A stretch of 64,000 bases of DNA from Porphyridium purpureum (Eukaryota > Rhodophyta > Bangiophyceae > Porphyridiales > Porphyridiaceae): NCBI GenBank assembly GCA_008690995.1, contig VRMN01000004.1:124001-188000 (forward strand), written 5' to 3'. The position numbers and the translations under genes were made by a program. Under the pieces are notes generated by a model. That model worked only from the letters and a program-made list of their open reading frames with translations. It did no database searches and was not told where the DNA came from. This document shows, piece by piece, positions 1-64,000 of the stretch. The number at the start of each line of letters is the position of its first letter. Within the stretch, counting starts at the first letter, position 1.

Positions 1-580
1 GTAGGCGATACACGCCCACTACCGTTATGCAGCTCGCTGCGATCAGCGCGGCCGATTTCGACACAGCTTGCGCTGTATACAGTTGATATCTGGCGCACGC
101 TACCACGCTGGGTTCTGCGACCCCTTCAATGGCCGCGGCCCAGGCCGCCACCATCAGAGCAAGGCTGTGGACATACCTGTCTGGCGCATCCAAGTCGTGA
201 CTGAGGCCGAACCGCTCAAACAAGCGCCACGCCAGCACCGCGATGAGGCACGAGGCGGCAGCGGCAGTCCAGCTCAACATTGCAGCGTGCGCGTCGCTCC
301 TTGCGCGCAAAGCGACCTTCCGGAAGCCCTCTCGAGCCGGCAGGAGCGCGAGAGCGACAAGCAGCTGCAGCTTCACCTCGCCAAACGCGAAGCGTGCCGG
401 CCCGAGCGCGCGCGCGCACACCACCTTGAGCAGAAAGGACAGCACGCGCGCGACAAACTGCAGCAGCACAATCACAGACAATCCGCGCATTGCCGCGCCA
501 ACAAACGCGACATGCCGGTGCTCGCCTTGCTGAAGCCCAAGCGCGGCATCCTGCCCTTCTCCAGTCTCATCCTGTCCCAT
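1..580 (-). CDS. RFT1: RFT1-like lipid-linked oligosaccharide flippase-family protein, N-terminal part (runs off window)
   Basis: The minus strand is open from an ATG at 578-580 to the window edge, about 193 codons, with an in-frame stop just upstream at 599-601. The family is a polytopic ER membrane protein needed for Man5GlcNAc2-PP-dolichol to reach the ER lumen during N-glycosylation. I see the family-like opening QFVARVLSFLLK, then LLPAREGFRK, which corresponds to the LSREAFR region of RFT1, and later AEPSVVACARYQLYTAQ, matching the conserved AEP...QL stretch after the second membrane pair. The protein is hydrophobic, with several Ala/Leu/Val-rich spans. The C-terminal part lies outside the window. 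The call rests on remembered family motifs rather than an alignment. It could be another MATE-like transporter, but the spacing of the two motifs favours RFT1. Confidence 0.72.
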   Translation of the reverse strand, partial: MGQDETGEGQDAALGLQQGEHRHVAFVGAAMRGLSVIVLLQFVARVLSFLLKVVCARALGPARFAFGEVKLQLLVALALLPAREGFRKVALRARSDAHAAMLSWTAAAASCLIAVLAWRLFERFGLSHDLDAPDRYVHSLALMVAAWAAAIEGVAEPSVVACARYQLYTAQAVSKSAALIAASCITVVGVYRL

Positions 581-678
581 GCCATCTGCGCGTCCGTGTC
601 ACCACCACCGCGCCCAACCATCCCTCATCTGCATGTGCCCCTACACAAACCGCTCGCGCCTCTGCGCGCAAAACGCAC

Positions 679-748
679 AAACCCTAAACGATTAGGGTTT
701 ATTAGGGTTGCTCCAATCTCTAGGGTTTCTGCAATCTCTAGGGTTGCG
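679..748. promoter_or_regulatory. Cluster of telobox-like motifs upstream of RFT1
   Basis: Five copies of ACCCTAA/TTAGGGT-type or TAGGGTTT-type motifs lie within 70 bases, in both orientations: AACCCTAAA at 680, TTAGGGTTT at 692, TTAGGGTTG at 702, TAGGGTTTC at 721 and TAGGGTTGC at 739. They sit 100-170 bases upstream of the RFT1 ATG. In plants, teloboxes in promoters of growth genes bind Myb-type proteins; applying that here is inference. A similar cluster lies upstream of the S1-domain gene at 47442. Confidence 0.5.
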
Positions 749-1168
749 AGGCACACAGCCGATCGAGCGTCAGCAAAGGTACTGTTGCACTGTACATAGA
801 ATCTCGCACGGGTTGTGGAGACGGAGGGAAAAGGAAAAGGAAACGGAAACCACGCGTGTAGCGGCTGCCCAGTGCTGCTCGTTGCACGCGAATGCTATCG
901 TGTTAATAATGTTGTCGTTTTTTTTTCAAAATTTTAAACTACCCGACTTGGTGGCCAGGTCGTGAGTTCGTGAGTGCGCTCGGAGCTTTTGTGCCCTGTG
1001 CGGAGCGAGTGGGAAAGCGCGAAAGTGCGGAGTCTGCGTGACAAGGAAGCCTGTCTGGTTGTCCTTTCCGGCGTTCTTCGTTGGAAAACGGTGTGACAGT
1101 GCGCGCGGATACGGCGCGCACGGCAGCTCCGGAGCGGCTCCGTTTGTCGTTGCTCGTTCGTTGTTTCG
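749..1168. other. Divergent intergenic region between RFT1 and the TCP11-like gene
   Basis: No convincing gene is seen. The stretch holds a purine-rich patch near 822-850 and a T-rich tract at about 916-938, then GC-rich sequence up to the ATG of the next gene. It presumably carries the promoter and 5' UTR of the TCP11-like gene. Confidence 0.4.
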
Positions 1169-3922
1169 ATGGGGCACGCTGGCTCGGGCGTGCTCGAGTC
1201 ACCGTCCAAGTGTGGTGAACAACAGCAAGACCGTGAGATTGGTGGCGGTGGCGTGCGCGCGTCCGCGTCACCGGCTTCTTCCTCACCGCCGCGCGCGTCG
1301 GCTTGGAGCTCGTCTGCAAAACGCGAGCGCTCCTGTATGACTCCAGGTAGCGCCGAGAAGCAGCGCCAGGCCGCCGGCCGCCGCGAGGCAGTCTTGGCAG
1401 AACGGCAGTTGCGCGCAAGTCAGCATGTGCAACATGTCGAGCGTGTCGTGGCCGCTCGCAGCCGCGTCGAGCGCGAGGAGATCGCACGACATGAGCTCGA
1501 CCTCGAAACGCGCCTCGAGCAAGCCGAGATGCGCCGTGCTCGCGAGCTCGAGAATCGCGCTGCTCGTGCGGCCATATTTTCACCGCTGCGAACCCCCGCG
1601 CAGACCCCGGTTCGAGGGCTCCCGCAACCCAACACGCTCAGGGGCACGCCGGCTCGCAGGACGCTCTTGTTTGGGCGTGACGACAGGTCATTATCTGCTG
1701 GAGAAGAAGCGCTAGCTTTTGACCTCCCTGCAGAGAAAGTGCCGGCGCAGCTCAAGCTCAAGGTTGGTGAAAGCAAAATCTTCTTTGACGCAGCGAGTCG
1801 TTCATTTGAGGAAACGACTGCTCTTGTGCAGTCTTTAGAAGCCAAGCAGGCGTCTCAAGCGCTCATGAATTGGCTTCTCGGAAAAGACGGCGAGAGCATC
1901 GAGCAGAAAGATAGTATGGTGAGCCCAGAAAATGCAGCCAGTATGCGCATGGCACGAGTGTTGCTGTCTTGCATCGTGATTGCGTACCATCACGAGCACG
2001 TGATGGATCAAAGCGTGGAGCGGCATCCGGAGCTGGCTTCGACGCATGCGGCGGAAGACCTCTCACTGCACCGAGCTGCATTGGCGTTTGTGGAGCAGCT
2101 TGCATTCGTCATGGCAGATCCCGTACAAGCATCGCGCAGTGCAGCCAGCTGTGCACCACCGGCTACACGAGCAGCTCTGCGAGCGACATGGACGGGTCTG
2201 TTTGAGAAATTTCGAGACTGGAAGCGCCGCGATGCGCAGTTCATGGTGGATGGAATGATTAAGGATGCCATCTTATGCATTGCGCTGCGAGAGTCGATTG
2301 CGCAACGTGGGATGGTTGCGGATCGTGCAGAATGGGATGCGGAAATTGAGAAGCGGCTCGATACAATTCGAACGGCCGTGCGCCAAGTTGGTGGCGAACC
2401 GGCTTTACGCAAGCTCGAAGAAGCTCTTGTTGCGGACGAGGAAAAGCGACAGGTGGCGCGGTTGGTCAACGTGCAGAGTGAGAACGAATTTCTCGTGCAT
2501 GAAATCCTGGTGGATCCAGCCTTTGACGCCGCAGCGTTGCGTAAATGCCTGCACGGCCCAGCGGCGCAGCTGAAGGCAAGCGTAGCGCGGACGATGAAGC
2601 AAGCATTTTGGGACGGCGTCGTAGCTTCATGGCCGGCGCAGGGAAGCGATGAGCATTCTGAGCGGCGGGAGGTCGCCGTTGTTGCGGTGAATGAGGCTTT
2701 GATTGAAATGTGGCAAGTGCTGAAAGGCATTTCGCCCCAGATTCCAGGCGCACCAAACGACGACTCGGAAATGAGCATGCTTCGAAATGGCCCGCAGGCG
2801 GAAATCGCACGACTTGTGGCGTCGCTTCGTGCGTTGCAGGCCGAAGCAAGTGATGAAGGGCTTGACGCCTGGCTCGCCGAAGCGGATGCACAACATCTCG
2901 CCCGCATGCCGCCTGTACTGGAGCAATGGTCTGACGTCCATGTGCGCACGCTATCGGATCTGCTCATGCAGCTGCTCGAACGCATTGAAAATGTGCGCGT
3001 GGAATGCAGTGTCGCGCGCATCGCGGCTCTGATTCCGCTTATTCGAACCCACGGACCCGATTGGGAGCGCGAGCAGCTTTGTGCATTGTACGGAGTCCGA
3101 GGTAGCTTGGACTTTGAAACGCTGCATCTGCCAGGGACGTGTGCGTGGCTCACTCAAGCACGCCAGATGCACATGCGAGCGAGTGCGCTGACCGAGTCGC
3201 CTGATCCACAAGCGGAGCAGCTGCTGCTGTTGCGGCACGCATTGATCGATACTCTTGCGGCCGCCGCAACTGGCAATAATGCGGCCACAATGCCAGTCGA
3301 GCTGCTGCGGCTCGATGCACACCGTATACGAAAAGCATCCAATGAGCTGCATGGCGCCATTGCAGGGTCTGTGGTGATCCAAACCGCTCTCACCTATGCG
3401 CAGAGCTGCGCCAGTACCGACGCGCCTTCGCCTCCTGCTTCCACCAGAACGGAAGCAGGCGCGGCCTGTGCTAGTGTGACGCAGGAAGTGCTCCAGCATC
3501 TGACACCCGAGGCCGAGTTGGACACCACGGGGCTCCATGACGCGGTATTCTCGCTCGTCGAAGCACGCGTGCGTACGTGCCATGACCAGCCCAACTTTTG
3601 CTTGGACTCATTCCAGCGTGAAATGGTGGCAAGCCTGGTCCAGAAATCACTGACACGCCCGGACGACGCGCTCCGGCAGCTTATCCAGAACCGCATTCTC
3701 GTCTTCACCAGAGCAAGTTTCTGCGGCGGCGGCGGCGACGTGATCGCGAGCTCCACAGCGCCGTCACCCGCGACCACGGTGCTCGACGAGGCCGTGCCGT
3801 TCATCCAGCGCGCGCTCCACCATCTTCGCCTGCTCGAAACACACCTCATCCACGTGCATGCACAGCTCCTCGCTCGCCTCCTGCAACGCGCGCTGCGCAC
3901 CAACAACACCTCCGTGAATTAA
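1169..3922 (+). CDS. T-complex protein 11 (TCP11/SOK1) family-like protein
   Basis: This is a single open frame of 917 residues starting at an ATG. The N-terminus is Ser/Arg rich, followed by a charged helical stretch (about residues 60-140, rich in Arg, Glu and Ala) that looks like a coiled coil. The rest is alpha-helical. Around residues 585-670, the order LSDLLMQLLERI, then ARIAALIPLIRTHGPDWERE, then a TCAWLTQA tail resembles the TCP11 core, in which a helix is followed by a HG..YER motif and a T..WL motif. TCP11 proteins are linked to cAMP/PKA signalling in animals and yeast (SOK1), and plant relatives are poorly characterised. A role in this cell is not predicted. The C-terminus is divergent, so a remote helical protein of other function remains possible. 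Confidence 0.5.
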   Translation: MGHAGSGVLESPSKCGEQQQDREIGGGGVRASASPASSSPPRASAWSSSAKRERSCMTPGSAEKQRQAAGRREAVLAERQLRASQHVQHVERVVAARSRVEREEIARHELDLETRLEQAEMRRARELENRAARAAIFSPLRTPAQTPVRGLPQPNTLRGTPARRTLLFGRDDRSLSAGEEALAFDLPAEKVPAQLKLKVGESKIFFDAASRSFEETTALVQSLEAKQASQALMNWLLGKDGESIEQKDSMVSPENAASMRMARVLLSCIVIAYHHEHVMDQSVERHPELASTHAAEDLSLHRAALAFVEQLAFVMADPVQASRSAASCAPPATRAALRATWTGLFEKFRDWKRRDAQFMVDGMIKDAILCIALRESIAQRGMVADRAEWDAEIEKRLDTIRTAVRQVGGEPALRKLEEALVADEEKRQVARLVNVQSENEFLVHEILVDPAFDAAALRKCLHGPAAQLKASVARTMKQAFWDGVVASWPAQGSDEHSERREVAVVAVNEALIEMWQVLKGISPQIPGAPNDDSEMSMLRNGPQAEIARLVASLRALQAEASDEGLDAWLAEADAQHLARMPPVLEQWSDVHVRTLSDLLMQLLERIENVRVECSVARIAALIPLIRTHGPDWEREQLCALYGVRGSLDFETLHLPGTCAWLTQARQMHMRASALTESPDPQAEQLLLLRHALIDTLAAAATGNNAATMPVELLRLDAHRIRKASNELHGAIAGSVVIQTALTYAQSCASTDAPSPPASTRTEAGAACASVTQEVLQHLTPEAELDTTGLHDAVFSLVEARVRTCHDQPNFCLDSFQREMVASLVQKSLTRPDDALRQLIQNRILVFTRASFCGGGGDVIASSTAPSPATTVLDEAVPFIQRALHHLRLLETHLIHVHAQLLARLLQRALRTNNTSVN

Positions 3923-4204
3923 TTAATGATTCTTAATTAATCTGTGCTGCTTTACGAGCGAGCGTCAGAGTACAGCTACTGTACATTTATCGTGCTTCTT
4001 TTGCGAGTTGGCGTGCTGGCAAGCGCGTGGCGATTGGGAGAGAGGGAGGGAGAGGAAGGAAGGAGAGCGGTGTGGATGCGACGCGTGTCAGAGCGGTCAG
4101 GCGGGGCGCGGCGTGAGGATCTGACGCGCGGGAAGGCTCGATTCAGAGGTACGTGCGGCCGGTCTGTATCCTCGGGGATCTAGCGTGGATCTTGCGCGGA
4201 GAAA

Positions 4205-4963
4205 ATGTCGAGGAGGTACGACTCGCGCACGACGATCTTCTCGCCGGAAGGGCGGTTGTATCAGGTGGAGTACGCGATGGAGGCGATCGGGCACGCCGGA
4301 TCTTGCGTCGGCGTGTTCTCCAATGAAGGCGTGGTGCTCGCCGTGGAGAAGAAGGTCACGTCAAAGTTGCTGGAGGTGTCCGATCAGTCGGAGAAAATGT
4401 ACGTCATCGACAAGCACATCTCGTGCGCCGTCGCGGGCATCACTGCAGACGCTAACATCCTGATCAATCAGGCAAGGCTGGCAGCGCAGAGGTACCGCTA
4501 CCAGTACCAAGAACCCATTCCGGTCGAGTACTTGCTGCAGCAGGTGTGCGACACAAAGCAGGGCTACACGCAGTTCGGAGGGCTGCGCCCATTCGGTGTA
4601 TCGTTTCTTTTCGCAGGATGGGACCGCCACTACGGTTTCCAGCTGTATCAGAGTGATCCTAGCGGCAACTATGGCGGGTGGAAGGCTACAGCGATTGGAT
4701 CAAACAGCAACGCCGCACAGAGCATCATGAAGAGTGATTATAAGGAGGGCCTTTCGCTCAAGGAGGCACACGAGCTCGCCATTAAAGTGCTGAGCAAGAC
4801 GATGGACAGTACCACGCTCGCAGCCGACAAGCTCGAAGTCACCACGATGCTCAAGAATAAGGAGACAAATGAAGTGCAGGTGCACCGGCTTCGAGAAAAG
4901 GAGCTCGAGTCGCTTCTGACCACATCAGGGCTCTTGTCTGCGCAAACCGAGACGAGTGGCTGA
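4205..4963 (+). CDS. PSMA4: 20S proteasome subunit alpha type-4 (alpha3)
   Basis: This 252-residue protein is full length for the family. It opens with [16 protein letters not shown] and [13 protein letters not shown], the alpha-type signature at the N-terminus that gates the proteasome channel. The PSMA4-specific stretches [22 protein letters not shown] and [14 protein letters not shown] (about residues 100-165) are all present. As an alpha subunit it has no catalytic N-terminal threonine and sits in the outer ring of the 20S core, which degrades ubiquitylated proteins in cytosol and nucleus. The ATG is the first in the frame. The gene is intronless and ends 213 bases before the convergent XPC gene. 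Identity is close to certain. Confidence 0.97.
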
Positions 4964-5176
4964 ATGCAGCGAGAGAGGCTCAGCCGTAGCGCACGCAGAT
5001 ATTCATAATTTCTTGTAAAAAGTGCGGGGAAGGTGTTGTCCTTTTGGCCAGCGTGAAGAGGTGTTGTATTGGCTACCCCCTCTCTCACTGAAGCGGGTTA
5101 AGCAATCACCGGTCCCATGAATCGCTGCATGCGAACGTGAATAAGTACACAATTTTTCTTCTTCCTTTGGGGTGCT

Positions 5177-7786
5177 TCAAATCTGCTGGAAATGGACAAC
5201 AATACCACACAATGTGCATTGCTTGAATGGGATGCCATTCTGAGCTCGTCTGGGCTCAGTCCAAGAATGCACGTGGCGAGTTGATCCTGTTGCCATTGGA
5301 AGCTGCGCCGCATTCGCGACCGGTCCGGACGCCAAAGATTCTGCCTGATTCTTGTCATCCAGGGCATCGTCCCTTTCTCCAGAGGCAGCCGCAGCCGCTC
5401 TCGTGGCTGAACTCTTGCGCACGGCTTCGTACGACATGTTCGGCGCATTGTCCTGAATCGCGCCTCCGTATTGCTTGCGGATTCCGTTTTTCAGACGCAG
5501 GGCCTTGAGCAGCGACGCCCATCGGGTGCGGATTGCGTCGACGTACGCCTCCAGTTCCATGTCGGCCAACCTTTGCGACTCAGCGGCGCAAGCTTCTAGA
5601 AGCACCTGCTCCATGGATGCGCAAACCAACACACCATCCAAAACGGCAACCATTTTTCTTGTGCGCGGTGCGAGCTCAAAGCCAACCACGGCATGTACCG
5701 CATCGATGCCCAATTGCTGTGCCATTCGGTATCCCAACTCGTGTCGCACATGCGCTGCGCCGCGTGGAAGATGGCGCGCTGTCCACAGCTCGACATTCCC
5801 GAACGCGTTGCGCGGCACGCGACCGTCCTCACTTACCTCACCAACATCGAGCTCTTCTGTCTGCCAGTACCCAAACAGCTCGCCTGCTGAAGAAGTCGAT
5901 TCATCGAGCGAGTCTGCGTCCACATCACCAAAGAAAAGTGTCTCTGCAGCGTGCTCCGCGCCTTCACTGCGCCCACGTGGCCGCCTGCGTTTCACCGGTA
6001 CCTCGCCTTCGCGTACACAGCGCAGCTCTTTCCTCCAATTTATGCGCGACTTGACAGGTGCCAAGTCCGACCGCAGAAATACCTGCTGCGGACGCTCGTT
6101 CCCACGACCTGGCAAAGAAACCACGCCACACGACTGCGCTCCTGGCCTCAAGCACTCTGCGACACCAATGTGCTTTTCTAAAACAAAGACCTTGCTCGCC
6201 TTGAGCCCAGACTCACTGGTCGGGATAGTCTCATTTTCGACTGACAAGCGCGCGAATTGACGCTGTTCGAGGTACTGACGTTCGCAACGCGAGTGCAGCT
6301 CAAATGATTGCTCTGATGATAAGGCTGCTGGATGTCCGCGCTCCAGGTGTGCCACAAGCTTACCAAACGCGTTACGCGGCGCTCGATATTTTTCGACATC
6401 CTGCCACTTGGCATTGTATCGGCGCGTAACATCTGTGAAAAGAGCATTTTCACACGCAAGCACATGCGACAAAGACTCAAGCTCACGTCCGCCGCTCTGC
6501 GCGCCTGTGCCACGCACATAAGCCTTCCACAGCATCGCCGCCTCAAAGATCGCCAGCTCTGGGCGGTCGGCAATGTTTCGCACAGGATCAAAGCTCATCC
6601 ATTCGTTCTCGCTGTGCAGCCACACTTCCAGAAACACAAAAGGCAGGTCGGTCCATCTAGGGAGCACATCATTGTGAGCACGCAGGGGAACACGCTGGTG
6701 GTGCTCTTGCGGCCGGTAACCAAGCACACCAGGCGGCGGTTTGTAGGGTAGCGGATCCACCGCCACCACTAGACGCACGTGCGCGCCAAACCTGCGAAGT
6801 ATGGCTGCCGTGGATACAACGGCGCACTCGCGGCTGCCCATGCGCGTTCGCCAGCTTGAACGCACGCGCACTCGTACATCTTTACCGGGAACGGGTGACG
6901 CAAGCGCCATCGACCCAGACGAGCGATTCTGAACAAAGAACTGCGAGGCAAAGCAAGCTATGCTTGAAAGTGCGCTCACAACTTGTTCCTTGTTCATCGT
7001 TTGCCATGCCTCCAGCAGCTCCGTAATATCTGACGGGAAAAACGACAGCACGGATGCCTGCACAGCCGGATCACTTGCCGCCTCGTCGTACGGCACCAGT
7101 GTGGCCGCAAAGCAACCGAGCAAGTGTAGTGCATGAATACAACTAGCAAACACCCGGTCCTGGCTGTCCATCTCACGACTCTGGCGCTCCTCTCGGCTCA
7201 ATTCACTTCTGCCTGTAGATCCGCGTGCCGTCACCGCTGATGTCGGAACGCGAACATCAACCATCACGGTCTCGGACGGCACTTCATTATCAGCATTCAA
7301 GTAAAAGGCCGCTCCGGACAATGAAGATTCTGGATTTTTCTCGTCTGTCTTTCCTTCTTGCCGCAGAGGCAGTTGCGCGGCATCAGCCGCTCCTGTGCCG
7401 GCATCTTCCCACTCAATCCCATCCGAGTCGTACGGGTTCTCGTTAAGCGTTCTCTGTCCGCGTAAATTCTCTTCAGTACAGTTCGAATCCTGCCGTGTTC
7501 TTTCCTCGAGCTCGCTATTTTCGTGGCCGTCGACGGTGGCTTTGCATCGATGTGTTTCGTCCAAACCCGGGCGTGCATCGCTGCTGCGTTGCCCACCAGA
7601 CTGAGACTTTTCCTCGGCTGCGTTCTTCTCTTCCTCGTCACGACTTCTAGCAGAGCGTTTGCGCGCCGACTCGCGCGTCTGCGCCGCCCGCTTCTTCCGC
7701 ACCCTGACCATACGCGCCTTCCGGTCGTCTGCTCGCGCGCTTTCAGCCAAGCCTTTCAACGACTCGTGACGTCGCACGGAAGCCAT
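5177..7786 (-). CDS. XPC: DNA damage recognition protein XPC/Rad4
   Basis: This 869-residue protein is the lesion sensor of global-genome nucleotide excision repair. The first 200 residues are charged and low complexity, with basic nuclear-localisation-like runs. A transglutaminase-fold region lies at about 305-475 and includes HVRLVVAVDPLPYKP, W.HSENEWMSFDP and TDVTRRYNAKW. The beta-hairpin domains follow: BHD1 at about 522-600 (FVLEKHI...GEVPVKRR), BHD2 at about 636-680 (LFGYWQTEEL...GRVPRNAFGNVELW), and BHD3 at about 680-740 (LGIDAVHAVVGFEL). The tail carries an HSW...C..C motif like that of plant Rad4 proteins. The start is an ATG. As in other family members, the transglutaminase fold is expected to be non-catalytic. 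Intronless and convergent with PSMA4. Confidence 0.93.
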   Translation of the reverse strand: MASVRRHESLKGLAESARADDRKARMVRVRKKRAAQTRESARKRSARSRDEEEKNAAEEKSQSGGQRSSDARPGLDETHRCKATVDGHENSELEERTRQDSNCTEENLRGQRTLNENPYDSDGIEWEDAGTGAADAAQLPLRQEGKTDEKNPESSLSGAAFYLNADNEVPSETVMVDVRVPTSAVTARGSTGRSELSREERQSREMDSQDRVFASCIHALHLLGCFAATLVPYDEAASDPAVQASVLSFFPSDITELLEAWQTMNKEQVVSALSSIACFASQFFVQNRSSGSMALASPVPGKDVRVRVRSSWRTRMGSRECAVVSTAAILRRFGAHVRLVVAVDPLPYKPPPGVLGYRPQEHHQRVPLRAHNDVLPRWTDLPFVFLEVWLHSENEWMSFDPVRNIADRPELAIFEAAMLWKAYVRGTGAQSGGRELESLSHVLACENALFTDVTRRYNAKWQDVEKYRAPRNAFGKLVAHLERGHPAALSSEQSFELHSRCERQYLEQRQFARLSVENETIPTSESGLKASKVFVLEKHIGVAECLRPGAQSCGVVSLPGRGNERPQQVFLRSDLAPVKSRINWRKELRCVREGEVPVKRRRPRGRSEGAEHAAETLFFGDVDADSLDESTSSAGELFGYWQTEELDVGEVSEDGRVPRNAFGNVELWTARHLPRGAAHVRHELGYRMAQQLGIDAVHAVVGFELAPRTRKMVAVLDGVLVCASMEQVLLEACAAESQRLADMELEAYVDAIRTRWASLLKALRLKNGIRKQYGGAIQDNAPNMSYEAVRKSSATRAAAAASGERDDALDDKNQAESLASGPVANAAQLPMATGSTRHVHSWTEPRRAQNGIPFKQCTLCGIVVHFQQI

Positions 7787-8305
7787 CGCAATATCGGTTT
7801 ATCGGTTACCTGATCGCGTGCTTCCGACATTTGAGCTGGATGTGACTGGTCCATACCATTTTCCCAGAGGCATAGTTGAGTCTTTGTCACGTTGGCGTGT
7901 GAAGCTCGCCTGACGATGGTGTCCGAAATACGCTCTGAATGGTCCGCGAGAGCTCACGTCGCTCGCGCCCTGAGAGCCGCTCTGCGTCGATGCGCGCGCG
8001 GGGAAAAGCGACCACGGGATGCGTGGCACCCACTGACGCACGTCCCGATGCGGTACTCGGTCACGCTGGACTACCAGCACGGCTACTCTTCACCTCCAGG
8101 ACCTGCTGAAATTCGCCGAGCACCGCCTATTCGTGTGTGACAACGCGCTCAGTGTTAGACATGCCGGTTTGGGCAGGGCACTCAGGTTTGCACGGTAGCC
8201 TGATCAAAATAAGAAAAGCAGCTGGAAATTTCCAGCGGCCGCGAGATGGTCGACAACAAAGTTGTCCACTTTATCTCGCTCTGGCACATTTTCGCTGACA
8301 ATTCC
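7787..8305. other. Intergenic region between XPC and tRNA-Pro; no supported gene
   Basis: Short open frames exist on both strands (for example an ATG frame of about 74 codons at 7916-8140 on the plus strand), but none shows recognisable domains or convincing coding character. The left part presumably includes the XPC promoter. Confidence 0.3.
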
Positions 8306-8311
8306 AAAAAA
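8306..8311 (-). terminator. RNA polymerase III T6 terminator of tRNA-Pro
   Basis: On the minus strand a run of six T begins ten bases past the discriminator base of the tRNA gene at 8321. This is the usual Pol III stop signal and supports the orientation and 3' end of the tRNA model. Confidence 0.7.
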
Positions 8312-8320
8312 GTTCGTGCT

Positions 8321-8469
8321 GGGGAACTGCGAGACCTTCTTGCTTCCGCAATCGAACTCACGACCTCCTGTACACTTGAATTTAACGATCAACCCGAGGG
8401 TGAACATCTGTCCCAAAACAGGAATCACTCTGGGATTCAAAATGAATCTTACCACTAGACCAAGCTCCC
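8321..8469 (-). tRNA. tRNA-Pro(UGG) interrupted by three introns, two in ectopic positions
   Basis: Read on the minus strand, the exons fold into a complete 72-nt tRNA-Pro. The acceptor GGGAGCT (8469-8463) pairs with AGTTCCC (8328-8322), and the discriminator is C (8321), as in eukaryotic tRNA-Pro. The D arm (8460-8446) has a perfect A-box TGGTCTAGTGG. The anticodon stem CCTGT (8422-8418) pairs with ACAGG (8371-8367), and the loop carries UGG (8415-8413). The variable loop is AGGTC, and the T stem GTGAG (8361-8357) pairs with CTCGC (8333-8329). Intron 1 (about 8423-8444, 22 nt) lies at position 26/27, flanked by GATTC repeats, so its junction can slide. Intron 2 (8373-8411, 39 nt) is at the canonical 37/38 site. 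Intron 3 (about 8334-8349, 16 nt) splits the T loop and the B-box. All stems pair with only G-U wobbles. Exact splice points are inferred. Confidence 0.85.
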
Positions 8470-8490
8470 AAATTGCACGTCCAGAGGGGG

Positions 8491-8527
8491 AAAATTTAAC
8501 ATATATAAATATATGTATATATATTTT
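8491..8527 (-). promoter_or_regulatory. AT-rich TATA-like block upstream of tRNA-Pro
   Basis: A stretch made almost only of A and T, with repeated TATATA, lies 22-58 bases upstream of the tRNA 5' end and between it and the divergent gene at 8604. Because the B-box of this tRNA is split by an intron, an upstream TATA element could help recruit Pol III. That role is inference; it could equally serve the plus-strand gene. Confidence 0.4.
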
Positions 8528-8603
8528 TTGAGCGGTGAATAGTTTAGAGGCGAGATATTTTTCCGTGCGGGACAGCTGGGACAAGGAGATTCTGGTGGGT
8601 GGA

Positions 8604-9065
8604 ATGGTGTCACACATGGCGTGGAGGATGTGTGCGTTCGAGTACGGCGCTCTGTCCGTACGGGAGGCGGATGCTTGCGGCGTTCGCACGCCGGCGGGCT
8701 GGCTGGCGAGCGGTGATGCGGACAAACTGGGCACATTTCTCGACGTGCGTAAGTTCCATTCTATCCTGGGCAGATTCGCAATGCACCCTTGAACGGATTG
8801 GGTGCGTTTTTGATTCTCGTGTCCTGTAGATCTATCGTTTGCCGCGTCTGACGGCACTCGTTTCGCGCTGGCATTATTTGGACGCGCGCAAGAATGGTCA
8901 CAGGACACGTTGGGCACCATTCAACATCATATGGTGGATGAAGCGTCACTCGACGCGGCGCTGACGAGTCTGCGCGGCAGCATACTTGACCACCTTTGCC
9001 GGGCCAGCATTGCGTGTGATGCGGACAACCAAGGCGACAAGGACTTTGGAAATTCGGTCGCCTGA
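8604..9065 (+). CDS. Small two-exon protein of unknown function
   Basis: Exon 1 is 8604-8748 and exon 2 is 8830-9065. The donor is GTAAGT at 8749 and the acceptor CTGTAG ends at 8829, leaving an 81-base intron. Splicing keeps the frame and yields 126 residues; without it, both exons hit stops near the intron. Exon 2 reads FALALFGRAQEWSQDTLG and ends with a polar, acidic tail. I do not recognise the family, and there is no obvious signal peptide or membrane segment. The frame is also open upstream of the ATG to a GTG at 8535, so an earlier exon is possible. The last 120 bases overlap, antisense, the 3' end of the next candidate. The splice signals are seen; the function is unknown. Confidence 0.5.
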
Positions 9066-9347
9066 CACTGTGGGACGGTTCGCGCTCACACGGAAAAACT
9101 TGTATCCTAGATGACCGGACAGTCTCGCAGTTTTGTACATTGAAAGATAGTCAGGCGTCTTGTGGACAGCCAAATCGAAGCGCCACGGCGACAACATGCA
9201 TTGTGCAAACGAATCGAAGCGCAGATCCGGCCAGGCAGATAAATTCCATGCCTTCAAAATGTAGCGCGCCTTTTTGACATCGCTCCAAACGAGCCGGTGC
9301 TTCTTTGTGGCGACAAGCGCACAACATAGTTTTGCCGCCAAGCACAT
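8946..9347 (-). CDS. Possible unknown protein, minus strand
   Basis: An ATG-initiated frame of 133 residues. The middle (about residues 20-90) looks coding, with a mix of aromatic and charged residues such as WSDVKKARYILKAW, but it matches no family I know. The C-terminal third overlaps exon 2 of the convergent small gene and looks less natural, so the true 3' end may differ through splicing. Other minus-strand frames continue upstream to about 9604 and could contribute exons. It may also be a decayed gene. Confidence 0.25.
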   Translation of the reverse strand: MCLAAKLCCALVATKKHRLVWSDVKKARYILKAWNLSAWPDLRFDSFAQCMLSPWRFDLAVHKTPDYLSMYKTARLSGHLGYKFFRVSANRPTVSGDRISKVLVALVVRITRNAGPAKVVKYAAAQTRQRRVE

Positions 9348-10023
9348 TCGTCGAGCGCACGCAACTATAAACCTTGAACATGCATGATTGCAGATTCATT
9401 GCACGTTTTGTGGCTTCCGACTGAAACAAGCAGGCAACAATGAAATCGCTCAGCGGTGTGCAAGCAAACATACGGAGCTTGAAGCTGAAACTGTCGTGTG
9501 GCGCGAAGAGCGTCTAATACGGAACCCCTGCAGTGAGAAGCGCAGACCAAGTCACGTTTTTTCAAAGGACCGCGCTTCTTGAAATTGCGGCCAAGCGACC
9601 ACATAACGCAGCCACCTCTGCCTCAAACCACATCGTCCACAGCGACACAACACGCCAGCTGAGATGTGGGCTCAAACACCCACGCCACGCACCAACGCAC
9701 ACAAGCATGTAATGCATTACAATGCAATCCCCATTCGTTCCGTGTACCGTGACAGTTCAAAAGAAGGCAATGCATTGCAGTGACATCCCGCGTGGTCGGA
9801 ACGTGCCAAAAAGCGGCGCATGCGTGCGTGTGCGGCCGGCAGACCCGGAGCGCCGAATTTGTGCTAGTAAAAGCGGCGTGTTTGTTCTAGAATTCGGGGC
9901 TGGCCGTCGCCCGTGGCTTCTTGAAACCGGAAACGGCGCGCTGCGCACGTCGGAGCCATCCGACCACCGACCGCTTTTGATGCAGGCGGAAAGGAGTTGG
10001 AAGCAGGCCCACATGTCTGCGGG
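9348..10023. other. Intergenic region upstream of ClpS; no supported gene
   Basis: No convincing frame is seen on either strand. A small palindromic patch around AATGCATTACAATGCAAT lies near 9712-9729. The right end holds the ClpS promoter. Confidence 0.3.
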
Positions 10024-10030
10024 TATAAAG
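10024..10030 (+). promoter_or_regulatory. TATA box of the ClpS gene
   Basis: TATAAAG lies 174 bases upstream of the ClpS ATG in otherwise GC-rich DNA. The distance leaves room for a 5' UTR of about 145 bases. Assignment is by sequence only. Confidence 0.45.
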
Positions 10031-10203
10031 GAGGCGCGTGAGCAGTTAGTCTGATAAGAAGGAAAGGCGTAAGTGCAGGTGAGAGTGAAAGATTCACCGG
10101 CGGAGGGTAGTTTGGGTGGAGCCTATTTCAGTGTGAGGCGGCATACCAGGTGTGGACTCTGAGGAACGAGTGACAGTGTATCCCGCGGGAGTCTCTCTGA
10201 AAA

Positions 10204-10704
10204 ATGGCATTTGTCGGAAGTGTGGCGGGCGTTGGGCTGGGGTCCAGCAGCAGCATGGGCGCCGCCGCGGCCGTGGCTGTGTCAGGAAAGCCGCGCGTGG
10301 TGGAGAGCAAGGCGGCCGTGAGAATGCAGGTGCCGAATTCTCCGTCAGAGTTGTTTAGACAGAACCGCGGCGGTGGGATTGGCAACCCAGGCCTGCAGAC
10401 GCAGAGCACTGGCACAGCCGTGTTGGAGCGGCCGGTGGAGAAAGTACCGCAAACTGGCCAGACAGACCCGGGAGCGTTTTACAAGGTGATTCTGTTCGGG
10501 GATAAGTCGCACCCGAAGCAGTACATCGTTAAGACAGTTATGAATGTAATCCCGGGCATGACATTTGACTCGGCCACTGCCAAAGTCGAGGAGGCATTGA
10601 AGACAGGCACGTCCGTGGTGGGTGTCTGGATCTTTGAACAGGCAGAAATGTACTGTGACCTGCTGAGGAGCGCTGGGCTCAAGTGCGACCTCCGTGAGGC
10701 TTAA
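10204..10704 (+). CDS. clpS: Plastid ClpS, N-degron adaptor of the Clp protease
   Basis: A 166-residue protein. Residues 1 to about 41 form a Ser/Ala/Gly/Val-rich, acid-poor presequence that starts MAFVGSV, typical of red algal plastid transit peptides. A linker follows, then the ClpS fold at about 90-164: FYKVILFGDKSHPKQYIVKTV, then IPGMTFDSATAKVEEA and SVVGVWIFEQAEMYCDLL. This matches plant and bacterial ClpS (YKV.L.ND......V..VL..V..M....A...M..A...G..VV.V...E.AE.....L). ClpS binds substrates with bulky N-terminal residues and delivers them to ClpC in the stroma. The acidic residue pair normally found after the first strand reads GDK instead of NDD, a variation also seen in plastid paralogues, so substrate choice may differ. 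A TATA box lies upstream. Confidence 0.85.
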   Translation: MAFVGSVAGVGLGSSSSMGAAAAVAVSGKPRVVESKAAVRMQVPNSPSELFRQNRGGGIGNPGLQTQSTGTAVLERPVEKVPQTGQTDPGAFYKVILFGDKSHPKQYIVKTVMNVIPGMTFDSATAKVEEALKTGTSVVGVWIFEQAEMYCDLLRSAGLKCDLREA

Positions 10705-10750
10705 GTCTCAAATAATAATTAATTCTCTGTTGTATGGTAGCTTATGTTTC

Positions 10751-10788
10751 AGGTCCCAAAGTATTTGAACTAAATCCACCCGGGACCT
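10751..10788. other. Stem-loop downstream of ClpS
   Basis: AGGTCCC (10751-10757) and GGGACCT (10782-10788) form a perfect 7-bp stem around a 24-base loop, 46 bases past the ClpS stop. It may act in the 3' UTR. I tested it as a tRNA arm and found no partner arms. Confidence 0.35.
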
Positions 10789-10918
10789 TATTGTAAGGCA
10801 CTCCAGCCCGTCTCTCTGGCAAGTAAGTATTTTCACGTTGTACTACTGCAAGCGGGCGTAAGAGGCATATAACTATTGGGAAGTAAGTGCAGTCCCTTTG
10901 GAGAACGCGCCCGGCACT

Positions 10919-11611
10919 TCACATTCTTTGATGTACACCCGCTAGCGAAGTCGCTTTCTGTTCAGCCTGTGGCGTATGTTGACCCCACAGCGCGACCGGC
11001 TGTCTGAGAGACGCCTGCGCCAACTGCTGCGGACTCGGAAGGGGAGGAAATCGCGGTGTCTGTATTGCGGCATTCAGCCGATCCGCGATTCCTTGCGTGC
11101 TTTCATGCACAATGTCTGATACATCCCAGCGTCCGTCCTTGCGTGGCACAAGCGCGCCGTGCCTTTGCGCATGCCGCCTTGCATGCAGATGCTTGTGGGG
11201 TTTGAAAATGCCCGTAAGCATCCCATGCGAGGCTGGTCTCACCAGCGAGCTGGGACCGGCACGCGCGGCGCCCAACGCACTACGCTGCTGATACTGCGTC
11301 TCGCGGACGGCCGCCACGGCCGCCACGGTGCCCGCCTGACCTGCGGGAACCTGTTCTGCGCTCACGCTCTCTGTGTGCGGGCGCTGCTGGGTGCTGGTTT
11401 GCTGTGCGCCACTCTGCAGCGACAGCACGTGCGCGGAGCGCTGCGCGCGGTCCTGTCTCTTCTGCTGCTTCAGCACCGCCAGCAGGCGCGAAAACGAGAC
11501 TTGCGTCTGCTTTGCCCACACTTCCGCGGACGGCGCGGTGCGCGCGGTCGCCGGACGCGAGGGCATCTTGGCCACATCGCACGCTCTGGGATGCATGTCT
11601 CCGTGCTGCAT
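10919..11611 (-). CDS. Unknown basic, Gln/Ala-rich protein
   Basis: An ATG-initiated frame of 230 residues, convergent with ClpS (214 bases apart). The most ordered part is VSFSRLLAVLKQQKRQDRAQR (about residues 38-58), a likely amphipathic helix. The remainder is rich in Gln, Ala, Arg and His, with a GALVPRKDGRWDVSDIVHES stretch around 150-170. I do not recognise a family. Composition suggests a disordered or nucleic-acid-binding protein, but that is only a guess. It could be one exon of a larger gene. Confidence 0.35.
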   Translation of the reverse strand: MQHGDMHPRACDVAKMPSRPATARTAPSAEVWAKQTQVSFSRLLAVLKQQKRQDRAQRSAHVLSLQSGAQQTSTQQRPHTESVSAEQVPAGQAGTVAAVAAVRETQYQQRSALGAARAGPSSLVRPASHGMLTGIFKPHKHLHARRHAQRHGALVPRKDGRWDVSDIVHESTQGIADRLNAAIQTPRFPPLPSPQQLAQASLRQPVALWGQHTPQAEQKATSLAGVHQRM

Positions 11612-12309
11612 ACGTCGCTCGTCGCTTCTTCAAACCCGACCACGTCTGCGAGCGGCAGCACCGCGCCCCCAGCTCTTCCCTTTCCACAGTCGACCCCAAC
11701 CCTTTCACCAACCCGGTCACGACGCGCACAACCTTATATCCACCCCTTACGCGCGCACCGCCACGACGCGACACCATCCGACGCGCAACGCCGCTCTAAC
11801 CCCCGCGCGCCTCGTTACTTGAGTCCGGGCCTTCCCGCTGCGCACTCTCTCACGCACGCGTACAAATTCCACGTCGTCACCGCCATGCTACGCGCACGCC
11901 ACGACGTGGCCATCGCGTGCACACCACAGCGAAGACCTTCGCACCCATGTAAACCGCGGCCTAACGTCTCTACGCGCCTTGTCGCCACATGCACGCGACG
12001 TGCAACCGGTGACAGATGCCCACGCGCCGCATCTTCACTCCTCCTGACGATGCACACACGCACACGCCTCGGGCAGCGCGTGTAACCAGCGTATGCGCGG
12101 CGTCGAAATGAATGCCACAAAAAGAAACCAAAAAAAAAAAAGCAAACGCACAGGTGTAAGTTGGGCACTGTACCTTAAAGAACAGAGGTCATTGCGGTTA
12201 CAGGAAACACACGGATCGAGCGCTTTCGGTCAAGTTTGCAGGTCATTGGTGGCTTGTTGGCGTTGCTTGCTTTGGCTTGGGATGGGGAGGTAGCTCCTCT
12301 CGGTTTTCT
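11612..12309. other. Intergenic region between two minus-strand genes
   Basis: Seven hundred bases with no supported gene. It contains an A-rich tract at about 12119-12145. Left of it is presumably the promoter of the 10919-11611 gene, and right of it the 3' region of the lyase gene. Confidence 0.3.
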
Positions 12310-13629
12310 TTACTGTGTGCGGTCTTGCGATGATGGGTCGCGGTCGGTGTTGTTCTTGCTGATGTTGATGTTGCTGCTGCTGCTGCCGGAAAAGCCCGAG
12401 CTGAACGCAGAGCGCACGCTCGGTGGCCCCCGAGCGGGAGGGGCGCGCACCGCGTCTTCGCCGCCTGCGCTGGGCGTCGTCGTGCTGGCTGCATTGTCCG
12501 AGGCGCTCTCGCTGCTGCCAAAGCCAGAGCTGAACGCAGAGCGCATGCTCGGCGGGCCCTGGGCCGCCATGCGCTTCGCAGCATCGCTCACGGAAGACAC
12601 GCCCCGCCCGTACGTGCGTGAGCGCGCGCGCGCGCCGTACATAGGTGCCGCCAGCGCGTCGTCTGCGCCGGACGTATCTGAAGCCGGATCCAGGATCGAA
12701 AATTCATCGATGGTCAGCTCCAACTCCGGGTCAGGCACGCCAAAGCCCCGGCGCCGCTCGGTCGCAAAGGTCGAGTTGGCGTAGCCACCGAAACGCTTGA
12801 CCGTGCTTACTCGATTCACAATGTCCGGCCCGTCAAACGCAAACTTCTCCACAACCTCGCCTCCGTCGTACGGGGTCACAAGATTCAGGTCGTCTCCGTC
12901 GTCCAAAAAGTAGGTGCCCGCAATTTGCACAATTTCCGCGTACCCGCGATCGCGCAGGATGCGCCCGCGGCGCCCGTTGGACCCCTCGTCCGGCACCAGC
13001 GCAAACACCGTCGACCCTTCGTGACTCTCGCCCTCCTGGTCCCAGCCCATCTGCGCTTTCCAAGTCACGTAGCAACCGCCGACGGCCTGGTTCTCAGGCA
13101 ATTCATGCGCGACACACAACTCGCGGATCCGCTCGTCATCTGCCTCGAGGCACTGCATCGAGATATTCGACTCGCCCGTCTCAGCTCGGCGAAACGCAAG
13201 ATGGTGCGTGACTCGCCATGAAGTCCACTGCCCCTCGCGCTTGCGGAAGAACTCCATAGCGTCCTTCACACGCACTTTCTCCGAGGCGGGAAGCGTGGTG
13301 CCCGCCGCGCTAGCGTCGGCCGCACCGATGCGCGGCTTTGACTGCGCCTTGAAATAATCCGAGTTCACGTACTGTTCCAGCAGCTCCTCGGGCCAGTCCA
13401 TCTTGAGCGAACTTTTGAGCGCTTCCAGGTCATCTTTGCTTCCTGCCATAGCAACCGTCACCCTGCGCCCGCAGCCGCGCCGACTCGTGCGCGCGGCACG
13501 CAAACGCGCAGAACTCGAAGCATGCTGCACAAATTGCGCGTGCCTCGGCGCGTCCGCACCAGTGCCCGTTCCCGCGCACGCACCTCGCGCCCCTCCATAC
13601 CATACACACACGCTGCCGACAAACGCCAT
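12310..13629 (-). CDS. cpcS: Plastid phycobilin lyase of the CpcS/CpeS family with a repeat-bearing C-terminal extension
   Basis: The ATG at 13627-13629 is preferred over an upstream in-frame GTG and gives 439 residues. They open MAFVGSV, nearly the same start as ClpS, and an Arg/Ala/Ser-rich transit peptide of about 60 residues follows. The S-type lyase beta-barrel lies at about residues 123-292: AMEFFRKREGQWTSWRVTHHL, GGCYVTWKAQMGWDQ, GSTVFALVPD, GYAEIVQIAGTYF, and RFGGYANSTFATERR. These match the conserved FF..S.G.W.S.R..HHL, M.WD, GSTV and ST..R....SF..E.R landmarks. The family attaches phycocyanobilin or phycoerythrobilin to Cys of phycobiliproteins. About 140 extra residues follow, Ser rich, with a twice-repeated GPPS.RSAFSSGF unit (about 358-370 and 400-412). 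Bacterial members are about 180-200 residues. Substrate subunit is not predictable here. Confidence 0.9.
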   Translation of the reverse strand: MAFVGSVCVWYGGARGACAGTGTGADAPRHAQFVQHASSSARLRAARTSRRGCGRRVTVAMAGSKDDLEALKSSLKMDWPEELLEQYVNSDYFKAQSKPRIGAADASAAGTTLPASEKVRVKDAMEFFRKREGQWTSWRVTHHLAFRRAETGESNISMQCLEADDERIRELCVAHELPENQAVGGCYVTWKAQMGWDQEGESHEGSTVFALVPDEGSNGRRGRILRDRGYAEIVQIAGTYFLDDGDDLNLVTPYDGGEVVEKFAFDGPDIVNRVSTVKRFGGYANSTFATERRRGFGVPDPELELTIDEFSILDPASDTSGADDALAAPMYGARARSRTYGRGVSSVSDAAKRMAAQGPPSMRSAFSSGFGSSESASDNAASTTTPSAGGEDAVRAPPARGPPSVRSAFSSGFSGSSSSNINISKNNTDRDPSSQDRTQ

Positions 13630-13890
13630 TCCAGTCTCTGTCCCCGCCGCCGACACGACAATGTCCCGCCACGCACCTCACACACACAAACACACACAAA
13701 CTTCTCTCTCCACCGTCCTCTGCTTCAGCGCTCACACCTGCCCCGACCTCCTATCCCGCAAGCCCAAAGCACAAGCACTGTACCGGTGGGTGTTCTGCTG
13801 GCAATCTCAACCCGATGTCATGAACTGTACCAACACCCGTACCTCTCACTGTACACGCCGCTGAACCGCCCTCGGCTTACAGTTCCTTCA

Positions 13891-13899
13891 GTTGGATGC
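13891..13899. repeat. Left target-site duplication of the Merlin element
   Basis: GTTGGATGC directly precedes the Merlin left terminus. The same nine bases follow the right terminus from 39998, where they are split by the later Copia-3 insertion and resume at 47427-47434. Confidence 0.75.
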
Positions 13900-13902
13900 G
13901 GC

Positions 13903-14144
13903 TGTAAAAACCTTCCACTCTTACGAAAGTACACTTCTTTACGAAAGGTCAAAGGTGTAACTTTCACTCTCCTCTTTCTCAGCCCCTACCCTAGACGAAT
14001 TTACGGAAGGACGGTCTCTCTGGAAGATGGGTGGCTTAAGTAGTCGGAGGGATGTGAATCGGGGAGCCCGGCGCCGTGATCTCCGGTAGCAGCTTCGGCC
14101 TCGTTGCTCTCGCCGAGCTCCAGGGCTCCGTTGTGTACATGACT
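13903..14144 (-). repeat. Copia-2 left LTR, first part
   Basis: Matches 38489-38730 almost base for base until Copia-1 interrupts it. The remainder continues at 33021-33060 and ends CCTCAACA. Confidence 0.8.
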
Positions 14145-14515
14145 GCGAGGAAACAATAAGGATTGCGCTTGGTGTTCGCCGCCAGTGCAGAGCACTTTAT
14201 AAGTGCTGGTGTGGAGACCGCCGGCGGGCGGCTCTCCAGTTCTTTAGAGGCAAGAGGCTAGAGGCGTGCGGTGGAGTAAAGTGTTTGTTCTCCTTGTGTG
14301 TTGAGAGTTGCAAAGCGGGGCGGCAAGATCACGCGTCGGCGTGTGAGCGCCCATCACTCCGTCTAGCCCACCACCGAGCCGGTGGTACGCGCGCGCATCC
14401 CAAGCGGTCGGCGGAAGGGGAGAGGAAAGGTCACCGCGCGGACTTGATACGCTGCCGTGAGCTCGTCGCTGCGTCTTAGGGAACTTCGGGGGACTTTATT
14501 TCCCTGAAGTTGCCT
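14145..14515 (+). repeat. Copia-1 5' LTR
   Basis: Aligns with 32647-33020. It contains a TTTATAA element at about 14197 that could serve as the promoter box. Edges are approximate. Confidence 0.7.
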
Positions 14516-14516
14516 A

Positions 14517-14532
14517 GGGTTATGAGCCCAGC
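14517..14532 (+). promoter_or_regulatory. Copia-1 primer-binding site matching the anticodon region of initiator tRNA-Met
   Basis: GGGTTATGAGCCCAGC directly follows the 5' LTR. It is the reverse complement of the initiator tRNA-Met anticodon stem-loop (a GGGCTCATAACCC core), not of a tRNA 3' end. Drosophila copia is known to prime from a half-molecule of initiator tRNA-Met in this way. Confidence 0.65.
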
Positions 14533-14774
14533 TCGATCGGATCTCACGGTTATAAGCGTTCGTCTGGGCACTTGCTGACCATCTCTTCTTGCGATTCTTT
14601 GTTGTCCCCGGTGTTGTTCCGTTTCTTCCGTCGCAGCGTATTGTGTTGTTTCGGTGATCGACGGGTTGGTCGATACGGAGGCGCGACATGGATGATGACA
14701 GGGATGGGGGCCGCCTCCGCGAGCTCCAACAGAACGTGAGAACTCGACAGGTGCAGTAACAGGGTGCTGCAGGA

Positions 14775-16262
14775 TTGTCGCAAGGCGACATGGAAGCTCT
14801 GGTGGCTGGACTGCGCACAGAGCTCGGTACGGATCTTCGAAATGCGAGTGAGCGCATTATGATCCTCGAGCAAGAACTCGCGCGAGAGCGGGCAGCGAGA
14901 GAGCACATGGGACCGCCCCATTTCTCAGCGAGTGCAGTCTCGCGCGTCGCAGGGCCAGCGCCAATGAAGGTGTTCACCGGAGCACGGGACGCGACAGAAA
15001 TTGCCACATGGGTTATGGACGTAAAGGAGCGGATCTACGAGCCGCTTCAAGAGGAAGCAGCTGCAAGCGGTCGCACCTGGGCGGCGTCGAGTGAGCGTTT
15101 GGCTGTGCGGACAGCGGCAACGTACCTGGAGGGGGATGCCAAAGCTTGGTACGTCCATCTGGCACAAAAGCCTGAGACGTTCTCGGACTTTTTGGGGGAG
15201 CTGACTGCGCGTTTTCGGCCGATGGACTTCGCCAAGAGGGCTCGAGACCAGCTGGCGGAGACGCGACAGGGAGACAAGAGTGTCGAAGATTACGTCGTTG
15301 CATTTGATTCGCTGTGTTTGAAAATCCCCGACATCGGCAGCGCTGAAAAGCTTGACCGATTTGTCCGGGGTCTAAACGAACGCGTTAGGATTGAGGTCTT
15401 GCTGAGACAGCCGTCGACCTACGAAGATGGGCTCACGAAGGCCCTCGACGTCGACTCGGTTTTGAAAACGGGTCAGCGCAGGATTGGGGGTCCTTCGTTC
15501 GGAAGCGGATCTGATGGCCGGGCACCTATGGAGTTAGGCGCCGCAGAACAGATGCAAAAGAAAAAGAAAATGAAATTTAAGAAAAAGCGCAGAGGGCGCA
15601 AGTCAAGGCAGAATGATGTCTGTCATGCATGCAAGAAGAAAGGACATTGGCAACGAGACTGCCCGGACGCGGAGACCGACGGCGTGGAACTTGAGCTGCT
15701 CCATGCTGAGCGCGGCATGGCCGGCGAAAAGGCTCTGTCTCTAGTGAAACGAAACGTGAGCGTGGACGGCGTCGCTGCCGTCGCCGTCGTAGACACTGGG
15801 GCGACGAATACCTTCTTGTCCTACTCTTTATGCCTTCGTGAAGGTATAAAGGTTGTGAAGCGTGCAACGCTTGCTGTTCGACTTGCGAATGGCTCTGTCA
15901 CCCGGGCGCGTGGGATAGCACGCGTCGTGATCGGAATGGCTGGGTTTCGCAACGCCCGTTTGACAGCGATTGTTCGCAGCGGCAAGCATGACGTGATTCT
16001 CGGGCTTGACTGGCTTCGAGCCCAAGGAGCTAGCTTGCGCGTTGGAGGACAAGAGTTCCTGCAGACAGAGGTCGTTTGTCTGAACAAAATCGACCATGAA
16101 GTGAGAACAAGATCTGGCGCCGCACGCAGTGGAGTAGACGGGGGTGCCGAAAGCTTATGTCAAGATTCCACCCGTGAATCCGCAGGGAGTACCGGTTCCG
16201 CTATAACGTGCGAGGAATCCGATTCAGGCGATGATCTTTCAGATACTGGGGTCGAGGGAGTG
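14775..16262 (+). CDS. Copia-1 gag and protease region
   Basis: A long frame with capsid-like helical sequence, a Lys-rich patch, the zinc knuckle CHACKKKGHWQRDC (CX2CX4HX4C) near 15628, and the aspartic protease core VVDTGAT near 15788. It reads into the inserted Gypsy LTR at 16267. A retrotransposon fossil; the first ATG in this frame is at 14790. Confidence 0.75.
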
Positions 16263-16266
16263 AAAG
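16263..16266. repeat. Left 4-bp target duplication of the Gypsy pair
   Basis: AAAG precedes LTR 1, and AAAG at 29706-29709 follows LTR 3. No duplication flanks the middle LTR. Confidence 0.7.
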
Positions 16267-17323
16267 TGTCACGAACCGTGCTGGCCCAGGACACAGCGGC
16301 ACACCCAACAGCAAGCCAAGCGGCACACGCACGCACACAAGCTGGACAATCCACGCAACCAAGAGGAAACACAAGACACCCGCAGCCAACTGGACCTGCG
16401 GCAGGCAGGAAACCCGGAACCAACGACGCTCACGCACGCTGTTCACACGCAAACAGCCAAGAGCACTCACACACGGGACCGACAGAACCAACCAAGAGCA
16501 GACACACGGGAAAGACACAGCCAACCAAGAGCACACGCACGGAGCAGGCACAGCCAACCAAAAGCACACACACGGAAGACGCGCGTAACGGGGGAACCAG
16601 GCGTCCGCTGCCCAACCGGGATCCCGTTCGGCCACACCTTACGGTGATCCGGGACCCGGGGAGGCGTTGTGGGCAGCCGGGGTTAGCCGGAGGAGGTTGC
16701 CTCACCTTTCGGCTTCAAACGGCCTATCACTCCTTTATCCGCCCCCGCCCACGTACCACCCCCGGATCCGCTTCCGAACAAGGACCGTCTAATGACGCCT
16801 TACCCCAGGGCATCCGCGAACCTTCCCCGTTAAACCCCCCGCTCGCTCGCTCGCGCTGTACTCCCGCCGTACCCCCGCCGTACCCCCGCTGTACTCCCGC
16901 TGTACCCCCGCTGTACCCCCGCTCCCTCAACAGGTACCCAAGGCCCGAACACGCTTCCTTGAATACACCTGTTTTTACTTAGATCCACCTTCACCCTTCT
17001 GTCTCCCGACCCCCCTCTCCCCTCCTTGGTTGCCGACCCGCGCGTCTTTTTATACCCATCGCGACCACTGTACCCCCGAGGTACAGTGCCTTGCTGTCGC
17101 TGAGTCTAGAACCTTCCAGAAGGTTCCAGCCACCGCCTGGCTGTACACCCATTCCATACTGGGTGGTCATCGCGCGTCTGGTCCCTAAGGGAAGGGGCCT
17201 TCAGGCCTACCACGCGCCCCCTTGTACACCTACAGTACAGTGGGTCCGGCGCGACCAGGTATCCGGCCACGGACTATGGCTATTTTTAATCATTTCCTTA
17301 ACACACGGGCTACTCCCGTGACA
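16267..17323 (-). repeat. Gypsy LTR 1
   Basis: TGTCACG...CGTGACA, 1057 bp. It includes a run of roughly 40-bp imperfect repeats rich in CAGCCAACCAA and ACACACGG (about 16450-16590) and an 11-bp array (16855-16920). A purine-rich tract in the element's sense lies just inside at 17324-17343, as expected beside a 3' LTR. Confidence 0.9.
16855..16920. repeat. 11-bp tandem array inside the Gypsy LTR (six units)
   Basis: Six units of the type GCTGTACCCCC/GCCGTACCCCC stand head to tail. The same array occurs in LTR 2 (about 23045-23110) and LTR 3 (about 29236-29301). Each unit contains GTAC. Confidence 0.75.
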
Positions 17324-17562
17324 TCCCACCCTCTCCGCTTCCCAATGTCAGGTATCACATGGTCCGAAGCTTCCGGAGAGTCACTTCATACTTACAGCAC
17401 ATGCCAATGCTTGACGCGTCCGGCATCCACGTCTCAAGCTCCATGTCGCCCGTGCACTGGCCATCGGCTTCGTGTGCCCGTCTTGGCAACGTAAGTACTC
17501 GAAGAGGACGTCCGTCCACGTGGCCCTCCACCCGGCCGGTGTGTCCGAGGTTCCGCCACTGG

Positions 17563-20500
17563 TCACGCGTCACGGTAGGCAGCCACCATCATTGGTGGCA
17601 ATGCGAGCTCAGGTTCCCACGTATCCCCACGTTTACCGAGTCCTCGCCATCTAACTCTGTACTCTCGGCGTCCGCCCACAACCCGATCCCCGGCTATAGC
17701 CTCTATAGCCCAGCTGCCGTCTTCTCCTTGCAAGACTTGGGATCCACTTGCCTCAAGGAGGTCCTTGTGGGCCCGAGCAAGCCGGTTCACGTGGACCAAC
17801 TTCCCGTCAGGATGGCCTTCACTGCACAGTACTGCATGAACCCCGACCATTCTCAGGATGGATAGTGGTCCTACCCACGGCTTTTTCAGCTTGCGCCCTT
17901 CTCCTGAAGGCGGCGCCCAAACGTACACCACGTCGCCCGGCTTGAAGTCATGTTCCCTGACTCGGCGATCATAGTTCTTCGTGTACCGATCCTGTGCGAT
18001 CTTCGCATTCTTATTGGCAATGGCGTGACATGCAGCAAGCTTCTTCGCGAGGTCATCTGCTTGTTCAACAGCTCTGGGTCCCGCCATACTTGCCCAGTCC
18101 CGCGCCGGCTCACCATACAACAGTTCAAACGGAGACATCTTCGTGGATGCATGCCGGGCTGTATTATACGCATACACCATTACCGACAACCAGCGATCCC
18201 AGTCTTTTCCGTTCGCACACACGTATGCCGACAACATTTGACACACTGTCTGGTTAAAGCGCTCCACAACCCCGTTCGTCTGCGGATGGTATGCTGTCGT
18301 AAGCATACGTCCTACACCCAGATTTTCACACATTTTTGAAAGGATGTCGGCTACAAAGCCCGGTCCCCGGTCGGACAGCAGAGACTCTGGCGGTCCAAAA
18401 TCGCACACCCAACCGTCTAGGAAAACACGTGCCAGTGTAGCCGCAGTCTCATCCTTGACTGCATGGGCACGAACCCACTTTGTGAAGGCGTCCACCATGA
18501 TTACCACTTTGCTGTGCCCGCGAGTTGTTGTCGGTGTGATACTCAGAACATCTATCGAGACAATCTCGAAACGTCTCACCGCGCGATAGACTTGCATGCG
18601 AGCCCTTCTCGGGGGCGCCTTTGTTTTCCTTGAAAAGCACTCATGGCAACAAAGAACAAACTGACGAACATCTTCCGTCCAACCGGTCCACCAGTATCGT
18701 GCATCCGAGACCCGCTTTGCAGTCTTTTCTATTCCAAGGTGCCCTGAAAGTGGCGTGCTGGGATACACATGCAGAACGCGCTGCACCAGAGCGTTTGGTA
18801 TCACGACCCTGGACTCATCGCGAAGCATAGCCCAGATGACTCCATCCTCATCAACGGTGTACTCCGGGTACGTGTATTCGGGCTTGTCTGCTTTCAGATT
18901 CTTCAACTGTTCCTGAATGTCCGTGTCGTCTGCGTATGCAGCCACGATCTCTTCCATCGAAGGTGGTGTGTACGCATCGTTCGCTCCTGTATGCTCGCCA
19001 GTATGAAGCAGCAGCTCTCGCACTCCGGCCGATGTGACAGGGACCATACCCCCATCGGCCCCCGAAGCTGGACCCTGAATCTCTTCCTGCAGCATTTCAG
19101 CCAACCGAACTACCCACTTCACTTCCTCATCCTCAACAGCATTCAGTCCAATGAGCTCGATTTCGCTCGTGTTGTTGAGAGTCTCAGACTTATTGCTCTC
19201 GCTCGCCACCCGAGCCTCTTCCCCATTCATACGTACAGCTGGACGCGAAAGCGCATCTGCCACTGTATTCGCCTTGCCCGGATGATGCTGAACCTGGAAG
19301 TCGAAGTCCTGTACCTTGAGAATCCATCGCGCAATCCGACCTTGAGGCTCCTTTTGCCTCATGAGCCAGCTCAATGCGCTGTGGTCAGTCATGAGCACGA
19401 ATCGTTTGCCGTACAAGTAATGCCTGAAGTGCTCCATGGCTGCAATGGCGGCCAAGCACTCCTTCTCCGTCACGGTATAGTTCTGCTCGGCCGGTCTCAG
19501 AAGCCTCGAGTAAAATGCCACTGGACGATCGCCAGTACCCTCTCTCTGCGTCAACATTGCTCCCAAGCCAGTGCTAGAAGCGTCTGTCCACAGCGTATGC
19601 TCTGCTTCTGGGTCGTATGCAGCCAAAACCTTTCGATCTCCAGTTTCTGGATCGCTGAGTGCTTCCCGAAGCGACAGAAACGCCTGACTCTGAGGCTCAC
19701 CAAATCGTGCCTGCCAATCCGCCGAGTTCATAGGGTATTTCTTCCACTTGCTTCCTTTGGCGTTGATTTGAAGCCCCTTCATAGCATCCCTAAGAGGTCT
19801 GCAGACTTCCTCAAATCCCTCGATAAAATTGCGGAACCACCCCACGAGCCCAATGAACTGCTGCAGTTCCTTTGCATTCCTCGGCTCCTGCCATGCTCGC
19901 ACAGCCTCCGTCTTCCTCTGGCTCGGCCTTATACCGTCCAGGCCGATATCATGTCCAAGAAACTCGACCCTTAAAGCCCCAAATCTGCACTTCGACAATG
20001 AGAACACCAAGCCCGCAGCGCAGAATTGCTCCAGCACCCGCTGCAGCGCTTGCAAGTGCTCTTCAAACGTCTTTGTCCCGATTGCCAAATCATCAATGTA
20101 AACCAATGCATTCAGGTACCTGAGCGGGCCCAGGACCGTATTTGTCAATCGCTGGAAGGTACTTGGGCTATTACAGCAACCCTGAGGTAATCGGCAGTAT
20201 TGAAACAGCCCGTCCGGAGTGATAATCGCTGTCAATGGTCGGCTCTCGGGGGCCAGAGGGACCTGGAAGAAGCCATCCTTCAGATCCAGGATACTCTTGA
20301 ACTTCCACGATGCAAACCAGTCGATCATCTCTCCCACGTCCGGAATGGGATATCGATCTTTGACAGTCGCATCATTAAGCGTTCGGAAGTCTGTCGTCAG
20401 ACGCCAGCCGCCTTTCGGCTTCTTGACCATGACATTCTGGCTCGACACATCTGACAAACTCGGCTCCAGCACTCCTCGGGCGACCAGCCCTTGCACCATC

Positions 20501-21300
20501 TCGCGCTCAGCCTGCGTCACCGCAGGAGCCCTGCGACGTAACCTTGCCCTGGGGAGATCCTCCAAACGCTCTGGCTTGATGCGGATCGTATGCTCGACGA
20601 GGTCTGTCTTACCCAGCTCCGGCCGGAAGAGAACCCAAAACTTCTTCAAGAGCCCCTTCATCTCCCTGCTTTGCGCTTCATCCAAATGCTCAAAGATCTT
20701 GGCTTCAATGGTAGAACAAACAGCCTCGTTGTGACCTGCATACTTTTCTTCGAGGGCCTGGATTCGCTTCTTCACTTCTGCTCCATCAGCAATATAGTGC
20801 ACCGCCTCCAACTGCACCGTGGGTTTGGCTTCCTCATACATCGATCCCAGGATCCTGTGTCTTTCCAGGCATGTATGACACACGGCTTCCTGTGTACTGG
20901 AAACGTCTCGGTTGACAAAAGTAATCCATCCGCCCGAGCGTAGGCCCAGACCCTTTCCCGGGATCAAGCAACTGACATGCTTGGCAAGAAAACGCATTCC
21001 CAGTATGAGATCAGGTCCGAGGTTCCTCATAATCCGGACGCTTTCCTCCGACTGAATTCCCTCACCAACCCAAATTGTGGCAACGCTCTCCTCGGCCTCC
21101 CCCAACACCTCATTGGTTGGACCCAATGCCTGTGTGTGGGTCTTTCTACGAAGAAGCCCAAGACGGTCAGCCAAATCGTCGTTCATCCACGTGGATAAAG
21201 CCCCCGTATCAACCAGCGCAGTAGTCCGAACCTTCAGGACTCCCCATTCAGCCTGTACGTCTATCCATGGATACGAGCCCAGTGGGACTGCCTCCGACAA
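17563..21300 (-). CDS. Gypsy body A pol polyprotein
   Basis: A 1245-residue frame. Parts in order: protease (ALVDTGALS), reverse transcriptase with YIDD, RNase H (LWTDASSTGLG, TDHSALSW), integrase with an HHCC finger and a D-D-E core (VSIDV, LLSDRGPGF, VVERFNQT), and a C-terminal chromodomain (EYRVRWRGLG..GDTWEPE). The chromodomain places it among chromoviruses, which use it to steer integration to particular chromatin. Confidence 0.92.
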   Translation of the reverse strand: MSEAVPLGSYPWIDVQAEWGVLKVRTTALVDTGALSTWMNDDLADRLGLLRRKTHTQALGPTNEVLGEAEESVATIWVGEGIQSEESVRIMRNLGPDLILGMRFLAKHVSCLIPGKGLGLRSGGWITFVNRDVSSTQEAVCHTCLERHRILGSMYEEAKPTVQLEAVHYIADGAEVKKRIQALEEKYAGHNEAVCSTIEAKIFEHLDEAQSREMKGLLKKFWVLFRPELGKTDLVEHTIRIKPERLEDLPRARLRRRAPAVTQAEREMVQGLVARGVLEPSLSDVSSQNVMVKKPKGGWRLTTDFRTLNDATVKDRYPIPDVGEMIDWFASWKFKSILDLKDGFFQVPLAPESRPLTAIITPDGLFQYCRLPQGCCNSPSTFQRLTNTVLGPLRYLNALVYIDDLAIGTKTFEEHLQALQRVLEQFCAAGLVFSLSKCRFGALRVEFLGHDIGLDGIRPSQRKTEAVRAWQEPRNAKELQQFIGLVGWFRNFIEGFEEVCRPLRDAMKGLQINAKGSKWKKYPMNSADWQARFGEPQSQAFLSLREALSDPETGDRKVLAAYDPEAEHTLWTDASSTGLGAMLTQREGTGDRPVAFYSRLLRPAEQNYTVTEKECLAAIAAMEHFRHYLYGKRFVLMTDHSALSWLMRQKEPQGRIARWILKVQDFDFQVQHHPGKANTVADALSRPAVRMNGEEARVASESNKSETLNNTSEIELIGLNAVEDEEVKWVVRLAEMLQEEIQGPASGADGGMVPVTSAGVRELLLHTGEHTGANDAYTPPSMEEIVAAYADDTDIQEQLKNLKADKPEYTYPEYTVDEDGVIWAMLRDESRVVIPNALVQRVLHVYPSTPLSGHLGIEKTAKRVSDARYWWTGWTEDVRQFVLCCHECFSRKTKAPPRRARMQVYRAVRRFEIVSIDVLSITPTTTRGHSKVVIMVDAFTKWVRAHAVKDETAATLARVFLDGWVCDFGPPESLLSDRGPGFVADILSKMCENLGVGRMLTTAYHPQTNGVVERFNQTVCQMLSAYVCANGKDWDRWLSVMVYAYNTARHASTKMSPFELLYGEPARDWASMAGPRAVEQADDLAKKLAACHAIANKNAKIAQDRYTKNYDRRVREHDFKPGDVVYVWAPPSGEGRKLKKPWVGPLSILRMVGVHAVLCSEGHPDGKLVHVNRLARAHKDLLEASGSQVLQGEDGSWAIEAIAGDRVVGGRREYRVRWRGLGKRGDTWEPELALPPMMVAAYRDA

Positions 21301-21335
21301 TTCTTCAGATTCCGGGGGGCCTTCGCATCCCCCCG

Positions 21336-22316
21336 CTACTCGTTTTTTGTCTGGCGTTCTTCGGTCCTCTGCCTCTTATTTTTCTCCCACTTTGGGCACC
21401 CCATGCGAACGTGGCCCCGCTCCTGGCACTCCCAGCACTTGACCAGTCGCTTGCGAGGATTCAACCCATGGAGCCCAGCTTCATCAAAGTTACCCAAATG
21501 GTGCACGCGCTCGGGCTTCCTCACTGCCCTTACACCGTACTGCGAGCCAAGCGCACCAAAGGTTCCATACTGACCAGCCTCCTCCAACAGAGCAGTCTTC
21601 ATCAAGGTCCAGTTCCCCTGTATGCCGTACGTCCTGGCCTGACGACGCAGCTCGGAGTTTTTCGGAAGCGCCAACGTAAGTGCCTCAATCTTGCGAGTGT
21701 CAGATTCTCCCAGAGCCGTGCAGCGATCCTCCAGAACCTCCACGAATTTCTTCAGGTCCTGGCCAATAACATACTCAACATCGTGATGCTCTGCACGAAG
21801 GGCGCGCTCGTGCTCCTTGTTGTAGAAGTAAGCAGCCACTGCCGCCCATGCCTCTTGTGCTGTTGCACCGTGCAACTCCGACAGGACCTCGTAGCATTTC
21901 CTCAGCCCCACCCCGCGGAAAACTGCATCAATCGAGGATACATGTTGGTCTGGATCCTCTCCCATGTCACGCAGGCGATTGAACCAGACCATCTTGGCGG
22001 TCAGAAAAAGTGGATCACCGGCCTTCTCAATCTGCACGCCCGCGTCACAAATAGCCTGGCCCAGTTGAGAACGAATCTTGCCGCGCACAATGGCGGGGAC
22101 ACCCTCTTCCTTCTGCTGAACACTCACAACCCCATGACTTCCTATCTCGTCACCACGAGCCGTGGGCATTGTCGGCTCTGGTGCCAGCGCGCCAGCCTGT
22201 GCACGTTCCAGCTCGCTCGAGGACGCGTGCTCTCGCGCATCGTCTGAGCCCATCGTCGTCTTCCTGCCACGCACCATCTTTGCGACTTCGTTCCTGCTCT
22301 GAATCCTCTCTCGCAA
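21336..22316 (-). CDS. Gypsy body A gag
   Basis: A 326-residue frame upstream of pol, with a capsid-like helical core and a zinc knuckle CWECQERGHVRMGC (CX2CX4HX4C) near the C-terminus. Gag and pol are separate frames 35 bases apart. Confidence 0.85.
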   Translation of the reverse strand: MRERIQSRNEVAKMVRGRKTTMGSDDAREHASSSELERAQAGALAPEPTMPTARGDEIGSHGVVSVQQKEEGVPAIVRGKIRSQLGQAICDAGVQIEKAGDPLFLTAKMVWFNRLRDMGEDPDQHVSSIDAVFRGVGLRKCYEVLSELHGATAQEAWAAVAAYFYNKEHERALRAEHHDVEYVIGQDLKKFVEVLEDRCTALGESDTRKIEALTLALPKNSELRRQARTYGIQGNWTLMKTALLEEAGQYGTFGALGSQYGVRAVRKPERVHHLGNFDEAGLHGLNPRKRLVKCWECQERGHVRMGCPKWEKNKRQRTEERQTKNE

Positions 22317-22439
22317 TCCTTCACTCGGTGACCGTACGTATCAGAATGTGGACACAAGTTTGTCCAAGATCAAGACCGATCTCACGTCCACACCCCACCC
22401 TCTCTCGCACCAACGTCAGATGCCACGCAATCCTGGAAG

Positions 22440-22457
22440 ATAATTTCCGGAAATTAT
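22440..22457. promoter_or_regulatory. 18-bp perfect palindrome at the primer-binding position of Gypsy body A
   Basis: ATAATTTCCGGAAATTAT abuts LTR 2 on the internal side, where a tRNA primer-binding site would be expected. No TGG-starting tRNA match is seen. The identical palindrome abuts LTR 3 at 28631-28648. Confidence 0.6.
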
Positions 22458-23514
22458 GTCACGAACCGTGCTGGCCCAGGACACAGCGGCACACCCAACA
22501 GCAAGCCAAGCGGCACACGCACGCACACAAGCTGGACAATCCACGCAACCAAGAGGAAACACAAGACACCCGCAGCCAACTGGACCTGCGGCAGGCAGGA
22601 AACCCGGAACCAACGACGCTCACGCACGCTGTTCACACGCAAACAGCCAAGAGCACTCACACACGGGACCGACAGAACCAACCAAGAGCAGACACACGGG
22701 AAAGACACAGCCAACCAAGAGCACACGCACGGAGCAGGCACAGCCAACCAAAAGCACACACACGGAAGACGCGCGTAACGGGGGAACCAGGCGTCCGCTG
22801 CCCAACCGGGATCCCGTTCGGCCACACCTTACGGTGATCCGGGACCCGGGGAGGCGTTGTGGGCAGCCGGGGTTAGCCGGAGGAGGTTGCCTCACCTTTC
22901 GGCTTCAAACGGCCTATCACTCCTTTATCCGCCCCCGCCCACGTACCACCCCCGGATCCGCTTCCGAACAAGGACCGTCTAATGACGCCTTACCCCAGGG
23001 CATCCGCGAACCTTCCCCGTTAAACCCCCCGCTCGCTCGCTCGCGCTGTACTCCCGCCGTACCCCCGCCGTACCCCCGCTGTACTCCCGCTGTACCCCCG
23101 CTGTACCCCCGCTCCCTCAACAGGTACCCAAGGCCCGAACACGCTTCCTTGAATACACCTGTTTTTACTTAGATCCACCTTCACCCTTCTGTCTCCCGAC
23201 CCCCCTCTCCCCTCCTTGGTTGCCGACCCGCGCGTCTTTTTATACCCATCGCGACCACTGTACCCCCGAGGTACAGTGCCTTGCTGTCGCTGAGTCTAGA
23301 ACCTTCCAGAAGGTTCCAGCCACCGCCTGGCTGTACACCCATTCCATACTGGGTGGTCATCGCGCGTCTGGTCCCTAAGGGAAGGGGCCTTCAGGCCTAC
23401 CACGCGCCCCCTTGTACACCTACAGTACAGTGGGTCCGGCGCGACCAGGTATCCGGCCACGGACTATGGCTATTTTTTAATCATTTCCTTAACACACGGG
23501 CTACTCCCGTGACA
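22457..23514 (-). repeat. Gypsy LTR 2 (shared middle LTR)
   Basis: 1058 bp, identical by eye to LTR 3 and one base longer than LTR 1 in a T run. It serves as the 5' LTR of body A and the 3' LTR of body B. Confidence 0.9.
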
Positions 23515-23753
23515 TCCCACCCTCTCCGCTTCCCAATGTCAGGTATCACATGGTCCGAAGCTTCCGGAGAGTCACTTCATACTTACAGCACATGCCAATG
23601 CTTGACGCGTCCGGCATCCACGTCTCAAGCTCCATGTCGCCCGTGCACTGGCCATCGGCTTCGTGTGCCCGTCTTGGCAACGTAAGTACTCGAAGAGGAC
23701 GTCCGTCCACGTGGCCCTCCACCCGGCCGGTGTGTCCGAGGTTCCGCCACTGG

Positions 23754-26700
23754 TCACGCGTCACGGTAGGCAGCCACCATCATTGGTGGCAATGCGAGCT
23801 CAGGTTCCCACGTATCCCCACGTTTACCGAGTCCTCGCCATCTAACTCTGTACTCTCGGCGTCCGCCCACAACCCGATCCCCGGCTATAGCCTCTATAGC
23901 CCAGCTGCCGTCTTCTCCTTGCAAGACTTGGGATCCACTTGCCTCAAGGAGGTCCTTGTGGGCCCGAGCAAGCCGGTTCACGTGGACCAACTTCCCGTCA
24001 GGATGGCCTTCACTGCACAGTACTGCATGAACCCCGACCATTCTCAGGATGGATAGTGGTCCTACCCACGGCTTTTTCAGCTTGCGCCCTTCTCCTGAAG
24101 GCGGCGCCCAAACGTACACCACGTCGCCCGGCTTGAAGTCATGTTCCCTGACTCGGCGATCATAGTTCTTCGTGTACCGATCCTGTGCGATCTTCGCATT
24201 CTTATTGGCAATGGCGTGACATGCAGCAAGCTTCTTCGCGAGGTCATCTGCTTGTTCAACAGCTCTGGGTCCCGCCATACTTGCCCAGTCCCGCGCCGGC
24301 TCACCATACAACAGTTCAAACGGAGACATCTTCGTGGATGCATGCCGGGCTGTATTATACGCATACACCATTACCGACAACCAGCGATCCCAGTCTTTTC
24401 CGTTCGCACACACGTATGCCGACAACATTTGACACACTGTCTGGTTAAAGCGCTCCACAACCCCGTTCGTCTGCGGATGGTATGCTGTCGTAAGCATACG
24501 TCCTACACCCAGATTTTCACACATTTTTGAAAGGATGTCGGCTACAAAGCCCGGTCCCCGGTCGGACAGCAGAGACTCTGGCGGTCCAAAATCGCACACC
24601 CAACCGTCTAGGAAAACACGTGCCAGTGTAGCCGCAGTCTCATCCTTGACTGCATGGGCACGAACCCACTTTGTGAAGGCGTCCACCATGATTACCACTT
24701 TGCTGTGCCCGCGAGTTGTTGTCGGTGTGATACTCAGAACATCTATCGAGACAATCTCGAAACGTCTCACCGCGCGATAGACTTGCATGCGAGCCCTTCT
24801 CGGGGGCGCCTTTGTTTTCCTTGAAAAGCACTCATGGCAACAAAGAACAAACTGACGAACATCTTCCGTCCAACCGGTCCACCAGTATCGTGCATCCGAG
24901 ACCCGCTTTGCAGTCTTTTCTATTCCAAGGTGCCCTGAAAGTGGCGTGCTGGGATACACATGCAGAACGCGCTGCACCAGAGCGTTTGGTATCACGACCC
25001 TGGACTCATCGCGAAGCATAGCCCAGATGACTCCATCCTCATCAACGGTGTACTCCGGGTACGTGTATTCGGGCTTGTCTGCTTTCAGATTCTTCAACTG
25101 TTCCTGAATGTCCGTGTCGTCTGCGTATGCAGCCACGATCTCTTCCATCGAAGGTGGTGTGTACGCATCGTTCGCTTCTGTATGCTCGCCAGTATGAAGC
25201 AGCAGCTCTCGCACTCCGGCCGATGTGACAGGGACCATACCCCCATCGGCCCCCGAAGCTGGACCCTGAATCTCTTCCTGCAGCATTTCAGCCAACCGAA
25301 CTACCCGCTTCACTTCCTCATCCTCAACAGCATTCAGTCCAATGAGCTCGATTTCGCTCGTGTTGTTGAGAGTCTCAGACTTATTGCTCTCGCTCGCCAC
25401 CCGAGCCTCTTCCCCATTCATACGTACAGCTGGACGCGAAAGCGCATCTGCCACTGTATTCGCCTTGCCCGGATGATGCTGAACCTGGAAGTCGAAGTCC
25501 TGTACCTTGAGAATCCATCGCGCAATCCGACCTTGAGGCTCCTTTTGCCTCATGAGCCAGCTCAATGCGCTGTGGTCAGTCATGAGCACGAATCGTTTGC
25601 CGTACAAGTAATGCCTGAAGTGCTCCATGGCTGCAATGGCGGCCAAGCACTCCTTCTCCGTCACGGTATAGTTCTGCTCGGCCGGTCTCAGAAGCCTCGA
25701 GTAAAATGCCACTGGACGATCGCCAGTACCCTCTCTCTGCGTCAACATTGCTCCCAAGCCAGTGCTAGAAGCGTCTGTCCACAGCGTATGCTCTGCTTCT
25801 GGGTCGTATGCAGCCAAAACCTTTCGATCTCCAGTTTCTGGATCGCTGAGTGCTTCCCGAAGCGACAGAAACGCCTGACTCTGAGGCTCACCAAATCGTG
25901 CCTGCCAATCCGCCGAGTTCATAGGGTATTTCTTCCACTTGCTTCCTTTGGCGTTGATTTGAAGCCCCTTCATAGCATCCCTAAGAGGTCTGCAGACTTC
26001 CTCAAATCCCTCGATAAAATTGCGGAACCACCCCACGAGCCCAATGAACTGCTGCAGTTCCTTTGCATTCCTCGGCTCCTGCCATGCTCGCACAGCCTCC
26101 GTCTTCCTCTGGCTCGGCCTTATACCGTCCAGGCCGATATCATGTCCAAGAAACTCGACCCTTAAAGCCCCAAATCTGCACTTCGACAATGAGAACACCA
26201 AGCCCGCAGCGCAGAATTGCTCCAGCACCCGCTGCAGCGCTTGCAAGTGCTCTTCAAACGTCTTTGTCCCGATTGCCAAATCATCAATGTAAACCAATGC
26301 ATTCAGGTACCTGAGCGGGCCCAGGACCGTATTTGTCAATCGCTGGAAGGTACTTGGGCTATTACAGCAACCCTGAGGTAATCGGCAGTATTGAAACAGC
26401 CCGTCCGGAGTGATAATCGCTGTCAATGGTCGGCTCTCGGGGGCCAGAGGGACCTGGAAGAAGCCATCCTTCAGATCCAGGATACTCTTGAACTTCCACG
26501 ATGCAAACCAGTCGATCATCTCTCCCACGTCCGGAATGGGATATCGATCTTTGACAGTCGCATCATTAAGCGTTCGGAAGTCTGTCGTCAGACGCCAGCC
26601 GCCTTTCGGCTTCTTGACCATGACATTCTGGCTCGACACATCTGACAAACTCGGCTCCAGCACTCCTCGGGCGACCAGCCCTTGCACCATCTCGCGCTCA

Positions 26701-27491
26701 GCCTGCGTCACCGCAGGAGCCCTGCGACGTAACCTTGCCCTGGGGAGATCCTCCAAACGCTCTGGCTTGATGCGGATCGTATGCTCGACGAGGTCTGTCT
26801 TACCCAGCTCCGGCCGGAAGAGAACCCAAAACTTCTTCAAGAGCCCCTTCATCTCCCTGCTTTGCGCTTCATCCAAATGCTCAAAGATCTTGGCTTCAAT
26901 GGTAGAACAAACAGCCTCGTTGTGACCTGCATACTTTTCTTCGAGGGCCTGGATTCGCTTCTTCACTTCTGCTCCATCAGCAATATAGTGCACCGCCTCC
27001 AACTGCACCGTGGGTTTGGCTTCCTCATACATCGATCCCAGGATCCTGTGTCTTTCCAGGCATGTATGACACACGGCTTCCTGTGTACTGGAAACGTCTC
27101 GGTTGACAAAAGTAATCCATCCGCCCGAGCGTAGGCCCAGACCCTTTCCCGGGATCAAGCAACTGACATGCTTGGCAAGAAAACGCATTCCCAGTATGAG
27201 ATCAGGTCCGAGGTTCCTCATAATCCGGACGCTTTCCTCCGACTGAATTCCCTCACCAACCCAAATTGTGGCAACGCTCTCCTCGGCCTCCCCCAACACC
27301 TCATTGGTTGGACCCAATGCCTGTGTGTGGGTCTTTCTACGAAGAAGCCCAAGACGGTCAGCCAAATCGTCGTTCATCCACGTGGATAAAGCCCCCGTAT
27401 CAACCAGCGCAGTAGTCCGAACCTTCAGGACTCCCCATTCAGCCTGTACGTCTATCCATGGATACGAGCCCAGTGGGACTGCCTCCGACAA
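23754..27491 (-). CDS. Gypsy body B pol polyprotein
   Basis: A 1245-residue frame with the same domain order as body A and only a couple of residue differences. It looks whole. Confidence 0.92.
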   Translation of the reverse strand: MSEAVPLGSYPWIDVQAEWGVLKVRTTALVDTGALSTWMNDDLADRLGLLRRKTHTQALGPTNEVLGEAEESVATIWVGEGIQSEESVRIMRNLGPDLILGMRFLAKHVSCLIPGKGLGLRSGGWITFVNRDVSSTQEAVCHTCLERHRILGSMYEEAKPTVQLEAVHYIADGAEVKKRIQALEEKYAGHNEAVCSTIEAKIFEHLDEAQSREMKGLLKKFWVLFRPELGKTDLVEHTIRIKPERLEDLPRARLRRRAPAVTQAEREMVQGLVARGVLEPSLSDVSSQNVMVKKPKGGWRLTTDFRTLNDATVKDRYPIPDVGEMIDWFASWKFKSILDLKDGFFQVPLAPESRPLTAIITPDGLFQYCRLPQGCCNSPSTFQRLTNTVLGPLRYLNALVYIDDLAIGTKTFEEHLQALQRVLEQFCAAGLVFSLSKCRFGALRVEFLGHDIGLDGIRPSQRKTEAVRAWQEPRNAKELQQFIGLVGWFRNFIEGFEEVCRPLRDAMKGLQINAKGSKWKKYPMNSADWQARFGEPQSQAFLSLREALSDPETGDRKVLAAYDPEAEHTLWTDASSTGLGAMLTQREGTGDRPVAFYSRLLRPAEQNYTVTEKECLAAIAAMEHFRHYLYGKRFVLMTDHSALSWLMRQKEPQGRIARWILKVQDFDFQVQHHPGKANTVADALSRPAVRMNGEEARVASESNKSETLNNTSEIELIGLNAVEDEEVKRVVRLAEMLQEEIQGPASGADGGMVPVTSAGVRELLLHTGEHTEANDAYTPPSMEEIVAAYADDTDIQEQLKNLKADKPEYTYPEYTVDEDGVIWAMLRDESRVVIPNALVQRVLHVYPSTPLSGHLGIEKTAKRVSDARYWWTGWTEDVRQFVLCCHECFSRKTKAPPRRARMQVYRAVRRFEIVSIDVLSITPTTTRGHSKVVIMVDAFTKWVRAHAVKDETAATLARVFLDGWVCDFGPPESLLSDRGPGFVADILSKMCENLGVGRMLTTAYHPQTNGVVERFNQTVCQMLSAYVCANGKDWDRWLSVMVYAYNTARHASTKMSPFELLYGEPARDWASMAGPRAVEQADDLAKKLAACHAIANKNAKIAQDRYTKNYDRRVREHDFKPGDVVYVWAPPSGEGRKLKKPWVGPLSILRMVGVHAVLCSEGHPDGKLVHVNRLARAHKDLLEASGSQVLQGEDGSWAIEAIAGDRVVGGRREYRVRWRGLGKRGDTWEPELALPPMMVAAYRDA

Positions 27492-27526
27492 TTCTTCAGA
27501 TTCCGGGGGGCCTTCGCATCCCCCCG

Positions 27527-28507
27527 CTACTCGTTTTTTGTCTGGCGTTCTTCGGTCCTCTGCCTCTTATTTTTCTCCCACTTTGGGCACTCCATGCGAA
27601 CGTGGCCCCGCTCCTGGCACTCCCAGCACTTGACCAGTCGCTTGCGAGGATTCAACCCATGGAGCCCAGCTTCATCAAAGTTACCCAAATGGTGCACGCG
27701 CTCGGGCTTCCTCACTGCCCTTACACCGTACTGCGAGCCAAGCGCACCAAAGGTTCCATACTGACCAGCCTCCTCCAACAGAGCAGTCTTCATCAAGGTC
27801 CAGTTCCCCTGTATGCCGTACGTCCTGGCCTGACGACGCAGCTCGGAGTTTTTCGGAAGCGCCAACGTAAGTGCCTCAATCTTGCGAGTGTCAGATTCTC
27901 CCAGAGCCGTGCAGCGATCCTCCAGAACCTCCACGAATTTCTTCAGGTCCTGGCCAATAACATACTCAACATCGTGATGCTCTGCACGAAGGGCGCGCTC
28001 GTGCTCCTTGTTGTAGAAGTAAGCAGCCACTGCCGCCCATGCCTCTTGTGCTGTTGCACCGTGCAACTCCGACAGGACCTCGTAGCATTTCCTCAGCCCC
28101 ACCCCGCGGAAAACTGCATCAATCGAGGATACATGTTGGTCTGGATCCTCTCCCATGTCACGCAGGCGATTGAACCAGACCATCTTGGCGGTCAGAAAAA
28201 GTGGATCACCGGCCTTCTCAATCTGCACGCCCGCGTCACAAATAGCCTGGCCCAGTTGAGAACGAATCTTGCCGCGCACAATGGCGGGGACACCCTCTTC
28301 CTTCTGCTGAACACTCACAACCCCATGACTTCCTATCTCGTCACCACGAGCCGTGGGCATTGTCGGCTCTGGTGCCAGCGCGCCAGCCTGTGCACGTTCC
28401 AGCTCGCTCGAGGACGCGTGCTCTCGCGCATCGTCTGAGCCCATCGTCGTCTTCCTGCCACGCACCATCTTTGCGACTTCGTTCCTGCTCTGAATCCTCT
28501 CTCGCAA
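27527..28507 (-). CDS. Gypsy body B gag
   Basis: A 326-residue frame almost identical to body A gag, with the CCHC knuckle. Confidence 0.85.
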   Translation of the reverse strand: MRERIQSRNEVAKMVRGRKTTMGSDDAREHASSSELERAQAGALAPEPTMPTARGDEIGSHGVVSVQQKEEGVPAIVRGKIRSQLGQAICDAGVQIEKAGDPLFLTAKMVWFNRLRDMGEDPDQHVSSIDAVFRGVGLRKCYEVLSELHGATAQEAWAAVAAYFYNKEHERALRAEHHDVEYVIGQDLKKFVEVLEDRCTALGESDTRKIEALTLALPKNSELRRQARTYGIQGNWTLMKTALLEEAGQYGTFGALGSQYGVRAVRKPERVHHLGNFDEAGLHGLNPRKRLVKCWECQERGHVRMECPKWEKNKRQRTEERQTKNE

Positions 28508-28647
28508 TCCTTCACTCGGTGACCGTACGTATCAGAATGTGGACACAAGTTTGTCCAAGATCAAGACCGATCTCACGTCCACACCCCACCCTCTCTCGCA
28601 CCAACGTCAGATGCCACGCAATCCTGGAAGATAATTTCCGGAAATTA

Positions 28648-29705
28648 TGTCACGAACCGTGCTGGCCCAGGACACAGCGGCACACCCAACAGCAAGCCAA
28701 GCGGCACACGCACGCACACAAGCTGGACAATCCACGCAACCAAGAGGAAACACAAGACACCCGCAGCCAACTGGACCTGCGGCAGGCAGGAAACCCGGAA
28801 CCAACGACGCTCACGCACGCTGTTCACACGCAAACAGCCAAGAGCACTCACACACGGGACCGACAGAACCAACCAAGAGCAGACACACGGGAAAGACACA
28901 GCCAACCAAGAGCACACGCACGGAGCAGGCACAGCCAACCAAAAGCACACACACGGAAGACGCGCGTAACGGGGGAACCAGGCGTCCGCTGCCCAACCGG
29001 GATCCCGTTCGGCCACACCTTACGGTGATCCGGGACCCGGGGAGGCGTTGTGGGCAGCCGGGGTTAGCCGGAGGAGGTTGCCTCACCTTTCGGCTTCAAA
29101 CGGCCTATCACTCCTTTATCCGCCCCCGCCCACGTACCACCCCCGGATCCGCTTCCGAACAAGGACCGTCTAATGACGCCTTACCCCAGGGCATCCGCGA
29201 ACCTTCCCCGTTAAACCCCCCGCTCGCTCGCTCGCGCTGTACTCCCGCCGTACCCCCGCCGTACCCCCGCTGTACTCCCGCTGTACCCCCGCTGTACCCC
29301 CGCTCCCTCAACAGGTACCCAAGGCCCGAACACGCTTCCTTGAATACACCTGTTTTTACTTAGATCCACCTTCACCCTTCTGTCTCCCGACCCCCCTCTC
29401 CCCTCCTTGGTTGCCGACCCGCGCGTCTTTTTATACCCATCGCGACCACTGTACCCCCGAGGTACAGTGCCTTGCTGTCGCTGAGTCTAGAACCTTCCAG
29501 AAGGTTCCAGCCACCGCCTGGCTGTACACCCATTCCATACTGGGTGGTCATCGCGCGTCTGGTCCCTAAGGGAAGGGGCCTTCAGGCCTACCACGCGCCC
29601 CCTTGTACACCTACAGTACAGTGGGTCCGGCGCGACCAGGTATCCGGCCACGGACTATGGCTATTTTTTAATCATTTCCTTAACACACGGGCTACTCCCG
29701 TGACA
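28648..29705 (-). repeat. Gypsy LTR 3
   Basis: 1058 bp, TGTCACG...CGTGACA. It serves as the 5' LTR of body B. The AAAG target duplication follows at 29706-29709. Confidence 0.9.
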
Positions 29706-32663
29706 AAAGAGTGCAGTCATGATATCATGCACATGCCAGCGTCTAAAGGTTGTGGTGCGTGCGCGCTCGGTAAAATAACGAGGAAGCGCGCTGTACGCAG
29801 AAAAGATCAACCTGCCGTCGCCTTCAACTTCGCGGTATCGGTGGACCTTGTTGATCCAACCGAGGTGGGCGTCGACGGGACGCGCTGGATGTTTGTTCAT
29901 CGGGACGTGGGCACCGGATGGATTGAGGTCCGAGCTCTGTCAGACAAGCGAGCAGAGTCGGCGCTTGTGGCATTGAAGGAAAGCCAGCGAGGAAAGGGTT
30001 GGCCTCGACTGGTCAAGTCTGATGGCGGTGGTGAGTTCGAGGGAGCCTTCGAAGACACCCTGCGAAATAATTTAGTGGCACACGAGCGCGGCGTGGCGCG
30101 TCGAGCCAACACACATGCCGGTCAAGAGCGCGTTCACCGCGATTTGAATGCAACTCTTCGTGTCCTTTTGTTGCAGTCCGGGCTACCGACGACATGGTTT
30201 GCGTTCGCCGGGAGCTACTGGGCCGTCGCCAGAAACCTCACTTGGACCGGGCGAGCCAGTGATAAAACTCCGTTCGAGAAACGATACGGTCGAGAATGGG
30301 TCGGAACGATTCCACCATTCGGTTGTGGCGTCTCTATATATTCGGAGTTCGCGGAGAAATATGAACCAAACGGCATCTGTGCGGTTGTTGTTGGCATAAA
30401 GGTACCGGAGACGGAAAGGAACGACACAAGTGTTTTGAATGTCTTGGCGGTGCCGGTCGGCGATTTGAGACCCGCGGCAGCTCGTTGGGTGGCGGAATGG
30501 AAGAGTCTACCAGACCATTGGCCGGTGCGTCGATTGGGTCTGAGAGCAGCAGACGAGACACCGGCTCTAGTGCTGTCGCCGGAACGTGGTGATCCGCATG
30601 AATTTACCGGCGTTATGAACGACGCACCTGTGGCACGCGTAGGCAGCCCTGGTGACGGTCGGACATGGAAGCGCGCATGGTCAGAAGAGGAGTGCGCAGC
30701 GGTACGCGATGGTTTCGAACGGCTGGGACCAAAGTGGGCGAGGATCAAGAAAGAAAGTGGCGACATTCTAGTAAGCCGCAGTTCCAAAGACGTGAGGTCC
30801 AAAGCGCAGGCACTCGGCTTGCTAGGTCCGGAGGCGCAAGGTCTCGCGGAGCACCGACGTGGAAAGTCGGGAGCGGCACGCAGAGAGAGAGTGCGCACAG
30901 CGTCGACAGACCTTCACAGCATGGTGCGCGAGGCACTAGTGACTGAGGTCATCGACGCCGAGGAAGCAATGCAATCGCGGCCGGGACGCTTGGCGTTTGA
31001 GAAAGAATTGAAGGCATTGCGGAAGATGGGCGCCTTGCCTTTAGAGAAGGCAATGGAGAAGGCAGACGCAGACAGAGTGCCCGGTTCACAATTTGTGAAG
31101 CTAAAGGCAATTTTTGCGATAAAGAACGCGGAACTGGGCATTGACGCTCGCCGACATAAGTGCCGCTTAGTCGCACAAGGCTGCGTTGTTAAGAACGCAA
31201 ATGGGAGACTTGTGGTAGACCCCTTTGCGTGGGAAAAACCTCCGGGATTGGTCGCTGTCAGGGCAGCAATTAGTGCTGCCATCTTGGAACACGGCGATGA
31301 AGCTGACGGTGGTTTTCTGGACGTGGACAATGCCTACGTCCACGCGAAGTTGGGCGGACCGCCAACCTTTGTCGAGTTGGGCGGGCTTCTACCTTTGTTG
31401 AATGGATGTGTACTTCCGGGAGAGTTCCGAAAGTTAGAGAAGATGTGCAGACCCGTCGTGCGCCTGCCATTCGCTCTGTACGGAATGCCGCGGAGCGGCA
31501 GTGACTTTGGAGCTTTCGCCAGGAAACAATTACTGGGCCTGGGCTGGCGAGAGGTCACCTCTGACAAGAATTTGTATGTGCGACGACGTGGAAAGTACTT
31601 GATGTGGGCGGTTTTATATGTGGACGACGGAGGCGTATTCGGACATCGCCTGGGGGTACGCGCGGCCGTTGACGAATTGAAGAATGTATTCCGAGTGTCT
31701 AAGCAGGTTGAGTACGTTAACGAGGCCAGCAAGAAAAGCCCGGTTCGATTTTTGGGTGTGGGCATCTACAGGGACGCTGAGAGCCATGCGTGGGTTCTTG
31801 ATTCGTGGGAATACGCGAAGCACGTGGTCGCTGACATCGAAGGCACAAAGAAGCGTGCGACGCCGTTGGTTCACCGACCTGAACCAGACAAGGAGGGCAG
31901 CAGCTGCGGGGCCGAATCGCGCAAGAAGCTCGGCCAATTACTATGGCTCGTCCGGACGACAAGACCGGACCTAGCGTTCGCTGTCGGAACCGTAGCGCGG
32001 TGTACGGACAGATGGAGCCAGGAGGCTGAGAAATGTTTGACGGACATATTGCGGTATATTCGGGACACTGCAGATGTGCATCTGGAATACGCGATGCCGC
32101 GAGTGAAAGGCCTCGAGCCCATCATAATTTGTTACTCAGATGCAGATCTCTCCGAGGAGAGATCGACGACGGGTATTTGTGCATACATGTGCGCCGGCGG
32201 AGCCGACCATATTGTAGATTGGTCGAGCAGTCGACAAAGACGAACTGCTACATCTACCGCCGAGTCGGAGCTTATTGCCCTGCATACTGCCGTGCAGCAC
32301 AGAGCGTTCCCACTGGCGACATTCGTTGAAGAATCGCGTGGAAAGTGGCCACGCATGCATATGAAAGTAGACAATGAGACAGCGTTGGGCGCTGTGGAGA
32401 AGGGCTGGAGTGAAAAGATGCTGCATCTTCCCAAGATGCAAAAGATAAGTCTGCGTTGGCTGCATGAGGTCGCAGCCGACGGACTCGCCGTATATGAGCA
32501 CGTGAAAAGCCGCGACAACTTAGCAGACGGTTTTACAAAGATACTGCCCGCGGACGCTTTCAATAAGCAAAAGGCCGGGTGGCACTTGGTTATGAACCCC
32601 AAGTTTGTGGACGTGTCGCGATCTTCGGCGGACACAGCGCAAGGAGGCGCGAGGAAACAATAA
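29706..32663 (+). CDS. Copia-1 integrase, Myb-like segment, reverse transcriptase and RNase H region
   Basis: One long frame emerges from the Gypsy LTR. Integrase core residues are around 29840-30230 (VDLVD, SDGGGEFEG). A Myb/SANT-like stretch follows at about 30661-30831. Reverse transcriptase runs from about 31080 to 31830, with the YVDD catalytic box near 31620. RNase H lies at about 32130-32560 (SDADLSEERSTTG, STAESELIAL). It ends inside the first bases of the 3' LTR. Part of Copia-1. Confidence 0.8.
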   Translation, partial: KECSHDIMHMPASKGCGACALGKITRKRAVRRKDQPAVAFNFAVSVDLVDPTEVGVDGTRWMFVHRDVGTGWIEVRALSDKRAESALVALKESQRGKGWPRLVKSDGGGEFEGAFEDTLRNNLVAHERGVARRANTHAGQERVHRDLNATLRVLLLQSGLPTTWFAFAGSYWAVARNLTWTGRASDKTPFEKRYGREWVGTIPPFGCGVSIYSEFAEKYEPNGICAVVVGIKVPETERNDTSVLNVLAVPVGDLRPAAARWVAEWKSLPDHWPVRRLGLRAADETPALVLSPERGDPHEFTGVMNDAPVARVGSPGDGRTWKRAWSEEECAAVRDGFERLGPKWARIKKESGDILVSRSSKDVRSKAQALGLLGPEAQGLAEHRRGKSGAARRERVRTASTDLHSMVREALVTEVIDAEEAMQSRPGRLAFEKELKALRKMGALPLEKAMEKADADRVPGSQFVKLKAIFAIKNAELGIDARRHKCRLVAQGCVVKNANGRLVVDPFAWEKPPGLVAVRAAISAAILEHGDEADGGFLDVDNAYVHAKLGGPPTFVELGGLLPLLNGCVLPGEFRKLEKMCRPVVRLPFALYGMPRSGSDFGAFARKQLLGLGWREVTSDKNLYVRRRGKYLMWAVLYVDDGGVFGHRLGVRAAVDELKNVFRVSKQVEYVNEASKKSPVRFLGVGIYRDAESHAWVLDSWEYAKHVVADIEGTKKRATPLVHRPEPDKEGSSCGAESRKKLGQLLWLVRTTRPDLAFAVGTVARCTDRWSQEAEKCLTDILRYIRDTADVHLEYAMPRVKGLEPIIICYSDADLSEERSTTGICAYMCAGGADHIVDWSSSRQRRTATSTAESELIALHTAVQHRAFPLATFVEESRGKWPRMHMKVDNETALGAVEKGWSEKMLHLPKMQKISLRWLHEVAADGLAVYEHVKSRDNLADGFTKILPADAFNKQKAGWHLVMNPKFVDVSRSSADTAQGGARKQ
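30661..30831 (+). other. Myb/SANT-like segment within Copia-1 pol
   Basis: Between integrase and reverse transcriptase the frame reads WSEEECAAVRDGFERLGP, then KWARIKKES and SRSSKDVRSKAQAL. The spacing of the two Trp residues and the basic RS..DVR.KA third helix resemble a Myb/SANT or telobox-binding repeat (W.DEE...L..G....G..W..I......R...D...K). Recognised by pattern only; a chance helical resemblance is possible. Confidence 0.45.
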
Positions 32664-33020
32664 GGATTGCGCTTGGTGTTCGCCGCCAGTGCAGAGCACT
32701 TTATAAGTGCTGGTGTGGAGACCGCCGGCGGGCGGCTCTCCAGTTCTTTAGAGGTAAGAGGCTAGAGGCGTGCGGTGGAGTAAAGTGTTTGTTCTCCTTG
32801 TGTGTTGAGAGTTACAAAGCGGGGCGGCAAGATCACGCGTCGGCGTGTGAGCGCCCATCACTCCGTCTAGCCCACCACCGAGCCGGTGGTACGCGCGCGC
32901 ATCCCAAGCGGTCGGCGGAAGGGGAAAGGAAAGGTCACCGCGCGGACTTTGTACGCTGCCGTGAGCTCGTCGCTGCGCCTTAGGGAACTTCGGGGGACTT
33001 TATTTCCCTGAAGTTTCTTA
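32647..33020 (+). repeat. Copia-1 3' LTR
   Basis: Aligns with 14145-14515. A purine-rich tract at about 32638-32655 precedes or overlaps its start. Confidence 0.7.
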
Positions 33021-33060
33021 GGACTGGACTGTACCTGCTCGCCCTCGTTGTTCCTCAACA
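33021..33060 (-). repeat. Copia-2 left LTR, second part
   Basis: The continuation of the left LTR after Copia-1, matching 38726-38765. GGACT at 33021-33025 is the right copy of the Copia-1 target duplication. Confidence 0.75.
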
Positions 33061-33523
33061 CACTCCCCGGCTGTGCTGCTGTCGGAGCATTACCTTCGTG
33101 GAAAGGTTGGTAGCCGAGAAGTTGGTCTCCGAGCCTTCTGAATTGGCTTCCTTGAAGCGGTTTGGTTAGAATGTCACTAACCATGTACTGTGTTCCGCAG
33201 TGCTCGACCTGTAGCTCGCTTCTTTGTATGAGGTCGTGCACGAAAAAGTGCCGAATGTGCATGTGCCGTGCCCGCGCGGAATGAGGCCTACCCCTGCGCA
33301 TCATTGCTATCGCTGACTGGTTGTCTTGCAGCAGAACCGGTGCATCACATTGGTGCCCTTGTTCTCGCAGAAAATTAGTCAGCCACAGGGCGGCTCCAAT
33401 GGCGTCGCTGACTGCAAGGATTTCGGCCTCCGTTGAGTTTTTTACAAGGGCTTTTTGCTTGGAGCTCTTTGCGGTGATGGTGCCGCTGCGTAAGGATACC
33501 GCTGCACCTGTGTGTGACGCCAT
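33061..33523 (-). CDS. Copia-2 RNase H region
   Basis: Recognisable RNase H motifs (KNSTEAEILAVSDAI, QDNQSAIAMM, DILTKPLQ) lie next to the left LTR of Copia-2. Part of a broken element. Confidence 0.7.
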
Positions 33524-35583
33524 TTTGGGTGTACCGCAAATGCTGCGTCAATGGATGCAATAGGCCTGTGTCCGACTTCCAGATTCAGGCCCAGGTCACG
33601 GGTCAAGTTCAAATATTCCAGAACTCGTAACAACTTGGTTGCATCTTCGACTTTTGGGCTCTCCACGCGTGTGATGAGGAAGGCCACCGGCAAGAAGATA
33701 TCAGGCCTGGCTCTCTTAGCAAGATATAAGAGCCTGCACGCCATCGAGTGGTGCGCATTCTTTTTCTCGCCATGGAGCAAGTCGGCGTCTTTGGTGACGA
33801 CAAAAATGTTGGCATCGGCTGGGGTTGGCCTGCTGGTCGTCAGTCCCGCGTCTTCTAAGATACTGTCGATGTATCCGGGCATCCGTATCTTCAAGACGCC
33901 GCGCGTTGCAAAGTCCAGAATCATGCCCAGGTAGTTGAGCTTCCTGCCGCGGTGACTCTCAACATTGTCGAAATCGTGTGATACGTCCTGCAAGAACTCG
34001 TCTATATTATTCTTAGAAGCCGCAGTGATCAGGACGTCATCGACGTGAAGAGCTATTGTCATTTGTCCGGCTCTCCGATTTATGTTCCATATGCAGGGAT
34101 CATAAGCGTTGGGATTGAATCCCATCCTTTTCAGCATTGCGGTGAGTTTGTCATACCAGAGTTTCGCCGCAAGAATTGTTCCGTAGAGAGCTCGCCTGAG
34201 GGACAGTATCATCTCTCCTTTCTGATTCCGGTATTTTGCAGCTTCGGGTACCAGCGCGACAAAGACACCAGAGAGGAAACGGTTGAGCCGAATGTATGTA
34301 GGTGGGTCGCCTGGCATTTCGGCGTGCAGGAATGCACCAGGAAAGTCTGCTGTGGCGACGGAGCGGCCCTCATGGGCTGCTATCGTGGCGACAGCGAGGA
34401 CTGCATCCGTGTGTGCCGTAGGTGAAGCAGGGTCGGGGTAGAGTTCCTTATCTTGCATGTTGCCGCCTGCTACCAGTCGCGCCTTAATCTTTTTCAGTGT
34501 GCCGTCAGGCCATGTCTGCTTTTTCAGCAGCAGATGGGATGGTATGATAAGCTTCCTTTGATTGGAAGAGAGCGATGCCAGGTGCACGGGTTCCATGACA
34601 TTCTTGTCGTGTTTTGTCATTTGGAACATCTCAGACACAATGGCCTTAAGGGCAGCACTCCCGTATTCGCGGACGGCTGCGCGTAGACGGAGGTTCAGGG
34701 CCTTCGCACGTTTGAAAGCCTCGCGGTCGGCGGATTCAGCAGCGCCTTTATGCGTGCGACGTGCTTCTTCGATCCGTCTCTTCGTGACCACCGGTGGCTC
34801 ATCATTCGAATCATCTTCTGGGGCTGGTCGCTTGCTGGGTCGCTTCATGTGGCTTGCTTCTTTGTCGTCGTGCTCTTTCAAGAGCTCCTCCTCACGACGA
34901 GCAAGGAGGTCTAGTCTTCTGTCTATCTCTGCAATCTTCGATCTCGTTAGTTCACGCTTCAGTGCTTGTTCTCTATTGTTAAGTTCTTGCAAGCGTGTGT
35001 CGATATCTCTGATGCGCCGCGACGGGGACGGTTCTTCGTTCGAGTCAAGCGCCGGTAAAGCCGGAGATTTCTTCTGGGCATCCGCCACCTGAACGGTAGG
35101 GCGCAGCGGAGGCAAGTCATCGTCAGGCTGCTGTACCCGCTGGGTATTATATTCACTGAATGCACGGGCTGCACCCTCTTCGACTATACCCTCGGAACTG
35201 CTTATGCCCGTATCTCCTACACGGAGCCGATTCAGCGATTTTGGCGGCGGAGAGCAATCTATTTGCGAATCGTTTCGATCGTTGTCGGGAGTTTTGTCGA
35301 GAGCCTCCCAATGAGGTACTGCATGCACCATTATGTCTTCCACCGTGTCCAGTGGTACAGTGGATACAGTGGGCACACTGTATGGCTGGACAGCCGGATT
35401 CTCGTGTAAAACAATGTCATTCTCGTAATATACAGTTTCGCTTATAAGTGGAGCGATGCCGCTCTGAGGCGGTGGACTTTGATTACTTAAGAACGAAGCG
35501 GGGTTGTCGTCTTGTAGAGCTGGCGCGCCTTCGCAAGGCATGTGTTGGAGAATGGGGGTTTGCATATGGTACAGTGTTAGCAC
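33524..35583 (-). CDS. Copia-2 reverse transcriptase region
   Basis: Reverse transcriptase core with KARLVAGGNMQ, VATADFPGAFL and the catalytic ALHVDDVL box. It is preceded by a long charged, coiled-coil-like linker (Glu/Arg/Lys rich) and a basic nuclear-localisation-like patch. Part of a broken element. Confidence 0.75.
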
Positions 35584-35619
35584 CAGTAGTGTACACAGCA
35601 GTTATCGTAAGTGTAGTGA

Positions 35620-37389
35620 TCAGGCACGTGTCCGGTGACCGCGGGCCGGGTCCCACCCTTGGTCTTCCGCCAAGGAGTGTTTTCGTGGACCGTGCCCGTT
35701 GTACTTGAGTAAAGTGTGCGTCTGCGTTTGTGCTGTGGCGGCCCTCTGCAACTTCGCTGTGTGTGCGGGCTCGGTGTACGTCTGTGTCTCCGCAGCCCGC
35801 CTTGGCCCGCTGTCTCTTCGGGAAGAGGAGATTCCTTTACAAGGCGCTTGGTCGGCGTATGTGCACGTGCCCAGTTCATTGTCTTGCAGCGCGTCGGGCA
35901 ATGTTATGTCCGGGTCAGTCCAGTTGTCATCCTCGTTTGGGGTCTCCTCGTGGCGAGTGGCCGCAACCGAGTTCATGTGCTCAACGGTCTCCAGTGGAGT
36001 GGGCAGCAAGGTCCAGCGTTGGCGGACTGTTGTCCCACCGGTCGCGAGCACGTAGAATTTCCAACTTCCGGCGATGCTTTCGGTTCCGTGGAGAGATATG
36101 CACCCGACTGTTCTCGGTTCCATGGTTTTTGATGTTTTTGCACGGTGAACTTGTGCGTAGGCGCCAAATTCAAGGCGAAGGTCCCGCTTGGCGTCTGGCT
36201 TACGTCCCGTAACGATCTCCTGAGCACTGCACGCGGTATCGTTGGAAACTGTGCTGCTCAACATATTTAGACCTTGCCGACAGAATTCAACGGCTGCGGG
36301 CACGAGCGTGTCAGGGAGCCGAAATGGCAGGGAATGAGTAACGCATCGGACGCGTTCCTTCAAAGTGCGGATCGCTCGTTCTGCGCTCGGGACGGCTTCT
36401 GTCGCAGCTGTGAACTCAGGGATAATACCTTCGTTCATCAATTGAGTGACAATGGCCACAATGCCAGCCTCTCGATCAGATCGTAATTCTTCAATCTTGA
36501 TGCGATGAGCGTACGCGTGGGCAAGCTGCTTGCGCAGCGCATTCCCAATCTCGGCAGCCGACTTGTTGCTGATGGGCGTTGCGTAGATGTACTGCGCAGG
36601 TTTCATGACAGAAACTACAAAAACCCGGCTTCCCAAAAACATCAAATCTGTGTGCAGCACTTGAACACTCCCTGGTGGTGTTGCTGCGGACTCTGGCAGC
36701 GCGGGACTCCTATGACCAGTGCTCTTGCCCTTTATGATGGCCAGGTCCGGCCCCCACAAGTGCATGGCGTTCTCAACGTCGCGAGCGGTAACACCGGCGT
36801 TTAAGAGTGCGCCGTTACGAATGTCCTTTAACACGTGCCTTGACGAAGGGAATGCAAGCCTTCGTGCAAGTTGCTGTACATTTGCGGCCCGCTCTACTTC
36901 GCGTTGAGTAAGTTTGCCCTGCCGGCGTTCAATAAGCTCGGGATTTGTGGAGGTGGTATCAACGAATGCTTGCCGTGGAGTGTGTGAGAAGATATCAAGG
37001 TCACGATCATAGCAACGAAAGACAGCTTTGTTCAAGACTATGCAGGTGTAGATGCTGTCTGCACGTCGCTTGAATGTCAGCGTGTGCCCTTCGGCTGCTG
37101 CTTTGAATTTGTCTTCTGCCTCGTCGTAGTGGACGCTGTATCCATCTGCACGCAGCTTCCCCATTGATAGCACGTTAGCAGTTACATCCTTACAGATGTA
37201 CGCTAACCCAAACACAGTCTCACCGGTTAGACTTACAATCTTTGGCACTGCGGTCGCCTGGATCCCTGACATTTCCATGGGCTGAGTGGCACTCACGTGC
37301 TGGGCCAGCTCTTCATCGCGTAGGATATGCTCGGTCGCGAGCGTGTCCAGGCCCACCTCCAGCTTTCGGAACTCAAATGAGTCCATCAA
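35620..37389 (-). CDS. Copia-2 protease/integrase region
   Basis: Contains the pre-integrase segment (IIKGKSTGHRSP) and the integrase core (VLHTDLMFLG, AERAIRTLKERVR). Part of a broken element. Confidence 0.7.
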   Translation of the reverse strand: MMDSFEFRKLEVGLDTLATEHILRDEELAQHVSATQPMEMSGIQATAVPKIVSLTGETVFGLAYICKDVTANVLSMGKLRADGYSVHYDEAEDKFKAAAEGHTLTFKRRADSIYTCIVLNKAVFRCYDRDLDIFSHTPRQAFVDTTSTNPELIERRQGKLTQREVERAANVQQLARRLAFPSSRHVLKDIRNGALLNAGVTARDVENAMHLWGPDLAIIKGKSTGHRSPALPESAATPPGSVQVLHTDLMFLGSRVFVVSVMKPAQYIYATPISNKSAAEIGNALRKQLAHAYAHRIKIEELRSDREAGIVAIVTQLMNEGIIPEFTAATEAVPSAERAIRTLKERVRCVTHSLPFRLPDTLVPAAVEFCRQGLNMLSSTVSNDTACSAQEIVTGRKPDAKRDLRLEFGAYAQVHRAKTSKTMEPRTVGCISLHGTESIAGSWKFYVLATGGTTVRQRWTLLPTPLETVEHMNSVAATRHEETPNEDDNWTDPDITLPDALQDNELGTCTYADQAPCKGISSSRRDSGPRRAAETQTYTEPAHTAKLQRAATAQTQTHTLLKYNGHGPRKHSLAEDQGWDPARGHRTRA

Positions 37390-37443
37390 TGTGCTGTTAA
37401 CTGTACGTCGCCCGGAGCCTGTGGCAGACTTCGGGCCGCCCCG

Positions 37444-38463
37444 TCATGCTTGGTCGGTACTGGTCTTTTTGGCCTTCGTCTTCTCGTCCAACAGTGCACG
37501 AACCTCTGTCTGAAGTTCACGTAGCAATCGAGCATCGTCCATTGCATTGGCACCTGAAACCCTGCCCCTGCGTGGGCGGAAGCGACGCGACGAGACGAAG
37601 GGCATACTCGCATACTTAGCCTGCTCGTGGTCTTCATCCACTGAACCGGCAAGGTTCGTGTGGAAAACGCGCGCATGCACAGGTCGAGGAGCGCGGTAGT
37701 TGAACTCGACAAGGAATTCGTACGCGGCGTCTGCCGAACCGAGGCTCATGTCGCCGTTGCGATAGTGGGCCACTGCCTCGGCGTAATGTCCGATGTTCAT
37801 CTTCTCGATGAAGATGAGCGCGAGTCGCTCCCTCGACGGGATGGGCTCCCCAACAACTTGCATCGCAACCAGGGATGCATCGAATCGGGTCTTGATTTCC
37901 GGCAACGGCTCACCGACGAGGTACCTCAGCTCTTGCATTTGCTGCAGGGCATGGTACTTGCGCTCGTCCTCGGTCTTGCCACGCGTCAAGTGCATGACGA
38001 TTACCTCTTTCAATAGGGCGAGCGGGTCGTCGCTTGCCTCCTGCAGGCTAACCCACGTCGCTCGTAGTTTCAATGCGGTCTTAGACGTCGCGGATAGCTG
38101 CCGCATCACTAGGCCAAATACTTTTACCTTGGCGACTTTGAAGTCGCTCTGCCATTTGGTCTGTTCCTGAAGACCGAGGCGCATTGCCTCCTTCATGGCG
38201 TATTCTTTCAAGTTTTCGTCCACCTCTGCCGGAACGGCAGGCAAGGAAAGTGCGGGGGGCTGGGGATAGTGTGGCGCACTGCTGCCAAGCTTAAAAATGC
38301 TGGCGATCTCGCCGAACTCGCGGCGGGCGCGCTGCCCGAGGGCTTCCATCCACTTGGCGACATCATCGCCGGACTGCGCCTTTCGCTCGTGGTAGTGCAG
38401 GAGGGGAAGCGAGTCAATCAATCCCTTCTCCCGCGGAGCGCGCGCCATCTTCACCTGTGCCAT
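37444..38463 (-). CDS. Copia-2 gag
   Basis: A 339-residue helical capsid-like frame beginning just inside the right LTR. No zinc knuckle is visible. The gag of Copia-3 shares the same layout (KGLIDSLPLL versus KGVVESLPIL near the start). Confidence 0.65.
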   Translation of the reverse strand: MAQVKMARAPREKGLIDSLPLLHYHERKAQSGDDVAKWMEALGQRARREFGEIASIFKLGSSAPHYPQPPALSLPAVPAEVDENLKEYAMKEAMRLGLQEQTKWQSDFKVAKVKVFGLVMRQLSATSKTALKLRATWVSLQEASDDPLALLKEVIVMHLTRGKTEDERKYHALQQMQELRYLVGEPLPEIKTRFDASLVAMQVVGEPIPSRERLALIFIEKMNIGHYAEAVAHYRNGDMSLGSADAAYEFLVEFNYRAPRPVHARVFHTNLAGSVDEDHEQAKYASMPFVSSRRFRPRRGRVSGANAMDDARLLRELQTEVRALLDEKTKAKKTSTDQA

Positions 38464-38488
38464 TGGAAGTTTCTAAATAACACCTTTG

Positions 38489-38765
38489 TGTAAAAACCTT
38501 CCACTCTTACGAAAGTACACTTCTTTACGAAAGGTCAAAGGTGTAACTTTCACTCCCCTCTTTCTCAGCCCCTACCTAAGACGAATTTACGGAAGGACGG
38601 TCTCTCTGGAAGATGGGTGGCTTAAGTAGTCGGAGGGATGTGAATCGGGGAGCCCGGCGCCGTGATCTCCGGTAGCAGCTTCGGCCTCGTTGCTCTCGCC
38701 GAGCTCCAGGGCTCCGTTGTGTACAGGACTGGACTGTACCTGCTCGCCTTCGTTGTTCCTCAACA
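38489..38765 (-). repeat. Copia-2 right LTR (5' LTR in element sense)
   Basis: 277 bp, TGTAAAAACC...CCTCAACA, followed by the GCGGC target duplication. This intact copy shows the site where Copia-1 entered the other LTR (GTACAGGACTGGACTG). Confidence 0.85.
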
Positions 38766-38864
38766 GCGGCTGACGGAGCGCGTGGGTGCGACCTGTACAT
38801 TCTCCATGAACTGTACTCAAGGAGGTAGAGTGAAATGATAAACCGATAAACCGAATCTGACGTT

Positions 38865-39824
38865 ATGGAGCATGAATGCATGCTGACGAAGGGGCAAGGG
38901 AGGAGGAGCATGGAGGACACCGGTATTCCTACGCTCAAGGAAGTCTATGCACTGCTCTCCGATGAGCATGCATGCATACAGTTCCTTATGAGTATCGGTG
39001 TGCTTGCGGCAAAAATGCGTTGTCCTACGGTGGGTTGCTCGGCGGAGATGCGCGAGATTCAGGTAAAGTGTGCATTCAGGTGCAAGAGAAAGGCTTGCCA
39101 GCAGTTTGTATCACTTCGATCTACAAATTCGTTCTTCTCTGCCCATAAAAATCTTGCTTTTCACGATGTCTTGTTTTGTGTTTTTCTTTGGCTCCACTGT
39201 CTTTGTGCCACGCAGATTTCAGAGTTGACTGGACTCGCGAGGAGCTCAGTGCGCAGCATTCTCGTGCATGTACGCCAGTGCATGGTCGAGTACAATGCTA
39301 TGCATGAGGCTCCCATTGGTGGCCAGGATGTTATAGTCGAAATCGACGAAAGCAAGTTTGGGAAGCGCAAGTACCATCGAGGACATCGCGTTGATGGGGT
39401 ATGGGTGCTTGCCGGAGTGGAACGAACTGAAGAACGCCGTCTCTTCATGACAGTGGTGCCCAACCGGACAACGCGCACTTTAATTCCCATCATACAGCAG
39501 CGTGTGCACCCGGGCTCCATTATACATACGGATTGCTGGAAGTCGTACTTCATTTTGAAGTACCATCCGACACTCAGACACTATACCGTAAACCATGAAA
39601 TGCACTTCAAGGATCCGGTTACGGGAGTGCACACGAATACAGGGGAAGGAACTTGGCGGGCCGTGAAAGCAACCATGCCTGATTCTGCTTATGATGGAAA
39701 TCGTGTGAACCTTTATTTGGAGGAGTTCATATGGCGGCGTATCAACCACGGACGCGTTTGGGAAGCATTCATGCGTGTGCTTAAGTGGTGGCGCACCGAA
39801 AACCGCCAATTCAAATCGGTTTGA
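38865..39824 (+). CDS. Merlin transposase (ISXO2/IS1595-like DDE)
   Basis: A 319-residue frame from an ATG. An N-terminal zinc-ribbon-like set (CPTVGC, then CAFRCKRKAC) is followed by a helix-turn-helix-like stretch (TQISELTGLARSSVRSIL). The ISXO2 catalytic domain then has the acidic triad in IVEIDESKFGKRKY, IIHTDCWKSY and NTGEGTWRAVK. This domain order defines Merlin, the eukaryotic relative of IS1016/IS1595. No stop or frameshift is seen, so the protein may be functional even though the left end of its own element is split. Confidence 0.85.
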   Translation: MEHECMLTKGQGRRSMEDTGIPTLKEVYALLSDEHACIQFLMSIGVLAAKMRCPTVGCSAEMREIQVKCAFRCKRKACQQFVSLRSTNSFFSAHKNLAFHDVLFCVFLWLHCLCATQISELTGLARSSVRSILVHVRQCMVEYNAMHEAPIGGQDVIVEIDESKFGKRKYHRGHRVDGVWVLAGVERTEERRLFMTVVPNRTTRTLIPIIQQRVHPGSIIHTDCWKSYFILKYHPTLRHYTVNHEMHFKDPVTGVHTNTGEGTWRAVKATMPDSAYDGNRVNLYLEEFIWRRINHGRVWEAFMRVLKWWRTENRQFKSV

Positions 39825-39966
39825 CTCAGAGGTACAGTACGTTCCGTTGCTTGCTACAAAATAATCTAATTTTGTTGGACAGTTCCATTCTACTATAAAA
39901 GAATGTGTTCTGTATATAAGCGTGATTCTATCACATTTGCGCTTTTTGATAGGATTCGAGGAGGAG

Positions 39967-39997
39967 GTACAGGTCGCACTCCGGCGCTCCGTCAGCC
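39967..39997. repeat. Merlin right terminal inverted repeat
   Basis: GTACAGGTCGCACTCC...CCGTCAGCC is the inverse of the left end GGCTGACGG...GGTGCGACCTGTAC (13900-13902 plus 38771-38798), with three to four mismatches. The target duplication starts at 39998. Confidence 0.75.
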
Positions 39998-40003
39998 GTT
40001 GGA

Positions 40004-40201
40004 TGTTATAGAGCCGTGACTCTAACGCACCCGGTAGGTCCCCTCGGCAATCGACTCTTCACCCGCGTGTCGACGCTCCAACCTTTATTGCCACTCACGA
40101 CAAACACTCTTCGCCTAACTTGAACTATCGCAGCCGCCGCAGACGTTTCTGAGATGTCATGCTTGTACGATTCCCCCATGCTGTCACGTCTCTGACTAGT
40201 A
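40004..40201 (-). repeat. Copia-3 left LTR, first part
   Basis: Matches 47186-47383. It is interrupted at a TA by the Tc1/mariner element and resumes at 41753. Confidence 0.85.
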
Positions 40202-41750
40202 CACTCCTGGCCAAGATGGTTGTCCCAGGTGCAATTTCAACGTCTGAACTCCAGTTTTATAGTAAAAACGAGCGTTTTCATATGAAATCAATGTTTATTC
40301 CTTTTTTTAACATATTTTTGTTCCTCAGGTCAGAGGTAAGCGCGAGCTTTTGCGGGACCCCATGAGGCCATGAAGGGGTTCAGGACATGTGCAAGAAGAC
40401 TAACGCATCAACTGCACTCGGGCATACGATCGCGACCAAGTCCAGCAACCGCAAGCATCGGAAATATGGCACCACGGCTCTCCGACTTTGAGAAAGGCCA
40501 GATTGACGCTCTGCACCGGCTCTGTCTGACGCCGCGGGCCATTGCAGCACGCCTTCGTCCGCGACCAGACAAGACCCGACCATCCTACAAGACTGTGGAG
40601 CGATTTCTGAAGAATCGAGGCAAGAAAAGGGTTTTCAAGAAGCCCGGACCGGCGCGGACAATATCGCCGAAATTGGAGCGTCGCCTGATTCGGCACGTCA
40701 TTACGGATAGATTGACGTCTGCACAGGCAGTGACGGAGCTGCAGCTTGCGTGCAGTGCGAGAACTGTTCGTCGTATCCTGCAGAGATCACCAGAGGTTCG
40801 TCTTATCACACAGAGGCGAAAGTTCTTCATTTCGGAAAAGAACCGAGTCAAGCGGCTCGCATTTGCTCGAGAATACGTCCACAAGCCGCTATCGTTTTGG
40901 AAGAATGTCATCTTCTCGGATGAAAAGATCTTTCGGCTGGACGGGCCGCACGGGTACAACAAGACTTATCAGCGCACGCGAGGCCCTGAGCCCGCGCCAA
41001 CTATGCGTCGCCACAGTGGCGGAGGATCCGCGATGTTTTGGGTGCCATGTCGTGGCACGGACTGAGTACGTTGCATCGTGTTCAAGGCTCGCTGAATGCC
41101 GAGCGATATCGGCAGGTTATGCTGAACGTCATGATGCCCTGGGCATTGGAACTGCCCTGGCGCCTTGATCAGCCGGATTGTCCATTCATATTTCAGCAAG
41201 ATAATGCGCCCGGACATACAGCGCTGAGCACGCGCGAGCTGTTTGACACGGTCGGAATCGCACTGCTTGATTGGCCAGCGCGGTCGCCGGACTTGAATCT
41301 AGTTGAGAATCTGTGGGCGATCGTTTCTCACCGTGTGCATTGGCAAGGACGCCAGTTTATGCGCCTCGATGACATGCTTCCAGTTATCTATGACTGCTGG
41401 CGAACGGAAGCGCCAAAGTATGTTGAGGCACTTTTCGAGAGCATGCCCCGTCGCCTGCAAGCTTGCATCGACGCCGGTGGCCGTCAAACCAAGTACTAGT
41501 TTCGTTACTACAATTAAATCTCTTCTCATGAGCGTGTTTGTCCTCATCAACCTCTTTTATTGTTTTTCTCTTTTTCGGCACTTCTCACACCTGTCGTTTT
41601 GTTCTACGATACCTTTGGACGCCCCTACCCATTTTCCGTGCCGCTGATTCTTTTCGTGCCATCGAAACAGACGACAACCTAGTCGAAAAGCCGAGGTGTT
41701 CACAAAAAACTTCATTTAATCCTGTGGGACAACTAACTTGGCCAGGACTG
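40202..41750 (+). mobile_element. Tc1/mariner element 1, inserted in the Copia-3 LTR, transposase frameshifted
   Basis: Bounded by TA on both sides (40200-40201 and 41751-41752). Terminal repeats CACTCCTGGCCAAGATGG and the inverse of CTAACTTGGCCAGGACTG share about 26 bases with a few mismatches. Length is 1549 bp. Its termini and transposase are close to those of the complete element at 55951-57496, so both belong to one family. Confidence 0.85.
40466..41499 (+). pseudogene. Tc1/mariner transposase with one frameshift
   Basis: The ATG at 40466 (MAPRLSDFEKGQID) aligns with the start of the intact copy at 57225. The first frame runs through the paired-like DNA-binding region and the first catalytic Asp (IFSDEKIF) to GGGSAMF. 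The reading then shifts by one base near 41030-41040, in a T/G run where one G seems to be lost. The second frame continues through GAMSWHGLS, the second Asp (QQDNAPGHTA) and the Glu (NLVENLW), spaced DD34E as in Tc1. It ends in GGRQTKY. Non-autonomous as it stands. Confidence 0.85.
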
Positions 41751-41752
41751 TA

Positions 41753-41795
41753 TTGGCTACGTACGGTTTACCTAGCTCGCGCACACAGCATAACA
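41753..41795 (-). repeat. Copia-3 left LTR, second part
   Basis: The remaining 43 bases of the LTR after the Tc1/mariner element, ending GCATAACA and matching 47384-47426. Confidence 0.85.
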
Positions 41796-41821
41796 CACTC
41801 CCAATCGTCATCATGCATCAC

Positions 41822-44800
41822 TCATGGCGTCTCCTCGGCCCCCAGCATCCACGCTCGAAGCTTTTGAAACAGTTTACCTTGTACTGGCTTTGTGAGTACA
41901 TCGGCCCACATAAGTTCCGTCGGGCAATGCTTCAGGTCGAGCTCTCCTCGTGAAATGCGGTCACTCGTGAAGAAATATCGCAACGCGATGTGCCTCGTTC
42001 GAAACGAGTTAGGTCTTCCATTCCGGATGAGTGCCATCGTTGCTTCGTTATCTTGGTAAAGGACTTTCCGTTTGACATCCACATCCAGCTCTGTCAGGAG
42101 AGCCGCTATCCATATACTTTGCCCCATCATATCACTGACACCGACGAGTTCCGCCTCGGTTGAGCTTTTAGTGACCAATTTCTGGCGACTGCTCTTTGCA
42201 TATACCGCCCCACGGCCAAGAGAAACCACGCAACCGGTATGGCTGTGCATGTCACTGTGCACGCCAAACGCTGCGTCAACAAAGATTGATACTTCTACAT
42301 GACCTTCTGCACATGTTTTCACGCCAAGTCTGAGCACCTGCTCTCTGGTCCTTGCCAAGTACTTTAAAGCGCGATTCAACTTTGCTTGGTCGTCTGCGTT
42401 TTGTGCAATCACTCGCCTCGTTAAGTGAGATGTGACCAAGAGCAATTTTGGTCGTATTCTTTTGGCGAGATAAAGCAATTTTGCGACAAGAGTGTGAAAG
42501 GTGGCTTTCTCTTTTTGGGACAATGACTGACTGTTTGCATATACATCAAACAAATTATCAGTTGCCGGTGTCTTGGCACTCCCCGTTACATTCGCTTCTG
42601 ACAATAAGCGATCCGTAAAGGCCGGCATACTAACTTCAACGTGTCCCATGTCATCATACCGAAAAACGAGGCCCAGGTATTCCAAAGTCTGGTTGATGCA
42701 CACCTTAAGTCCTTGGTATCTCGCTTTCAACTCGTCGCTCAAACGTGCTATGTCTTCACAATTCTTTGCAAAAAGTTTGATGTCATCGACATGCACCACC
42801 AACCACATGTCGTCTTCTGCTCGCTTAAGAACACAGGGATCGTTCACGCACACCATGAAACCAATATCCTGCAGATCTTTGACCAAGTGATTGTACCACA
42901 GCTTCGCTGATGTAATACATCCGTACATGGCTTTCTTTAGCCGACAAATCATTGTTCCACTTTGTCCAACAGCTTGCTCCAGTTCCGGGTCTATCGCCAC
43001 CATCACGCTGGATAGTTCCCTGTCAAGACGAACGAAAACCTGCGGTCCTTCTTCTGGCATACTTACATTTAGGTACGCTCCAGGAAAGTCTACAGTCGCA
43101 ACCTTGCGTCGCTCGTGCGCGGCTAAAGCTGCCAACGATCGTAGCGCTTCTGTACTGACCGTCGGTGATGCTGAATCAGGGAACAGTTCCCGCTCTTGTC
43201 TGTGCCCTCCTGCGACCAGCCTTGCCTTGATCTTTACGACTTCGTTTGTCTGCGGATTCCTTTTCTCATCAAGTATCATGTGTGCAGGTAAAAGACTGCG
43301 CTTTTCGTCGTCTGTTAGCTTTCTTGTTATCGGTTCTAGCACATCTTTATCCCAAGCAGACATCTGCATCAGCTCATTGATAACTGCACGAAGTCCAGAT
43401 GTTCCGTACTCCGTATATGCCTTCCGAACTATCGCGCTTAAACACTTAGACTTTTTTACAAGTCTCCACATTGCTCTGAAGGTTCGCCTTTTCTTTGATG
43501 AGCGAATGCCAGTGTCATCACAGCTTTGTACGAATCGTGCTCGTTTCGCACCGCGCGAAGGCACTGGCGGTAATCTTGACGTTATATCTCTGATAATAAG
43601 TGCACTGTCCATTGTGCCATTTGACCGTACTGGGACGTCCGAGACCGACATATTGCCTAGTTTAATGTCACCCAGGTCTTGATCATTGCAGGAATCAACC
43701 GGATTCATCTCATCGCACATGCCTTCTCTGGGCCTGGGTTGCACTTGAACATCCCTAGTCCCGCCTGTATTTTCTGTGTCTTGCTCCATTGGAGGAACTG
43801 CAACGTTTTCCGCACTCCCCACTTGTAGAGGCAGTGCTAGCATGCCCTCGCCACCCCCTGCTTCTGCCGGTAAACAGCTTGTTTCTCTGTCACTCCCGGC
43901 TTGAACTGCATGTCGTGGTGTCTCAGCATGCTGAGATTCGGGTCCTGTTGAAGCTGCGCTCTGTTCTCCGCCGAGCTGCTCTCCTGTTCCTTTTATTGGA
44001 CCAGTATGTGACATACTCAGTGCTCCCTGCGACCTTGGATATTCTTGAGCGCTTGCGGTTTCGATTTCGTTCTCGCTGTCCGTCAGGGCATCAGCTTCAT
44101 TGTCACGTAGCAAAGATATAGTTCCTTTGAAACCATTCAAGTATGATATCACCTCTTCAGGAATACTCAGTTTCTGCCACCGCTGCCTTCTTGTCTCACG
44201 CATGCTGTTTAAGTTGAGTAAAACCCAACTGCCTTCCACGTTTCCAACTGGGTACAATGCAATGCACCCGACAGTACGCGCTTTCAGAGAATTATCCACT
44301 TTCGCGCTCTCTGCCTGTACGTAATCGCCAAACTTGAGAGCCAAGTCTCTCTTCATGCTCGCCTTGACACCTGTCATGCGCGACATAGGTGTTTCGGCGT
44401 CATGCCATCCAGTTGTCCCAGGGACAATATTGCACCTGTGAGTGCTGTACTGAACTAGTTGAGGCAGAAGCTCCTTTGGCAACGCAAATGGCAAGGAATA
44501 CAATGTCGAGCGGGCGATCTCTTTCACCGTCCTTATCGCTCTTTCCACCGCAGGGACCGCCTCAGCGCTCGCGGTCTGGTTCAGCAAAATGCCTGTTTCG
44601 CTCAATTCTTCGACTATTGCTAAAAGTCCCGACTCGGGGTCAGTCTTGACGGCCCTTACGTCTATCCTGTGTGCCTTCAAGAATGCAACTTGCTTTTTCA
44701 TTGCGGCACTCATGTCTTTCGCTGTTTTGCCTTTTGCCATCGTGGTGATAATGAAATGCATCGGCTTGACAACGGTGATGACAAATGTGTAGCCTTCTAG

Positions 44801-45289
44801 AAACATAAGGTCACAGTGCATCTCCTGCGCAACGGATTCTGTGCGTTGCGGTACGATACGTACCACAGGCGTCTTGTGACCCGTTGTCTTTCCTTTGATC
44901 CTCGAGACATCCTTACCCCAAATGCACACTGCCCTGTCGATGTCAGCCACTGTGAAGTCACAATGCTCAATGTCTCCTCGCCTTAGCATGGTTTTCACAA
45001 CATCAATCGACGGATATCCCAAGCACCGTTGCAGCTCCATGGCCTCAGCAGCACGCTTGATTTCTCGTTTTGTGAAACTGCGTTCGGTCTGTACAGGTTC
45101 ACTGGTCGCGTTGGGGACCTGCTGCGGTGAGTATGAACGTGTCAAAACTTTGGAGTTTCTCCTACAAGCTGTACTTCTGCTCTGCAAGGTTAAATATTCC
45201 ATGCAGGTAGCTGCCTCTTGCAGCTGTCGCAGACGGCGTCGTGGGGCGTACAGCACAGCCTCACCTCGTGCGTAAATAGCGCGCCCCAC
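41822..45289 (-). CDS. Copia-3 integrase, reverse transcriptase and RNase H region
   Basis: A long frame with a pre-integrase segment (RIKGKTTGHKTP), integrase core (AVKTDPESG, VERAIRTVKE), reverse transcriptase (KARLVAGGHRQ, VATVDFPGAYL, LVVHVDDIKL) and RNase H (SSTEAELVGVSDMM, QDNEATMALI, DVLTKPVQG). Part of Copia-3. Confidence 0.85.
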   Translation of the reverse strand: MGRAIYARGEAVLYAPRRRLRQLQEAATCMEYLTLQSRSTACRRNSKVLTRSYSPQQVPNATSEPVQTERSFTKREIKRAAEAMELQRCLGYPSIDVVKTMLRRGDIEHCDFTVADIDRAVCIWGKDVSRIKGKTTGHKTPVVRIVPQRTESVAQEMHCDLMFLEGYTFVITVVKPMHFIITTMAKGKTAKDMSAAMKKQVAFLKAHRIDVRAVKTDPESGLLAIVEELSETGILLNQTASAEAVPAVERAIRTVKEIARSTLYSLPFALPKELLPQLVQYSTHRCNIVPGTTGWHDAETPMSRMTGVKASMKRDLALKFGDYVQAESAKVDNSLKARTVGCIALYPVGNVEGSWVLLNLNSMRETRRQRWQKLSIPEEVISYLNGFKGTISLLRDNEADALTDSENEIETASAQEYPRSQGALSMSHTGPIKGTGEQLGGEQSAASTGPESQHAETPRHAVQAGSDRETSCLPAEAGGGEGMLALPLQVGSAENVAVPPMEQDTENTGGTRDVQVQPRPREGMCDEMNPVDSCNDQDLGDIKLGNMSVSDVPVRSNGTMDSALIIRDITSRLPPVPSRGAKRARFVQSCDDTGIRSSKKRRTFRAMWRLVKKSKCLSAIVRKAYTEYGTSGLRAVINELMQMSAWDKDVLEPITRKLTDDEKRSLLPAHMILDEKRNPQTNEVVKIKARLVAGGHRQERELFPDSASPTVSTEALRSLAALAAHERRKVATVDFPGAYLNVSMPEEGPQVFVRLDRELSSVMVAIDPELEQAVGQSGTMICRLKKAMYGCITSAKLWYNHLVKDLQDIGFMVCVNDPCVLKRAEDDMWLVVHVDDIKLFAKNCEDIARLSDELKARYQGLKVCINQTLEYLGLVFRYDDMGHVEVSMPAFTDRLLSEANVTGSAKTPATDNLFDVYANSQSLSQKEKATFHTLVAKLLYLAKRIRPKLLLVTSHLTRRVIAQNADDQAKLNRALKYLARTREQVLRLGVKTCAEGHVEVSIFVDAAFGVHSDMHSHTGCVVSLGRGAVYAKSSRQKLVTKSSTEAELVGVSDMMGQSIWIAALLTELDVDVKRKVLYQDNEATMALIRNGRPNSFRTRHIALRYFFTSDRISRGELDLKHCPTELMWADVLTKPVQGKLFQKLRAWMLGAEETP

Positions 45290-45492
45290 TTTAGGGGGTG
45301 CGCCGTGGGATGCGAAGGTTAGAAGTAGAGATTAGCGTGGAGAATAGATAAGACTAAAAGTTTGTTGTGCTAAAAAGTGGCAAGGGGCTGAGAAGCTACC
45401 TCCTGCGAAGCCGACCGCGCATACGCTGTGGGAATCCCATTGGCGGCCGCGTAGCAGCCTTCTCCGCGCTGTATACGTCTCTCCGGGGTTGC

Positions 45493-45942
45493 TCACACCC
45501 CGTGAAACCGGTTAGAAAAAGCGACAGAACGAGCAGTCGCGGAGTACGTCAAACGCTTCTCCTTGGCATCAAAGTTTGATACATAGAGGCGAGCCTTTCG
45601 ATAGAAGCCGACTTCCGTGGGCGCGTTTCCTCGCGCTCCAGTGCCAACAAAGAACGCATCCTCCTCAACTGAGTACCGCACTGGGCGCCCAGACTCCAGT
45701 AAACGGCTAAAGGACAGAACGTTTCCTGCCACTTTGTCCGAATAATACACCGTACCGAAGATTGTCTCTCCCACTTCATCTATCAAAACACCGTCCGTCC
45801 CCCGCTCAATACCGGACAACAAAATAACATCTTTGGTTTTTCTTATGCTCGTCAGCAATGCACGAGATGCAAAAACATGCTCGCTGGACATCGTGTCGAT
45901 CCCGATCGACTGTGCTTCTGTGCTGATCGCCCGGAGAGCCAC
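45493..45942 (-). CDS. Copia-3 protease-side region
   Basis: A frame between gag and the main pol frame, with the retrotransposon-like order DTMSSEHVF, then GERGTDGVLIDEVGETIFGTVYY. This corresponds to the region in front of integrase in Copia-2 (VSLTGETVFGLAYICKD). Confidence 0.6.
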   Translation of the reverse strand: MALRAISTEAQSIGIDTMSSEHVFASRALLTSIRKTKDVILLSGIERGTDGVLIDEVGETIFGTVYYSDKVAGNVLSFSRLLESGRPVRYSVEEDAFFVGTGARGNAPTEVGFYRKARLYVSNFDAKEKRLTYSATARSVAFSNRFHGV

Positions 45943-45969
45943 ACGAACCGTACACTCCAGGCCGCATCC

Positions 45970-47067
45970 TCACTCTTCTGAGTCCGTGCCTGAGCTCTCA
46001 CGCGATTCGTCATCTCCACGATGTTTGGCCCAGTCAGCGAACTTTGTGTGCCCTTCACGCGGACGCTGCCCTGAAGCCTCGGATTTGGTGGCCATTTTTT
46101 CCATTTCGGCCTTCAGGCTCTCTATTTCCTTCCTCAGCTCCAGAACGAGCTTCGAATCATTTGTGCCTTTGTCTTTGGTCTTGAGAGGACACGTACGAGC
46201 GTAATGTCCTTTCTTCTTGCAAATGCCACACGGCTTCACGACGGGTGTATCCTGCGAAATGCTTGAGCTCTGTGCGCGTATTGCAAAGGTCTTACTGCTT
46301 GTGTTCGTTGCATAATGGTAAGTCTGAAGGTACTGAACTACCTCATTGACAGTCGCAAGAGCTCTACCAGTATTGGCAGCGTTACGTACCGCTTCTTCAT
46401 ACTTCCCGACAGCTACGTTTTGAAGAAACTCTTCAGCAATGCGCTCTTCCTCCATTCCCGCTTCTTGTACAAGAGCCATCACCATGACAGCGGCAGAGAA
46501 ACGCTCCCGAAATTGTTCGATAGTTTCACCGTTCTCCATGGCAGTTTCCTGGAAGCGAGCACGCGCGAACGTCTTGCGCTTCATGTCGCTCGCTCCCACA
46601 GGTGTCATGTGCATGACCACTATCAGTTTCTTCATTTCTAGTGGATCGTTTCCGGCTGCAGTCAGGTCTTTCCACGCGCTCATCGTCTCCAGCACATCCA
46701 GAGAAGTGCGCGACAGCTGCCCAACAATCAAGCCACATATCTTCTCCCGCACAAGCGTCGTGTGCTTGTGCCACTCGGCATACGCTTGGATTTGCAATCT
46801 TGCAAACTCCCTCTCTCGCCAATTCTCAGGCTCTTGCGCCGCCGGAATGCCCGGCCCGCTTGGATAATGCGCTCGTGCCTGATCCATTTCGAAGATGGCT
46901 CCGATTGATCCAAATTCTGCTTTAGTGTAATGCTCCAGTGCCCGCAACCATGCCACAACTTCATAGGCCGGTCGCATATGGGCAGCATTAAACTCTAGGA
47001 TCGGGAGGGACTCCACGACTCCCTTGCGCGGATAGGTCTCCTTCCCCTTGTTCGCTCGAGCGGCCAT
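45970..47067 (-). CDS. Copia-3 gag
   Basis: A 365-residue helical capsid-like frame with the zinc knuckle CGICKKKGHYARTC (CX2CX4HX4C), starting at an ATG about 120 bases inside the right LTR. Confidence 0.8.
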   Translation of the reverse strand: MAARANKGKETYPRKGVVESLPILEFNAAHMRPAYEVVAWLRALEHYTKAEFGSIGAIFEMDQARAHYPSGPGIPAAQEPENWREREFARLQIQAYAEWHKHTTLVREKICGLIVGQLSRTSLDVLETMSAWKDLTAAGNDPLEMKKLIVVMHMTPVGASDMKRKTFARARFQETAMENGETIEQFRERFSAAVMVMALVQEAGMEEERIAEEFLQNVAVGKYEEAVRNAANTGRALATVNEVVQYLQTYHYATNTSSKTFAIRAQSSSISQDTPVVKPCGICKKKGHYARTCPLKTKDKGTNDSKLVLELRKEIESLKAEMEKMATKSEASGQRPREGHTKFADWAKHRGDDESRESSGTDSEE

Positions 47068-47185
47068 CCTTGTTGGCCTCTCCTACCACCACGCGTCTGA
47101 GCTTTTAGTCCCACAACGGACCCCCAAATACGCGTTGTGCTTTACTCCACGCTCCTTCGCGCCTCGGAGGAGTTGAAAGTGTTTG

Positions 47186-47426
47186 TGTTATAGAGCCGTG
47201 ACTCTAACGCACCCGGTAGGTCCCCTCGGCAATCGACTCTTCACCCGCGTGTCGACGCTCCAACCTTTATTGCCACTCACGACAAACACTCTTCGCCTAA
47301 CTTAAACTATCGCAGCCGCCGCAGACGTTTCTGAGATGTCATGCTTGTACGATTCTCCCATGCTGTCACGTCTCTGACTAGTATTGGCTGCATACGGTTT
47401 ACCTAGCTCGCGCACACAGCATAACA
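47186..47426 (-). repeat. Copia-3 right LTR (5' LTR in element sense)
   Basis: 241 bp, TGTTATAG...GCATAACA, followed by the TTGGA duplication and then host DNA. Confidence 0.85.
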
Positions 47427-47441
47427 TTGGATGCTTGCCGG

Positions 47442-47475
47442 AACCCTAACCGGAGCCGTAACCCTAACCCTAATT
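47442..47475. promoter_or_regulatory. Telobox-like cluster upstream of the S1-domain gene
   Basis: Three AACCCTAA copies (from 47442, 47460 and 47466) lie 110-143 bases upstream of the S1 protein ATG. This is the same motif class as at 679-748 upstream of RFT1. It starts ten bases beyond the edge of the transposon nest. Confidence 0.5.
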
Positions 47476-47584
47476 GCAGAGCGAGAGTTTTTGAGATGAG
47501 CGCGGCCGGAAGGCACGCGCCGGTGGTGGCCAAGTGCGCAGACAAGCGCGTGACGAACGGTGCGAAGGGCGTTTGCGTGACATC

Positions 47585-48508
47585 ATGGATTGTGCTTTTA
47601 CGGGGAGTGCGAGCGGCGCTTGGACACCGCGAGCAGCGCGCGCGACAGCATTGAATGGCGCCAACGTCGCTGGGCTTCGCATCCACGCTGCGCGGGATGG
47701 CGGCATGCCGCGTGTAGAGGCGCGCACACGGCGTCGTTGCGGGCGCGTTCACGCGACACCCGCGAGGAATGTGGCGGCTGCTATGACTATGACTGCTGCA
47801 GAGCAAGAAAATGTCAGTGAGGACAAGGAAGCGGGCTCAACGGAGAAGACGTGGCCCGAGAAAAAGGGGCTGGAGCACTTCCAGATGGGACAAAAGGTGA
47901 CGGGAAAGGTCTTTCGTCTGGTGCCCTTTGGCGCATTTGTGGACATTGGTGCTACCAAGGCTGGGCTGCTGCATGTGCGCGACATGAGTACCGAGTTTGT
48001 GGATAGGCCTGAAGACGTGGTCTCGAATAAGCAAGTGGTCGAGGTGTATATCAAATATCTGGACGTCGAGCAGCAGAAACTTGCGCTGTCCCTGCTACCA
48101 CGAACCGCGACCTCCAGGGATAAGAATCTCGCAAACTTTGCGCTCGGTGAGGAGGTAAAGGGTACAGTGCAGCGCGTCACAAATTATGGCGTGTTTCTGG
48201 ACGTCGGGGCAAGCTGCGACGCGTTTTTGCATGTCAGCGACATCTGGGGCCGGCGGCCGCGCGAGACCATGGAGTCGATGCGCTTTGGTGAGACGGTTCG
48301 AGCGTGGGTAAGCCACATTGATGAGACGAAGAGCTTTTTGCGCGTGAGTGCGCGCGCTTCCAGAAAGGACAAAAAAGCAGCGCGGTCAGATTCTGAGGCA
48401 CTGGTTGATATTACGGAGGTTTTCAAGCGGCCGTCGCAATCATCCGCGAATGCTGATGAAACCAAGGATTATATGTTTGAAGAGGACGGCGGGTCTGACT
48501 ACTCGTAG
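47585..48508 (+). CDS. Plastid-type protein with two S1 RNA-binding domains
   Basis: The ATG at 47585 is chosen because the longer frame begins with a GTG. The protein has 307 residues. The first 65 or so are Arg/Ala rich and acid-poor (MDCAFTGSASG...), fitting a plastid transit peptide with an early Phe. Two S1 OB-fold domains follow at about 99-172 (GQKVTGKVFRLVPFGAFVDIG, GLLHVRDMS) and 184-257 (GEEVKGTVQRVTNYGVFLDVG, AFLHVSDI). The tail is acidic. S1 proteins of this size act in plastid translation or RNA stability, either as a short ribosomal protein S1-like factor or like the plant S1-domain RNA chaperones. Convergent with the desaturase. Domains are certain, the role is inferred. Confidence 0.8.
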   Translation: MDCAFTGSASGAWTPRAARATALNGANVAGLRIHAARDGGMPRVEARTRRRCGRVHATPARNVAAAMTMTAAEQENVSEDKEAGSTEKTWPEKKGLEHFQMGQKVTGKVFRLVPFGAFVDIGATKAGLLHVRDMSTEFVDRPEDVVSNKQVVEVYIKYLDVEQQKLALSLLPRTATSRDKNLANFALGEEVKGTVQRVTNYGVFLDVGASCDAFLHVSDIWGRRPRETMESMRFGETVRAWVSHIDETKSFLRVSARASRKDKKAARSDSEALVDITEVFKRPSQSSANADETKDYMFEEDGGSDYS

Positions 48509-48707
48509 ACCTGTGCAGATGATACGAAAGATGCGTCGCTGCTGGGCAGATTGTTGTTTTCACCACATAATCACGAGGACGCTCCGACCCACAGCAAATT
48601 GGACAAAACTCTTGCTCGGATCCGGAAAAACTTTGGGGCTATTTTTTATAAAGAAGAAAAACCAGAACGAAAGTCGGACGTACACTCAACCCTCTTCAGA
48701 TAAACTA

Positions 48708-50123
48708 CTATAGGGATTCCCCAAGCTTCGAGAGCATTTTCCACACTTCCATGTTACCTTCAATGAGGCCTTGACTGGCGTACGGAATATCATACTTGCT
48801 GCAAAACTTGGTGAGAATTTCGCGCGCCTTGGGTAAGCTGTGTCGGGGCAGCTGAGGCCAGATGTGGTGCTCAATCTGGTAGCTGAGGCCACCGCTGAAC
48901 CACCGATTGAAAGCCGTCGGCTCAATATTTCTCGTCGTCAGGACCTGCATCTGGACAAAGTCGGTTGACTTCATTTCTTCCTCGGAGAGGACTTTCATCG
49001 CGTTGTGCCCGACGGTGAACACGACGCCGAGTAGCACACCACCCATCGCCTGGCTCACCACCAAAAAGAGCGCGACATGGACCCAGCTCTTGAGCAAGGA
49101 CAGCAAGTAGAAGTAGGCGCCGTGATGCATGAGAAGCGCGACGATCTCCACCGCGCGCCAGCTGTTTCCGCCCACAAAGTTCCAGACCGGCGCGCGCTGG
49201 AAGAGAAGGCTCTGCAGGAGCCAGCTGATGCGCGCCACGCACAGAACCGGCCAGTAAAAGATCTTCTGGTTCTTCATGAGGAACATGGGCAGATCCTCCA
49301 TCTCCTTGCTATCACCCTCGATGAGTTTCTCGCTCCACAAGAGCACGGGCACAGTGTCGATGTCTGGGTCTGGCCCAGCGGCCGTTGACGTCACGTTTGG
49401 AGCGGCGTGGTGGTGGTTGTGCTTCATCTTCCACCAGGATACCGAAAAGCCCTGATAGACATTACCAACAACAAGACCGACCAGGTTGTTGAACACCCTG
49501 TTCTTGAACACCTGATGGTGCAGAAAGTCGTGTGCGAGCCAGCCGCACTGCTGCCAGAAGAGTGCCATGGTGAACGCGGCGAGCGCCGTGACGATCATCG
49601 AGTCCTTCATGCCGAGCGCCATGACCACCGAGAGGGCGCAAATCGCAGACGTGGACAGGAACTTGAACAGGTAGAAGAACTTGTTCGAGTCGAACGCGCG
49701 CAGCTTGACAAGTTCCGCACGCATCTTTCGGATATCAGCTTGGTACTCGTGTGGCGAATGCCCATTAAGCTGCTTAGACGGTTTGGCAGAGAGCGCGTCC
49801 TCCTCGAGGTTTCCCACGAGGAACTGCGGCATCATTTTCCACGTGGCGGGCGTGTGAAACGCGGCAAACACGTCCGTTGCGTCCTGCCCGGCGGCGGTCA
49901 GAATGATCTCGCCGCCAGGGTGAACGTTCTCAAAGCCGGTCACATCGTACACACGGCCGTTCACCGCAATCCACACCGACTCCCTTGAGGCGTGCCCCGC
50001 GAGCTCCTTCCTGGTCACCACGCGCTCGGCCGGACTCAGCGCGTTGGCCGTCGCGCCAGAGACTACTTCTTTGACCGCGCTCACGCCGCGGTCCTTGCTT
50101 CCGGAGTCCACATTCGGCGCCAT
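48708..50123 (-). CDS. Front-end fatty acid desaturase (delta-5 or delta-6) with fused cytochrome b5
   Basis: The ATG at 50121-50123 (MAPNVDSGS) gives 471 residues, usual for the family. The longer upstream frame is CT/GA-rich leader and is not taken as coding. A cytochrome b5 domain occupies about 33-105, with the heme motif HPGG at 68-71. The desaturase has the three His boxes: HDFLHH (198-203), HNHHH (235-239) and QIEHH (416-420). The Gln replacing the first His of box three marks front-end desaturases. Hydrophobic segments lie between boxes one/two and three. The enzyme sits in the ER and inserts a double bond between an existing one and the carboxyl end, on the route to arachidonic and eicosapentaenoic acids. 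Delta-5 versus delta-6 cannot be decided from motifs. Confidence 0.93.
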   Translation of the reverse strand: MAPNVDSGSKDRGVSAVKEVVSGATANALSPAERVVTRKELAGHASRESVWIAVNGRVYDVTGFENVHPGGEIILTAAGQDATDVFAAFHTPATWKMMPQFLVGNLEEDALSAKPSKQLNGHSPHEYQADIRKMRAELVKLRAFDSNKFFYLFKFLSTSAICALSVVMALGMKDSMIVTALAAFTMALFWQQCGWLAHDFLHHQVFKNRVFNNLVGLVVGNVYQGFSVSWWKMKHNHHHAAPNVTSTAAGPDPDIDTVPVLLWSEKLIEGDSKEMEDLPMFLMKNQKIFYWPVLCVARISWLLQSLLFQRAPVWNFVGGNSWRAVEIVALLMHHGAYFYLLSLLKSWVHVALFLVVSQAMGGVLLGVVFTVGHNAMKVLSEEEMKSTDFVQMQVLTTRNIEPTAFNRWFSGGLSYQIEHHIWPQLPRHSLPKAREILTKFCSKYDIPYASQGLIEGNMEVWKMLSKLGESL

Positions 50124-50966
50124 CAAATGCCTCCACCCGCTTGTCCACACCACCCACCAACCCCCGCCTCCCGTCCGATCCCGCCGCACACCACGCCCAC
50201 ACCCTCTGCTTCCTCCCCTCTTTCCCCTCCGTCCCACACACTCCACGCTTTTCACTTCCGCTATATACCCTATACAACCCCAACACCCAACACCCCACCT
50301 ACCCCAACTTCGGCGCAGTCCCAACCACCGCACAAACCCCACCACCCCCAACTCGCTGGACTTCCCTCCCAACCGCGTCGTTAACTTCCTATCCAAACAC
50401 CCACTTCCAATCACACACCCACTCCGCGTCTGCGCGTGTTTCGGTATCGCCCGCGCGACGTCGCTCCAAAACACTAGCAGGCTGATACACCAACACCACC
50501 ACCACCATAAAACACTCAACAGAACAAACCGGACTAGCGCTTTTGCGTGCCTTTCGATTTCTTTCCGTCTGGTTTTGTCCCTGTCCTCCGCGTTGAGTGA
50601 GCTCACGGGGGACGCTCGTTTTGGGTGGCAAACACCACGACAACTGACTTGCGCAAAGCACAACTTTCGATCGGATTCTTCTCCCCAGATGCTTACAGCC
50701 TCGTTGTACTAGTGGTAAGACTAGTCCTGCTCGTCGTATAAGAAGCCGCCTGTTTTCTTATCGGCAACGCTCCTCGATCGAGTCACAGAACACACGGACA
50801 CTGTACCGTGTCCGTTCGGGTCTGCCGCGCGGTGCGGCGGGCCACCGCGCGCTTGTGGCCACACAGAAAAGGATTCGGTACAGTGGGTGTACACTGGTTG
50901 GTTGCGGCGCGTCGCCCGGGTAGGGTTACGACTGTACTTTGCACGAAAAGGCAGCGGGGTACAGCT
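50124..50966. other. Intergenic region with the desaturase promoter
   Basis: The 250 bases next to the desaturase ATG are strongly CT-rich on the plus strand. A TATATA at 50262-50267 lies about 140 bases upstream of the ATG and is a candidate TATA box. Nothing supported as a gene was found in 50400-50966. Confidence 0.4.
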
Positions 50967-51932
50967 TTACGCGTGCGTCTTTGCGCAGTGCGCAATGTCG
51001 TCCGACTCGAGGATGAGTGGGGGCGCCGCGCGGTGCGGAGGCTGTGCGTCAGTCGTGAACGCCTGGCCTTGTGCCTGCAGGTAGCCAGTGGCGCCGAGCA
51101 CCGCGCATTTCGAGAGGTCGTCCACGCTGGTAGGTGGGCTGAACGCCAGCTCGAACGGCCCGCCAAGTTTCGACACCGCGCGCGCGGCTTGCGTCTGGTT
51201 GAACGCGTGCAGCGGCTTGCCGATCAGCTGCAGCGGCACGTTCAACGAGACGTTCACTTTCGGAATGGATATCTGGCGCGCGCCGTACACAAATGCAGGC
51301 CGGAGGATCGTCGCGTCCTTGCCAAACAGCTCCCCGGCAACCTGCTCGGCCATCTTTTTGCCTTCAAAGTACCCGCGCATGAACGCTGGCTGGAACGCGT
51401 ACATGCGCGCAGACACAAACACAAAGCGAGGCACTCCTGCCTCGTGCGCAGCTCGAGCAACGCTCACATTCGTGTCGCCGCAGATGCGTCGCATCTGCTC
51501 GTTCGAACCAAACCCGCCCACACAACTTACCACTCCGCTTGCCCCGCTCAGTGCATACTTCCAGCTCTCCGGCTCGAGCGCGTCGCCACGCAGCCACGCC
51601 ACGCCGTCCAGGGATGCGTCCTTTAGTTGCGCAGACGAGGCGCCTGACCGACTGATGCACAACACGCTGAGGCCGCATCGCTTCGCGTACCGAGCGATAT
51701 GCGATCCCACGTACCCTGCGCCTCCCACCACTACCAGCGTCTTGCGCTCGGGACTCTCATTTCCACTTTGCTCTTGCGCCTGCGCTTCGCCACTACTGGT
51801 CTGCGTGCACAGCCACTGCCTCCCTGGCAGCGAATTTTCCCGCGGCGCGCGCCACGACGAGCACAGCGTCTGCGCACGACACCACCGAGCGTACGCCTGT
51901 TGCACGCCGCGCGCATTCACCAGGAGCTGCAT
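50967..51932 (-). CDS. Plastid-type NAD(P)-binding Rossmann protein (atypical SDR, At1g32220-like)
   Basis: The ATG at 51930-51932 gives 321 residues. The longer frame begins with a GTG. A presequence of about 60 residues, rich in Arg, Ser and Ala, precedes the Rossmann motif VVVGGAGYVGSHIA (GGXGXXG at about 69-75). The atypical-SDR signature VVSCVGGFGSNEQM (about 134-147) and RGYFEGKKMAE (about 186-196) with Tyr and Lys follow, then ATILRPAFVYG. These match plant plastoglobule-associated At1g32220-type proteins, whose reaction is not established. NDUFA9-like complex I proteins are related, but the GGFGSN motif favours the plastid group. Plastid targeting is inferred. Confidence 0.78.
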   Translation of the reverse strand: MQLLVNARGVQQAYARWCRAQTLCSSWRAPRENSLPGRQWLCTQTSSGEAQAQEQSGNESPERKTLVVVGGAGYVGSHIARYAKRCGLSVLCISRSGASSAQLKDASLDGVAWLRGDALEPESWKYALSGASGVVSCVGGFGSNEQMRRICGDTNVSVARAAHEAGVPRFVFVSARMYAFQPAFMRGYFEGKKMAEQVAGELFGKDATILRPAFVYGARQISIPKVNVSLNVPLQLIGKPLHAFNQTQAARAVSKLGGPFELAFSPPTSVDDLSKCAVLGATGYLQAQGQAFTTDAQPPHRAAPPLILESDDIAHCAKTHA

Positions 51933-52250
51933 CTTATGCGCGCTGCAGTCGGACCCGCTCCCACGTCGTGCCGGCTTGGCGTGCAGAGGTATCACGTCTC
52001 ACTCTGTCTGGAGCGCGGTCTCAACCCCAAGACCATGTGCTGCGTTCCAGACCTGCGCGCTCCAGCAACAACCACGAACGCGCCCATGGCGTTCCATTGT
52101 CATTACTGTACTCACTGAATCTCATACTAAACTGCACCTCGTTTTATAGTAAACCACAGATCTTGCCCAATGAAACGGCGCACGGACGTGAACCGTTTCC
52201 GCGGTCGGCATGTGCGTGCATGCCCGTGGGTTTTGACATTCTTGTCACAC

Positions 52251-53054
52251 TCACTCTTTGCGATAAATATACGCTGTCGATCGTCCTGTATCCCGGTTAC
52301 TCCCTTCCAGCTCGTCTTCCAAGATAAACCCGATTTCAGCACCTTCGATCAGCCGCTTGTCGATGGTAACGACAGACGCGCCGCTCTTCAACGCTTTGCC
52401 CAGCATGCCCGAAAGCTCTGCAAGGAAGGGACCAGCCGAAGGCCACGTGGTGGCATAGCACCATACCACATTGAACGAGCTAAGATCCTCCATCGCTCGG
52501 TAGTCGATGAGACGCAGTTCGCCTGGCGCCATCGGCAGCGATTCTGTTCCTCCGGTGGCAAACTGTTCTGCGCTCTGCAACCTGGTCAGCGCGTCTTGAT
52601 GAAGCGCAGATAGGATCTCCACACCAACCACTGCGATACTCTCTGGGTACAAAAGTCGAGCGGCAAGGACCAGTCTTCCAGAGCCAGATCCAATATCCAA
52701 CATTCGCACAGGTTGCGAATGATTCTGCATGACCCTGCGCAGGATGCGAACAAACAGGAGCAGATCGAGTTCGCCATACGTCATACTCTTGTCTGTATAC
52801 GATCCACGCTCTTCGACGGCGGCCGAGTTTGCCAGCGAACGCCGCTGCAAAAAGTCTGCGTTCACCGAGCCCCGCTCGTACACGTTCAACACAAGCCGCA
52901 GAGCGGCAGCCTCGCGCGATGAAAGCGCTGCGGCGCGCTTGCGTGTTCCCTGGACCGATCTCACTGTCACGACCGCGGCCGCGGCCAGCAGCCCAAACGC
53001 CAGCAGCGCCGCACCAATCACGCGGCCTGGATCCACATCCGGCTGCAAGCCCAT
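52251..53054 (-). CDS. Membrane-anchored SAM-dependent methyltransferase (Dot1-like fold)
   Basis: The ATG at 53052-53054 gives 267 residues. The frame is open further upstream, but that part overlaps the divergent transporter and looks like antisense noise. One N-terminal membrane span (about 10-31) follows MGLQPDVDPGR. The methyltransferase part starts with MTYGELDLLLFVRILRRV (about 91-108), where YGEL resembles the Dot1/plant methyltransferase entry motif. The SAM-binding VRMLDIGSGSGRLVLAA (about 116-132) and VVGVEI (about 143-148) come next. The substrate is unknown. Related lysine methyltransferases modify mitochondrial and other proteins. Divergent from the transporter gene with about 340 bases between starts. 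Confidence 0.75.
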   Translation of the reverse strand: MGLQPDVDPGRVIGAALLAFGLLAAAAVVTVRSVQGTRKRAAALSSREAAALRLVLNVYERGSVNADFLQRRSLANSAAVEERGSYTDKSMTYGELDLLLFVRILRRVMQNHSQPVRMLDIGSGSGRLVLAARLLYPESIAVVGVEILSALHQDALTRLQSAEQFATGGTESLPMAPGELRLIDYRAMEDLSSFNVVWCYATTWPSAGPFLAELSGMLGKALKSGASVVTIDKRLIEGAEIGFILEDELEGSNRDTGRSTAYIYRKE

Positions 53055-53395
53055 CCGCAGCCGCGCTCGGATGGAGCGTCTGTCGTGTCCACGTGGAACG
53101 CGCGGCCGGCTTTCACATGATCCAGGCGCTCGCCTGCATCGCGGAACGTTCAGAGCACGGGGACTACATCCCACGAAACCACACCGCATGTCAACATGTG
53201 ACGTGCGGAACGAATGCTGGCTTCCCGAATCTCGCACGGCTCCGCAAGCATGCGAGCTCAATCGCCTGACACTGTACACCCAGCATTGGATAGCTAATCG
53301 CGAGTAGTGTACAGTTGGAAAGATCGATACGCAGCAGGCGTGAAGGGTTGGGAGTGACGAAGCACGAGCGCACGAGAAGCGCAGGTGTGAGTGAG

Positions 53396-54667
53396 ATGGC
53401 ATGCTTCCTGTTTTCTGGAGGAAGTGCATGGACACCCGCATCGGCAACAGCGCGGTGCAATGGAACCAACTCGCTGCCGCTGCATGAAAAACGGGCGCGA
53501 CATGCTCCCGGCGCACGAGTCTCATGGCATTGGCGAGTCGGCGCGGCGTCCTTTCCTCGGTCGAGATCAAGGTCTGGGTCGAAGCGCGTCCTAGGAGCAA
53601 CGAATTCGTCGCCGGGTCCGGCTCCGGCTTCGTCGTCGTCGTCGCCTGCGTTTCCCGTGCGGCTGGCGGTGGGTGCGATCATGTTGGGCGTTATGAATCG
53701 AATGTTGTACAAAATGCAGCTCGTGCCGTTAAAGTCGTTTTCCGTGCTGCTCTCGTTGATGGCGCCGGTGCTATACACATCACTCTATGCAGCAGTCATG
53801 ATGGTGCGCATCCGCCAGAAAAAGATCACCGCACCGATGCTCGCGTATGCCAAGAGGCGGAAGAATTCTTTTGTGGTTATCGGTCTGTGCGAGGCCTTGT
53901 CGTTCACAATGCAGGTCTTCTCGGCGCCGCATATTCCCGGCTCCCTCTTGCCGGTACTTGCGCAGGCCATTCTGCTCTTCAGTATGCTGTATTCATCGCT
54001 CATACTCCACACGAGGTATGATGCCATTCAGCTACTAGGCGCATGCGGGACTGTGCTCGGTGTCATTTTGTGCACCATACCCAGTCTTTACTCGTCTGCC
54101 GCGTCCGCGTCCGTTGGTACCGTAATATCTGCCGATGTAATGAAGTACTCTGTCATCTACGCGCTGAGCATGGCGTTTTTAGCAATGGCCGTGACCCTAA
54201 AGGACCGCGCGTTCCGAATGGCAGACCTGCGGCTGGACGTGTTCGTGGTCAACACGTGCGCGTCCTTTTCGCAATTACTCGCGTCTCTTGCGCTTTTGCC
54301 ACTGACTTTGCGCGTGGCGACCTCACTGAGCTTGCATGAGCTCGTTTCCGGCGGATTTGATGTCCTGTCTGGATCGACGTCGCCATACATGCCGTGGCTG
54401 ACGCTAGGTTACTTTAGCGTGAATCTCGCGTTCAACGTGACAAGTCTCAAGCTCATGCGAGAAGCAAGCGCAGTGCAGGCGCTCTTGGTGGGGCTCGTGA
54501 CCGTGCCGCTGAGCGCACTCGTCTTCACGTGCGTTCCGTTGCCTTTGCTACCAAAGTCACCGTTCAGTGCCTTTTTCCTTGTGGGGTTGGCAGTGCTCCT
54601 GACAGGCGTCGTCACGTTCAACTACAAGCAGTTTCAAAGCCCGGCAGTGCAGCCACAAGGGACGTAG
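53396..54667 (+). CDS. CRT/CLT-type transporter, probably of the plastid envelope
   Basis: The ATG at 53396 gives 423 residues; the open frame begins with a TTG further upstream. The first 85 residues are Ser/Arg/Ala rich (MACFLFSGG...), fitting a plastid presequence. About ten hydrophobic spans follow. The first carries NRMLYKMQLVPLKSF, and the fourth and fifth carry GLCEALSFTMQVFSAPHIPG and LLPVLAQAILLFSMLYSSL. These are hallmarks of the chloroquine-resistance-transporter family in the drug/metabolite superfamily (R..YK..LVP...., GL.EA, .PG...P.L.Q). Plant CLTs export gamma-glutamylcysteine and glutathione from plastids. The substrate here is inferred only by family. Confidence 0.85.
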   Translation: MACFLFSGGSAWTPASATARCNGTNSLPLHEKRARHAPGARVSWHWRVGAASFPRSRSRSGSKRVLGATNSSPGPAPASSSSSPAFPVRLAVGAIMLGVMNRMLYKMQLVPLKSFSVLLSLMAPVLYTSLYAAVMMVRIRQKKITAPMLAYAKRRKNSFVVIGLCEALSFTMQVFSAPHIPGSLLPVLAQAILLFSMLYSSLILHTRYDAIQLLGACGTVLGVILCTIPSLYSSAASASVGTVISADVMKYSVIYALSMAFLAMAVTLKDRAFRMADLRLDVFVVNTCASFSQLLASLALLPLTLRVATSLSLHELVSGGFDVLSGSTSPYMPWLTLGYFSVNLAFNVTSLKLMREASAVQALLVGLVTVPLSALVFTCVPLPLLPKSPFSAFFLVGLAVLLTGVVTFNYKQFQSPAVQPQGT

Positions 54668-54881
54668 TGGGTCGCTGCATGGCTCGTGTGTATTTGACGT
54701 TGTTCCTTTTTTTCGTTTTGAAAGTTGTATATCCTACAATTAGACAGGCACGTCAGGGCAGCTCGAGGGTGCGGAATGGATCGTCCTATTCTCTCCTTTG
54801 TGGACGCGTCTCTTGGTTGCCTATGTGATAATTTGCGCAAGACCCCAGCGAAACATTTTTTTTGGGGCTCAATTCCAAATT

Positions 54882-55489
54882 TCACGACGTAAAAAGCTTT
54901 GCGCGCTCCTTCTCGAGAACGAGCTTGACACGGCTCAGCGCGCTGACGTCGTTCTCTATGGCCTTGAGGTCATCCGCTGTATACGGCGGGGTCAGGCGTA
55001 ACGTGTCTAGAATGATAATACTGTCTTGCGGGCCCCAGCGGCACGGCAGCGTTTTGGACAACGCGCGGAATACCTCGACGCCACGATCCGGAATGCCGAT
55101 GTCATGTCGGCGCTGGTAGTCGCGGATGATGGCGTTGGACACCTTTTCGCGCTCACGAATCTGCTCCCACGGAAGCGGTGGCAGCGGCCGACGCAGCGCC
55201 GCCACGACGGCGGACTTGTCCTCGGGTGTGGTATTGACGACTTCGACCTTGGCAAGCGTTGCAGTTCGGACGAGCACGACCACGTGCGCCCCGTCAGCAG
55301 CGTTGCTCGCATCCTTGAGCGTGTCGCTCTTGTTCTCGACCACCACGGCCGCGCAGTTCATCTCCGGATCAAAGGTAAACAGGCTGCCTGAACCACGTCG
55401 CCACTCGAGGTGGTCATCTTGACCTCGAGCCCGACCATCCAGTCCTTGAGTCCCGCATCGCCACTCCTATTCCCATTCACCGTCTCCAT
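54882..55489 (-). CDS. LSM12: LSM12 homologue with a one-base frame jump in the Lsm part
   Basis: The C-terminal anticodon-binding (AD) domain is clear: QIREREKVSNAI, RALSKTLPCRWGPQDSIIILD and TPPYTADD match LSM12, an RNA-associated protein of stress granules and translation control (and an NAADP receptor in animals). The N-terminal Lsm part is also visible but in two frames. METVNGNRSGDAGLKD...VGLEVKMTTSSGDVV (ATG at 55487-55489) breaks off near 55388, and the neighbouring frame resumes GSLFTFDPEMNCAAVVVE. One missing base in the CAGGC run would explain it. I cannot tell a sequencing error from a real mutation, a programmed frameshift or an unusual intron; no GT-AG pair fits. If real, only a start inside the second frame (ATG 55361) yields the AD domain. 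Confidence 0.7.
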
Positions 55490-55950
55490 CCCCTCTGCGA
55501 CCATCTGCAGCACGCCCTCCTCGAGTCCACGTCCGCGGTAACCCACACCGACGATCACCTACTCTGCTCGAATGCCGGAAACCCCCCACCGCGCAGATCG
55601 ACGCTCCGCCTCCGCCCAGGAAGGTCTATCACTGTCCTCCGCTACCCCACCACCACCATTCCTTTCAGCGCTCCAGCGCCCGCGTCTACCGCGCCGCCCG
55701 CACGTCACGCTCCCTACCCACCACCACCACCACCTCCTCTCCTTCCCTCCCCACCCGGTTCTCCCTCTTCTTCCCCTTCCTCCCCACACGCCACCGCCTC
55801 TCTCCCTTCACCCCTACAGAGGTACTGCGCACACTAGAAGAATAACGCCGCCGTCATATACACAAACAGACCTCTATAAAAATGACCATTGACACACCAT
55901 CTAAACTGAACCCTGTCGCGTTATATAAATGTACTTAAAGTGTCACTGTA
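55490..55950. other. CT-rich intergenic region upstream of LSM12
   Basis: The first 330 bases are highly CT-rich on the plus strand, like the desaturase promoter. Although an open frame crosses it (55572-55892), its Pro/His/Ser composition is explained by the base bias. The AT-rich TTATATAAATGTAC at 55920 ends at the Tc1/mariner target TA. Confidence 0.4.
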
Positions 55951-57496
55951 CAGTCCTGGCCAAGATGTTTGCAACACCCTCATAAAAAGTGAAATTCGTG
56001 TAAAAGTGAAGAATCTTGATAGACAAGGGTGTGTTTTGAGCACGCCAATCGCTCGCGCGTCCCAAGAAACACTGGGGAGCGTCCAGCGGGGAGCAAAAAG
56101 CAAGGAATGAGTGGATAGGCATGAGAGACAGTAAAAAGGGGGCGTTGGCGGGGGACGCAAGTTTTGGAATGCAAGAAAGAAAACATGAAGAGGAAGAAGG
56201 ACGAGACTTTAATACTTGGTGTGGTGGCCGCGCGCGTCCAGAACAGCTTGAAGACGGCGAGGCATGGACTCCAAGAGTGGAACTACGTACTTTTGAGCCT
56301 CGGTCGCCCACGCCGCAAGCACGGCAGCCCTAAGTTCTGCGACGCGCGCGAACTGGCGGCCTTTTCGGTAAACCACGCGCGACAAGACGCCCCACACGTT
56401 CTCAATTGGGTTAAGGTCGGGAGACCTTGCAGGCCACGGCAGCACAGTCACGCCGAGTGCGTCGAGCCACGCCTTAGTCGCGTTAGCCGTATGTGCCGGG
56501 GCATTGTCTTGGTGGAAAGTGAAATTGAAGTCAAACATTTCCAGGCCGAACGGAAGCAAGGCTTCCAGCAAGACTTGTTGATACTTCACGGCATTCAAGC
56601 CGCCCTCGACGAAGACGGCCATTGTTAGGCTGTGCAGGGACATACCGGCCCACATGTGAACCTTGCCACCTCCAGAGTGCTGGCGCCTGGCGTACGAACT
56701 TGACTTGACGCGACAGTCGACCCACCGCTGCGACGAGCCGAACGGACCATCGCAGCTCCAAATCTTCTCGTCTGAAAATACCACTTGATGCCAGAACGCC
56801 ATTGGTTTCGCAATGAATGCGGTGGCAAACGCCAAACGCTTCCTGATGTTGTCAGACGACAGCGACGGTTTCCGCGCGACTCGCTTGCAGCGAAGAAAGC
56901 CTGCTGCTTGAAGCGTCCGACGCACTGTCTTGGCCGAGCACTGCAAGTGCAGCTCGTGAACCACCTGTCCGCACGTCAGTGCATCAACAGATACGGCGCG
57001 AATGATGCGGCGTTCCGATTTGCGACTCAAAAGCCGTTTCGGACCTGGCTTCTTGCGGACACTTCGGCGCCCCCTTGACGCCAGATAACGGCTCACAGTT
57101 GCGTAGGACGGTCGCGAGCGATCTGGACGAGGCTTGAGAGCCTTCACAATGGCTCGCACCGACAGCTCCTGGCCCGCAAGGGCGTCGATCTGCCCTTTTT
57201 CGTGTTCCGACAGCCACGGCGCCATTGTCCGGCCGTTGCGCGCTCAATTTCGTTCGGGAGACTCTCCACTTGCGCACGACGAGATGGATCAGCGAGCGAA
57301 GATCCTTTGAGCACCTGCTGATGGTCTGGGGAAAACAAAAACGCGCGCGCCGCGCCTTGGTTCACCGTCATGCTCGATGTTGACAATGTTAAAAAAAGAG
57401 TTAAAAATAAGTTTTCTATTAAAATGGGCTATTTCACTATAAGATCCAATTTTTTGGACCAAAATGCAGGTGTTGCAAACATCTTGGCCAGGACTG
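55951..57496 (-). mobile_element. Tc1/mariner element 2, complete
   Basis: Flanked by TA at 55949-55950 and 57497-57498. The terminal inverted repeats start CAGTCCTGGCCAAGATG and match perfectly for 28 bases. Length is 1546 bp. It carries an uninterrupted transposase. It shares termini and transposase with element 1 at 40202-41750, and perfect terminal repeats and an open frame suggest recent activity. Confidence 0.93.
56209..57225 (-). CDS. Tc1/mariner transposase, intact
   Basis: 338 residues from an ATG. Two helix-turn-helix segments form a paired-like DNA-binding region: MAPWLSEHEKGQIDALAG to about residue 55, and SERRIIRAVSVDALTCGQVV onward. A GRRSVRKKPGPKR linker between them resembles an AT-hook/nuclear signal. 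The catalytic domain has Asp in VVFSDEKIW, Asp in HQDNAPAHTA and Glu in LNPIENVWG. Exactly 34 residues separate the last two, so it is DD34E as in Tc1. No stops or frameshifts are seen. Confidence 0.95.
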   Translation of the reverse strand: MAPWLSEHEKGQIDALAGQELSVRAIVKALKPRPDRSRPSYATVSRYLASRGRRSVRKKPGPKRLLSRKSERRIIRAVSVDALTCGQVVHELHLQCSAKTVRRTLQAAGFLRCKRVARKPSLSSDNIRKRLAFATAFIAKPMAFWHQVVFSDEKIWSCDGPFGSSQRWVDCRVKSSSYARRQHSGGGKVHMWAGMSLHSLTMAVFVEGGLNAVKYQQVLLEALLPFGLEMFDFNFTFHQDNAPAHTANATKAWLDALGVTVLPWPARSPDLNPIENVWGVLSRVVYRKGRQFARVAELRAAVLAAWATEAQKYVVPLLESMPRRLQAVLDARGHHTKY

Positions 57497-57661
57497 TACT
57501 TCTTTTGATTTATATTTAGACTGTGTAGTGTACAGTGATGTGATGACCGTTGGTGGTGAGATATTGGGGAGAAGGGGAGCGGGGGAGTGGTTGGGGCAGA
57601 GAAAGTCGATGGTGGAGAGGCGGTGGAGAACGGGTGTGTGGACAAGAGCAGAGAAGGAGAG

Positions 57662-58801
57662 ATGGCGGCGCAGCAGAGAATGGGGGCGTCCAAGTCTGTG
57701 AAGGACCTGATGGCCAACTTTGAAGACCCTGGCGCGGGATCCACTGCCGGCAGCACCACGGTGCCAAAGCGCGCCGGCTCCGTGTCGCAGACCATGCCAA
57801 TCACATCGTCCAAGAGCGTCAAGGCGCTGGCGGGCTCGCTCGCCGCGGAGAAGATGGTCCCGCCGTCCCCGGGAGCGGCGCGAGGGTCGCGTGAAGCATC
57901 GTCCAAGAAGGTGTGGTCGTACCAGCAGAACAGCCAGAGCGCCAGCAAGGACCTCCAGACAGCATCCGCATCCCAAAAGGAGATCGCCGAGGCGGCTCCG
58001 CGCCAAAAGTCGCTCAAGGAACGCATGAGTGAGCTGGAGCAAGACGCAAACAAGGATCGCGCGCTCTCGTGCGCTCGAGCTTCTGCCCCAGAGATCCCGC
58101 GTGGCAAGTCACTCAATGAGCGGATGGCCGAGTTGAACGCCGGCAAGTCGGGGAAAATGGGCGAGCCACCAGCGGACGCAAAGGAGCAAGCCGCACCACC
58201 TCCACGAGAAATGTCCCTGAAGGAACGCATGGCCGCACTCGAGGCAAACGCTGACCCGGCAAAGCGCGCAGAGCAGGAGCGCGCCGCCGCCGTGGCAGCC
58301 GCGCAGGGCGGGCCAACAAGCGTGAGCGCCCTGACGAGTCGTATGGGCGCATTTCAAGTGGAAGCAGACGGAAGCAGCAAGCCGGGCAAACCGGGCAAAC
58401 CGACGGCGATGCCCGAGGGGCGCAGCATGTCGCTCAAGGAGCGGATGAGCGCTTTCTCCGGAGCCGGACAGGACGCGCAAAAGTATGCCGTCGCTGCGGC
58501 AACTGAAACTGGCATGAAGCCATCAGGAGGATCGGTATCGTCGGCTCGGACTACATACGAGCAGGGTTTGGCGAAATCCCGAGGTGATTCGGGAAAGTTC
58601 AAGCCGCAAGCCGCTGATGGTCCCATATCAGACACGCTAAAGTCACGTGCGTCGGCCTTTTCGCAGCCGTCGGCCACGTCGACATCTTCGTCGGGTCGCG
58701 CCCCCTCTCAAGGAAAGGCCAAGGTGGCGGGAAAAGGTGTGGAGCCGTCGGAAACGGCGAGCGATGACTTCAAGAAGGCGTTCGCGGCGTTTGGAAATTA
58801 G
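57662..58801 (+). CDS. Unknown repeat-bearing, Ser/Ala/Lys-rich protein
   Basis: The ATG at 57662 gives 379 residues; the longer frame begins with a GTG. The protein is low complexity and probably disordered, but it contains a recurring short unit. KSLKERMSELEQ, KSLNERMAELNA, MSLKERMAALEA and MSLKERMSAFSG are spaced 45 to 125 residues apart, and SVKDLMANFED, SVKALAGSLAA and DTLKSRASAFSQ look like diverged copies. The C-terminus is DDFKKAFAAFGN. The unit has the form of an amphipathic helix that could bind a repeated partner, such as a cytoskeletal or coat protein. I do not recognise a family. Ends 64 bases from the convergent SNARE gene. Confidence 0.65.
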   Translation: MAAQQRMGASKSVKDLMANFEDPGAGSTAGSTTVPKRAGSVSQTMPITSSKSVKALAGSLAAEKMVPPSPGAARGSREASSKKVWSYQQNSQSASKDLQTASASQKEIAEAAPRQKSLKERMSELEQDANKDRALSCARASAPEIPRGKSLNERMAELNAGKSGKMGEPPADAKEQAAPPPREMSLKERMAALEANADPAKRAEQERAAAVAAAQGGPTSVSALTSRMGAFQVEADGSSKPGKPGKPTAMPEGRSMSLKERMSAFSGAGQDAQKYAVAAATETGMKPSGGSVSSARTTYEQGLAKSRGDSGKFKPQAADGPISDTLKSRASAFSQPSATSTSSSGRAPSQGKAKVAGKGVEPSETASDDFKKAFAAFGN

Positions 58802-58865
58802 CGCATCGCTACAGCTTGGCTGGAACCCACAAAAGCATACGCTCTTCTTTTCAGCTTTGTATCTG

Positions 58866-59978
58866 TTATAGCACCCAGTGTAGTAAAAGCACGGAGAAAA
58901 TTGCGAACAAAAGTAGTCCGACGATAATGTTTCGAAAGGCGACTCGCGAGGTGGCCATGCGATCTATTTCGTAGTTGGCACGGTCCAGATGTGCGTTCGC
59001 TGCATATGCCATTTTCACGATTCCGTCGACCTGCTCGCTCTGCTCCTGCACTTTGGTCGCCAGCAATTCATTCATGGCAGCAACTTCATTCGCGGTTGTT
59101 TCCACTTGCCGCGCAACATCTAACTCGGAGCGCAGTGCCTCCAAGAGTTCGTCGTTCTGCTCATCCAACGCGTGCACCATCTCGGGTGTCCACGTCTCCT
59201 CATCCAATACCGCCTGCTCGTGTTCATCGTACTCTTGCTGCCTTGCCGAGCGACGACCAGCGACCCTTGCACTGTGTTCCGATTGCTTGCGTTCCTGCTT
59301 TTCTGACTCGAGAACAGACGCCGCTGACACGAGTGAGCCTTGGCCGATCTCCTCCTGGTGCTGTTCACGCTGCGAATTCTGCTGCTCCAGAGTCTCCGCC
59401 GCGTTGCGCAACTTGAGCGAGCGTAACTTCTTGTACAATGAGGATAAGGCATTCAGCCGACTCGCCACGACCTGCACGCCCCCCATGGCCAACATCAACA
59501 CTGCTGCACGCTCGGCGTCCGAGCGGCTCTGCGCGCTAAACGCTTGCGCGGACTTTTTCATACTTTCCAGTTGCAGCACATACTCTTCCATGAATGCGCG
59601 AATGTCCGTCTCGATGCGCCGTGCCTCCTCAGCGTCGCGCGACTCGAGGTAAAGCGCGCTCGACTCCCTGAGCGCTTCGAGTTTAGCCGAGATCTCCGCG
59701 TCCACTTGCGCACATGCGAATAGAAACTTATTCTGCCCATCCGCGTCTTCTGGGTTTTCTGAACCTGCCGTAGAGAGAGACGAGGACGGCCCAAACAGCC
59801 ATACAGGTGGCGGCGGCGGCGGCGCCCCATCATGCGTTCGATGCGGTGACGACTGAATCTTCGCCCCAGCTACGCTTTCCGCAAGCTCTGTGCTTCTCGT
59901 AACGGGCCTGCTCGAGAACCCGAGCATTTCACACAGCTCAGCTCGCCGGTCAAGCCCGATGGCCCGTGTCGGCGGCAT
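58866..59978 (-). CDS. Qa-SNARE, syntaxin-18/SYP81-like
   Basis: The ATG at 59976-59978 gives 370 residues (the frame also opens at a GTG slightly upstream, so a short N-terminal exon could be missing). The layout is that of ER syntaxin-18/Ufe1: a helical N-terminal region (about 80-180) with a long acidic/Gln-rich linker, a SNARE motif at about 276-340 (ALDEQNDELLEALRSELD...EVAAMNELLATKVQEQSEQVDGI) with the zero-layer Gln, and a C-terminal membrane anchor at about 350-370 (FRNIIVGLLLFAIFSVLLLHW) that ends the protein. Syntaxin-18 serves Golgi-to-ER retrograde fusion. Another Qa-SNARE is possible, but the length and late anchor favour this type. Confidence 0.8.
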   Translation of the reverse strand: MPPTRAIGLDRRAELCEMLGFSSRPVTRSTELAESVAGAKIQSSPHRTHDGAPPPPPPVWLFGPSSSLSTAGSENPEDADGQNKFLFACAQVDAEISAKLEALRESSALYLESRDAEEARRIETDIRAFMEEYVLQLESMKKSAQAFSAQSRSDAERAAVLMLAMGGVQVVASRLNALSSLYKKLRSLKLRNAAETLEQQNSQREQHQEEIGQGSLVSAASVLESEKQERKQSEHSARVAGRRSARQQEYDEHEQAVLDEETWTPEMVHALDEQNDELLEALRSELDVARQVETTANEVAAMNELLATKVQEQSEQVDGIVKMAYAANAHLDRANYEIDRMATSRVAFRNIIVGLLLFAIFSVLLLHWVL

Positions 59979-60052
59979 CCTGTCCAATTTGGTCAACACC
60001 GTCACGGCTGGAGCCGCCGAGTCGCCCTTAAAAAGACAAAAGGATTATTTCC

Positions 60053-60330
60053 TTAAACCTGGTGACTGCATCGTACGTTTACAAGGGAAGATCGTGTTCT
60101 TCTAGGTGCCTTGTTTCTAATAATGATTCGGCCCTTGTGTTGCTGGCTTAATCGACTGGCATCCACAACCACCGATTCCCCAATCAAGATGGCTCGATAT
60201 CCCCCAGATGTTTCGCTTTCACGGATGAGATCGATAAGCGCAGACAGTTTCAACCCTGCATTTCTGCGCCGCGATGGAACTCAGCCCCGTTCAGAACGAG
60301 CAAATCAAATGCGTCGCGCTGATCCATACT
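60053..60330 (-). pseudogene. Probable gene remnant of unknown family
   Basis: Two minus-strand frames follow each other: MDQRDAFDLLVLNGAEFHRG (ATG near 60330) and, one base out of register, LSALIDLIRESETSGGYRAILIGESVVVD. Both look coding and seem to belong together, implying one frameshift around 60255. The remnant may be the tail of the adjacent ankyrin locus. Family not recognised. Confidence 0.3.
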
Positions 60331-60391
60331 GGTAAAAGAGCTCCTCGACGCAACGCGCTAAACGGGAGAGTCCCCGTCCACACTCACACTG

Positions 60392-61090
60392 TCAAGGGGT
60401 ATTCCAAATCGAACGAGCAGCTGACTCATTTTGAATTCCACGCCAGGGCTCCCCCCAACCCTTGAGCTGCACTTGAATGAAGCCGCTTTGTACGACAAGC
60501 TCCAACAAAGTCAAGCTCCGCCCTTCCTCCATGTTCACATTTGCGCCATGTCTCAATAGCCAGCGAGCAGACATATCCAGCGCGTGCTTGACGGTGACAC
60601 CAAGCGACTTCCGCTTGACGTCCCACGAACGTAGATGTTCGTCGACGTTGGTCCCGTGCTCGAGCAGCGCGAGCATACACGCATCGTCATGTTTGGATGC
60701 TGCATACGCGAAGATAGACGAACGTTTGGAATCTTTGGCACCCACGCAAGCGCCCTGTTCCGAGAGCGTCCTTGCGCACTCGGCGTGGCAACCCAGAATC
60801 GCAAATATCAATGCATTCTAGTCGACCGCATCCGCCAAGTTCACATGCGCACCGCGTCGGACTGTTTCAGCGACGCAAGCTCTTCTTCCCGTGCATTGCA
60901 GCGAGCATCAGCGCTATGCGTTGGTCCACATCCTGCCAGTCCACTTCAACGCCGGCGAACAGCAGCCGCACCATTTACCCCGACATGCACGCTCTCAGTC
61001 GCGCTCAGCAAGATGAGCCCGAGCTTCCCGTTCACCGCACGCAGCAATTAGGGCGCCTGCCTGTCTGCCCAAATGAAAAGTCGCCGTCAT
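60392..61090 (-). pseudogene. Decayed ankyrin-repeat gene
   Basis: Ankyrin-type units can be read on the minus strand but across several frames. RIALMLAAMHGKK (about 60905-60945) is followed in a shifted frame by VRRGAHVNLADAVD, then an in-frame TAG where the consensus has Trp (60819-60821), then NALIFAILGCHAECARTLSEQGA, ACMLALLEHGTNVDE and ARWLLRHGANVNMEEGRSLTLLELVVQ. A possible start ATG is at 61086-61088 (MTATFHLGRQAGALIAAC). At least two frameshifts and one stop interrupt it. Ankyrin repeats bind protein partners, and nothing hints at the original function. Sequencing error cannot explain all breaks. Confidence 0.6.
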
Positions 61091-61191
61091 GATCCGAAGA
61101 GACATTTATCGCTCGCCGTCTCACGGGCCTGCGCGAATTTGGCAGCGAGCATCCGAGGAGCACGAGCGGATCAGCAGAGGAACGCGCTGGA

Positions 61192-64000
61192 ATGGGAGGT
61201 GCAGACTTGCTTTCATGGCTCTACGTGCGGGTCGATGAGAGCACAGCCCAGCGTGTAAGTCTGTCGTGTATCATCGCGGCGTTTGTGAATGGCTCAAGTC
61301 CGCTCATCGGTGTGCGTATCGCGCCGAGGCGTCTGCATACGATGTGTCACAGGCGCGCGCATGTCGTAGCGCGGAAAGATTGTGGTGTGGTCTTTAGCTC
61401 GGCTGGGAAAGATGTCGGTGAGGAGAACCGAGCCAAGTACGCCGTATCACAAACTAAAATGCCGCGCAGTATCAAGCAGCGATTGGACGAAATCGAGTTT
61501 CAGATGCTCGGAAGTCGAAAGACAGCTCCATATGGCACGACACACCCGCGGCCGCCGCATCAGCAGACGTTTGCAGGTGAGAATCGCTCTATGCGTCAGC
61601 TAGACGTCCCACCTGGCGCAGCAGGAGGCCAAGAGCTGGAGAGCGATGCGAGCATGGACACAGAGGTGACTCATGAAAACGGGTACGCGCGCGAACTCAA
61701 TGATCCTCTGCGTGTGGCAAATTCTGGTGCGCAGCGCATGCTCGCATTTCAGCAGCTCGAGCAGCTGGTGCGCGATGACAGTGTGGACAGCGTGTCACTT
61801 GCACGATCACTGAAGGTGCTCGTGCGTGCGAGCCGCCTGAGTCGCGGACATGGACGCGCGGTGCACCAATTCTTGGAGAGCAAGAAGTCCAGCAGCTTTC
61901 TGAACACGTGGTACGCGAAAATGATCCCGCATCTGAGTGAGCTTGACTCATTCAGCCTTGTGAGCCTGCTACATTCCTTCGGCGCCCTCCAGATTGCTCC
62001 CAGTCGTGAATTTGTTGCAAAATGGGAGCAAGTCGTACGTGAGACCGGTTCGCTCAATGAACTGGATGAGAAAAGCCTGGCCACTGCTTTTTGGGCCATT
62101 GGGCGAAATCGCACCGCAGCGTATTCCAAGGATATTCTACAAGCGCTGTCGAATCGGTTTGAGAAAGTCAGTGCGCAAGCCTCGGACCAGTGCGTGACTT
62201 TATTCCTTTGGAGTCTGACGCAAGTGATGTTCGTTCCTTCTGCAAGCAATCTAGAAGCGTGGAGTGTCGCCTTCGTACGGAACGCGTCTGTTATGAATGC
62301 CGATGCGCTGACCAAGGTGGTAGACAGCCTTGGCAGGCTGGGGAAGGTAAACGCGGGGTCCTCAGTTGAGGAGCGTGTGATGCCAGTCTGGTTTGCAGCT
62401 TGGGAAGAGACCGTGAGCAAAGACCGTTTTGACGTAATTGACCTATGCGCGTGTCTGAATGCTATATCAAAGTTAGCGATCCGCCCTTCTCCGGAATGGC
62501 TTGAGAAGTGGACGCAGGCTTTCGAACGGCAGGTGCCCACCTCAAAAGTTCGCCAGCGTGAGCTCACGATGTCGTTAAGCGCACTGCATCGTCTGCAAGT
62601 TTCTCCGCCGCCGTCGTTTTTCCGCGCATGGTACGCGGCTTTAGCACGTCACTTGCCGTCTCTCCCGGAGCAGATGGTTGCGTTTGCGTACTGGGGACCC
62701 TGGAAGTACTCATCCGAGTGGCACATCACTCAGCAAGAGTTTGTGGAAGGATTTCAATCCGCGTTCGTGGACATGAGCCCATCTATGAACGCGCAGCAGG
62801 TCTCCGACTGTATTTGGGCGCTTGGGAAGGCCAATATGCAGCCGTCCAGGGCATTCATGGACGCATGGCTGGTGGCGTTTGAGCGAGTGCAAGATAGATG
62901 CAGTGCACAGCAATTATGCGCTATGCTTTGGGCAATGGGTAAGTGCAGTAGGGCCGTGCTTGCACCAGCTGAGCAGGCTTCATTCTTGGACCTGTGGTAC
63001 GCATGTTTTGAGCGCGAAGAGTCAGGCTTCGTCCTGAATTTTTACAGTATGTGCTTGCTTTCTTTCGCACGACTCCAGACTGAAGACGCAGGCGAAGTAT
63101 CTCCTTTGCGGGACTCGTTTGTCAAAGCCTTCGAGGACTGTTTTGTTGCTGAATCGGCATCTATTAACAGCCAAATTCTCGCCAATGTCATGCACGCATG
63201 CGCAAAGCTTCATCTCATGCCGCGAGCAGACATGCTACGAGTCTGGTTTGACCGTTTCGTCGAGCTTGCCGAGACGGATTCTTCGCGAGCCTCCGTCTTT
63301 AAGCCGCAGGAATTAAGCATGCAGTTATGGGGCCTAGCGAAACTGGACATTGACATACGCACAATATATGATCCGACAGCGCCAGCCTTCCTGGACAGCT
63401 GGTGCTCCTGCTTTGAGCGCAACGCGGGTCTTTTTCAAGGTCATCACGTGGCAATCATCATGTGGGCGTTCGCACACTGGAGCCACAGTTTCGACATCAA
63501 ATCTATTCTTCCTGAATCATTTCAAGTCGCGTGGCGCACAGAATGCGCGCGCGCCGCGTCGTCCATGAGTCCCATTTCAGTCTCTCAGACGCTCTGGCCT
63601 TTGGGTCGGCTCGAGGCGGCAACCATGTCCCTCGTTTCGCCACAGCTGATGAACGCGCTTCTCGATGCCTTTGCGCGATGCGTGAAGCGAATGGATTCGC
63701 AAGAGATGGTGAACTCCTTGTGGGGCTGTGCCCGGATGGGACCTCACCTCGATTTCCCGGACACGCTGATGATCGACTGGTTTTATCACGCTTCCAAGAA
63801 CTTGCCGTCGTTCAATCCACACGAGCTTTCGAACAGCTTATACGCACTGGCACGCCTTCAGAGGGCACCAACCGAATCGTTTCTGTCGTTGTGGATGCGC
63901 TGTTTCGCGGTGCGCAAATCTGAATTCAGTGCACAGCACCTTGTACTCGCTCTGTGGGCGCTAGCAACGCTTGAATTTCGCATCTTGCCGGATGATTTTC
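61192..64000 (+). CDS. Large OPR/Tbc2-like helical repeat protein, N-terminal part (runs off window)
   Basis: The frame is open from just after a TGA at 61090-61092 to the window end. The ATG at 61192 is the first; ATG 61459 is an alternative. At least 847 residues are visible. From about 61740 on, degenerate units of roughly 35-75 residues repeat, each with a Leu-Trp-x-Leu/Ala core: LFLWSLTQVMFVPS, IWALGKANMQPS, MLWAMGKCSR, LWGLAKLDID, IIMWAFAHWS, LWGCARMGPHL, LYALARLQRAP, LALWALATLEF. This resembles octotricopeptide (OPR)/Tbc2-type proteins and their RAP/FASTK relatives, which bind organelle RNAs and control plastid gene expression. A RAP domain, if present, would be outside the window. Organelle targeting is inferred. 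Divergent from the ankyrin pseudogene. Confidence 0.72.
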   Translation, partial: MGGADLLSWLYVRVDESTAQRVSLSCIIAAFVNGSSPLIGVRIAPRRLHTMCHRRAHVVARKDCGVVFSSAGKDVGEENRAKYAVSQTKMPRSIKQRLDEIEFQMLGSRKTAPYGTTHPRPPHQQTFAGENRSMRQLDVPPGAAGGQELESDASMDTEVTHENGYARELNDPLRVANSGAQRMLAFQQLEQLVRDDSVDSVSLARSLKVLVRASRLSRGHGRAVHQFLESKKSSSFLNTWYAKMIPHLSELDSFSLVSLLHSFGALQIAPSREFVAKWEQVVRETGSLNELDEKSLATAFWAIGRNRTAAYSKDILQALSNRFEKVSAQASDQCVTLFLWSLTQVMFVPSASNLEAWSVAFVRNASVMNADALTKVVDSLGRLGKVNAGSSVEERVMPVWFAAWEETVSKDRFDVIDLCACLNAISKLAIRPSPEWLEKWTQAFERQVPTSKVRQRELTMSLSALHRLQVSPPPSFFRAWYAALARHLPSLPEQMVAFAYWGPWKYSSEWHITQQEFVEGFQSAFVDMSPSMNAQQVSDCIWALGKANMQPSRAFMDAWLVAFERVQDRCSAQQLCAMLWAMGKCSRAVLAPAEQASFLDLWYACFEREESGFVLNFYSMCLLSFARLQTEDAGEVSPLRDSFVKAFEDCFVAESASINSQILANVMHACAKLHLMPRADMLRVWFDRFVELAETDSSRASVFKPQELSMQLWGLAKLDIDIRTIYDPTAPAFLDSWCSCFERNAGLFQGHHVAIIMWAFAHWSHSFDIKSILPESFQVAWRTECARAASSMSPISVSQTLWPLGRLEAATMSLVSPQLMNALLDAFARCVKRMDSQEMVNSLWGCARMGPHLDFPDTLMIDWFYHASKNLPSFNPHELSNSLYALARLQRAPTESFLSLWMRCFAVRKSEFSAQHLVLALWALATLEFRILPDDF

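Follow-up and report, generated by a model that had tools for sequence, protein, structure and literature searches.

The question raised by the minus strand between positions 8469 and 8321 of a 64,000-nt stretch of Porphyridium purpureum DNA (hereafter, the window) is whether a tRNA-Pro(UGG) gene interrupted by three introns, one of them inside the T-loop, can be a working gene. Judging from its sequence, it very probably is a functional nuclear tRNA-Pro(UGG) gene of P. purpureum with three introns, one canonical and two ectopic. The gene is also part of a wider disrupted state of this genome, of the Cyanidioschyzon merolae type, and not a lone oddity. Its four exons and three introns, together with the flanking signals, are laid out as follows.

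8490 to 8509, minus strand: upstream TATA-like element TTTATATATGTTAAATTTTC, ending 20 nt before the gene (motif score 26.3)
8445 to 8469, minus strand: exon 1, acceptor 5' strand and D-arm with the A-box intact, read from the sequence; differing at one position from the corresponding 25 nt of Pro(CGG) (locus L014)
8423 to 8444, minus strand: intron 1, 22 nt, between D-stem and anticodon stem; absent from Pro(CGG), with no convincing bulge-helix-bulge (BHB) motif
8412 to 8422, minus strand: exon 2, anticodon-stem 5' strand and anticodon UGG, from the sequence and the cloverleaf fold
8373 to 8411, minus strand: intron 2, 39 nt, canonical 37/38 site; BHB with central helix 3.5/4 and outer helix 3/3
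8351 to 8372, minus strand: exon 3, anticodon-stem 3' strand, variable loop, T-stem 5' strand and T-loop through position 59, from the fold
8335 to 8350, minus strand: intron 3, 16 nt, T-loop 59/60, splitting the B-box; BHB features, at a site common to other tRNA genes
8321 to 8334, minus strand: exon 4, position 60, T-stem 3' strand, acceptor 3' strand and discriminator C73, from the fold and the Pro(CGG) alignment
8306 to 8311, minus strand: T6 run, Pol III-type terminator, read from the sequence

The initial annotation had proposed that a cloverleaf of 72 nt emerges once 22, 39 and 16 bases are removed, and this proved correct, as the unconstrained minimum-energy fold of the spliced sequence is indeed a cloverleaf with four stems, at -23.0 kcal/mol. 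The spliced tRNA carries U8 and the anticodon UGG, and all 21 cloverleaf pairs (wobble pairs G5-U68, G10-U25 and U50-G64 included) are intact in the exons, with 17 of the 21 joining different exons. The gene is not circularly permuted: its parts follow in linear order, and a scan for permuted genes gave no hit in the window. With regard to the exact intron sites, the first intron is ectopic, as had been claimed, but position 26/27, where it had been put, is merely one of six equivalent placements running from 22/23 to 27/28, because GATTC is repeated at both intron ends. This direct repeat (8448-8444 and 8426-8422) could be a trace of intron gain. The third intron does lie in the T-loop and does split the B-box; its position needed correction by one base, since of its two equivalent placements only 59/60 (8350-8335) yields three of the four possible central-helix pairs and is therefore the better one.

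Ordinary tRNA scanners had been expected to miss such a gene, and neither ARAGORN nor Rfam reported any tRNA anywhere in the window. We relied on a purpose-made scanner, which looks for an acceptor stem, a D-arm with A14, R15 and GG, an anticodon arm with U33 and a T-arm with a TTCRA-type loop, and which tolerates insertions at three sites (ahead of the anticodon arm, 37/38 and 59/60), each at a penalty of 1.5 points. Its sole match in the window was tRNA-Pro(UGG), with a score of 20.0, a value to be read in light of the fact that the scanner was designed when the window gene and several of its relatives were already known, and that the permitted insertion sites were chosen accordingly. When 300 dinucleotide-shuffled versions of the window (19.2 Mb) were scanned in the same way, 28 matches were obtained, the best of which scored 17.75. 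The scanner includes a preference of 0.1 for a variable loop of 5 nt, and if this is left out a register shifted by one base ties with the UGG reading; a free-placement solver, which allows insertions anywhere, likewise gives both readings 13.5. The UGG register was preferred since it gives a variable loop equal to that of Pro(CGG). The locus is also covered by an open frame of 238 aa, which would be in keeping with tRNA-like fragments having come together by chance in DNA, whether coding or not. This frame has no Pfam match, and its GC3 of 0.548 falls below that of three neighbouring genes (0.586-0.751), a difference that is not decisive by itself; a coding frame over the locus was set aside. 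Given that the shuffled sequence contains no match of this score, that a tRNA-type upstream element is in place and that compensatory changes are seen against the second proline gene described below, the likelihood that chance assembled this locus is practically negligible.

Elsewhere, the window contains several mobile-element open reading frames. A Ty3-type LTR retrotransposon region (14145-32948) comprises gag (14775-16982) and a protease-RT-RNaseH-integrase-chromodomain frame (17563-21300), with a Ty3-type ORF set of the same length 6191 nt downstream; within it, a 300-nt segment is present in three copies of 100% identity (16267, 22457 and 28648), and another pair of segments lies 18504 nt apart at 99%. 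Copia-type reverse transcriptase (RVT_2) ORFs are found at 29472-32663, 33442-35583 and 41822-45289, a Tc1/mariner-like transposase ORF with HTH and DDE domains at 56209-57225, and a CpeS-type phycobilin lyase is also encoded in the window. For a proteasome subunit, the closest named match (82%) comes from an organism whose name starts with 'Erythr', probably Erythrolobus, and ranks behind two metagenome proteins of 87% and 83%; Pyropia (75%) and Gracilariopsis (73%) are among the named matches that follow.

A second proline gene, tRNA-Pro(CGG), provides a comparison for the reading with three introns. Pro(CGG) has two introns, one of 36 nt at 37/38 and one of 24 nt in the T-loop at 59/60, and its spliced product aligns with spliced Pro(UGG) without gaps, at 58 identities over 72 positions. 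Of the 21 pairs, 14 are unchanged between the two, five are changed on both sides and still paired, one is changed on one side and still paired, and one, the fourth of the D-stem, does not form in Pro(CGG); the compensatory changes fall in pairs that form only after splicing. With respect to intron 1, Pro(CGG) represents an empty site. When spliced Pro(CGG) is folded without constraints, another structure (-27.5 kcal/mol) beats the cloverleaf (-24.6), which counts against the fold as a simple test; the window gene is unaffected, its cloverleaf being the optimum.

These comparisons bear on whether the locus might be a tRNA-Pro pseudogene in decay, interrupted by random insertions, with the functional Pro(UGG) gene located elsewhere or absent from the assembly. 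Insertions in the D- and T-arms of eukaryotic tRNA genes have, according to the portion of the literature available to us, often been taken as marks of pseudogenes (PMC4090602), and intron 1 is without a splicing motif. We searched the genome, whose assembly has 22,164,627 bases in 46 contigs, for other copies, as the initial annotation had advised, with the proline D-arm as a pattern allowing up to 3 mismatches; this gave 25 places (38 for the reversed control), all of which were scanned and 11 of which were also read by eye. The exact D-arm occurs at two of the 25, namely the window gene and Pro(CGG), and no other Pro(UGG) gene was found among them; no Pro(AGG) gene was found in the genome searches made, either. 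BLAST with the spliced 72-mer returned no match at E values up to 10, its own exons included, so that this is an empty answer with no positive control; the search for an intact copy is limited to that extent, and the assembly itself may be incomplete. Against decay stand the 21 of 21 intact pairs, the compensatory changes in pairs formed only by splicing, the promoter element and the T6 run; besides Pro(CGG) there is no other exact proline D-arm, and the pattern of interruption is common to other tRNA genes in the genome. All in all, we consider a pseudogene very unlikely and continue with a functional gene as the preferred reading.

Evidence for the upstream element was derived independently of the window gene, which was excluded from the training set. 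Gibbs sampling of the upstream regions (at most 90 nt) of 23 other tRNA loci, four of which are unresolved candidates, yielded a 20-nt motif with the consensus TATATATATTTTAATTTTTC. Upstream of tRNA-Pro(UGG) this motif scores 26.3, a score reached by only one among 1422 blocks of 90 nt on both strands of the window, the next best being 18.1, and its distance from the gene (20 nt) is within the 14-57 nt seen across the 23 loci. In the four permuted genes described below, whose 3' part lies upstream, 26-36 nt separate the end of the motif from that part. The AT-rich upstream block noticed initially is present, but more precisely it is a specific promoter-like element, at 8509-8490; the T6 run said to flank the gene on the other side was found as well, at 8311-8306. 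As a genome-wide search pattern the element was dropped, due to low recall and low specificity. A Pol III promoter that does not rely on an intact B-box had also been postulated, which fits a TATA-like element common to 23 other tRNA loci. The same TATA-like layout is described in a review of C. merolae, where transcription was deduced to be independent of TFIIIC (PMC3978253, consulted in part), and by analogy the tRNA genes of Porphyridium may be transcribed without TFIIIC too; a lack of TFC1 and TFC3 (TFIIIC) homologues counts among the marks of the C. merolae type. TFIIIB and Pol III would probably be recruited by the element at -40 to -21, and transcription of tRNA-Pro(UGG) would be expected to end at T6.

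Less uniform is the evidence for splicing. Under strict BHB geometry, intron 2 shows a central helix of 3.5/4, pairing between anticodon and intron and a full outer helix; in intron 3, three of the four central-helix pairs form, the bulges are of 3 nt and the T-stem serves as outer helix, and intron 1 shows no strict BHB motif in any of its six placements. If bulges are allowed to vary, the best scores of introns 1, 2 and 3 are equalled by 489, 109 and 604 of 4000 random sites, respectively, and taken singly only the BHB of intron 2 is persuasive. When 15 junctions from 11 genes were pooled, all of them at 37/38 or 59/60 and with the D-arm introns, intron 1 included, outside the set, the summed central-helix score was 23.5 against a random mean of -14.2 and was reached in none of 20,000 trials. 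Shuffling intron ends within their class, that is among like junctions, gave P = 0.021, and it follows that much of the BHB signal is a shared intron-end motif, for example CGAA opposite TTCG. That every one of the 15 junctions has a full outer helix follows from the stems having been required beforehand, and in four of them (Pro(CGG) 59/60, Val 59/60, Gly 37/38 and the permuted Cys) the central helix scores 0 or less. For the Glu 59/60 junction, the first placement scored -2.5 with a 6-nt loop, and the one used among the 15, one base later, scored 2.0 with a 7-nt loop. The initial suggestion of an endonuclease with relaxed site choice therefore needs qualification, as intron 2 fits the BHB well, intron 3 fits it in part and intron 1 does not. 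The genome encodes Sen2-like (L097), Sen34-like (L098) and Sen54-like (L099) proteins, identified by Pfam and PDB sequence matches; in C. merolae, according to the portion of the review available to us, Sen2, Sen34 and Sen54 were found and no apparent Sen15 (PMC3978253). An endonuclease of Sen2, Sen34 and Sen54 would be predicted to remove introns 2 and 3 through BHB recognition and to cut the 22-nt intron 1, near the junction of D-stem and anticodon stem, through a less clear, relaxed recognition, after which a ligase would join the four exons. In C. merolae, the intron at 37/38 is reported to be the last to be removed.

Removal of intron 1, which has no convincing splicing motif, is the weakest point of the three-intron reading. 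It is conceivable that only introns 2 and 3 are spliced and that this 22-nt segment stays in place as an additional hairpin of an odd but possibly active tRNA, in line with the lack of a convincing BHB at this site and with the precursor fold, where an 8-bp hairpin forms in the segment. Yet removing the segment gives the layout of Pro(CGG), and in Ala(UGC) and Gly(GCC), too, the cloverleaf is restored when an insertion in or after the D-arm is removed. In ordinary elongator tRNAs, moreover, a single nucleotide, at position 26, links the D-stem and the anticodon stem. A retained hairpin is hence extremely unlikely in our opinion, and the excision of all three introns remains the preferred reading.

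The comparison with other tRNA genes rests on a sample of 20 resolved genes, the window gene included, which is biased by the search patterns used and should not be taken as a census. Of these, 11 have ectopic introns or are circularly permuted, one has a canonical intron only and eight are intact. The seven with ectopic introns in linear order comprise Pro(UGG) and the six listed below; in the four permuted genes the 3' part lies upstream of the 5' part.

Intact (eight genes): Lys(CUU), Phe(GAA), Arg(ACG), Gln(CUG), Ala(CGC), SeC, Leu(CAA) and Ile(AAU)
Canonical intron only (one gene): Arg(UCU), L005
Pro(CGG) and Val(CAC): introns at 37/38 and 59/60 each
Met(CAU) and Arg(UCG): intron at 59/60 each
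Ala(UGC): D-arm intron of 20 nt
Gly(GCC): D-arm insertion of 15 nt and 37/38 intron
Glu(UUC) (L020), Thr(UGU) (L040) and Cys(GCA) (L049): permuted at 37/38, Glu also with a T-loop insertion
Lys(UUU) (L012, G000:C2, around 2091268): best read as permuted at 59/60

The intact selenocysteine tRNA gene corresponds to locus L007. ARAGORN labelled L005 as Lys(CUU) with an intron, and the purpose-made scanner reads Arg(UCU), the reading kept. In Gly(GCC), the best solutions of the solver locate the insertion within the D-loop or at the end of this loop and a reading by hand at 22-25, with products that differ by a base. The T-loop is the site of an insertion or junction in seven of the 20 genes (Pro(UGG), Pro(CGG), Met, Arg(UCG), Val, Glu and Lys(UUU)), and the 59/60 site of intron 3 is common to the introns of Pro(CGG), Met, Arg(UCG) and Val(CAC). 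A permutation scan, which covers permutation at 37/38, gave the three genes permuted there scores of 20.0-21.75, with no hit in 19.2 Mb of shuffled sequence; the permuted reading of Cys(GCA) has one acceptor mismatch. Lys(UUU) could also be read in linear order with a T-loop intron of 68 nt, at a score of 21.5 from a scanner that covers no permutation at 59/60. We preferred the permutation because two T5 runs sit inside the supposed intron, because the linear reading has one acceptor mismatch and the permuted one none, because the central helix scores -2.5 in the former and 4.0 in the latter, and because the distance from the end of the upstream element is 26 nt to the 3' part but 67 nt to the 5' part.

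Several patterns were used to survey the genome. The Rfam search, in which 63 of 475 candidates were scored, missed the intact Ile(AAU) gene that a pattern search recovered. A TGGC-type D-arm pattern was too loose to be of use (311 places, against 250 for reversed-pattern controls). With the D-arm pattern TAGCTCA, eight of 17 places were tRNA genes (34 control places), and with pattern TRGTNTAGTGGT, which has 11 places (25 controls), five were known tRNA loci and one of the other six, L077, was tRNA-like. A B-box pattern occurred at 77 places (67 in controls), of which six lay in tRNA loci already collected, 20 were only scanned and 14 were read by eye, the latter yielding one tRNA-like locus, L095. 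At a score of at least 14, the scanner gave no match in L077-L119, and thus recovered neither L077 nor L095. These two, along with L039, L041 and L042, have tRNA-like ends and T-arms and probably interrupted interiors, and were left out of the count of 20.

Disrupted tRNA gene sets of this kind are known, as the initial annotation pointed out with regard to ectopic introns and permuted tRNAs in C. merolae, for which three-intron tRNAs have been published as well (PMC9602550 and PMC3978253, the accessible portions of both). The tRNA-Ile(UAU) of that alga, one of three such genes, has introns in the D-, anticodon and T-arms, at 12/13, 37/38 and 53/54 (PMC9602550, in part). The likeness to Porphyridium extends to up to three introns per gene in these arms and permuted genes alongside intron-bearing ones (same two sources), as well as to an upstream TATA-like element with a T-run and to Sen2, Sen34 and Sen54 (PMC3978253, in part); the BHB motifs known from C. 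merolae are seen well at 37/38 and partly at 59/60 of Pro(UGG); a table in the latter source lists Lys(UUU) as permuted at 59/60 in C. merolae. Permuted tRNA genes of algae and archaea, as far as described there, resemble Lys(UUU), Thr(UGU), Cys(GCA) and Glu(UUC) of Porphyridium, but not the window gene. Differences from C. merolae lie in the sites themselves, those of Pro(UGG) being within 22-28, at 37/38 and at 59/60 rather than at the published tRNA-Ile positions, in the lack of a convincing BHB motif at intron 1, in the mesophilic habit of Porphyridium and in its T-loop insertions or junctions, seen in seven of the 20 genes. Another system to be considered is the Guillardia theta nucleomorph, the nuclear remnant of an enslaved red alga. 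Its tRNA genes are described in the accessible text as having ectopic introns of 3-24 nt, a range that takes in the 22- and 16-nt introns of Pro(UGG), with two genes containing three introns (PMC4090602); introns there also occur in D- and T-arms, some genes have two or three, and many introns are without a defined BHB (PMC4090602 and PMC3978253, each in part). That system is a reduced endosymbiont nucleus, whereas Pro(UGG) lies in a 22-Mb genome and not in a nucleomorph. The table of a 2014 review gives multiple-intron tRNAs among eukaryotes for C. merolae only (PMC4033280, in part). We found no report on nuclear tRNA introns or permutation in Porphyridium among the titles and abstracts of the matches listed, and the word tRNA appears nowhere in the accessible text of the P. 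purpureum CCMP1328 genome paper (PMC6811547); the state is thus unreported for this lineage as far as our literature search reached.

It is tempting to speculate that the last common ancestor of the red algae as a whole already had a broken-up tRNA gene set and that such a set still sustains translation in a mesophilic alga, although we regard this as a tentative idea that is somewhat less probable than its negation. If it were true, the permuted Lys(UUU) shared at 59/60 by Porphyridium and Cyanidioschyzon would be one arrangement kept since that ancestor, and the T-loop introns at 59/60 and the permutation at 59/60 would be two outcomes of the same recurrent junction. Default tRNAscan-SE counts published in 2023, in the portion available to us, give 22-26 tRNA genes for unicellular red algae, P. 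purpureum among them, and 82 for Galdieria sulphuraria (PMC10496412); our results suggest that default counts are too low for genomes such as this one, and the Galdieria figure warns that the disrupted state may not be common to all red algae. As regards free-living red algae, the sources at hand report tRNA genes that are permuted or have several introns in Cyanidioschyzon alone, which is a thermoacidophile. If Porphyridium has the same architecture, this would show that neither hot acid nor membership of the Cyanidiophyceae is a requirement for it, and would make this alga a second organism in which to study cleavage outside the anticodon loop by a eukaryotic splicing endonuclease and the transcription by Pol III of genes whose B-box is split.
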